A stretch of 38,838 bases of DNA from a virus: positions 1 to 38,838 of the IMG/VR virus record IMGVR_UViG_3300030494_000108; one strand, 5' to 3'. The position numbers and the translations under genes were made by a program. Below the pieces are notes generated by a model. It was not told the origin of the DNA, made no database searches, and saw only the letters and a list, made by a program, of their open reading frames with translations. Position 1 is the stretch's first letter; each line of letters starts with the position of its first letter. This document shows, in pieces, positions 1 to 38,838 of the stretch.

Positions 1-513
1 ATGAGGAAACGGAGTAGATTGCCGGAGATTGCGGATTTGCCAAGGATGAGCGCGCCCCAGTTACAGGCCGTGCACAAGGAATTGTTCGGCGCGGAGCATC
101 CGATTGCGAACTGTCAGCACCTCCGACGAAAGATCGCCTGGCACTTGCAGGCGCTGAAAGATGGCGGACTTCCGGAGTCGGTTCGGCAATACGCTATCGC
201 CATAGCCCGCGGAACAGAATTGCGATTGCGCATCTCAGAGAACGCAGCCCGGCGATTGGCCCAGGTCCCGCTGGAGCAGACCGTGACAACGACGGTCATA
301 CAGACGCGGGACGCGCGCCTTCCAATGCCAGGGAGCTTGATCGTAAAGAAGTACAAGGCAAAAACCGTCGTGGTGAAGGTCCTCAATGAGGGATTCGAAT
401 ACGATAGCCGGCGATTTGCCTCGCTCAGTGCGATCGCCGGCGAAATAACCGGCACACGCTGGAATGGCTTCGCGTTCTTTGGGTTGGAGAAGGAGGCGCG
501 TCGTGCGCGGTGA
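1..513 (+). CDS. DUF2924 family protein, recombinase-associated
   Basis: A basic protein of 170 residues that matches the DUF2924 pattern: an N-terminal helical part and a C-terminal part with R-D-A-R-L-P-x-P-G (about 103-111), a Lys-rich strand and a closing T-G-T-R-W-N-G-F-x-F-F-G-L segment (about 150-162). DUF2924 proteins typically lie directly upstream of large serine recombinases in phages and integrative elements; the molecular role is not established, and DNA binding or an accessory role in integration is only an inference from the context. The gene overlaps the start of the recombinase. The ATG is the first base of the window, so no ribosome binding site can be seen and a start further upstream is possible. 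Confidence 0.85.
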   Translation: MRKRSRLPEIADLPRMSAPQLQAVHKELFGAEHPIANCQHLRRKIAWHLQALKDGGLPESVRQYAIAIARGTELRLRISENAARRLAQVPLEQTVTTTVIQTRDARLPMPGSLIVKKYKAKTVVVKVLNEGFEYDSRRFASLSAIAGEITGTRWNGFAFFGLEKEARRAR

Positions 514-2122
514 CAAGAAGCCGAAGGACAAAGGAAACGGCTTTCGGACGCCGGCGGGTGTTCGGTGCGGGATCTACACGCGCAAATCGACGGATGAAGG
601 CCTCGACCAGACTTTCAACACTCTCGACGCCCAGCGCGAGGCTGCGGAGTCGTTCATCAACAGCCAGCGTCAGGAAGGGTGGCTGGCGTTGGCGCAGAAG
701 TACGACGACGGCGGCTATACCGGAGCCAACATGGAGCGCCCGGCACTGAAGCGACTCCTCGCCGATGTGCAATCCGGCACCGTGAACTGCGTTGTGGTTT
801 ACAAAGTCGACCGACTATCGAGATCGCTTCTCGATTTCGCGCGGATCATGGAGATCCTCGACAAGCATGGCGCGACATTCGTGTCGGTTACGCAGCAGTT
901 CAATACGACCAGTTCCATGGGCCGCCTGACCCTGAACATCCTGCTCTCGTTCGCCCAGTTTGAGCGGGAGATGATCTCTGAAAGGACCCGCGACAAGATG
1001 GGCGCCGCGCGGCGCAGAGGTAAGTGGGTTGGTGGCAATCCTGTGATCGGCTATGACGTCGCTCCGAAAGGTGGCTCCCTGGTTGTGAATCAGGAGGAGG
1101 CGCAGCGAGTACGGGAGATCTTCGCGCTTTACCTTGAGCTCGGATCACTGATTCCGGTGGTGGAGGAACTCGACCGCCGCGGATGGTGCATGAAAGCCTG
1201 GACAACGCGCGAAGGTCGAGAGGCGGGTGGGAAGCCGATCGCAAAAAATGGCCTCTACAACTTGCTCACGAACATGATCTACGTGGGCAAGGTCGACTAC
1301 GGCGGCCAGGTTTACGAGGGCGAACACGACCGCATTGTTGATGACGAAACCTGGAATAAGGTCCAGAGTGCCCTCAACCGGAATGGACGTCGCGGCGGCC
1401 GCAACATTGGCAACAAGTACGCCGCGCTGCTCAAAGGACTTGTGCGTTGTGCTAGCTGCGACGTCGGCATGATTCACACCTACGTCAACAAGAAGGATCG
1501 GCTCTATCGCTACTACGTGTGCGTGAAAGCACACCAGCGTGGCTGGAGCCAGTGCGAGACGCGGTCCGTGTCGGCTCCCGCGCTTGAGAACGCGGTCGTG
1601 GAGCAACTCCGAGGCATTGGGAACAACCCCACCATGCTGCGCGAGGTCCTGAGACAGCTTGCCGAGAACCGGCACAAAGAGTCGGCAGAAATCGACATTG
1701 AAAAGACGGACATTGACAAGGAACTGCAGAACATCGCGCAGGAGATGAAGGAGACCATCGCGGCGGCCGGCTCCCGCGGTTCGACAGGCGATATCGCCAC
1801 CAGCCGTCTAGCCGAACTCCAGGATCGAGTGTCCCGCCTAAGTAGCAGGTGGGCCGACCTTCGCCAGCAACTGGCCGCGATCGAAGCAGAAGGCGTCGAT
1901 GCCCAGGATGTCGAAGTAGCGCTCCATGGCTTTGATCCGCTTTGGGAGCAGTTGTCTACCTGGGAGCAGGAACGATTCATCCGGTCGCTGGTTGAGCACG
2001 TCCGTTATGACGGAAAGACCGGGACGGTGACCCTTGGTTTTCGTTCACGGGGAATCAAAGAACTTTGCGGTTGTGCGCCAGCCCTGACGGAGAAGCATGA
2101 GTATGCCAAACAGCACCGTTGA
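503..2122 (+). CDS. Large serine recombinase (integrase)
   Basis: A site-specific DNA recombinase that should integrate and excise the element through a phosphoserine DNA intermediate. The resolvase domain starts with I-Y-T-R-K-S-T, whose Ser (residue 29 from this start) is the predicted nucleophile, and contains the conserved Y-K-V-D-R-L-S-R-S and Q-F-E-R-E-M-I-S-E-R-T-R-D blocks. A recombinase domain follows, then a zinc ribbon (C-x2-C in V-R-C-A-S-C-D, later Cys at Y-Y-V-C and S-Q-C), then a coiled coil, as in the family. An ATG at 464 is in frame, but the GTG at 503 has AGGAGG six bases upstream (491-496) and gives the usual short N terminus, so 503 is preferred. It overlaps the DUF2924 gene by 11 bases. 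The gene is intact. Confidence 0.93.
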   Translation: MRGDKKPKDKGNGFRTPAGVRCGIYTRKSTDEGLDQTFNTLDAQREAAESFINSQRQEGWLALAQKYDDGGYTGANMERPALKRLLADVQSGTVNCVVVYKVDRLSRSLLDFARIMEILDKHGATFVSVTQQFNTTSSMGRLTLNILLSFAQFEREMISERTRDKMGAARRRGKWVGGNPVIGYDVAPKGGSLVVNQEEAQRVREIFALYLELGSLIPVVEELDRRGWCMKAWTTREGREAGGKPIAKNGLYNLLTNMIYVGKVDYGGQVYEGEHDRIVDDETWNKVQSALNRNGRRGGRNIGNKYAALLKGLVRCASCDVGMIHTYVNKKDRLYRYYVCVKAHQRGWSQCETRSVSAPALENAVVEQLRGIGNNPTMLREVLRQLAENRHKESAEIDIEKTDIDKELQNIAQEMKETIAAAGSRGSTGDIATSRLAELQDRVSRLSSRWADLRQQLAAIEAEGVDAQDVEVALHGFDPLWEQLSTWEQERFIRSLVEHVRYDGKTGTVTLGFRSRGIKELCGCAPALTEKHEYAKQHR

Positions 2123-2510
2123 GATTCAGTTCCGCTTGCACGCTACAGGACGGCCGCCAGGGAGAACGGGACCGCCGGATGCGCCAGCTTCCCGAAATGG
2201 GCATCTGCCCCGGGTCACGCAGGTCCTGGCGCTGGCTATTCAGTTCCAGGACATGATCCAGCGGGGTGAGGCCCGAGATTACGCGGACTTGGCCCGGCTT
2301 GGCTGTGTCACCAGGGAGCGGATGAGCCAGATTATGGAACTGGTCTGGCTGGCACCCGAAATCCAGCGAGAGATCCTGGAATTCCCACCGACAGGGGGCG
2401 CACGATTTCCCATCAGCGAGGTTGCTGTGCGACGGCTCGTGAGTGACTTGTCGTGGGAAGAGCAGCAGCGCCGGTGGCACGAGCTTAAACAAATCCATCA
2501 TCTGTTGTAA
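2097..2510 (+). CDS. Small HTH protein downstream of the recombinase
   Basis: A protein of 137 residues. The first 40 residues are Pro/Arg-rich and look disordered. Residues about 60-95 read as a helix-turn-helix (D-Y-A-D-L-A-R-L-G-C-V-T, then R-M-S-Q-I-M) of the ParB/KorB type, followed by A-P-E-I-Q-R-E-I-L, a pattern common in small proteins encoded just after serine recombinases. It overlaps the recombinase gene by 26 bases with GGAG just upstream, so it is translationally coupled. A DNA-binding accessory role in recombination is an inference from position. The 155 bases that follow hold no gene that I can see. Confidence 0.7.
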   Translation: MSMPNSTVEIQFRLHATGRPPGRTGPPDAPASRNGHLPRVTQVLALAIQFQDMIQRGEARDYADLARLGCVTRERMSQIMELVWLAPEIQREILEFPPTGGARFPISEVAVRRLVSDLSWEEQQRRWHELKQIHHLL

Positions 2511-2665
2511 ATTGCGCTTTCTGCCAAGTTTTCCAGCGCCGACCGCGATCAAACCACCGGTCTGAAGTTCTGCTTCACTGTACAATTGGAACAAGTCGCT
2601 CTGGGTTAACATCCGTAGCGGGAGCATCAACATCAAATCGAGAGCACAGAGGGTACGACAACACA

Positions 2666-3421
2666 ATGCGGACATTATCAGAGTCAGAGATGATCGCCTT
2701 AGATAGGCGTAAATTCGCACTGTTGGTAGCGCGGGACATCGAGCGGACCCAGTCTCAGCCCGTCAATCTGTCGGTTATCCAAAGCGGCAAACACCAAGCG
2801 GAGTCCCAGGTGGGATACCTTGAAGGGTTGTTGGAGGTTGCGACTCCGGAGCAAAGGCCCGCTTTGGAAGCCGACATCGCCCGCTACAGGGCTCTATCGG
2901 CCCGATGCGCTACGGAATTGGCCACGCGCCGTGACGAGTTGAACGTTCAGCAAGTTCCGCCAAAAACACAGGGACCGAATAAGCCCCACTCCATACCAAC
3001 AGCCAGGAACTTGGTTGATCCTGAGACTCCGGCGGTACCCGAAACTCCAGGGCTGACGGCAGCTGCTTTGATGCCGTCCGGCGAGGGTGGCTCGCGCCAT
3101 CCGAATAGTCCGACGTCTCATTTGGAACACCAAGCCGCTCCGGTGGTCGCGGAAGTAGGCCGCGCCAGCGGAAGAGGCCCGCAGCCCAGGGATCTCAGGG
3201 CGAACCGTCTCGCGATCCTAAAGGCTTTCAAACGGAAAGAGAAGCTTGATGGAATGGACGCTGTCTCTCGGCGCCTTCAATGTTCTAGGACTCAGCTCTA
3301 TGGGATGGTCAGAGGGGACACGCATCGGTATAACGACGACCGATTAGACGCTGTGCTGGGCAAATTGGAATGTACCCGTGCACATTGGGACAATAAGTCC
3401 CCTCTGACTTCAGGCGCATAA
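2666..3421 (+). CDS. Unknown protein with possible C-terminal DNA-binding segment
   Basis: I do not recognise this 251-residue protein. Residues about 1-90 are predicted helical (R-x-A-L-S-A-R-C-A-T-E-L, possible coiled coil). About 90-180 is a Pro/Ser/Gly-rich linker. Residues 185-245 form a basic helical domain (A-I-L-K-A-F-K-R-K-E-K-L, then D-A-V-S-R-R-L-Q-C-S-R-T-Q-L-Y-G-M-V-R) that looks like a helix-turn-helix, with the Q-C-S-R-T-Q-L-Y part as recognition helix. It lies between the integration module and an AlpA-like regulator, where phage repressors often sit, so a regulator is possible but unproven. Confidence 0.6.
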   Translation: MRTLSESEMIALDRRKFALLVARDIERTQSQPVNLSVIQSGKHQAESQVGYLEGLLEVATPEQRPALEADIARYRALSARCATELATRRDELNVQQVPPKTQGPNKPHSIPTARNLVDPETPAVPETPGLTAAALMPSGEGGSRHPNSPTSHLEHQAAPVVAEVGRASGRGPQPRDLRANRLAILKAFKRKEKLDGMDAVSRRLQCSRTQLYGMVRGDTHRYNDDRLDAVLGKLECTRAHWDNKSPLTSGA

Positions 3422-3458
3422 TCTCCACACTTTCTCCACTTTTCTCCTCGTTCTCCAC
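3422..3458 (+). repeat. Four helically phased TCTCCAC repeats
   Basis: The heptamer TCTCCAC occurs at 3422, 3433 and 3452, with TCTCCTC at 3443. Start-to-start spacings are 11, 10 and 9 bases, about one helical turn each. The array fills the gap just before the AlpA-like gene. Such phased direct repeats could be a binding site for a regulator or replication initiator; no function is shown by the sequence. Confidence 0.5.
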
Positions 3459-3500
3459 ATTAGTGTCGGATTAGCAAGTGATCCCAGTGGAGACGAACGA

Positions 3501-3752
3501 GTGCACTGCCAGACAAGCCAATCTAACGAAAGTGATCACGATCTACTGACGGAAGTCGAGGCCCGTGAGCAGGAGCTGCCGATGTCGCTGGCTTGGTTCC
3601 GGCGAAAGCGGGTACACGGTGGCGGGCCGCCATTCATTCGGGTCTCGAATCGCATTTTCTATCGGCGTGGCGAATTGCGGCGATGGATCGCCGAGCGGGC
3701 TGCTCCCGTAGCCGCACCGCTCCTGGCAGACCGGGCTGGAGTGAGGAACTGA
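3501..3752 (+). CDS. AlpA/excisionase-like DNA-binding protein
   Basis: A small basic protein of 83 residues with a winged-helix excisionase pattern: P-M-S-L-A-W-F-R-R-K-R (helix), then G-G-G-P-P-F-I-R-V-S-N-R-I-F-Y (wing) and R-R-G-E-L-R-R-W-I-A-E-R (closing helix). Members of this MerR/AlpA-like group act as excisionases or transcription activators of phage and island genes. The GTG start has GGAG about eight bases upstream (3489-3492). The TCTCCAC array lies immediately upstream, and the next gene starts three bases after the stop. Confidence 0.75.
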   Translation: MHCQTSQSNESDHDLLTEVEAREQELPMSLAWFRRKRVHGGGPPFIRVSNRIFYRRGELRRWIAERAAPVAAPLLADRAGVRN

Positions 3753-3755
3753 CAC

Positions 3756-4100
3756 ATGGCCGCACTTGGGCGATTTACCCAACTTTCGGCTCCTCGGCAG
3801 GCCTTGGTCCGGCTATTTCAATCGGTGAACTTCGGCCATGTCCTTGGTATAGCCATTCAGAATGGCGATCCTGTTTTTCATCCCAAACCCATTGTGTTGC
3901 TCGATGTAAAGCTCGATGTGGACGAAGGCGAGAGGCAGGAGGCGGACCTGCCCGATTTCACCCTCCGAGATGAAGTACTCCGGCTGATGGCGCGCTTGGA
4001 TCAACTCAAGAACGGAAGGATTGAGCGCATCGACGTTCGATCCGGTGTCCCGCGCCGCGTCGTCATCGAGCGTCGCCTCACGGAGGCGCCGCTATGCTGA
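3756..4100 (+). CDS. Hypothetical protein of the early operon
   Basis: An unrecognised 114-residue protein of mixed alpha/beta character, with no membrane segment or signal peptide. Visible blocks are F-G-H-V-L-G-I-A-I-Q-N-G-D-P-V-F and, at the C terminus, a basic strand pair (R-I-E-R-I-D-V-R-S-G-V-P-R-R-V-V-I-E-R). It has a GAGG ribosome binding site about nine bases before its ATG, starts three bases after the AlpA-like gene and overlaps the sigma-like gene by seven bases, so it belongs to the same operon. Confidence 0.65.
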   Translation: MAALGRFTQLSAPRQALVRLFQSVNFGHVLGIAIQNGDPVFHPKPIVLLDVKLDVDEGERQEADLPDFTLRDEVLRLMARLDQLKNGRIERIDVRSGVPRRVVIERRLTEAPLC

Positions 4101-4642
4101 CCTTCGACCCCTACATTCTCCAGCAGGCCTCCTGTCGCGCCAGCCTGTTGGTCACCACTGCCGGCTTCAGATCGGACGACTGGGAAGATCTGCGGCAGGA
4201 AATGGTCCTCGACTGCCTGCGCCGTTCCCCGAAATTCGATCCCTCGCGCGGTGATTGGCAAGGTTTTGTCCGAGGCGTCGTTAGAAACCACGCCACGGTG
4301 CTGGTCACACGAAGGCATCGGCGCGTGCAACGGGAAGTTCTCGCCGAAGACTTATCGCGCCAAGAGCCGGGAACGGCGAACGACCCAGCCGATCCGCTCG
4401 GTGCCGGCCACAAACACGAGATTGAAGCTGAGCTTCAGATGAGCATTGACGTGCAACGCGTGCTCAATGGGCTGCCTCCCCAGTTGCAGAACTTGGCGCT
4501 TCTGTTGAGCGAGTTGCCTATGCTCGAGGCCGGCGCAAAGACTGGCAAATCACGGTCGCGCGTTTATCAGATGACTCGGCAATTGAGGGATGCTTTTATT
4601 CGGGCCGGATTTCAGCCTTCTGTTCGAGGAAGTCGGCAGTGA
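4094..4642 (+). CDS. Sigma-70/ECF-like sigma factor
   Basis: A protein of 182 residues with the two-domain layout of small sigma factors. Region 2-like: D-D-W-E-D-L-R-Q-E-M-V-L-D-C-L, then P-S-R-G-D-W-Q-G-F-V-R-G-V-V-R-N-H-A (about 28-70). Region 4-like: V-Q-R-V-L-N-G-L-P-P-Q-L-Q-N-L-A-L-L-L-S followed by G-K-S-R-S-R-V-Y-Q-M-T-R-Q-L (about 125-170), which reads as the -35 recognition helix-turn-helix. It may direct transcription of element genes. GGAGG lies seven bases before the ATG, and the gene overlaps its upstream neighbour. The assignment to a precise sigma group is uncertain. Confidence 0.7.
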   Translation: MLTFDPYILQQASCRASLLVTTAGFRSDDWEDLRQEMVLDCLRRSPKFDPSRGDWQGFVRGVVRNHATVLVTRRHRRVQREVLAEDLSRQEPGTANDPADPLGAGHKHEIEAELQMSIDVQRVLNGLPPQLQNLALLLSELPMLEAGAKTGKSRSRVYQMTRQLRDAFIRAGFQPSVRGSRQ

Positions 4643-4684
4643 AACGATGAAGCCGTTCTCACACCGAGGACCCGAGGCGCCGCC

Positions 4685-7375
4685 ATGAGCACATCTGATC
4701 CGCGTGTTGCCGCGCGCATGGCCGCTCGCTTCCTACGAAGCGTGTTTGGCGGCCAAGAGACCGGCCTCATTGCTCTCTTCAACAAGCCGAGCAAGCGCTC
4801 GACCTTCGTACTACTCAACGACCAGGATTGGTACACAGAAGCGGCGAACAATGCGATACTCGCGCGCGAGAAGGAAAACGTCTACTTCGCCATTGGCGTG
4901 CAGGGTCAACAACCCCATAGGGGCCGCGGAAAGCAGGCAGGTGTCATAGCACTGCCTGGGCTTTGGGCTGACATCGATGTGCTAGGGCCAAATCATGCCG
5001 CAACGAATCTGCCTCCGTCCCTGGACGATGCCTGGAGTGTTGTTCGGGCGATACCGTTCAATCCCACCGTCGCAGTCTATTCTGGCGGTGGTATTCAGCT
5101 TCATTGGCTGTTTCGGGAGCCGATGGAAACGGTCACGGAGAACGACAGATCTGCAGCGAAGCGGCTCTCAAAGGGCTTTCAGGGGCTCCTGGGCAGCATC
5201 GCCGCACGAAGTGGCTGGAGTATCGACAACACCGCCGACCTCTGTCGCCTCTTGCGCGTTCCCGGCACGTACAACCGAAAGCAGGAAACTCCGACTCTCG
5301 TCCAGTATGAAGTGATCAATAGGGGCCAACGCTACAACCCGTCGGAGTTCGAGGAGCTTGTCGAGTTGGAGACCGACCCAGAGCTCAAGGCGCACGTCCA
5401 GGGCGCAGCACCCGAAAGCCCGAGCGGGGAGTTCTTTCGTGTACTGGCGGGCTGCCCCTGGATGCAACACTGCAAAGACGATGCCGCCAAGCTGCCGGAA
5501 CCCGAGTGGTATCGCATGCTTTCCATCGTGGCGCGGTGCCGAGACGGCAACCAGATCGCCCATGATATGAGCAAGGCGTATCCAAAGTACACCGCCGCAG
5601 AGACCGAAGAGAAACTGCGCCAGACTCGGGGCGCGGCGGGGCCATCCACCTGCGCATTCATCGAAAACGAATTGGGCCAAGCGCAATACTGTAGACGATG
5701 CAAGCACCACGGCAAAATCAAGAGCCCCATCGTGCTGGGGATGCCCAAGCGCGCGAGGCCATCCGCCGACAACAAATCTGAAGCACAGGGGCATACCGCT
5801 GATGGCGGTAGGTTCCCGAATATCCAGACCACAGATCGGCAATTGCGTGATATCAGTCGCGACGCGCTGGGCGCGTTGAGGCTCTTCAACAATCCGCCCT
5901 CTTTGTTCGTGCGGGCTGGCAAGTTGGTGTGTGTCACCGAGGAGGAAACCGGACGGCATGTCATCACCGAGGTGTCCGACCGGATTCTCCGGAACCGGCT
6001 CACCAGGTCCGCAGATTTCTACGAGGTCGGACAGAAGAACGTCCGGAATTGCGCGCCGCCTATGGACGTGGTCATGGACATCTCGGCGATGCCGCCGATC
6101 GAATGGGCATTCCCGCCGCTGCAGGGCACTATCGAGTCTCCGGCTCTCCGCGAAGATGGAACGCTGATTACGTTGCCGGGGTACGATGAGGCGAGCAGAC
6201 TGTACTACGCGCCCGACCCAGCGTTGAACCTCCCCGAGATCACCGAGCAGCCGACCACGGATCACATTGAAGTGGCGATCGAACTGGTCACGGACATTAT
6301 TCGGGAGTTCCCTTTTGTGGATGTAGCCAGCCGCACAAATGCGATTGCCTCGATGCTGACGCCGGTTTGCCGGCCTGCCATCAAGGGTCCTACGCCCCTG
6401 GCACTCTTTGATGCGACCGCTCAGGGCACGGGGAAGACTCTCCTTTCCGAAGTCGTATCGCTAATCGTAAGCGGCCGCGAGGGCCCACTATTCTCCGCCC
6501 CGCGGGAAGCGGAAGAATGGCGCAAGCAATTGACTTCGGTCCTCCGTGACGGATCAGCCATCGTCATTCTTGACAACCTGAAGTATCGTCTTGACTCCGC
6601 TGACCTGTGTAAGGCGCTTACGGCGACGATCCACGGCGATCGTATTCTCGGCCAATCACAGACGATCACCTCGCCGGTCCGGTGCACCTGGATCGCCACC
6701 GGCAACAATATCCAACTGGGTGGCGACATGCCGAGGCGCTGCTATTGGGTGCGGATGGACGCCAGGTGCCCGAGGCCGTTTGAACGGACTGGGTTCCGGC
6801 ATAAGCGGCTGAAGCAATACGTGCTCGCTCATCGGGGCGAACTCCTCGCCGCGCTGCTGACGCTAGCCCGTGCTTGGTTTGTCGCCGGCCGCCCGCAGCC
6901 GGATGTGATACCCGTAGGGAGTTTTGAAGACTGGACAACGATCATCGGCGGCATATTGCAGCACGCCGGTGTTGAAGGGTTTCTGGCGAACTCCTCTCAG
7001 CTCTATCAGCAAGCCGATGCAGAGTCGATTCAGTGGGAGGCTTTTCTCAAGACCCTCGATGGCGTGTTTTATAGCGAGCCCTTTACCGTGGCCCAAGTCT
7101 GGGAACAAATGAACGCAAAAACGTACGACGCGGATACTCGCAAAACTGTGCCAACACAGCACGCCGACGAGTTGCGTGCCGCGCTTCCGGACTTCATCGC
7201 ACAAGCGATGGATCGCGAGGGCTTCTTCAAACAGCGGCTTGGCTTCGCTTTTCGCGAGCGCGTTGGACAGCGCTACGGCGATACAGAATTTCGGATCGAG
7301 CGTCACGCCGACGATCTACACGGGAAGGTTGCCCGCTGGAAAGTGATCACGAACCTCGGTGAACCTCACCCTTGA
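4685..7375 (+). CDS. Primase-helicase replication protein
   Basis: A protein of 896 residues with an archaeo-eukaryotic-type primase half and a helicase half. Primase signs: W-A-D-I-D-V at about 95 (metal-binding Asp pair) and S-G-G-G-I-Q-L-H-W at about 133, followed by the R-V-P-G-T-Y-N-R-K block. A Cys-rich segment near 320-342 (C-A-F, then Y-C-R-R-C-K-H-H) may be a zinc ribbon. The helicase has a Walker A motif Q-G-T-G-K-T at about 580 and a Walker B-like I-V-I-L-D-N-L at about 625, then A-T-G-N-N as a sensor. Such fusions initiate and unwind replication of phages and integrative elements. The gene is uninterrupted and closes the early operon. Confidence 0.82.
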   Translation: MSTSDPRVAARMAARFLRSVFGGQETGLIALFNKPSKRSTFVLLNDQDWYTEAANNAILAREKENVYFAIGVQGQQPHRGRGKQAGVIALPGLWADIDVLGPNHAATNLPPSLDDAWSVVRAIPFNPTVAVYSGGGIQLHWLFREPMETVTENDRSAAKRLSKGFQGLLGSIAARSGWSIDNTADLCRLLRVPGTYNRKQETPTLVQYEVINRGQRYNPSEFEELVELETDPELKAHVQGAAPESPSGEFFRVLAGCPWMQHCKDDAAKLPEPEWYRMLSIVARCRDGNQIAHDMSKAYPKYTAAETEEKLRQTRGAAGPSTCAFIENELGQAQYCRRCKHHGKIKSPIVLGMPKRARPSADNKSEAQGHTADGGRFPNIQTTDRQLRDISRDALGALRLFNNPPSLFVRAGKLVCVTEEETGRHVITEVSDRILRNRLTRSADFYEVGQKNVRNCAPPMDVVMDISAMPPIEWAFPPLQGTIESPALREDGTLITLPGYDEASRLYYAPDPALNLPEITEQPTTDHIEVAIELVTDIIREFPFVDVASRTNAIASMLTPVCRPAIKGPTPLALFDATAQGTGKTLLSEVVSLIVSGREGPLFSAPREAEEWRKQLTSVLRDGSAIVILDNLKYRLDSADLCKALTATIHGDRILGQSQTITSPVRCTWIATGNNIQLGGDMPRRCYWVRMDARCPRPFERTGFRHKRLKQYVLAHRGELLAALLTLARAWFVAGRPQPDVIPVGSFEDWTTIIGGILQHAGVEGFLANSSQLYQQADAESIQWEAFLKTLDGVFYSEPFTVAQVWEQMNAKTYDADTRKTVPTQHADELRAALPDFIAQAMDREGFFKQRLGFAFRERVGQRYGDTEFRIERHADDLHGKVARWKVITNLGEPHP

Positions 7376-7380
7376 TTGCC

Positions 7381-7614
7381 TCAGATTCTAGGTGTCCAGC
7401 GCTCCTTCCAGTCGGCACCTATCAACCATTCGAGTGCCGAGAACGTCCTGCTTAGCAGGCCACTCGAAGTCCTCCACAAGATTATTGCCATACTTACGTT
7501 CGATACGCTGAGCCGCTATCCTGGCTTGCTCCAAGAGGCGCTTCTGCGGTAAGCGGTTCCCCCCTTCTTGATCCTATAGAGCCAGTTCTGGTGGCGGTTC
7601 CACCAAACTTTTCC
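7381..7614 (-). pseudogene. Broken small conserved-type protein gene
   Basis: Read on the minus strand, this stretch gives a coherent protein only if two frameshifts are repaired. W-N-R-H-Q-N-W-L-Y-R-I-K-K-G runs into N-R-L-P-Q-K-R-L-L-E-Q-A-R-I across a run of six G (7557-7562 region, one base short of the frame), then I-E-R-K-Y-G-N-N-L-V-E-D-F-E-W shifts into F-S-A-L-E-W-L-I-G-A-D-W and stops at 7381. The second half recalls a widespread family of short unknown proteins ending in F-E-W-G-x-L-x-x-K-L-S-A-L-R-W-V-L-G. No start codon is left. The remaining 254 bases up to the next gene show no feature I can support. Confidence 0.4.
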
Positions 7615-7868
7615 CTAAGACTACATTGATCCACAATCCTCTCGGATCGAATCGCTGACCGATGAAAAACGCAACTGAAATGGCAAGCGCGCAGAGTAGG
7701 ACAAGATAAAGATCAGGCGGCTAAATTCACGGCTCGCGATATTGTGTCGGCACTGGATACGAGGACTAGCGACTGCCGGTCTGCGTGATATTCTGAGGCA
7801 GAGGCTATGCATAGCCGGCTGGATCGGCCGAGCGATTTCGGTCGTCCATCCGGGTATCGGCATCGGCC

Positions 7869-8645
7869 GTGACGACAGTGGCAGCTAACCGATTCGAGCT
7901 TCTCGCCACGTGGTATCTCCGATTCAACGGCTATTTCACCACCGCCGACTTCACTGTTCATCCTGATTTTCGAAACCGTCCCGGCGGGACCGATGCGGAC
8001 ATCATCGCTGTCCGGTTTCCCCACTCAGTGGAAAACCAAAGGCGCTTCAGTTTCCAGCGCGACACTACTTTGATACGCTCGGATCGAATTGACTTCCTCA
8101 TCTGCGAAGTTAAGTCACGCCGTTGTGATCTGAACCAGAACTCCTGGCGCAACCGAGAGCGAAGGAACGTCGAGTACACGGTCCGGTGGATGGGTTTCGA
8201 GCGAGACGATACCCGTATCCATGAGATCGCAGATGAAGTTTACAGATTCGGTGCCCGTGACCTGCTCGAAGAAGAGATTTGCATCCGATTCGTCTGCTTT
8301 GGGAGCGAATCGAATCCTGAACTCAGCTCCGCACTGCCCGGAGTTCAGCAGATCCTCCATGAGCACGTAATCGGATACCTGAAGGATCGATTCTCGACGG
8401 AGTGCTACCAGATAACCCGAGACAACTGGGATGAGGACATCATCGAGTTCGCCGAACTATGCAAAACGCGGTCCATCCCAGAACTTCTTGCATGGGCGAG
8501 AGAAGAAGACGTTCAGAGGCGACAACCCGTGGAACAGCAGATTCGGCAACGGGCGTATGAACTCTACTTGCAGCGACAATCCGGCGATGAACTTGCTGAC
8601 TGGCTGCAAGCCGAAAGTGAAATTCGGTCCACGAAGAGTGGGTAG
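7869..8645 (+). CDS. PD-(D/E)XK nuclease-like protein with C-terminal DUF2934
   Basis: A protein of 258 residues. E10 in N-R-F-E-L-L-A, D44 in G-G-T-D-A-D-I-I and E80-V-K82 in F-L-I-C-E-V-K-S fit the E-D-ExK pattern of restriction-type nucleases, so DNA or RNA cleavage is the likely role. Residues 221-252 (I-R-Q-R-A-Y-E-L-Y, then L-A-D-W-L-Q-A-E-S-E-I) match DUF2934, a short helical motif usually found as a tiny stand-alone protein. The GTG start is the first in frame; a second GTG lies three codons on. It stands between the replication and packaging modules beside another nuclease-like gene and is intact, which suggests a defence cargo gene. Confidence 0.65.
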   Translation: MTTVAANRFELLATWYLRFNGYFTTADFTVHPDFRNRPGGTDADIIAVRFPHSVENQRRFSFQRDTTLIRSDRIDFLICEVKSRRCDLNQNSWRNRERRNVEYTVRWMGFERDDTRIHEIADEVYRFGARDLLEEEICIRFVCFGSESNPELSSALPGVQQILHEHVIGYLKDRFSTECYQITRDNWDEDIIEFAELCKTRSIPELLAWAREEDVQRRQPVEQQIRQRAYELYLQRQSGDELADWLQAESEIRSTKSG

Positions 8646-8673
8646 GCGACGTTAGCTTACCTCAACCGAAACC

Positions 8674-9414
8674 ATGAATACTACTCTGACCATCGACAGA
8701 TCAGCAGTTCTCTCATTCTTTGATGAGCTATCTCTCGCAAGTAAGGGACACGTTTCCGCCATTGTTGGCATCGTTGGTGAAGACTTGGGCATCTCGCTTC
8801 TTCAGCGGTGCTTACAGGAAACGTACGGCGTAATCAGCAAAGTAGTCACGCACGGCGGTTTACCGAAGACTCCCACGAACGGAACGGGCCGTGGTGACCG
8901 TCTCGACCGCTGGTTACTGACACAGCCTGCCCCGAGCAGACATCGAACGCTTTACCAAGTCGAAGTGAAGAATTGGTCATCAACAGCTATCGGGGGAAAG
9001 GAGCTTCGCTTAGACGCCGACGAGTCCGCCCTTCGACAGTACCGGCAAGAACGCTGGTTATCTCATTGGGATTCGGAACGGTCCTGCTTTCGATACTCCT
9101 TCGTGAGCAAGGTGCTCAGTAGGATGGTCCCGCCGACACACATGGACGACGAGACCGGACGGCTGGCTCCGATTTCACCGCCTGTTCAACTGGATGAGGT
9201 TGAGCCGTTGATCTGCTTCTGGTGGGCTACTCACCCGAAAGGCGACGACGTTTCTCTCTTTCGTTACGACACACCCGCACCAGTGAACGGGTTTACCGGG
9301 TTCTGGGTCTTCTCAATGTCCAACTACCTTCGGTCGTTGCATGTGCCAGAGATCAATTTGGAAATGCCCATAGCCGCTCGACGGCTACAATGGCTCTCAA
9401 GACTGTTCAGGTGA
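8674..9414 (+). CDS. PD-(D/E)XK nuclease-like protein
   Basis: A protein of 246 residues with a nuclease-like core: E36 in G-E-D-L-G-I-S-L-L, D75/D78 in G-D-R-L-D-R-W-L and E97-V-K99 in Y-Q-V-E-V-K-N-W-S-S. The order and spacing fit the PD-(D/E)XK fold seen in restriction enzymes and Holliday-type nucleases. The C-terminal half (from about 130) is rich in aromatic residues and not recognised; it may recognise the target. It starts 28 bases after the DUF2934-bearing nuclease gene in the same direction, so the two probably form an operon. No methyltransferase lies directly next to them, so a classical restriction-modification pair is not obvious. Confidence 0.6.
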   Translation: MNTTLTIDRSAVLSFFDELSLASKGHVSAIVGIVGEDLGISLLQRCLQETYGVISKVVTHGGLPKTPTNGTGRGDRLDRWLLTQPAPSRHRTLYQVEVKNWSSTAIGGKELRLDADESALRQYRQERWLSHWDSERSCFRYSFVSKVLSRMVPPTHMDDETGRLAPISPPVQLDEVEPLICFWWATHPKGDDVSLFRYDTPAPVNGFTGFWVFSMSNYLRSLHVPEINLEMPIAARRLQWLSRLFR

Positions 9415-9533
9415 GGTTTGCACCCGGTATCGTTGATGGCGTGCAGAGCAACCCATTCAGTGATTGCTTCCGGTGCGACTTGCCCCTCTTCGGTCACGAT
9501 TAGTACACGGCAAGTTTCGGATTTGAACGACAT
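9324..9533 (-). CDS. Possible small antisense gene, doubtful
   Basis: A 69-codon reading frame whose first 40 or so codons lie in otherwise empty DNA (V-L-I-V-T-E-E-G-Q-V-A-P-E-A-I-T-E-W looks protein-like) and whose 3' end overlaps the nuclease gene on the other strand. An AGGA lies about nine bases before the ATG. No family is recognised. It may be a remnant or chance. Confidence 0.2.
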   Translation of the reverse strand: MSFKSETCRVLIVTEEGQVAPEAITEWVALHAINDTGCKPHLNSLESHCSRRAAMGISKLISGTCNDRR

Positions 9534-9547
9534 GGCGGCTATTCCTA

Positions 9548-9565
9548 AGGCGCATTATTGCGCCT
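9548..9565. repeat. Perfect 7-bp inverted repeat
   Basis: AGGCGCA and TGCGCCT flank a TTAT loop. There is no T tract on either side, so an operator or a weak stem is as likely as a terminator. Confidence 0.5.
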
Positions 9566-9682
9566 CACGGTAATCGTACTCAGCCAGACTGGGTTCAGTG
9601 CCAGCACTTGCCTCCCTTTCATAGTTCCTTGGTTCGGTGGCGAAGGCTATGACGGTCTGGATTCCGGTCGCAATCCCGCGCC

Positions 9683-9715
9683 GTTGCGGGGAAACCAGCC
9701 TGCTATCCCCGCAAC
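9683..9715. repeat. Perfect 10-bp inverted repeat
   Basis: GTTGCGGGGA (9683-9692) and TCCCCGCAAC (9706-9715) are exact reverse complements around a 13-base loop. Further GCGGGGA copies at about 9741 and 9750 could form alternative pairings. No T tract follows, so a simple terminator is unlikely. Confidence 0.6.
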
Positions 9716-10104
9716 CGATGACATTGAAAACAAAGACCGTGCGGGGATGGCGGGGATAGGTCCGATTGCTAGCGCACGGCGCGTGGATTGTTCTGCAGAG
9801 CGCGCGTTAGCACCCACACATGCGTTGGGAACTGGAATGGACGGAGGCTATACCCGCTTTCCCGCTGATCATTGTTGTTCAAGCCGTTAGGCTGCGGGAT
9901 AGGGCTGGCCACTCTTGCCGGATGCGTTCGGCGTGTGGAGTTTCACGCTCAGTACATCGTCACTCCACCGGGGATTTTGGACTGTGCACACTTTGGTCAC
10001 GTGCTGGGTATTGATATCCAGAGATGATCCGGTTCGACTCGGGAACCTGCGGACCAGGTGCGTTCAATGTCACGAGACTAGGACCAGGCGGGAGCGTGCG
10101 CGAA

Positions 10105-10123
10105 GGGGCCGGGGGGGGGCCGG
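10105..10123. repeat. Nine-G tract between GGCC blocks
   Basis: A run of nine G (10111-10119) is flanked by GGGGCC and CCGG. Long G runs are rare in coding DNA and may form G-quadruplex-like structure or be a site of slippage. No gene reads through it convincingly. Confidence 0.5.
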
Positions 10124-10254
10124 TCATTTCCTCGGGCCTTTCCGTTTTCCGTGACCATGGCGCAGCTACGCGTGATAATCCGCGAAATTAGAAACGCAAT
10201 TTAGAGGAATCACTCATCAAAAGGCGCTGCCGAATTTACTGAGAAGGATTGGAG

Positions 10255-10803
10255 ATGAGAGGAAGGAAACCAAAGCCAACCACGTTGCAGATTTCGGAAG
10301 GTGATCCGCGCCGGCTTGGCACCCACAAGCTCGAACAAAAGATGAAGGCGGAAGCGAAAGCGTCTCGCGGCTTACCGGCGTGTCCCCGTCATCTAAAAGG
10401 TCTGGCGCGCAAAGCCTGGAAGTTTTGGAGCGAGGAACTGGAGCGGATGAACCTAGACTGCCGGCCGGACGCTCAGATGCTCGAAGGCGCGTGTGTCGCT
10501 TACGAAGCCGCAGTCGAATGCTACGAGACCATTCAGAAACAAGGCCGCCTGGTCGCGAAGCGCATTTTGGATCCGCAGACGAACACTTTGGTGGTGGCCA
10601 ACGTGAAGCCGCACCCGGCCGTGGCCCAAATGAATGCGGCATGGACATTGCTCAAGATGTTTTGTAGCGAATTTGGCTTGAGCCCTATTTCCCGCACACG
10701 ACTCGCGATTGAAAAGCCGGCTGACAGCGAGGACGATCTCTTAGAAATTCTTTCTCAGCCGCGCGAGCGGAAGGTGCAACCGCCAACCGAGGTCATCCAA
10801 TGA
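10255..10803 (+). CDS. Phage terminase small subunit, P27 family
   Basis: A DNA-recognition subunit of the packaging motor, 182 residues. It begins with the typical R-G-R-K-P-K-P-T block, then P-x-C-P-x-H-L-K-G-L-A-R-K-A-W-K-F-W (about 40-60) and a helical middle with Y-E-A-A-V-E-C-Y, ending in the A-A-W-T-L-L-K-M-F-C-S-E-F-G-L-S-P-I-S-R-T-R-L segment typical of P27-type proteins. A TTG two codons earlier is in frame, but the ATG at 10255 has AAGGA six bases upstream. The gene overlaps the next one by four bases (ATGA). It is intact. Confidence 0.88.
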   Translation: MRGRKPKPTTLQISEGDPRRLGTHKLEQKMKAEAKASRGLPACPRHLKGLARKAWKFWSEELERMNLDCRPDAQMLEGACVAYEAAVECYETIQKQGRLVAKRILDPQTNTLVVANVKPHPAVAQMNAAWTLLKMFCSEFGLSPISRTRLAIEKPADSEDDLLEILSQPRERKVQPPTEVIQ

Positions 10804-12146
10804 ACCCCTCCGAACGGAGTTTCGCACTCGAGTGGTGGCCGATCGACCGGCCACGGGATTACCCAAAGAACGCCCGGAAGTGGAGCGCCCGGGCAGTTGA
10901 TACTGTGGCGGCTTCGATCCGGGAGTATGGCTGGAAACAGCCGATCGTTTGCGATGCCGAAGATGTCATCATCATCGGCCACCTGCGACGCGCGGCTGGA
11001 CGACAGGCTGGAATGACCGAGTGCCCGGTTCACGTCGCACGCGATCTCACGCCGGAGCAGGTCCGTGGGCTGCGGCTGATGGACAACCGCAGCCACGAAG
11101 AGGCTGGCTGGGACTTCGAACTGCTCGGCCCAGAATTGATCGACCTGCAGCGCTTGGGCTTCGGCCTCGAGCTCACTGGCTTCGATGAACAAGAGCTTGC
11201 CCGCGCGATGATGCAGAAGACTGACGGCCTGACCGACCCTGATGAGTGCCCGCTTGTTCCCGACAATCCCGTGTCAGTGCTGGGCGACCTGTGGTTGTTG
11301 GGGCCGCATCGCTTGCTATGTGGAAGTTGCTTGGACCAAGCCGGCGTTGCCCGCGTGCTCGATGGGGGTAAGCCCACGCTACTGATCACCGATCCGCCCT
11401 ACGGTGTGGAACTCGACATGGAATGGCGCGATCGGGCGGGGCTGAACGGCCGCGGACCCGCTGAGCCCAGCTACATGAAAGAACGGATTGAGGGCCACAC
11501 GACCACGTCCATCTCGGGAGATACGATCGCGGACTGGTCTCCGGCGTTTGCGCTGGTCCCCAGCCTTGCGATCGCTTACGTCTGGCACGCAACGTCGCAC
11601 ATGATCGAGGTGGCCCAGGGACTGCAGTCGATCGGTTTCGAACTTCGCCAGCAAATAATCTGGGAAAAAACCGTGGCCGCGATTTCTCGGCAGGCTTACC
11701 ACTGGAAGCATGAGCCCTGTTGGTACGCAGTACGCAAAGGGCAGACGGCCAAATGGATCGGGACGAAGGATCAGACGACTATCTGGGAAGCGGCCAGCCC
11801 GAAGCAGATATCGAGCGGATCGAAGGAGGAGAAGTTCGACCATCCAACGCAAAAACCCATCGCGCTCATGGAGCGACCGATTAAAAATCATGACGGCGCA
11901 GTGTACGAGCCGTTCGGCGGGTCGGGCACGACCCTGATGGCTAGCGAGACGCTCGGCAGGAACTGTTACTGCGTCGAGATCGAACCACGATTCGTTGACG
12001 TGATCGTGACTCGCTGGCAGAATTTCACGGGCCGCGCAGCGATACTCCACGGCTCCCAGAAGACCTTTGAGCAGGTGAAGCTCGAACGGCGGTCGGCGAG
12101 TGAAGACGCCGAATCCACCGAACAATTGGCCGTGCGCGGCGAATAG
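10800..12146 (+). CDS. ParB-like domain fused to a beta-class DNA methyltransferase
   Basis: A protein of 448 residues. Residues about 15-100 form a ParB N-terminal-like domain (N-A-R-K-W-S, then G-W-K-Q-P-I-V, then I-I-G-H-x-R). A methyltransferase follows with D-P-P-Y at 198-201 (catalytic motif) and F-G-G-S-G-T-T at 372-378 (S-adenosylmethionine binding). Catalytic motif before binding motif is the beta-class order of N4-cytosine or N6-adenine methyltransferases. Such fusions are common in phage packaging modules and may protect phage DNA from host restriction. It is coupled to the small terminase gene by a four-base overlap, and the large terminase starts two bases after its stop. Confidence 0.88.
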   Translation: MNPSERSFALEWWPIDRPRDYPKNARKWSARAVDTVAASIREYGWKQPIVCDAEDVIIIGHLRRAAGRQAGMTECPVHVARDLTPEQVRGLRLMDNRSHEEAGWDFELLGPELIDLQRLGFGLELTGFDEQELARAMMQKTDGLTDPDECPLVPDNPVSVLGDLWLLGPHRLLCGSCLDQAGVARVLDGGKPTLLITDPPYGVELDMEWRDRAGLNGRGPAEPSYMKERIEGHTTTSISGDTIADWSPAFALVPSLAIAYVWHATSHMIEVAQGLQSIGFELRQQIIWEKTVAAISRQAYHWKHEPCWYAVRKGQTAKWIGTKDQTTIWEAASPKQISSGSKEEKFDHPTQKPIALMERPIKNHDGAVYEPFGGSGTTLMASETLGRNCYCVEIEPRFVDVIVTRWQNFTGRAAILHGSQKTFEQVKLERRSASEDAESTEQLAVRGE

Positions 12147-12148
12147 AT

Positions 12149-13780
12149 GTGCCCTACTCCCAGGCTCAAGCCGATGCCGCGTGCAATTTCTTTGAGCACA
12201 TTCTCAAGCACACCGCGGACGAGTGGTACGGAAAGCCGTTCTTGCTGGTTCCGTGGCAAGAGGAAGCGCTCAGTGCCATCTTCGGCCAGATAGACGAAGC
12301 CGGAAACCGCATTATCGAGATGGCGTATTTAGAAGTTCCGAAGAAAGCCGGGAAGTCGGAGATGGCCGCAGGCCTGGCTTTGTTCGTTCTTCTGACCACC
12401 AATACACCCGGGTGCCAGGTCTACGGCGCTGCCGCAGCCACGCGCCAGGCGCTGAACGTGTTCCGTGCGGCATGCAAAATGGTCGACCAATCGCCAGTCC
12501 TTTCCAAGAGACTCCGCGTGCTTCGCGGCACGCATCGCATTATCAAGCGCTCGGACCCCGAATCGTTCTACGCCGCAGTCGCAGCCGATGGAGATTTCGG
12601 GGACGGAGTGAATCCCGCCGTCGTGATCGCGGACGAGATCCATCGTTGGAAAACACGAAAGCAGCTCGACAACTGGGACGTTCTCTCAAACGGCGGCATC
12701 ACGCGCCGGCAGACGCTCACGATCGCAATCACCACGGCCGGCGTACAGAACGAATCCCCACTGGCATGGCGGCTGCACGAAAAGGCCCGCAAGATCGAAG
12801 AGGGCATTGTTTCGGATGCGAAATTCTACGGCCGCATTTACGGTGCTGCCAAAGAAGATGACCCCGCCGACCCGAAGACCTGGATCAAGGCCAACCCTTC
12901 GCTCAAGCAAAACGGCGGCTTCCTCGATATCGAAAAGATCAGGGAGAAATTTGTCTCGCATGAAGCCGAAGGCGATCTCACATCCTTCAAGCGCTATTAC
13001 CTCAACATGTGGGATCAGAAAGAAAGTCGCGCGATCGACATGGTCAAATGGGACGCTTCCGCTGGTGACTGGCATGCTGCCGGCATGCTCGCAAAATCAA
13101 CCGAGGACAAGGTGCGACCCTTGCCTCACGCCTTGATGGCACGCTTCAAGGACCGGCGCTGCTGGGCCGGCGTAGACCTCTCGATGACGACAGACCTTTC
13201 CGCTGTAGCGCTCGTGTTCCCCTGTGATGACACCGGCTTCGACGTGCTGGCGTTCTTCTGGATGCCGGAACAGGCCGTGCGCCAGCGGGAACGGCGCGAC
13301 GGTATGCCGTACCAGCGATGGGCCGATCAGGGATTCGTCGAGCTTTCACCTGGTGACGTGATCGACTACCGTGACATCACGGCACGGCTGGTGTGGGCGT
13401 CAGAGATGTTCGACCTGCAAGAAATCTGCTTCGACCCGTGGAACTCACGACAGATCTCGATCTCGATGATTGAGCAAGGCTATGACTGCATCGAGATCCG
13501 GCAGGGTGTTGCCACACTATCCGAGCCGTCCAAGAAGTTGCTCGAACTGGTCGCATCTGGCAAGCTCCGCCACGGAGGAAATCCTGTGCTGCGCTGGAAC
13601 GCGAGCTGCCTCTCGACGAAGGAGAGCAACGATAACCTGATGTTCACAAAGCCGGAGCGGTCGAAAAGTTCCTCGCGCATCGATGGAATCGCGGCAACGG
13701 TCAACGCGCTGGCGCGCGCGATTGTGAGGAAGCCGCGGCAGATGAGCATTTACAGTACGCGGGGCATCTTGACGGTCTGA
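12149..13780 (+). CDS. Phage terminase large subunit
   Basis: The ATPase-nuclease of DNA packaging, 543 residues. Walker A is V-P-K-K-A-G-K-S-E (63-71), Walker B is A-V-V-I-A-D-E-I-H (157-165), and the nuclease domain starts with W-A-G-V-D-L-S-M-T-T-D (Asp342, Asp348) and continues with F-D-P-W-N-S at about 430. It belongs to the YmfN/Terminase_1-like group. The GTG start two bases after the upstream stop suggests translational coupling; no clear ribosome binding site is seen. All key residues are present, so packaging ATPase function could persist although no head genes follow. Confidence 0.92.
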   Translation: MPYSQAQADAACNFFEHILKHTADEWYGKPFLLVPWQEEALSAIFGQIDEAGNRIIEMAYLEVPKKAGKSEMAAGLALFVLLTTNTPGCQVYGAAAATRQALNVFRAACKMVDQSPVLSKRLRVLRGTHRIIKRSDPESFYAAVAADGDFGDGVNPAVVIADEIHRWKTRKQLDNWDVLSNGGITRRQTLTIAITTAGVQNESPLAWRLHEKARKIEEGIVSDAKFYGRIYGAAKEDDPADPKTWIKANPSLKQNGGFLDIEKIREKFVSHEAEGDLTSFKRYYLNMWDQKESRAIDMVKWDASAGDWHAAGMLAKSTEDKVRPLPHALMARFKDRRCWAGVDLSMTTDLSAVALVFPCDDTGFDVLAFFWMPEQAVRQRERRDGMPYQRWADQGFVELSPGDVIDYRDITARLVWASEMFDLQEICFDPWNSRQISISMIEQGYDCIEIRQGVATLSEPSKKLLELVASGKLRHGGNPVLRWNASCLSTKESNDNLMFTKPERSKSSSRIDGIAATVNALARAIVRKPRQMSIYSTRGILTV

Positions 13781-13814
13781 GGTTGGCCATAGCATGGGCC
13801 CCTGAAAAGCGAAA

Positions 13815-13843
13815 TGCCCGCCGCGGCCGAAGCCGGGCGGGCA
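13815..13843 (-). terminator. Terminator hairpin of the DUF3489 gene
   Basis: TGCCCGCC (13815-13822) pairs with GGCGGGCA (13836-13843), extended by CGGC/GCCG around a CGAA loop with one bulged G. On the minus strand the stem is followed by a T-rich stretch (TTTCGCTTTTC), as expected for a rho-independent terminator of the gene that ends at 13862. It may also slow transcription from the terminase side. Confidence 0.7.
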
Positions 13844-13861
13844 GAAGGGCCGGACGGGATG

Positions 13862-14275
13862 CTACTTTTTGATCGAGTAAACGCGCTCGCCGTCCTCGCG
13901 CTTGGCGGATTCGACGGTGAGCCCCATCTTCTTGCCCACGGTACCGGAGAGGAAGCCCCGGATCGAGTGATTCTGCCAGCCAGTCAATTTTGTGAGTTCG
14001 GCGAGGGTTGCACCTTTGGGCCGCCGGATCAGGGCCAGGATCTTCGCGCCCTTGCTTTCCGGGCGTGGGGCGGAGGCCTGCTTGGCCCTAGCGGGTTTGG
14101 CGGCTTTGGCTTGCCTCTTCAGTCCGGCCTTGGCTTTCGCACCCTTGGCGGCTTTCTGGCCCGTGGGCGCGCCCTTCTTTTGGCTCGCGCCCTTCTTCGA
14201 GTGGGTCTTCTCCGGCGCGACGTGCGCGCCCTGTGCCGCAACAGTGGCGGCTGTGTTGGCTTCAGCGTTGGTCAT
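13862..14275 (-). CDS. DUF3489 protein with histone-H1-like tail
   Basis: A protein of 137 residues. The first 70 are rich in Lys, Ala and Pro (K-K-G-A-S-Q-K-K-G-A-P and similar), like the tail of histone H1 or of nucleoid proteins. Residues about 72-137 match DUF3489, a winged-helix-like domain (I-L-A-L-I-R-R-P-K-G-A-T-L-A-E-L, then T-G-W-Q-N-H-S-I-R-G-F-L-S-G). DUF3489 genes are frequent in phage-like islands near recombinases; a DNA-binding role is inferred. It runs against all neighbours, has its own terminator, and sits exactly where portal and capsid genes would be expected. Confidence 0.82.
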   Translation of the reverse strand: MTNAEANTAATVAAQGAHVAPEKTHSKKGASQKKGAPTGQKAAKGAKAKAGLKRQAKAAKPARAKQASAPRPESKGAKILALIRRPKGATLAELTKLTGWQNHSIRGFLSGTVGKKMGLTVESAKREDGERVYSIKK

Positions 14276-14493
14276 GTTGGTTCTCGTATCCTTTTCTGCG
14301 CTTCGTTTGCGCCTGACGATTCATCGCTCTTGTCCGCCGGAAAGGCAAGGCAATAGTGAACGGGTTGCGCAACGTTAAGCGTGGGAGGCGAACACGTGGC
14401 GACATCAGCTGAATCGAAGCGATCGCCAGCCGCGAGCGTTGCGATGCTGATCCATCAAGCAGTGAGGCGCCGAGAAAACTATCCTGATGGACG

Positions 14494-15263
14494 ATGTCCT
14501 TCGTTCTCGGCAACGTCGACGTGAGCGGCAGCGGTCCGTACACGTACACCATCATTCCGGCTCTGGGAGCAACGAATCCGACCGGCCTCGAGTTGCCCTA
14601 CTCTCGTTCGTGCAGCAGATCCGGCCTGGTGGTTCAGCGGTGCTGGACGAAATGCTGGTGGGCTGCGCAGTCAAAGGTTGGAAGCTGTCGATTAAGAACT
14701 CGCCGGGCCGCGCCAGCGCGATGATCGCGGCGGAATGCGTGACTACCGGACAGTACACCTCGCCCAGCGGAATCACGCTGCCCGCCGTTTATTCACCGCA
14801 CGAGTTCAATGCCGAAATGATCAGCGCGCTGACCTTCAACGGCATCAACTACCTCTCCGGCAGCAGCGCCAAGGACTTCGTGTCCATGGAAGCGTCCTGG
14901 GAGAACAGCTTCCGGCCCGGATTTTTTCCTGGTTCGGGGGCGCAGGATGGCTACCAGATCCAGGGACGTTTCGAGTGGGGCGACCGCGTCTTTGCAGTGC
15001 AGTTCGTGGTGCGCGTCGAGGCAGGATCGGCCGAGTACTCGAACCTGATCAATCTGACCACCGGGACCGCCACGTTCACCGTGACTCGCGACACCAACAA
15101 TTCCTTCACGATGCTCATCCAGAAGATGGGTTTCAACGTCGCGGAACTCAGCAACACGGATGGCATCGTGACGCTCCAGATCACCGGCGTGCAACTCTTC
15201 GACCCCACTAACGGGCTGGTGACCATGACGATCATCACGCCGCAAACGGGTATCTGCCAATAG
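14494..15263 (+). pseudogene. Phage tail tube protein, frameshifted
   Basis: The likely N terminus (M-S-F-V-L-G-N-V-D-V-S-G-S-G-P-Y, from 14494) and the body (S-F-V-Q-Q-I-R-P-G-G-S-A-V-L-D-E to G-I-C-Q) lie in different frames; the break is near 14600, inside L-P-Y-S. The body is rich in short beta strands and ends in repeated strand-rich segments (V-T-L-Q-I-T-G-V-Q-L), as in tail tube or major tail proteins of siphophages. Position between terminase and a chaperone-like gene agrees. Assignment as tail tube is by composition and order, not by a diagnostic motif. A frame starting at 14487 could still make the body with a wrong N terminus. Confidence 0.55.
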
Positions 15264-15272
15264 GAGGTGTGA

Positions 15273-15881
15273 ATGGAAACCGAAAAGAAAGCGGGCTTCG
15301 ATGCGTCGAAGCCGTTTGTGGTGCCGATACTTTCAGGCGGCCAGAAAAGCTGCGAGATGCGGTTCCCTTCGGACGAGGAGTGGTGTGCCTGGGCGCGTGC
15401 GCAGCGCACCGTCCGCCATTTTCTTGGACGCGGCAAGTCGCAGAGCGAGGACGTGGACCTGCCGAAGATCAACGCGGAACTGTTCGCGAAGATTCGCTCC
15501 GACAAAGATGGCCCGGAGTTCGACGACGCCGAGGTCGGCATGGTGATCGGGCGAATCGAGCGGTGCGCGGTGGCCAGCGTCGAACGCGAGGGGATCAACT
15601 ACCGGATCGAGATGAAGGTTCCTGGCGCCCGCGTCGTTCACGTCCTACGCATGCCAACCGCCAAGGAAATGCGGGACCACGAACGGGCTTCGACCAGCGT
15701 GGTCGCAGCGCGTCGTTCGATAGAAACGCGCGCGTTCCTGGAGCCGAGCGGTGCGGTTTACGACAAGCTCCATATCTCGCACGACGGTTACGCGGGCGCG
15801 GTGCCGATCGTGCACAAGTCAGCGACGGTGTCCGAGGCGATCGCGCAACTCGAAATCGAGGCCGACGAAGACCCGGAATAG
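15273..15881 (+). CDS. Tail assembly chaperone-like protein
   Basis: A protein of 202 residues, with AGGAGG at 15262-15267 five bases before the ATG. It carries a conserved-looking N-terminal part (M-R-F-P-S-D-E-E-W-C-A-W-A-R) and a strand-rich C-terminal half. I do not recognise a named family. Its place directly after the tail tube gene is that of the gpG-type tail assembly chaperones, which cover the tape measure during tail assembly, and a -1 reading frame is open along its whole end, so a gpG/gpGT-style extension is possible. No canonical slippery heptamer is visible near the stop. The gene itself is intact. Confidence 0.55.
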   Translation: METEKKAGFDASKPFVVPILSGGQKSCEMRFPSDEEWCAWARAQRTVRHFLGRGKSQSEDVDLPKINAELFAKIRSDKDGPEFDDAEVGMVIGRIERCAVASVEREGINYRIEMKVPGARVVHVLRMPTAKEMRDHERASTSVVAARRSIETRAFLEPSGAVYDKLHISHDGYAGAVPIVHKSATVSEAIAQLEIEADEDPE

Positions 15882-16165
15882 CCACGCCCGACGACTGGCC
15901 GGACGAGCCGGGCGTTCGCTTCCTGAGCCGGTCAGTACTGCACCAGGTGACGCTCTGTGGGCCTGAAGAAGAGTGTCCCGACCGCGTCTTCCGCTGCCGC
16001 AGTTGCGGATATTCGGCGCAGACGGAGTTGGATCGCTGCCCCGCATGTCGTGCGGACTGGAAGGCCCTCGACGTCAGCCATGGGCCTGCCTGTCCGAAGG
16101 ATCGGCTCGAAGAAGCAATGGACACGCCGAACGACGCTCTTGTTCGACGATCTTCCGCATTCTGA
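15882..16165 (+). pseudogene. Zinc-ribbon protein without a start codon
   Basis: In the frame -1 to the preceding gene there is a coherent protein: T-P-D-D-W-P-D-E-P-G-V-R-F-L-S-R-S, then a zinc ribbon with C-R-S-C and C-P-A-C, ending at 16165. No ATG or well-placed GTG/TTG precedes the first residues; the codon where a start would fit reads ATA. Either the start was lost or the segment is made as a -1 frameshift extension of the chaperone-like gene. Its C terminus runs into a further shifted fragment. Confidence 0.45.
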
Positions 16166-16299
16166 ACGCAAAGAGCATCGGGCTGACGATCACGCTCGCG
16201 GATATCACGGAGCAGGAGTTCCGCGTGTTGGAACTCATCGAAGGTGAGCGCCAGGAGCAGATTACGACCGGGCGCAGCAGCATACAGAGGTCCCGATAG
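16150..16299 (+). pseudogene. Remnant of a small tail-region protein
   Basis: A fragment with F-R-I-L-N-A-K-S-I-G-L-T-I-T-L-A-D-I-T and E-Q-E-F-R-V-L-E-L-I-E-G-E-R-Q-E-Q lies in another frame than the zinc-ribbon fragment and has no start of its own. It may be the former C terminus of the zinc-ribbon protein or of a separate small gene. It ends just before the cargo block. Confidence 0.4.
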
Positions 16300-16413
16300 C
16301 GGCGAATTATGAAGTGCCGAATAACTTCGACTTGGGCTCTCGGTCCGAGCGAGTTCACCCACCGCAGCACACACATCGCGTGCCTTGGCTTACCTGTCGT
16401 GGCGTACCTTCCG

Positions 16414-16442
16414 TTGCGTCATTCCTGCACATCTGGTAGTAT
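16414..16442 (+). promoter_or_regulatory. Candidate promoter of the TIR gene
   Basis: TTGCGT (16414-16419), a 17-base spacer and an extended -10 element TG-G-TAGTAT (16434-16442). Transcription would start at about 16449-16450, on the GTG that starts the TIR domain, which would give a leaderless message. The lack of a clear ribosome binding site before that GTG fits. Confidence 0.35.
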
Positions 16443-16449
16443 CCGGGCT

Positions 16450-16968
16450 GTGGACTGGGACGCGTTCATCTGTCATGCGCATGAAGACAAAGCGTTCGTT
16501 GGTTCGCTCGCCCAAGCTCTTCGTGCGGCGGGCCTCAGAATCTGGTACGACGATTTTGAACTCAAAGCGGGAGACAGCCTGCGGCGGTCGATTGATCGTG
16601 GTCTCGCTCGTTCCAGATTCGGGGTTGTGGTGTTAAGCAGAAGCTTCTTTTCCAAGAGCTGGACCCAATACGAGCTGGATGGGCTGGTCCAGAGAGACCT
16701 GGACCGAAAGGTCATCCTGCCTATTTGGCATCAAATAGAACGTGGGGATCTCATCAAGCTTGCTCCCTCCCTTGCTGATAAAGTTGCGATCCGCTCTACA
16801 TCTGGCATTCCTTCTATCGTCTCAGCCATAGTGGAAGCTATCGATAATGAGGGAAATTCACATCTACCGCAAGATGCGCCCCTCGAATCATCGGTAAAAC
16901 TGGAAAAGCCTCGCATGAATCTCCTGCGAGATCTTCCAATGACATCGCAGGAACGAGACGATGTGTAG
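16450..16968 (+). CDS. TIR-domain protein, probable defence effector
   Basis: A protein of 172 residues consisting mainly of a TIR domain. It opens with W-D-A-F-I-C-H-A-H-E-D-K, then L-R-I-W-Y-D-D-F-E-L-K-A-G-D-S-L (BB-loop region), V-V-V-L-S-R-S-F-F-S-K-S-W and Q-Y-E75-L, with Glu75 at the position of the catalytic residue of NAD-cleaving TIRs. Bacterial TIR proteins of this kind act in antiphage systems by degrading NAD or making signal molecules. An ATG at 16309 is in frame, but the 47 extra residues look unlike protein, so GTG 16450 is preferred. It stands between broken tail genes and precedes a 547-residue protein by 94 bases. Confidence 0.82.
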   Translation: MDWDAFICHAHEDKAFVGSLAQALRAAGLRIWYDDFELKAGDSLRRSIDRGLARSRFGVVVLSRSFFSKSWTQYELDGLVQRDLDRKVILPIWHQIERGDLIKLAPSLADKVAIRSTSGIPSIVSAIVEAIDNEGNSHLPQDAPLESSVKLEKPRMNLLRDLPMTSQERDDV

Positions 16969-17062
16969 AGAACATCGCGATCTGGGAGACTTGCCCACAA
17001 AGCTGTCTTTGCCCCAGCTTCCTCCGGTCGGCTTAAGTGTCGCGTGACGAACGCAATTTGCT

Positions 17063-18706
17063 ATGTCCGATGAACTGTCAATCTTCGACCCCCCGATAGA
17101 TTCACCGATCGACAACCTCGGGAAGTCAGCATTCGCGCCGTCGGTCGCCACTTCTCTTTCGAACGCCCAGGGAACGGTCTTGTTGCAGACGTTGAACATC
17201 ACGGCAACTCCTAACGAGAAGCGCCCCATCCCGATTCCAGAGAGAACGATTATCTCGTTGGGAGACCCACGCAAGGGCCCGCCTTCGAGATTGGTCGGTA
17301 CCGAGGCTGAATTTGAGCTGAAGATATCGCTTTTAGTTCATAATTTGTCGGAAGGCGCAATTCGGCTCTGCGATATCAAGGCGCACATCTATCATGTGTC
17401 GATGTATTCACAGCGCTTAGCGATCGTTCCATGGGCACCGAGGGTTCAGTTGGCCGCTGACAACACAGCTGACTTAGCTGCGGTGGGGTCGGATCTAAGC
17501 GGGGGGAGAGCCCAACCAATCGATTTGGTCCTTGAGACATCTGTTTTCGATACACTCTTCACAACCGTAGTATTTGGACTTACCGTGTTTTACGAGATCG
17601 CGCCCAGGGACGTCCGAACCGTGCATCATGTCCCATCAGACAAGATTTACATTTTCCAGCATGATCACCATTGGGGTGCCAGTAAGTGTCATTTCGTTAG
17701 CAGGAGCGCGGCTGAAATTGAGGAGCGACGCCAGGAAGCACCTGGCGATCACGGTTTTTTCGACAGCCTGCTGAGGATCGTCGAGTTGCACACTAGTCCA
17801 AGGGAACAAAAGTCCCTGTCTGCAAGGGCGGGGGAGCAAGTATCGACCGCTCCTCCCACAGCCCAGGGCACCGGTGATGCTGGTGCGGACCAACCGCTCC
17901 AGAAACCCGAGGAGGAGAATCCAGTATCTGTTCTTTTCGACTCGCGGACTCAGGTCGGTAGCACGGTCTCAGAGTTGGGCACTGACTTTGTGGTCGTCGG
18001 TTTGACGCTGCCAACTCCTGAACCGCTGTCGGGTTCGCCAAACCTATATCGGCACGTTTACGAAGACCTCGCGGCTGCGCACAACAGATTGAAACATTCC
18101 CGGACGTTCTTTGCGATTACCTCTGTGGTTCGTAGCCCAATGAGGAACGCATACTGGATTGTCGCGATTTTTGATAACGAGATTCTGAACAGCGAAGCCC
18201 TCCACGACATTGAGGGTGCCGTCACGATGTTGTCAACGGCCGTTCAAACAAGTCCTTCATTTGAGACTTGGTGCGGCAACACTGGTTACTTCGTGGTCAG
18301 TTATAGTGACGAACACAAACGCGTTCTCGCCGTGAATTTTGGAACGACTCTCACCTTCACGAGTTTCGCCGTGGCCGAGAACAAGCGATATTTCACTGGC
18401 GAGTACGAGCCAGAATATCTGGCCGCTTCAGGTCTCTTCATTGGCACTTGCCACTTCTTCCTCGGTCGCTATGGACAGGCAATATCGGAATGGCAGTTCT
18501 CTACCTCGCACTCCGCACACCCGAATCCGTTCTTCAACATTGCGTGCGCATATTCGAAACTCGGCGACATAAGTCAGGCATATGAATACTGCATGCGGGC
18601 TGTGGAGCATGGCGTTTCGCGTGACCTTGTGCTGCACGATCCCGACTTGAGCGCACTCAGACAGCATTCGTCGTATACGAAAATCAAAGATGCTCTGGGA
18701 GCATGA
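17063..18706 (+). CDS. Unknown two-domain protein with C-terminal TPR repeats
   Basis: A protein of 547 residues, not recognised as a whole. Residues about 1-215 are strand-rich (E-F-E-L-K-I-S-L-L-V-H-N-L-S, then F-G-L-T-V-F-Y-E-I). About 230-290 is a Pro/Glu/Gly linker. Residues 295-450 form a second mixed domain (T-D-F-V-V-V-G-L-T-L-P, then T-F-F-A-I-T-S-V-V-R-S), and about 450-547 read as TPR repeats (F-L-G-R-Y-G-Q-A-I-S-E-W; F-N-I-A-C-A-Y-S-K-L-G-D) with the usual H-D-P-D-L closing motif. It follows the TIR gene in the same direction and could be its sensor or partner. The gene is intact and AT-richer than the tail genes. No signal peptide. Confidence 0.6.
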   Translation: MSDELSIFDPPIDSPIDNLGKSAFAPSVATSLSNAQGTVLLQTLNITATPNEKRPIPIPERTIISLGDPRKGPPSRLVGTEAEFELKISLLVHNLSEGAIRLCDIKAHIYHVSMYSQRLAIVPWAPRVQLAADNTADLAAVGSDLSGGRAQPIDLVLETSVFDTLFTTVVFGLTVFYEIAPRDVRTVHHVPSDKIYIFQHDHHWGASKCHFVSRSAAEIEERRQEAPGDHGFFDSLLRIVELHTSPREQKSLSARAGEQVSTAPPTAQGTGDAGADQPLQKPEEENPVSVLFDSRTQVGSTVSELGTDFVVVGLTLPTPEPLSGSPNLYRHVYEDLAAAHNRLKHSRTFFAITSVVRSPMRNAYWIVAIFDNEILNSEALHDIEGAVTMLSTAVQTSPSFETWCGNTGYFVVSYSDEHKRVLAVNFGTTLTFTSFAVAENKRYFTGEYEPEYLAASGLFIGTCHFFLGRYGQAISEWQFSTSHSAHPNPFFNIACAYSKLGDISQAYEYCMRAVEHGVSRDLVLHDPDLSALRQHSSYTKIKDALGA

Positions 18707-18860
18707 AGCTACTTTCGTTGTTAGGGCGTTAGCAAAGAGACCAGGGTTGGGTCTCAGGCAGATTGCTACGCTGAAGCCTCATAGTATTGGATAGACAAAG
18801 ACCTACGCCCATTCGATCCTCCGACCGCGTGCTCCGCAGGCTGTCCTGCCGAAGACAACT

Positions 18861-19319
18861 GTGCTGAAGTTTCAAACGTTCATCAAAAGCGCTCGGTTCG
18901 TTTATTCCCCATACACCGCGACTGAGATGCAGGGCTTCGCGCCAGTCCTGGCGGATTCGATCCGGGCACGTATCCAGCGCGGCCAGAACATCTAAGACCA
19001 AGCGGCGGCGCCTCTGAAGGTCGGACTGCCGTGCCGTCGCGGCTACCCGGATTACAAGGTGGCGCGAGGTCTCAATCCCATTCGCGACTGGACGTGGCGC
19101 GGCCATACCCTGCGCTGCCTCAAGGTCCTGACCGCAAATGAGAACCGCGCGGCGATTGGGTTTCTCGATAAAGCTCTTCCTGGCCGGCGAATGACGGCCT
19201 CGCAGATCGCGGCGTTCAACAACCGGCGCGAGGCGCAGTGGGGTTTGTCGCCGCGCGACCGACAGGCGGTGCTCGCCGCATTCCAGTCGCGTCCCTTCGA
19301 GATGCTCAAGGCAGCTTGA
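18861..19319 (+). pseudogene. Phage virion/tail protein with an internal stop codon
   Basis: From the GTG at 18861 one frame reads L-K-F-Q-T-F-I-K-S-A-R-F-V-Y-S, then E-M-Q-G-F-A-P-V-L-A-D-S-I-R-A-R-I-Q-R-G-Q-N-I, hits TAA at 18993-18995, and continues in the same frame with D-Q-A-A-A-P-L-K and D-W-T-W-R-G-H-T-L-R to the stop at 19319. The pattern (A-D-S-I-R-A-R-I, A-P-L-K, D-W-T-W-R-G) fits small virion morphogenesis or tail-completion-type proteins. A single base change in a codon such as GAA would explain the stop. A product could restart at GTG 19059. It lies just before the tape measure remnant. Confidence 0.6.
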
Positions 19320-19320
19320 A

Positions 19321-20965
19321 ATGGCAGACCAAGCAGAGCGCGTAATCCTCGAAGCCGAGGAAACGCCGGTACTCGAATCGGTCGGCAGGGCCAACACCGC
19401 GCTCGACAGCTTCGACTAGCGATCGCTCCCACGCGCGACGAGGAGGATCGCTCCAAGCGCGCGAGCGATATCCAAGGCCAGATCCAGCGGTTGCAGAAGA
19501 TGCTGGAGGATGCCGAGGCAGTCACCAAGCGGACGGACCTGCGCGAGGGCAAGGATGAAAGGGATCGGCTTCGCGCCAGGTTCTTCGGTACGCACGATGG
19601 TATGGAGAGGCATACGCCGACGCCAAGAAGGACGTTGAGCGGCTCCAGAAGCAACTGTTGGAACCGGACAAGCCGTTGACGAGAGCGCAAGCGCAGGATC
19701 TGGGTCAACAACTCCGGACTGCCGAAGCTACCGAAGCCCGCCGCAAGGCGGCACTGGATGCGGTCGCAAAAGGCGCGGAGCAGCTCAAGGATTTCCGTCG
19801 CCAGGCAACCGAGTTCGAGAAGAAGGGCGATGAAGCCGAACTGGATGCGATCGGCAAGATCTACTATCAGCGCGATCAGCTTCTGAAACAGGCCGAGAAG
19901 GTGAAGGCGTCGGAATCGGAGATCGCCGCGATCCGCAAGTCGGCGGACGAGCAGGCTGCCGTTCTATCGAAGAATGCGTGGGAGGAGTTTGAAAAGTACG
20001 CCGAGAAGGAAGAGGCCGATCGGCGCAAGAAGATGCTCGCGCCGCTTGCTACGATTCTGGGCTCCGGCTCCAAGGGCGGCACATCCGGTCTCTACGGGAT
20101 GTTCAGTAAGGGCGGCTTCTCGAAGTCGCTCTCCAACCTGAAAGGCACGTTCTGGAACCAGGACGCCTGGAACGCCTCTGATAGCAACTTCTGGGGTGGC
20201 GTCCAGGGCGTAGCGAAGTCTCCCGCCGCCGGAGCCGCCGGCATGATGCTCGCGACCAGTGGGCTGTTCGGATCACAGCGCGGCACGTGGACAGGCGCTC
20301 TTGAAGATACCGCCGGTGGCGCATTGATCGGCGAGCAGATCGGCGGTCCATGGGGGGCCGCGATTGGAGCGGCGGCGGGCTTCACTGCCGGAACGGTCGA
20401 GAAGTTGCTCGGCATTGAATCACCGCAGAGGAAGGCGCACGACGACATCAAGAGCATCTACGGCGTGGACATCCCGCAGAACAGTGGCACCATCAAACAG
20501 GTGGTGCAGATCGCGCAGTCCCAGTTCGGCGGCGATATCGCGGTGGCCGTGCGATCCCCGAGCGTGCGTCAACTTGTGATGCTGTACTCGGAAGCCACAG
20601 GACAGAAGATGCCACTGTCGGCCACCACGCCTTACGCCGGGAGTCTTGTGGAGCAGGGCGGTAAGCTTTACCAACAAGCCAGCTACCAGGATGGCCAGGC
20701 GCACGTGTACGCTTCGAACATCTCGACGCTCGGCGGGATCGCGGCCGGGACCTATCCCACACCGGGGAACCCGAACACGGGAGGTGGCACGGGCGCGACG
20801 TACATGTCGCTGAACATCAGCGGCTCCGATGCGGCGAACTTCATGACCGGACAATTCGTCACGCCGCAGTTCGTGACGGACCAGGCGATGGCGGCGCAGT
20901 ATTCGAGCTACGGGCGGACGCAGCAGTCGGCCAACATGCAGCTACCTGGATTGACGGTAGCGTGA
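19321..20965 (+). pseudogene. Tail tape measure-type protein, broken and shortened
   Basis: The ATG at 19321 starts M-A-D-Q-A-E-R-V-I-L-E-A-E-E-T-P-V-L-E-S and stops at a TAG near 19417. A second frame carries Q-R-L-Q-K-M-L-E-D-A-E-A-V, and a third, from about 19610, carries the rest (A-K-K-D-V-E-R-L-Q-K-Q-L-L to L-P-G-L-T-V-A). The long coiled coil, then a Gly/Ala-rich hydrophobic stretch (G-A-A-G-M-M-L-A-T; A-A-I-G-A-A-A-G-F-T-A-G) fits a tape measure, but the total is short for one, so internal deletion is likely. The third part could be translated from TTG or GTG codons near 19658 as about 435 residues. Its last 76 codons are duplicated at 22741. Confidence 0.55.
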
Positions 20966-21388
20966 TTCAAGATGCCGGGCAATCTCGTTCAAAGCGAACC
21001 CAACGGTGTGATGCCAGCCTCGCTGTGCACCGCTTTCACGGAGCTGCGCGAGTATGCTCAACTCCAGAACCAGTACCACGACGGCACGATCCAGCGGTCG
21101 CAGCTTGCTCAAACCTCGCGCCGCACGTTCCGCTTCAGCAAGCGCCTCAACGCATCGACACTCTTAGCGCTGTACAACTTCTGGGTCTCCCAAAACGGCG
21201 GATTGACGCCGTTCGCGTTCTATAACCCGTTCGATGTCGCGGCCGGCCAGCAGATCGGCAGCAACTACGATCCCACTGGCAACAACACTCAGGGGCGCGT
21301 GACGGTGGTGTTTCGTGGCAACTGGGCGCAGGCCATGGACATCGCGCGGACGAACGTGCAGGGGCTGGAAATCGTGGAGGTGGCTTAA
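20731..21388 (+). repeat. 658-bp duplicated segment, copy 1
   Basis: It covers the last 76 codons of the tape measure remnant and the whole following 138-residue tail gene. Copy 2 lies at 22736-23393 with the same length and gene spacing. The encoded proteins differ at about 5 of 76 and 18 of 138 positions by eye, so the duplication is not recent. Confidence 0.85.
20972..21388 (+). CDS. Tail protein, copy 1 of a duplicated pair
   Basis: A protein of 138 residues starting six bases after the tape measure stop. Visible blocks are E-L-R-E-Y-A-Q-L-Q-N-Q-Y-H-D-G-T, S-R-R-T-F-R, F-W-V-S-Q-N-G-G-L-T-P-F-A-F-Y-N-P-F and R-V-T-V-V-F-R-G-N-W. The second half recalls the small distal-tail proteins of the DUF2460/gpM type, in which an F-x-F-Y-N-P strand and a final beta strand set are usual. 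It is probably a minor tail or tail-tip protein. A close paralogue, about 87% identical, lies at 22977. It is intact. Confidence 0.6.
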   Translation: MPGNLVQSEPNGVMPASLCTAFTELREYAQLQNQYHDGTIQRSQLAQTSRRTFRFSKRLNASTLLALYNFWVSQNGGLTPFAFYNPFDVAAGQQIGSNYDPTGNNTQGRVTVVFRGNWAQAMDIARTNVQGLEIVEVA

Positions 21389-21398
21389 CTGTGGGGCT

Positions 21399-22496
21399 CT
21401 ATTCGCCCTTCGCTGGCGAACCGCTAGCCATGCGCTGGATGACGCCCCAAGCCCAATCCAGAGCACTCTTGGGACCTCGCTGCCGCGCGATCACGGCACC
21501 AACTATAAGCGCAGACCATACCTGCGGTTTCAGGAGTACGTTCTCCCAAAACCAACTCAGCAGCCACCACCAAGGCCGGCCTTTCACCTTAAACGGAAGC
21601 CCGGGCTCAACGTCCCGGCTTCCGGCGGACGAGAAGACTTTCAGCGCAACTTTTGCGTTAGCCTCTCCCTCAGGATCTCTCAGCCATGACCAGAATCGCT
21701 GTTTCAAGCACCAGTGCCACCCTACGTCCCCCCCACCAAGATCGAGCGGTTTTGTCGTTGGGATGGCCTCGGAAGTGCAGTCAGACGCGTGCATGTCTAC
21801 GCCATCGGCAGTGATCGCAAGACGCGGCTGAACTGAGAGCTTTTCGCTCGCGGCGTCGGCCTCGACCGCCTTTCCCAGAGCCGGAAATATGTATGGGTGG
21901 AAAATGAGATCGAATGGTTTCTCACCGTGGGTCAGATCGACTTCGAGAGGGTAGCTGAAAACACCGAAGACTGTCACAACAATCTGGTGCCCGCCGACTG
22001 CAAATGCAACCTTCCCCTTCCCGGCCTGATTGCTCAGGATGTCCGCTGCGCTGTTGGCATCGAGGCCAAGATGATGATCGCGGAGCACAGAGACCGCCGT
22101 ATCGAGGGCGCGGCCTGTCAGCGAGTTGACCTCAGCCTCGGCCGTAAGCTTCGCATCACCGAGTCTCTTCATATCATTCTGGAGCCTATCGATATTGTTC
22201 TGGAACTGGTCGCCCTCACTGAGCAGCTTAGAGATCTCAGCGAGGGCACCGTCGACGTCTTCTGCATACACTTTGGCTACTCTGGCCTCTCGCATCCAGC
22301 TCTGACACGCCTGGCTCCTCCAGCAGGAGCTGTCTTTGAAGCCCTGCACGAACTCGACCGCGCGTTTGGCCCGCTCCAGGTCAAGCGACATCTGAGCTTG
22401 CCCGACGACTGAACTGGCTGTTGCTAGGACCATGACAGTGACGACAGACAGACGATAGGGGACGGTGACGCAGTAAGCGATTCGCGAGCTAATCAT
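21399..22496 (-). CDS. Secreted or membrane-anchored unknown protein (cargo)
   Basis: A protein of 365 residues on the strand opposite to the tail genes. Residues 1-34 look like a signal peptide (Y-R-L-S-V-V-T-V-M-V-L-A-T-A-S-S-V-V-G-Q-A). About 75-130 is predicted coiled coil (L-L-S-E-G-D-Q-F-Q-N-N-I-D-R-L-Q). A mixed middle domain follows, and a Trp-rich hydrophobic segment near 308-340 (W-W-W-L-L-S-W-F-W, then A-L-I-V-G-A-V-I-A) should span or dock to the inner membrane. No family is recognised. AGGAGG lies just before the ATG. It ends ten bases from the first 138-residue tail gene and fills the gap between duplicated phage segments, so it is an insertion. A role in defence or envelope exclusion is only a guess. 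Confidence 0.6.
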   Translation of the reverse strand: MISSRIAYCVTVPYRLSVVTVMVLATASSVVGQAQMSLDLERAKRAVEFVQGFKDSSCWRSQACQSWMREARVAKVYAEDVDGALAEISKLLSEGDQFQNNIDRLQNDMKRLGDAKLTAEAEVNSLTGRALDTAVSVLRDHHLGLDANSAADILSNQAGKGKVAFAVGGHQIVVTVFGVFSYPLEVDLTHGEKPFDLIFHPYIFPALGKAVEADAASEKLSVQPRLAITADGVDMHASDCTSEAIPTTKPLDLGGGDVGWHWCLKQRFWSWLRDPEGEANAKVALKVFSSAGSRDVEPGLPFKVKGRPWWWLLSWFWENVLLKPQVWSALIVGAVIARQRGPKSALDWAWGVIQRMASGSPAKGE

Positions 22497-22616
22497 AGGT
22501 CCTCCTCTGTTGTCCCGCCCTGTGAGTCACCTGACGGGAACATCTCGCACTAAGCATATCTCTCTATCGGCGAGCGGAGTTGAGGGTCGCGGTCGTCAGG
22601 TCCGGTCCAAAAAGTC

Positions 22617-22739
22617 ATGTCCGACATCATCGGCCGCATCGCCGCCACGGTGACCAACTCGGGCCAGACATTCCCGCTCACCACGCAGTACCCGTTCGGC
22701 TTCTCCGTCGAGCGCCCGGTGATCGTCCACCGCTTCGGC
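22617..22739 (+). repeat. Partial copy of the tail hub gene start
   Basis: This stretch repeats the first 41 codons or so of the tail hub gene at 25304-25429 (one codon shorter here; both have S-G-Q-T-F-P-L and T-Q-Y-P-F-G-F-S-V-E-R-P-V-I-V-H-R-F-G). The match ends at TTCGGC, where the tape measure copy begins. Confidence 0.85.
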
Positions 22740-22970
22740 GGCATCGCCGCCGGGATTTATCCGACGCCGGGCAACCCCAACACGACTGGCGGCTCTGGGG
22801 CCACATACCTCTCGCTGAACATCAGCGGCGCCGACGCGGCGAACTTCATGACCGGACAGTTCGTCACACCCCAGTTCGTGACCGACCAGGCGATGGCGGC
22901 GCAATATTCGAGCTACGGGCGCACGCAGCAGTCGGCCAACATGCAGCTACCCGGACTGACAGTGGCGTGA
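22617..22970 (+). CDS. Chimeric gene: hub N terminus fused to tape measure C terminus
   Basis: An open frame of 117 residues joins two unrelated tail proteins. Residues 1-41 are the start of the tail hub protein (M-S-D-I-I-G-R-I, ending V-H-R-F-G), and residues 42-117 are the C terminus of the tape measure protein (G-G-I-A-A-G-I-Y-P-T-P to L-P-G-L-T-V-A). The junction lies at TTCGGCGGCATC near 22736-22745, where both parents share a short CGGC block. The frame stayed open across the fusion. Whether it is expressed is unknown; no clear ribosome binding site is seen. Confidence 0.6.
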   Translation: MSDIIGRIAATVTNSGQTFPLTTQYPFGFSVERPVIVHRFGGIAAGIYPTPGNPNTTGGSGATYLSLNISGADAANFMTGQFVTPQFVTDQAMAAQYSSYGRTQQSANMQLPGLTVA

Positions 22971-23393
22971 TCCAGAATGCCTGGCAATCTCGTACAATCC
23001 GCACCCAACGGCGTGATGCCGGTCTCTCTCTGTACCGCGCTCACGGAGCTGCGCGAGTACGCTCAACTCCAGAACCAGTATCACGACGGGACGATCCAGC
23101 GGTCGCAGCTCGCGCAGACTTCGCGTCGCACGTTCCGGCTCAGCAAACGATTGAGCGCTTCCGTGCTCTCCGCGCTGTACAGCTTCTGGGTTTCCCAGAA
23201 TGGCGGCTTGACGCCTTTCGCCTTCTACAATCCGTTCGAAGTGACGTCCGGTCAGCAGATCGGCAGCAATTACGATCCCAGCGGGAACAACACGCAAGGG
23301 CGCGTGACGGTGGTGTTCCGTGGGAATTGGGCCCAAGCCACGGACATCGCGAGATCCAACCTGCCAGCGCTGGAATTGGTCGAAGTTGCGTGA
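22736..23393 (+). repeat. 658-bp duplicated segment, copy 2
   Basis: Second copy of 20731-21388, colinear and of equal length, holding the tape measure C-terminal codons and the second 138-residue tail gene. Its left edge is the chimera junction. Confidence 0.85.
22977..23393 (+). CDS. Tail protein, copy 2 of a duplicated pair
   Basis: A protein of 138 residues, colinear with copy 1 and about 87% identical by eye. Most changes are conservative (F-to-L, D-to-E, T-to-S) and the shared blocks (E-Y-A-Q-L-Q-N-Q-Y-H-D-G-T and P-F-A-F-Y-N-P-F) are unchanged, which suggests that both copies were under protein-level selection for some time after they separated. It is followed by the transglutaminase cargo gene. 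Confidence 0.6.
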   Translation: MPGNLVQSAPNGVMPVSLCTALTELREYAQLQNQYHDGTIQRSQLAQTSRRTFRLSKRLSASVLSALYSFWVSQNGGLTPFAFYNPFEVTSGQQIGSNYDPSGNNTQGRVTVVFRGNWAQATDIARSNLPALELVEVA

Positions 23394-23442
23394 CTGGGCG
23401 GGCATTCAGCATAGCCTAAAAGCCATAGCGGGTATGTGATCA

Positions 23443-23451
23443 TGGTATACT
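23443..23451 (+). promoter_or_regulatory. Extended -10 element before the transglutaminase gene
   Basis: TG-G-TATACT is a good extended -10 sequence 40 bases before the ATG at 23491; no clear -35 is seen, as is usual with extended -10 promoters. A GGGAGA ribosome binding site follows about eight bases before the ATG. Confidence 0.4.
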
Positions 23452-23490
23452 GACCAAACTATTGCGCCCAGCCATCGGGAGACCGTTAAA

Positions 23491-25200
23491 ATGCCGCGTG
23501 CGGTTCGAATCTTTTGGGCCTGTACCGCCGGGATCCTGTGCCCGCTCATTCTCTCATTTGCGGCAGATGTCGAACCTCGTAGGGCCACAGACGTAACTCT
23601 CAGACTGATCCTTTCCGACATCCCAAAAAGCACGAAACAGGTGGAGGTATGGATACCACTTGCACATAATGACAGCTACCAAGCCATCTCGAACTCTACG
23701 GTCAAGAGCGATTATCCTTACCATTCGGTGTATTCGTCGAGTCAACGCGAACCAAGTCTCTTGCATTTGAAATTCCATCCCAACAGCGACAGGGTTGCGC
23801 TGAGTCTGGCTTTTCAGGCAACTAGAGCCGCACGTGCGACGAGCGGCTCTAACGCACCCTACGATTATGTAAGGCTCTTTTTGAGTCCCCAAAGCCCGAA
23901 TGACTCGATAAGAAATGCTACCCCGGCGATTACAAAGGGCATTGATACCGAACTTCGGAAGGCACGCGCAATTTTCGAGTACACGCTTAAGAATTCACGA
24001 GACTCTAAGGCTGACAATCGAGACGGATTTGACTGTGATCAGGTGGTGCGATTCGTGATGCTAAGCCGCGCCGCGGAGATCCCAGCGTACCTTGGGAGCG
24101 GTTTTAGGCTTCCTTCGACTCGAAGAGAAGGTTCAGTGCTGAATCACTACTGTTGGGCGAGCGTCTTTGTTAGGGATACGGGTTGGGTGCCTGTTGACCT
24201 GATCAGTGCGCTGCATGCCGACGATCCGAAATCTCGTGAGCAGTTTTTTGGTCGCCTCGATGAAAACGTTGTCGAGCTTTGGTCCGAGCAAAACGTGGTG
24301 CTAACTCCACCACAACAAGGGCCTCCGATTGGGCTCCTTATTGGGCCATATGTGGAATATGACGGAAAGCCTATATCTGGTCTCAATTTCTTCGCGGACT
24401 ACAAGAACCGCGAATTGCCGAAACAGCAGGCCCCATCTCAACCGCCGCCGCAACCACAAACAGCTGCTCCGATGCGCCGGATTGATTGGGTAATGATTGG
24501 GGTGGTTGCGCTCGGCGTGATTGCGTTGGCATCAATGGCACTGATCTCCGTGATACTCGACAAGTTGCAGGGCGTCGACCTCTCCCCAGTTGTTGAGGAA
24601 ATTAAAACGATTTGGGTAATGCGCTACGCCTGGGAGGCAAGAATCGCCCAGGAAAACGACCCGGCTAAGCGACGAAGAATGCTCTTTGACAGGCGGTTTA
24701 GCGAGGCGAAACGTGCATTGCGACTGGCATCATGGGACTATCGCTGGAGTTCGTTGCTCGCTTCATCATTGCGTTTCAGTAGGTATGTCGTTGGTGGCGT
24801 ATTGGCCGCTTCGTTGGGACAGAAGGATCTTCAACGGCCTTCTGTCGTTGGGGCATTGGGTTTGCTTGTCATTGGTGCATCAATTACCGACGACAGGTTC
24901 AAGCCGGAAGCTCGGGCAAATCGAGCCTCGCAGCGCAAAATTGCCCTACTGACCCTGGTGCGAGATATTGAAGAGGGCATGGTCGAGGCTTCCACCGATC
25001 GTGAATGTGAGGATTTCAAGGTCCTAGCGGAACAGATATCGCGGCGACTTAGGGAGATTACTGGTGACAGTAAGAGTCCTGCTGAAACTACATCAGAGCC
25101 TCCAACTGAAACGGCGATCGAAAGTCCAGCAGGTGCCTCAAAGACCGCTCCAACTCCAAATCCTGCAAGTCATTCGGTTACTTCATCATCGTCATCATAG
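23491..25200 (+). CDS. Membrane-anchored transglutaminase-like protein (cargo)
   Basis: A protein of 569 residues. Residues 1-25 look like a signal peptide (C-T-A-G-I-L-C-P-L-I-L-S-F-A-A). A strand-rich domain follows, then a transglutaminase-like core with a full candidate triad: Cys182 (G-F-D-C-D-Q-V), His219 (L-N-H-Y-C-W-A-S) and Asp236 (W-V-P-V-D-L). After a Pro/Gln linker comes a membrane segment at about 334-356, then a charged cytoplasmic region of about 190 residues with a further hydrophobic stretch and a Ser/Thr/Pro-rich end. The core would lie outside the inner membrane and could act as a protease or crosslinking enzyme. The gene is intact, AT-richer than the tail genes around it, and has its own promoter candidate. 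Function in this context is unknown. Confidence 0.7.
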   Translation: MPRAVRIFWACTAGILCPLILSFAADVEPRRATDVTLRLILSDIPKSTKQVEVWIPLAHNDSYQAISNSTVKSDYPYHSVYSSSQREPSLLHLKFHPNSDRVALSLAFQATRAARATSGSNAPYDYVRLFLSPQSPNDSIRNATPAITKGIDTELRKARAIFEYTLKNSRDSKADNRDGFDCDQVVRFVMLSRAAEIPAYLGSGFRLPSTRREGSVLNHYCWASVFVRDTGWVPVDLISALHADDPKSREQFFGRLDENVVELWSEQNVVLTPPQQGPPIGLLIGPYVEYDGKPISGLNFFADYKNRELPKQQAPSQPPPQPQTAAPMRRIDWVMIGVVALGVIALASMALISVILDKLQGVDLSPVVEEIKTIWVMRYAWEARIAQENDPAKRRRMLFDRRFSEAKRALRLASWDYRWSSLLASSLRFSRYVVGGVLAASLGQKDLQRPSVVGALGLLVIGASITDDRFKPEARANRASQRKIALLTLVRDIEEGMVEASTDRECEDFKVLAEQISRRLREITGDSKSPAETTSEPPTETAIESPAGASKTAPTPNPASHSVTSSSSS

Positions 25201-25303
25201 AATAGGCTGCCTTTCAAACGGCACGTTCTCTGCATCAGAAAGCGTGCTGAATGTCTGGTAGTGTATGGCCCCCAACCCCCATCACCCCAGGCTGATACTC
25301 AAT

Positions 25304-28300
25304 ATGTCCGATACCATCGGCCGCATCACCGTCCCCACGGTGATCAACTCCGGCCAGACATTCCCGCTCGCCACGCAGTACCCGTTCGGCTTCTCCGTCG
25401 AGCGCCCGGTGATCGTGCATCGTTTCGGCAGCCTCGACGCCAAGCAGGAGCAGCGGTATTACATCGGCATCGGCCCGCGCAAGTTTCAGTTCAAGCGGCC
25501 GAATCTCAACTGGGCGGAAGGCCGCCAGCTCAAGGCCTTCTGGGAGTCGATGCAGGGGCCATGGAAGGCGTTCACCTACAACGTCCCCAACCCGGATGGA
25601 ACGACCACCGGCGTGCTCGTGACCTTTGAGCAGCCGCCGATCTCATTCGAGTACCTCCGCAACGCTGCACAGGTGGGATTGAACCTCGTCGAAGTAGTCG
25701 ATCCGACGCAAGCGCCCACCTACGCGATCACTTCCACCTGCCTGCGGTTCCCCTCGAGCGCGCTGTCCACCGCCCTGCTCTCTGAAGTCCAGCAGATCAT
25801 TCCGCTCGTCCACATCCGCGTGCGCGAATCCGCGGTCGCGGACATCTATCTATCAGACCGGCGCGTCACCGTCGGCGGGCAACTCTACCTCCCGCGCTTG
25901 ATCGGCATCGGCGAGCCCGGCTCTGACGTCCTGATTTCCCAGGACATCAAAGGCACGTCGGACAACGTTCGCTTCACCTTCGGCAACGGCGACCGCGTGA
26001 TGACGCAGGTTGCCAACGACACGGACCTGAAGTACGCCGAGATCGACCTCTGCCTTTTCCATGTGAACTCGGGGATTCTGTTGCAGCTCTGGAAGGGCGT
26101 CATTCAGAACTTCACGAGCGACGGGACGCCGATTTTCCCCGTGACGTGTTCCGACGGCTTCTTCCAGATCATGAACCAGTACCCGGAGCGGCAACTCAGC
26201 CGCCAGTGCTGGAAGACCTACAACGATGGCGTGAATTGCCTGGGCGTCAAGAGGCAGAAGCGCCGCAGCAGTAACCGCCGCAGGTGGCGATCCCACGAGT
26301 TGCGATTACTACCTCGAATCGAAGAACGGATGCCAGGTGCACGGCATGGCTCCATACTTCGGCGGGCATCAGGCCGATCCGCAAGGCGTCGTCATCAAGG
26401 ACAACTCCACCGGCTTCCTCGGCTTCGGCCGCAACACTGTAACCGCCACTTCCATCCTTTCCGATACGATCTGGGGCCTGGCTCTGCCGGAAATCTGGTG
26501 CAATAGCGACGGCAATCCGCTGTTTGCTTTCGTCGCCAACGCTCTGATGGTGGCGTACCGCGATGAATCCGACTATGCCGACTCCCTCGGCATTCTCGGT
26601 GCCGGCCCCATCGGCGGATTCACCGGGATGTACGTGGTTACCAACGCCGACGGCTACCGCTACGTGGTGGCGCCCATGGTTGATGGCTACACACCACAAG
26701 GCTTCAAGGTCGATGGCAACCTGAACGTGCAGATATCGAGGGGCAGACGGTCACGGATTCCATGTACGACCTGGACGTCGGGCCGAAACCGATGGACGTG
26801 GTGCCCGCGCCTCTGCCGCCGCTGTTCTATCCGATGCCGCTCGGTCCTGCGTGGGCGCCGTACCAGGTGCAAGCTGCGGCCAATGACGCGCTCTTTCCGG
26901 GCGAGTGGACGTTCGATACCAATCAGTCCTATGCGCAGTTGGCCGACGGCAGCATGCTTGCAAACCTCCTGGTTACCGGGAAGCTGCCAGTCAACGAGTT
27001 CAGCGCCACGGGGGAGGTGCGCCGGGGATCAGATCGATCTCGCAGTCCACGACGGGTGGGTCGTTACCGGCCAACGTAACATTGCGCGTGGCCATCTGCG
27101 CAACCGACTCGAACGGGCTTCCTTCGGCTCCGTCTAATATCACCATCATAGGGACCTCGGCATCTGGAACGGACACGTTCACCTTGGAAGACATCACCTG
27201 GCCGGCAGTCGCGGGCCTCGTTTCCTACGTGTCGTTCGTGGCCACGCAGGACGACTTGATTTGCGCGCAGGCGACTGGAACGCTGACCGCCGGTCCGAGC
27301 AACACGTACACGCCCGGATCGATCGCGTTCGGCGGGCCAGTGTTGCGCTCGACATGGGCGTTGCCGTCTCCGTATGTCAGCAAGGTCCGGATCAAGGCCA
27401 AACACGAGATCCATGGCGGCGTAATCGGCGGCTCGATCGATAGCGTATCCGCCGGCACGCTCGTCACCGGCTATCTTCAGGACGCGCCGGCCTCCACGAA
27501 TCCATCCTGGACGCCCGTGGGCCGCATCATCTCCATCATCGGCAGGCCGGAGGGCGACACGCCGTATTTCAGTGCGAAGGTCACCTCGTGGGACCAGACC
27601 ACCGGCACCCTCGGCGTGACTCCAGACCCGAACGGCATCGTCCAGGAAGGCGACTGCTCGTTCTGCGGTTTACTGCCGATGCCTCAAACACCACGAATCC
27701 GACCTCCGTTACCGATTCCGGCTGCCAGAACAACGTCTATCCCAACGGCATGACGCCCGGCGCAGAGGTCGGCAACCTGATCCGGGTGATTCAGGGAGTC
27801 TCACGCGGGACGACGCCGGTGAAGATCGTCGCGAATACAGCGACCACTCTCACGTGGGACCTCCCCATGGTCATCAATCCCGGCGACGTGTGGATCATCA
27901 AGGAACCGACTTGGCCCTACTCCTGCGACACGACGTCGCTGGACAACGGCAACCCGCTGGCGGTGACGACGATCAACATGCCCACGAACAATTTCGTGGA
28001 CGAGACGCTCGTGATCGTGGGGTTCACCGTGGACGTGAACGGCAACGAATCGCCCGACGGCGATGCGCCGATCCGCGAGGACTGGGTTTTCGGCGCTGAG
28101 GGACTTTCGAAGGTCGCCGGCCTGGTTTTCCAGATGCAGGGCACGCTGGGGATCGAGTCTAACGCGGCTCAGCCTTTGTATTTGAACCGTCCCGTGACAG
28201 TCGGCGATGTGAAGGCTTACGTGCAGTCGGCTCCCACCGGCTCGGGGATCAGGTTCACGATCTACGTCGGAGGCGCAGCCTGGCTCACGCTCACGATTCC

Positions 28301-28445
28301 GGCTGGCCAAACAGCCGTGGTCGCCACGCCTTCACAGGTTGCCGCCCTGTCACAAATCCCTGCGAACACAGCGGTCTCCATCGGCATTACCGCGGTAGGC
28401 AGCACGTTTCCGGGCGCGGATCTTTCGGTGTTCATTTATGCGTAA
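25304..28445 (+). pseudogene. Large tail hub/host-contact protein, frameshifted four times
   Basis: From the ATG at 25304 the protein reads on through T-Q-Y-P-F-G-F-S-V-E-R-P and a DUF2163-like part (R-F-T-F-G-N-G-D-R-V-M; S-R-Q-C-W-K-T-Y-N-D-G-V-N-C). It shifts near 26240 into S-C-D-Y-Y-L-E-S-K-N-G-C, near 26740 into M-Y-D-L-D-V-G-P-K-P, near 27020 into a fibronectin-like stretch (T-L-R-V-A-I-C-A-T-D-S-N-G) and near 27670 into A-S-N-T-T-N-P-T-S-V-T, ending at 28445 in F-I-Y-A. The whole would be about 1,040 residues: a baseplate-hub-like N terminus and a strand-rich C-terminal part that would contact the host. Each fragment is coherent, so this was one gene or two fused genes. An in-frame ATG at 25268 is less likely as start, since the duplicated copy begins at M-S-D. 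Confidence 0.65.
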
Positions 28446-28514
28446 TTCGATCCGCGACGAAGCCCGGCCACGGTCCCAAATCGAATCTGCTAATCTCTCG
28501 CGTGGGGAATAGCC

Positions 28515-29723
28515 GTGTCACACCCACCGGAGAAGCTGTGGCCCTTGACATTAGCGGACCATCACGCCAAAGACCGTGGGCTGTGGTGCGCAAATTGCCT
28601 GGACTACATCCACAGGCCCGTCGGCCGTCAAAACCAGCGCCAGGCGCTTCAGAACCATCATCAGCTTCCTATGGATTACCTGGATGAACTGGAACAGCAC
28701 GGAGTCTCTTTTCCCCGCCGATGGACGATACCGGTTCACGCCTGGCCGTGCCATCAGCACCACCCGAAGGGCTTGGACTTACAGAGCATCTCCGACGCGA
28801 GCGCTACCTTCTTGAGTCAGTTGGACCGCGGCCCGTTTAACCTTGAACGACATGACCACTTGGCAAAGCAGTTTCACGATCGTGGCTTATACGGCCACTC
28901 TGCGATCGTCAAGGAACGAATCAAGAAGCATCTTAGGAGCGATGCTCGGATGGATGAGTACTGGCAGACCCTGGAACGCCAGATTGCCTCCGGGGCAGGA
29001 TTTCGATACGTGTTGCCCTTCACCGCTGAGTCTCCCGAAGAGCCAGGGTACCCCGAGCTTCTATTGGTGCGTTCCAATGACGCAGCCAACAGGCACCAAT
29101 GGAAGCGCTCCCGCCAATACTACGATCGTGCGGTGGCCCAGCGTCCGAAGCCTAGGTCCGAACGCGCAGAACGACTTGAGCCGTACTATGCACTCAGGAG
29201 GGCACAGCAGTCTGATCGCAAGCGTGCGGATGTAGTTCGTGCACTAGAAACTTGTGACGGCCTCGGGTACAGTTTTGACACAGCGAAGGTGATCGGCTCT
29301 GGGATTCTGCTTGATGAAGGCGGCGCGGAAGACCTTAAAGACGCCAGGAATTATGCCAACGAACTCCTCGACACTGGACGGGACACAGCTTGGCTTTATC
29401 GGGCAGAGAGCCATTTCCTTCTGGCGTGCGTAGGAGTCGAGAAAAACGAGAGTCCGCAGACTATCTACGGTGATCTCGCGGTTTCTCAGTATATCTACGT
29501 TATGTTGGGGCTCCAGGGAACACCACATCCCAAGGTTCCTGCGTGCCGGCCCCCTGAACGGAACGCTTGGCCGGGAGACGTCCTTATAACCAACAGCAAG
29601 CTACATGGCCTGACTTCCTTGTCATGCCTCAACGTGCGGCAGCGAAAGATTGTGGAAAGTGGGCTGCAGCGGGAGTTGCTGAATGACCTTGCTGGATGGA
29701 GGCGAGACTTTCACCTTGAATGA
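28515..29723 (+). CDS. Unknown cargo protein with an N-terminal Cys/His cluster
   Basis: A protein of 402 residues. The N-terminal 90 residues hold C25-A-N-C28 and many His (N-H-H-Q, H-A-W-P-C-H-Q-H-H), suggesting a metal-binding domain. The rest is helical and charged, with R-Q-Y-Y-D-R-A-V-A-Q-R and A-R-N-Y-A-N-E-L-L-D-T-G-R-D that could be repeat helices. No family is recognised. The GTG start has GGGGA about seven bases upstream. It is intact between two broken tail genes and converges with the next gene, its stop only seven bases from that gene's stop. Confidence 0.55.
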   Translation: MSHPPEKLWPLTLADHHAKDRGLWCANCLDYIHRPVGRQNQRQALQNHHQLPMDYLDELEQHGVSFPRRWTIPVHAWPCHQHHPKGLDLQSISDASATFLSQLDRGPFNLERHDHLAKQFHDRGLYGHSAIVKERIKKHLRSDARMDEYWQTLERQIASGAGFRYVLPFTAESPEEPGYPELLLVRSNDAANRHQWKRSRQYYDRAVAQRPKPRSERAERLEPYYALRRAQQSDRKRADVVRALETCDGLGYSFDTAKVIGSGILLDEGGAEDLKDARNYANELLDTGRDTAWLYRAESHFLLACVGVEKNESPQTIYGDLAVSQYIYVMLGLQGTPHPKVPACRPPERNAWPGDVLITNSKLHGLTSLSCLNVRQRKIVESGLQRELLNDLAGWRRDFHLE

Positions 29724-29730
29724 ACTCTCA

Positions 29731-30723
29731 TTAAGCTGAATCCTGTCGAAATCGTTCGCTCGCTCTTGCGACGTAGGCTATTTCTCTACCCGGCGCGGCC
29801 GCCTCGCTCTCAAGAAGGGCGAGCTTGCGGCGGCGCACGGCAAAGAGGGATTTTGCGGCGTTACTCCAGTTGATCTTGACAAGGTTCTCGGCAAACTCCA
29901 GGGTCGTGGTACACACCGACTCGATAATTCCGCGATCGTATTGAAGTCTGTGGCGCTGCAGGTGTCTCTCATACAAGCCCAACAGCCACTGAAGTTTTTC
30001 CTCAATTTCGCGTGTTGGGAGATCCAGGCGTGCCACATCACGCATCCACAAGCGCAGCCCAATGAGCGATTGTCTGCAATCGGAGTCCGACTTGAAATCG
30101 AGGATTGCCTCGATCGACGCTGTTTCCCCTGGTAAAGGCATTGCCCTAAGCACCACCTCCGCCACGTCAGAATGTTTCGCGTCCGCGAGCTTTCGATCTC
30201 CAAGAACGCTGGCGGCAACGGGCTGCACATCATCCCAAACGTCCGGCATCGGTGCCGCCGAAACTGCGTCGGCAATTCCAGTTGACCGTAAATAGTCAGC
30301 CGTGAAGCGAGCGACGAGGGCCAACCTGAGCGACTGAATCTTTTGACTCAGCCAAAGTTTTTCACCTCCTCCGGGCTCCGGATACCTGAATAGGGCCCCG
30401 TCTCCCGCATCTAGCCAGGGTCCACCAGCCGCGTCAAAAAGTTCCTCTTGAAACCTACACAAAGCGCCCAGCAAGAAATAGTCTCGGCGATGTTCCTCGC
30501 ATTCGTAGAATGACGGGGGCGGTGGTTCGACGCGCTCAAGTAGATCCTGCGCTTCGAGCCACTCTAATTGGTCGGCGACGTTGGGGTCACCGTGCACGAA
30601 GTTGCGGTGAAGATGCAGAAGATCCTCAAGGCCAATGACTGCAAGACGATCGAATAAGAGTAGTTCCCTCTTCGGTAGTTCCAGCATGGAGCCTTGGTGC
30701 AGTACGCCAGTCCAACCCTTCAT
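29731..30723 (-). CDS. Unknown helical cargo protein
   Basis: A protein of 330 residues, acidic and largely helical, without signal peptide or membrane segment. The middle part (V-L-R-A-M-P-L-P-G-E-T-A-S-I-E-A-I-L-D-F, then L-R-L-W-M-R-D-V) and the following long helices recall uncharacterised cargo proteins that share an L-P-x-P and a L-R-x-W block, but I cannot name a family. It is convergent with the 402-residue gene and could form a divergently regulated pair with it in cargo. A good promoter candidate lies upstream. Intact. Confidence 0.55.
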   Translation of the reverse strand: MKGWTGVLHQGSMLELPKRELLLFDRLAVIGLEDLLHLHRNFVHGDPNVADQLEWLEAQDLLERVEPPPPSFYECEEHRRDYFLLGALCRFQEELFDAAGGPWLDAGDGALFRYPEPGGGEKLWLSQKIQSLRLALVARFTADYLRSTGIADAVSAAPMPDVWDDVQPVAASVLGDRKLADAKHSDVAEVVLRAMPLPGETASIEAILDFKSDSDCRQSLIGLRLWMRDVARLDLPTREIEEKLQWLLGLYERHLQRHRLQYDRGIIESVCTTTLEFAENLVKINWSNAAKSLFAVRRRKLALLESEAAAPGREIAYVARASERFRQDSA

Positions 30724-30757
30724 AAGAGCAACCTCTTGCGATTAGAGCAGTTAGATA

Positions 30758-30766
30758 ATTATCGCA
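30758..30766 (-). promoter_or_regulatory. Extended -10 element of the 330-residue protein gene
   Basis: On the minus strand TG-C-GATAAT matches the extended -10 consensus at all but one position of the hexamer. The start of transcription would give a leader of about 28 bases, with AGAGG before the ATG at 30723. Confidence 0.4.
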
Positions 30767-30902
30767 ACAGCGACCTGCGGGTAAGATACCGGATGGACCG
30801 TTAGGCCTCAGGGATCGACAGCAGATTCCCATGCAATCCAGGCCGGAGAACATTCGTGGAACACCGGTTTGTGGTTCGCGGTCGCCCACGATGATCACCT
30901 AG

Positions 30903-33900
30903 ATGGACCCGATCTATAAGCTCCAACCTCACCGCACGCTCCACCTCCAGGGCTTCGACGACTACGGGGCGGCGGCCGCGCTCTGGGGTGCTTCGGACGC
31001 CGGATTCACCGTCTCCGGCGTCTTCCGCGACCTGGCCGATTTCGCCGTGCTGGTCCTTTTCCAGAAGGACGATCCGTTCGGTCATCCGCGCTTCTCCTAT
31101 CTTCCAGGCGGCGACCTCACCGGGCTGACCCTCGACTTCGATATTACCTGGGAGGGCATCCAGTCTTGGGAATCGATTAAGAATGCCTGGACCGACTGGA
31201 ACACGCTCGACTATTCCGTCAACGGCGTCGGCCAGCGCGCGCCCTGGTTCGGCACGCCGGGCATCACGGTCACCTGCAACACCACAGGCCGCACCGGCGC
31301 GTCGGCCACCTACACGCTGAACCTGAACAATCCGCAGTCTGGCGACAAGGTCACGCTCTGGTATCAGAACCAGTCCTTCGTCAGCCCGGCAATCTCGGCC
31401 TCGCACCCCACCACAGATCAGGCCATGTGGTGGCAAGGCAACGCGGCCTACAACCACTGGGTCACCATCGGCTCGGCCACGTACTCGTGCCTCGAAAATT
31501 CGCTCAACAGCGCGGGTATCGCCGCCAACATTGCGGCGCAGATCAACGCTTCCGATCCCAACTGCACGGCCACCACCGGCGGCACTTATGGCAACGAGAT
31601 CTTCGTCACGTTGAAGGCCGGCGTCGCCGGGCCGGTGGCGGTTTCGAGTTCGGACGGATCAGCACCCGACACGCTGACCCAGACGACGGCTGGTTCGATC
31701 CTTCAGTCGATTGCGCAGCAGATCAACGCCGTCAATTGGGTGCAAAACGGTCCGGTCGTGATCACCGCCGCCGTAGTGTTGCCGAACCAGTTGGTCATTA
31801 CGGCCGCACCGGGAGCCGACGGCAACATGGTCGCGTTCTACCAGACGGACAACACCAGCAGCACCCGAGTTTACTTCACCGCGAGCAACTGGAACCTGTC
31901 TGGCGGCTCATCGGACAACATCTCGTGGCACGTTCACATCGACTTCACGGCACTCGGCTGGAGCAACGTGGACAAGGTCTGGTGGACCATCGCACCCGCC
32001 TTGCCGAACAGCCAGGCATACCAGCCCACCGAGTGGCAGATGGTCGTCACCAACTGGACCGTGACCGATTCCGCGGGCAAGAGGCCGCTCAAGGTTGCTG
32101 GTCCCGGCTCGGTTCGCATCGAAGAAGACAGCACCTGGGTGAGCACGTCTGGATATTGGGAAGCCGCTCCCGGCAACGATCCCGTGAACGGCGCATTCGC
32201 TTTCTGGAGCCAGGGACGCGCGATCCGGGCGGCGGCCGCCGGCACCAGCGTCACCATCCAGACGCATTGCCAATCTACCCACAACATTTACGTTGGCACA
32301 CGGCTCGACACCAACTGCGGCATCGTAAACGCGGCGCTCGATGGCGGCGCGCCGGTGACGCTCGACTGCTACTATCCCACCGCGACCACTTCGCAGACGC
32401 GTCGCTTGCTCTTTTCCGGCGTCGCTGCCGGACAGCACGAGGTCGTGATCACGATCTCTGGCAATAAGAACGCGTCGAGCTTGGGCTGGTATTTCTATTT
32501 CGATTTCCTCGAATGCGCGGTGGCGACCGTCGTTCCAAGCCCAACCGTGACCACCACCACCGTCGGCGCCGCGACCGACTTCGACACGGACAACACGTAC
32601 AAGCTGTCGCCGGAGCGGCTGGTGTGGAACATTCAGAAGCTCGGCCTGCTGGGCGAGATCGACCACTATTGCGGCGTCTTCTGGTGGAAGCAAGCGGTGG
32701 CGTCAAATCTGTCCTACCCGCAATGCATGGTCACATTCTCAGGCAACTGGAACGATCAGGACGTCGTCTGGCTGCACGTTGGCGGCTCCGCTATCGGCAA
32801 GACGGTGTTCGGCGGGCAGGACCACAGCAACACGATCGCCCGGCACTTCGCGAACTTTGTCAATGCAATCTTCGACGGCGTCTGGGCCAACGGTCACCGG
32901 CAGCGTCCTCACGATCACTTCACACTCGTTTTCCAGCGTTTGGCAATTTCACGTGTACACCGAGTTGCCAGCGTCGAACACCGGCAGTGGCAACGCTACT
33001 GTGACTGGCGACTTGCAGGGTGGCACGTACGGCGTGAAGTGGCTGATTGATCCGACACAGACGCCGGTGCTCAACAGGGCGTTCCGCGACTGGAACGCGG
33101 ATTTCTTCAACCTGCTTAAAGCGAACGGCATGAGCGCCGTCTGCTCGTTTTCGCAGGAACTGGTAAATCCTCCCGATAATCCCCCGTCGTCGGTGTGGGT
33201 GCAGCGGTTTCCGGATGGCACGGCAGTTGAGACCGTCACCGGCTTCGGCACGCTGAACAGTTCCCAAATTGCGTTCAGTCCGGGGCCGCAGAGCTACATG
33301 GCGCAGGCGCACGCTGCCATGGCGGGCCTGATGCTCGCGGCGGGGCTGGTGCCCAAGCTCCAGTTCGGCGAAATCCTCTGGTGGTTCCAGGCGAACTCGG
33401 CTGGGATGGCGTTCTATGACGCCGACACGAAGGCCGCTGTGCAGTCGGCCCTCGGCCGCGCGCTGGCGACCTTCCACACGCCGAACGACGATCCGGTGGC
33501 CAACGGATACGCCGATGCGAACTTCCTTCGGAGCCGCCTGTATAACTACGTGGCCGCGATCCAGAGTTACATTCTGTCGCAGTGCCCCTCGGCCCTCTTC
33601 GAACTGCTGTGGCCGATGGACGTAAACGACCCAGATACCCGCGAGCTGCTGCGGTACATCAACCTGCCGACGCAGTGGATCACGCGCGCCGGCTCGGGCT
33701 TCGACACGTTCCCTGATCGAGGGCTACCAGTATCCGAGCATCAACCACAACCTCGACCAGGCGACCCGGTGCGCGGAATACCCATGGAAAGAACTCGCCT
33801 GGGACCAGGCGCATTGTCGTTACCTGATGGGCCTCTACTACGGCACTTGGCCGTGGCTACGGGAATTCGTCAACGCCAGCCGCCTGGGGCTACCGGCCAT

Positions 33901-34032
33901 CAAACTCTGGGCGTACGACCACCTCCTGCTTATTCGGTTGGCCGGTGCCGTTGCCCACAACCGACGACCGATCGTTCATCTATTGAGGCCCGGTCGGCGC
34001 GTGCCCCAAGCGCCTATCCCACCAGTGTTTGA
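30903..34032 (+). pseudogene. Tail fibre or glycosidase-like tail protein, frameshifted
   Basis: From the ATG at 30903 about 660 residues of strand-rich protein can be read (H-L-Q-G-F-D-D-Y-G-A-A-A-A-L-W-G, then many Ser/Thr/Gly strands). The frame shifts near 32880 into T-G-S-V-L-T-I-T-S-H-S-F-S, near 33715 into I-E-G-Y-Q-Y-P-S-I-N-H-N-L-D, and near 33930 back into P-S-A-Y-P-T-S-V, ending at the TGA at 34030. The last third (K-L-Q-F-G-E-I-L-W-W-F; A-L-F-E-L-L-W-P-M-D-V-N) resembles a TIM-barrel glycoside hydrolase, which would suit a fibre that digests cell-surface glycans. Repaired, it would have about 1,040 residues. Confidence 0.65.
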
Positions 34033-34066
34033 ATCTGCTCGGGCAGACCTGGGGTCTGTTCGCGCG

Positions 34067-34498
34067 ATGTGGGCCACTCAGGATCGCATCGCGTTTGACG
34101 CCGGAGAAGACAAGACCGTCGAACTGAAACGACAGATGATCGGTGGCCAGGAGCGCGTTTTGTGGAATCCCGCGCTGTCGATCCCGGCAGAGGAATTCGA
34201 GTTCACCGATATGGAGATCGCTCGCATCAAGGCGGCGGTCCAGACCTGGGACTCGTATGGAGTCACCGCCGACCGGCGTTGGCTTGAGCCTGTGATCGAA
34301 GCACTGTTTCTGGAGGCGCCTCGGCAGAATCGAGCGCGCGTGAGCGGCTCCAAACCTGTGGACCTTTATCGGCAGCGCGGCGACCGTGCGAACTACACAG
34401 CCAGAACGTTGTGCTCCACCCAGTCGAAAGATGAGGCGATTTCAACCGCGATGTCAGGCTGCTGCGGAATGAGCGGGGCGACAACTGGAACTAGATAA
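34067..34498 (+). CDS. Phage protein, probably cut short by cargo
   Basis: A frame of 143 residues from the ATG at 34067. The first 85 residues look like a real small phage protein (G-G-Q-E-R-V-L-W-N-P-A-L-S-I-P, then F-E-F-T-D-M-E-I-A-R-I-K, then T-W-D-S-Y-G-V-T). The rest has an unlikely composition and overlaps the end of the large NTPase gene on the other strand. The original 3' end was probably replaced when that cargo was inserted, near 34320. No family recognised. Confidence 0.4.
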   Translation: MWATQDRIAFDAGEDKTVELKRQMIGGQERVLWNPALSIPAEEFEFTDMEIARIKAAVQTWDSYGVTADRRWLEPVIEALFLEAPRQNRARVSGSKPVDLYRQRGDRANYTARTLCSTQSKDEAISTAMSGCCGMSGATTGTR

Positions 34499-37400
34499 AG
34501 CAGGTCGGACCGACTTGAAGCCATCAACCACTCCTGTTCGACAATGCGCGCCGCACCTGCGGAATCGCCAGCGTCCGTCAAGACCGTGATCACGCCCTTG
34601 AGAAAGCTTGTTCGCGAAAATGAACTGTAGAATTTGGTGGGAGCCATCGCCGCTGAGATCATACGATGCGCCTCATCCGGCTGTCCTGATCGCACAAACC
34701 TTGAGGCGATCGACACCAACTTCTCCGCTCTCGTGGATCCGTCATGCATCGACTGCGCTGTAGATAGCGCTCGGGTGAGGTCGCCTGCATTCACGAACGC
34801 ATCTATCAGAGAGCTCCGTGCAAAATCGGAAAGGTTCGTACCGGCTGCCTCGATCCGTGCGGCGGCCTCCTCAATTCTCCCAGACTCGGCTAAGCCTACC
34901 GCGATGGGGCCCTGACCGACCTTGGACATAAGGAACTCGTCCTTCGTTGCCTCGTTAGGCTTACCGAGAAGCGCGTACTCCTTTGCCACTTTCGCCAGCA
35001 CGTCCGACTGCATGCTCACATGGATGTGGGGTGCATGGCGCCTTGCCTGAACGAGCAGAGCCTCGGCCCCGCTTCGATCACAGTCCTTCCGGGCTTGCCC
35101 GGCCAAGGCAAGCAAGGCGCTTGAACCGTCGAATACATCGTGTGCGATCAGGCTATTCGCGATCTGCATCGCTATATTCCAGTGGCCAAGCTTGGCGAAA
35201 GTCACAGCCGTATCGCACCACGGTGTGGGTACGAAGCCGAACCGAGGTGCGGCGTTCAGCGCATCGACCACGGCCATTGCCGTGTCGAGAGCATGATTCA
35301 CCGCCCCGGTACAGAGTTCTGCAAACGCCACAGCAATGGAACGAAGTGACTCTGCGCGCTGAGTCAGATTCTTTTCCTGGTTGACGTGTTCGCGTGCCGA
35401 TATTAGCGTCCGGATGACGATACTGTTGTCGATGGCGGTAGCCTTCATTTTCTTTGCCAACGACAGCAGACACTCGCCGCGAACGCGTGCAAACGCTGTT
35501 TCCTCCAGAACCTGCTCCGGGTCAGTAATGTCGCCCGCCGCTATGAGGCTCTCAATCACAGTGGACTGGGCGCGGGCGCGCTCGCTCGGCGATTGGATCG
35601 AGCGCGCAATCTCACGCGCCCGCGGATGCTGCTCTCCGAGGATCAGGAGCTTTACAACACTGCTCAGCGCATCGTCACGGCCGGCCGCCAGGTAGCCGAG
35701 GCGAACCTCATGCTCCATACGGGCGACCAAACTGCGAGCACGATCTGGAGAGCCCGTCTCAAACTGAAGGACGGCGATCCGGCTGAGCGCGTCAAGGCGT
35801 GCTTTAGCTTCCGCGATGCGTTCAGCGACTTCCAGGGCCCGATCCGCCTGCTGATCACGAGAGAGAGCCGTGGAGATGGAGATAAGTAGCTGAGAATCTT
35901 CCCAGTAGTTCTCGATGGGGTCCCGACTGCGAGAGGTCCAGACAGGGCCGGAGCGAGCTTGGCGGATCTGCTCGGCCGCGGCTAGTGCGCGGTCCCATTG
36001 ACCTTGTGAAGCAAAGCCATCGCCCACCGCTTGCAGAATGCTTCCCCGTTCGTAGTCGTGCAGTTTACCAGCGATGTCGAGCGCCTGGTCGTATTGCTGC
36101 AATCTGGCCAAACCGAGGGCCGCTTCCTGTGCGACCACGTTCATGGTATAGGTCTGATCGGAGTGTGAGATATGCGCTAATGCGCTCTCCCACACGATTC
36201 GAACGGCATTGGCGAAGTCCAGGGGCGCACCCGCTTCCCGAAAGCCTCGGGCGATCGCGAGGAGCGCTTTGATTTCTTCAACATCGGAATTCGAACGCGG
36301 CTCGTTGAGTGCTTCGGCCAGTAGAGGCGGAGCTTGTGTTGCGCGACCACTAGCCAGCCGAGCCTGCGCGAGTGCGATAAGGGCGCGTGCTCGAAAGGTG
36401 CCTGGCGGAGCCGCGACCGCAATCTCTTCAACTCTCGCGAGCACGCCCTCCGCAGCGCGGTGAGCTCCAGTCCGATGCTGGCAGCCGATCAGGTGGACCA
36501 GCGCATCTAAACGATTGCCGAGGTACACTATCTTCCTCGCCGCAGAGTACGCCTCAAAGAAATCGCCCAAGTCGGCGCAGAGCGTACTGTGAGTGCCCAG
36601 GAGCAAAGCGGCCGGTTCCCTGTCTGTCGGAGTGAATGCCAAGTCCCGAACCTCCGTGCGCAACGCCGCGGCCTGACCGGTCTGGCCTGCCTGTTGCAAA
36701 AGACGGCATACCGATGCCAAGGCTTCGGCGCGTTCAACCGCGTCCTGGAAGCTGAAGGCAAGCGCGACAGCGGCCTTCCGCACGCGTTCTCCAGGCCGGA
36801 AAGCCACGCCGAAGAAGCGACCGCTGACATCGAGTAGCCTCCGCAAGATCGCGCGACGTTGGTCAGCTTGCTCGATGCGCAAACCGATTTCATAGGCTCG
36901 CCGCAGAAGAGTGGCTGCCTGTTCGCTCTGTTCGGGGGCGGCGAGCGCCGCGGAGATTTCGCTAAACGCGAGCGCCTGCTGCGGGGCGGCGCTGATCAGC
37001 TCAGCCAGGTCAGCCGCGTCTCGGTGGCCCTTTGCGAGCGCCAAGGCACGGTACGAAGAGGGAGGAAAGTCGTCCGCGTAGCTCGATAGCGTATTGTGGA
37101 GTAGCTTGTAGCGCCAGAGCCGCGAGAGGCGTCCTAGCCGCAACCCTTTGCCTACTGGTTCCTCTCGGGTGACTGCGTGAATCGCAAGATCCAAGTCCTG
37201 GGAATACAGAAAACTGCTGCGATCAAAACGCAGCTTGCCCTGTCCGTATCGCCCTTCATCGATGGTGCTATACACTCGGTCCCAGTCATTGCCAAGGTAC
37301 AGGTGCTTGATGTAGTGGCGGCGTGCGTAGTCGCGGCGGCCCTGTTCGCGGAGGTCCGGGGAGTCCTGCCAGATAACGTCTGGTGCCTCACGCGCAAGGA

Positions 37401-38838
37401 GATCCGCTAAACGCCGGTTCTCGGCTCTGGCATCTACGTAAAGATCGCTGGTTTGGGCATTTGTAAGAGTGGTCTGTGCCGTGAGGAACTCGCCCAGAGT
37501 GTTGTGATAGAGGCGATACGTATTGCCGACTCGGTCGAGAAACTGGTCGAGCCATTCCAGCGTTTGTGCGACTTGGGTTCTGTCTGCTAGCGTGCCCGTA
37601 AGGGCGTGAATCTGGTCCAACGTGAGTGGTTCGACTGCCACGGCGAGGACTGCGAGGATCGGATGATACGTCTCAGCCCATGCCTGAACGAGACCGGCGC
37701 GTCCAGTGCTGTCAGAAACCTTAACATCCTTGCGTCCAGGACCATTCTGAATCGAATGCAGGAAGAAGGCGAACAAACCGGCAAGGTCGTCTGGGAGACG
37801 TTCAAGGCCGAGCAGGCCTTTGAGCAGGGATTGGCGTTCGGTACTTGCCAGGGCCTGATCGAAAGCGCGGCCGAGTGCAGCTAGGTACCCGATGTTGCCA
37901 TCCGCTTTGGCGACAAGTTCGACCACAAAAGCGTCGGGACTGCGTCCGGCGTTTAGCAGGGCGGTGGAAATCTCGACGGGATTGAGCAGGGCATGCGCAT
38001 AGATCTCGGTATCGGCCTGGACGTCGGGATCGTCCGGCAGGATGGGGAGCAGCGCAAGAGAGTCTCGCCGCTTTTCCTGGAATAACGCAAGATCCCGCGA
38101 CGGCCGCGATGTCAGGACCATACGAACGTTCTCGGGTAAAGGCGGGCAGTTGGCGAGCCACTCGATGACGTTCTGCTCCTGATCGTGGTGCCGGACTTCG
38201 TCGAGCGCATCTATGAGCACCACGATGACTTTCTCAGGCCGGAGTCGGTTGAGTATGCGGGCGGGGCGAAAGAGGGCAAGCTCCTGGAGGTCCTCGATGC
38301 CCATGAGGCGGGGATCGGCAATCCACTCCTTGATGCGCAAGCCTGCCACCGACCCGCCAGACTGCTGGATCTCCTGCCTGATCCGCAGCACGGTTTGGTG
38401 GAAGGGTGATGCCCGAATACGTTCGATCTCCGCGCCGACCACTTCGGCGCGAGTCTCGCCAATGCGCTGTTCCACTTCGACACGAACCTGGTCGAGCTCA
38501 AAAAGCTCAGGATGGAGCGCCGCGAGTTCGAGCCCAATCCGAAGCAGGACCGAGCGCGTGCTTACCTCCCCGATCGAGGAGCGTTGGTCACGACGAATGA
38601 AGAAAACGGGCCAATCACGGTGGACCGAGGCAAGGTTGGCGATGAACGTGCTCTTCCCGGCGCCGGGCTCAGCAACGAGTAGGACAAAGCGGCACGCAGG
38701 TTCGTCGAGGTGAGCGTTCAATCTCCTCGCGAGCCAGTCGCGAGGCTGAAAGCGCGGCGCGTTGCGATAGGAGGCGACAATATCGCTGAAGAAGAGATCG
38801 TCCGGCTCGCCGCTGACGATCCCCAGAGCAGATGACAC
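34393..38838 (-). CDS. Large STAND/NACHT-type NTPase with helical repeats (start outside or at the window edge)
   Basis: At least 1,481 residues. The NTPase domain has a Walker A A-E-P-G-A-G-K-S-T (56-64 of the visible part), Walker B V-I-V-V-L-I-D-A-L-D-E (204-214) and a sensor-like V-L-T-S-R-P-S-R (241-248), typical of NACHT/STAND proteins. A winged-helix-like part follows, then about 1,000 residues of paired helices rich in Ala, Leu and Arg (A-L-V-H-L-I-G; A-L-I-A-L-A-Q-A-R-L-A; S-I-A-V-A-F-A-E-L), a TPR-like solenoid. In known STAND defence proteins the repeats sense a phage protein and trigger an N-terminal effector. The visible GTG lies on the last base, so an effector domain may lie outside. 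The gene is intact over 4.4 kb next to ruined phage genes. Confidence 0.85.
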   Translation of the reverse strand: MSSALGIVSGEPDDLFFSDIVASYRNAPRFQPRDWLARRLNAHLDEPACRFVLLVAEPGAGKSTFIANLASVHRDWPVFFIRRDQRSSIGEVSTRSVLLRIGLELAALHPELFELDQVRVEVEQRIGETRAEVVGAEIERIRASPFHQTVLRIRQEIQQSGGSVAGLRIKEWIADPRLMGIEDLQELALFRPARILNRLRPEKVIVVLIDALDEVRHHDQEQNVIEWLANCPPLPENVRMVLTSRPSRDLALFQEKRRDSLALLPILPDDPDVQADTEIYAHALLNPVEISTALLNAGRSPDAFVVELVAKADGNIGYLAALGRAFDQALASTERQSLLKGLLGLERLPDDLAGLFAFFLHSIQNGPGRKDVKVSDSTGRAGLVQAWAETYHPILAVLAVAVEPLTLDQIHALTGTLADRTQVAQTLEWLDQFLDRVGNTYRLYHNTLGEFLTAQTTLTNAQTSDLYVDARAENRRLADLLAREAPDVIWQDSPDLREQGRRDYARRHYIKHLYLGNDWDRVYSTIDEGRYGQGKLRFDRSSFLYSQDLDLAIHAVTREEPVGKGLRLGRLSRLWRYKLLHNTLSSYADDFPPSSYRALALAKGHRDAADLAELISAAPQQALAFSEISAALAAPEQSEQAATLLRRAYEIGLRIEQADQRRAILRRLLDVSGRFFGVAFRPGERVRKAAVALAFSFQDAVERAEALASVCRLLQQAGQTGQAAALRTEVRDLAFTPTDREPAALLLGTHSTLCADLGDFFEAYSAARKIVYLGNRLDALVHLIGCQHRTGAHRAAEGVLARVEEIAVAAPPGTFRARALIALAQARLASGRATQAPPLLAEALNEPRSNSDVEEIKALLAIARGFREAGAPLDFANAVRIVWESALAHISHSDQTYTMNVVAQEAALGLARLQQYDQALDIAGKLHDYERGSILQAVGDGFASQGQWDRALAAAEQIRQARSGPVWTSRSRDPIENYWEDSQLLISISTALSRDQQADRALEVAERIAEAKARLDALSRIAVLQFETGSPDRARSLVARMEHEVRLGYLAAGRDDALSSVVKLLILGEQHPRAREIARSIQSPSERARAQSTVIESLIAAGDITDPEQVLEETAFARVRGECLLSLAKKMKATAIDNSIVIRTLISAREHVNQEKNLTQRAESLRSIAVAFAELCTGAVNHALDTAMAVVDALNAAPRFGFVPTPWCDTAVTFAKLGHWNIAMQIANSLIAHDVFDGSSALLALAGQARKDCDRSGAEALLVQARRHAPHIHVSMQSDVLAKVAKEYALLGKPNEATKDEFLMSKVGQGPIAVGLAESGRIEEAAARIEAAGTNLSDFARSSLIDAFVNAGDLTRALSTAQSMHDGSTRAEKLVSIASRFVRSGQPDEAHRMISAAMAPTKFYSSFSRTSFLKGVITVLTDAGDSAGAARIVEQEWLMASSRSDLLYLVPVVAPLIPQQPDIAVEIASSFDWVEHNVLAV

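Follow-up and report, generated by a model that had tools for sequence, protein, structure and literature searches.

The window analysed here is the whole of an IMG/VR record of 38,838 bp and holds a prophage of a soil acidobacterium that is broken and has no capsid genes; part of its tail module occurs twice. Along it lie a tape measure gene at 19303-20965 (+), delimited by tblastn with the intact tape measure of the related locus L013; the 138-residue tail gene X1 at 20972-21388 (+); cassette 1, a 365-residue frame with a hydrophobic N terminus at 21399-22496 (-); a chimeric open frame of 117 residues at 22617-22970 (+), in which the N terminus of the tail hub is joined in frame to the C terminus of the tape measure; X2, a second open frame of 138 residues at 22977-23393 (+); cassette 2, a frame of 569 residues at 23491-25200 (+); and the hub gene at 25304-28442 (+).

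Tape measure and hub are both decayed. The former, a protein of about 1310-1360 residues in relatives, is left as pieces in different frames with two internal deletions, only its last ~309 residues (20036-20962) being intact and 98% identical to those of L013. The hub, 1472 residues in relatives, survives as frame-shifted pieces with about 410 residues deleted; the preliminary description of this DNA had it recurring at 25304 as a full gene, and the recurrence holds, but the gene is broken compared with its relatives. Of the genes that encode portal, protease, scaffold and major head proteins in the relative G003, none has a match in the window, where only ~0.7 kb separates the terminase gene (12149-13780) from the first tail gene (14487). 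With tape measure and hub broken and portal and capsid genes absent, the prophage is defective. A satellite phage, as another reading of a capsid-less element, was set aside because tape measure and hub are broken. The serine integrase frame at 464-2122 is still open. Within 12149-15260, the terminase large subunit is of the phrog_9 type, unlike the phrog_15 type of G003, and the first tail gene is missing ~92 residues at its N terminus.

Gene X has a weak match to DUF2460, and its structure was predicted with a mean pLDDT of 79.5. It resembles phage lambda gpM and Dit-type tail-tip proteins in coming after the tape measure and in its nearest predicted folds, which are the lambda tail-tip chain 8iyk_E, a GTA virion chain and a T1 tail-tip chain (Foldseek probability 1.00), but it differs from them in that a sequence search of the PDB returned no match and the structural matches have weak E-values (0.008-0.022) and TM-scores of 0.44-0.59.

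The two cassettes are unrelated to each other. Cassette 1 could not be assigned to a family with confidence from Pfam, PHROGs, PADLOC or NCBIfam, and its structure model is uninformative (mean pLDDT 38). Cassette 2 contains a transglutaminase-core domain (E 6e-8), with hydrophobic stretches near the N terminus and at residue 328, and like cassette 1 it has no match in PADLOC. Their GC3 values, 0.52 for cassette 2 and 0.66 for cassette 1, compare with 0.55-0.66 in other accessory genes and 0.77-0.89 in tail genes. No RNA families were found in the window.

The duplicated block of 658 bp, with copies of equal length, that the preliminary description reported is borne out: 20731-21388 aligns with 22736-23393 without gaps (offset 2005) at 83.3% DNA identity, which drops to chance level on both sides of the block, and 4000 random placements of the same stretch reached a maximum of 32.8%. 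Each copy comprises the last 76 tape codons and a gene X, copy 1 with X1 being placed at 20740-21388 (+) and copy 2 with X2, attributed below to a putative parent B, at 22740-23393 (+). A repeat finder returned direct repeats at 20730-21029 and 22735-23034 (85%) and at 22625-22751 and 25315-25441 (87%), and no further long direct repeats in the whole window. The tail gene is likewise present twice, as had been described, at about 87% protein identity, and the differences between X1 and X2 (53, 12 and 11 at codon positions 3, 2 and 1) are mostly synonymous (dS 0.87, dN 0.079). The tape end copies give a dS of 0.63 and a dN of 0.04, and the hub start copies a dS of 0.19 and a dN of 0.03.

The joint and the origin of the two copies

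A base-by-base comparison, with some 60 related loci as reference, places the joint within five nucleotides. Hub-specific bases end at 22734 and tape-specific bases begin at 22740; the TCGGC between them, at 22735-22739 (+), fits both genes, and the crossover lies inside it. Upstream of the tape-specific bases is a relic of the first 41 codons of a hub gene (22617-22739, +), one codon shorter than the corresponding part of the hub at 25304, which is followed in the chimera by the last 76 codons of the tape measure. Both the in-frame fusion of copy 2 to the first 41 hub codons and a junction at a short CGGC block had been recognized in the preliminary description, and both stand. Its suggestion that the chimera might be a stable product is unsupported: a degenerate DNA search of 2.9 million viral contigs for the junction returned nothing but the second record, which matches the window at 100% identity. 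Most likely, the chimera arose as a by-product and has no selected function.

X1, X2, the chimera and both cassettes are open, although tape measure and hub are broken, which could reflect either selection or a recent joint. Under selection, the chimera and X2 would have been retained for their use, as a landing site or as a product, in a prophage that holds two cassettes, and X1 and X2 do deviate from the family consensus at 11 sites each, as other members of the family do. The hub part of the chimera, however, is off the consensus at 5 of 42 aligned sites, the lost codon included, which is near the upper end of the family range; the chimera is also confined to this population, and with the capsid genes absent, tail proteins are of no evident use. 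We regard such a selected arrangement as extremely improbable.

The copies were then set against the rest of their families. X1 and X2, at 81.9% identity, fall at the 32nd percentile of 1540 family pairs, the two tape ends (86.4%) at the 63rd and the two hub starts (92.7%) at the 73rd, so that each pair resembles sequences from two different phages. By DNA identity, the other X copy ranks only 35th-38th among relatives; a supported branch (95/91) unites copy 1 with three other rows and leaves copy 2 outside, and X1 and X2 were joined in 0 of 200 bootstrap trees. The two units also carry unrelated cassettes, one of 365 residues on the minus strand and one of 569 residues, transglutaminase-like, on the plus strand.

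These observations bear on a tandem segmental duplication, which the preliminary description offered beside recombination between two related phages. In that reading, tape end, X, cassette and hub start were duplicated in place in one phage, diverged for a long time and had one cassette replaced; the head-to-tail order and the spacing fit it, and in an AU test X1 and X2 are still acceptable as sisters (p 0.25). Against it, the cassettes are unrelated, which requires the extra replacement, the dS of 0.87 between X1 and X2 is as large as between different phages, and no bootstrap tree joins the copies, which by DNA identity do not rank as each other's nearest relatives. A duplication in place is therefore disfavoured and retains a small probability, and the recombination of two related phages, with its joint in a 5-nt block, is supported.

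Could the joint have arisen in the computer? The record comes from a metagenome, many related phages share the conserved flanks, and the frameshifts in tape measure and hub might be read as poor sequence, all of which would suit an assembly that fused two strains. However, the flanks have only 5 nt in common at the joint and the longest exact run common to the copies is 29 nt, too short for usual assembly k-mers, and the frame remains open across the joint. Moreover, a second record, G001, is the same as the window over 27,589 bp with zero mismatches, so that breaks and joint are not the accident of one assembler, although the two samples may be the same or linked. An artefact is thus very unlikely. 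G001 also extends 454 bp past the right end of the window (G001:C1:1-454).

We consider it very likely that the window bears the scar of one illegitimate recombination, at a 5-nt microhomology, between two related temperate phages, and that the prophage has decayed since. The parents are read as related Bryobacteraceae-type phages. Parent A would have had the order tape measure-X1-cassette 1-hub, contributing the tape measure at 19303-20965 and the hub relic at 22617-22739, and parent B the order tape measure-X2-cassette 2-hub, contributing the hub at 25304-28442. With A's hub fused at codon 41 to the C-terminal part of B's tape measure, the order would have become tape(A)-X1-cassette 1-[hub(A) start/tape(B) end]-X2-cassette 2-hub(B), and decay would have followed. 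Two phage genomes may have crossed over within one cell, or neighbouring prophages in the same orientation may have lost the DNA between them; either event would leave an identical sequence.

The presumed parental layout is found in relatives that carry one cassette. A search of viral contigs for a parent carrying just one of the window's two cassettes found none; among 297 genomes from the host phylum, nothing matched cassette 1, and for cassette 2 the matches were limited to distant relatives of the transglutaminase kind, at ~26-48% identity over partial length. X occurs in 49 of 237 genomes of one host family, 15 of these 49 having two or more matches and some as many as six, and one 85.6-kb contig (IMGVR_UViG_3300048503_000180) carries two related tail modules, L041 and L037, in the same orientation ~63 kb apart. 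Hosts with several prophages and a contig of this kind indicate that a setting for such recombination is available.

The X-hub interval in related phages

Related loci were collected through gene X: viral contigs supplied 65 and genome contigs seven, the latter including Solibacteraceae and further acidobacterial bins. X and hub had no relative among 50,697 phage records. The gene order in relatives is tape measure-X-[variable]-hub. In 58 loci, the gap between X and hub ranges from -1 to 4690 bp, exceeds 300 bp in 49, and has sharp edges at the stop codon of X and the start codon of the hub. Neighbouring intervals are fixed, g202-g175 at 32-35 nt and g159-tape at mostly 4 nt. The slot is empty in L005, L008, L053, L063 and L066, as well as in four loci of bacterial genomes (L140, L141, L149 and L151), and even bacterial genomes with an X of only 40-46% identity keep this order, whether or not the slot is occupied. 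The 84 cargo ORFs, the window's two included, fall into 68 clusters. Cassettes 1 and 2 occupy the place between X and hub where relatives normally carry one exchangeable cassette. By profile comparison, X (20972-21388) and the ~130 N-terminal residues of the hub (25304-25700) are distant homologues (E 1.5e-6), so the slot is flanked by two genes with related tail-tip domains.

Two loci of the collection call for separate mention. In a bacterial-genome prophage, L145, X (9853-10260, -) has two stop codons, which marks another decaying member. At L069 (PMJO01000007.1), X is 87% identical; its 3-kb contig belongs to a bin with the label Myxococcales but may be acidobacterial DNA that was binned wrongly.

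Cassettes also move between phages: two phage pairs have a common cassette at 94.9% and 96.5% identity with X and tape end at 84-89%. In these, the clearest exchanged pairs, the step up in identity comes at the stop codon of X; a third pair shows a drop where the hub begins. From such boundaries one could imagine a dedicated machinery of exchange, with cuts precisely at these two codons and an ability to stack cassettes, the window being a failed exchange. A search for a boundary motif for site-specific insertion found none: information content falls to about zero right after the X stop, conservation returns with the hub start, and this start is preceded only by a weak C/A-rich context. We give a mechanism of this kind a slim chance, and prefer the single illegitimate event described above as the origin of the window's arrangement.

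Remnants of X, hub or tape measure were sought in other slots, with one clear find: in L004, at 9134-9214, the last 27 codons of X lie just before the hub, after the cassette, as a second case of flank duplication.

The interval between X and hub is one of several. Further slots are g175-g159 (> 300 bp in 51/54 loci), tape-X (12/66) and hub-fibre (8/21). In the window, a second variable slot of the tail module spans 16309-18706 (+) and holds a TIR-domain gene (16309-16968), with a ThsB-like PADLOC match (E 7.6e-33), and a TPR gene (17063-18706); the genes that flank this slot enclose 23-2781 bp of changing sequence in relatives. A third variable interval, at 28515-30723 between hub and tail fibre, contains ORFs of 402 (+) and 330 (-) residues with low GC3, neither of which has a family match.

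Cargo and known hotspots

To what extent is the cargo of the slot defence-like? In PADLOC, 66 cargo ORFs gave matches to 130 families, whereas an equal number of chromosomal ORFs drawn at random from related hosts gave 49; the strongest control matches were mostly to PD-T4-6 and other models, all of which presumably represent one kinase protein. At 1e-8, 8 of 20 large cargo ORFs matched PADLOC models, among them LmuB over its full length, NsnA and PD-Lambda-2_B, and also generic repeat or dGTPase models. Further clear cases, chosen for their defence-like look, are a TIR-TM protein in L051 and a TIR protein in L016, and many cargo ORFs have no match. Cassettes are probably accessory genes expressed by the lysogen, defence-like in many relatives, and to judge from the slot they occupy the window's own two may have a role in defence. 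Judged from its sequence, the slot reads as a phage defence or moron hotspot within the tail module.

Lambdoid phages carry morons, additional genes of differing base composition, often on the opposite strand, that separate neighbours which adjoin each other in relatives. The X-hub insertions are like them in lying between genes adjacent in relatives and in their differing GC3, but the slot is much more polymorphic. A scan for promoters and terminators gave two promoter-like and six terminator-like sites, no more than in shuffled sequences, with the caveat that the consensus may not suit the host.

P2/P4 phage hotspots are single fixed places with a very rapid turnover of unrelated cassettes, many of them like anti-phage systems, and they adjoin cos, whose ends are speculated to initiate exchange (PMC9122126). 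The X-hub slot shares with them fixed anchors, turnover of unrelated cargo and a temperate phage context, and its cargo may likewise be rich in defence-like genes. It differs in lying in the tail module of acidobacterial prophages, with other slots nearby and ~14 kb from the terminase in G003.

Among acidobacteria, superinfection-immunity genes outside intact prophages have been described (PMC5900883), and group (i) of the Bryobacteraceae-linked proviruses, including those of Ca. Solibacter usitatus and Paludibaculum, is reported to have a common gene order (PMC11924767). The Tunturi group (i) proviruses belong to the same host family; the section of that paper devoted to them mentions neither cassette slots nor a duplication. 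Our searches of the open-licence literature found no published report of these tail-module slots.

Taken alone, the duplication is a commonplace scar of recombination, and the prophage that bears it is dead; it is the surrounding cassette slots that deserve further attention. What the scar records is how two cassettes can become neighbours in a cargo slot, through a non-allelic joint of two related phages, and it thereby bears on how genes swap at phage defence hotspots, the question raised in PMC9122126. Slots between the tail genes of acidobacterial prophages, for their part, are anchor-defined places in which to seek new anti-phage genes in soil. At the far end of the window, a protein of 1481 residues (34393-38838, -) with a weak NACHT/AAA (STAND-like) match adjoins the end of the tail fibre, and is possibly another accessory defence gene.
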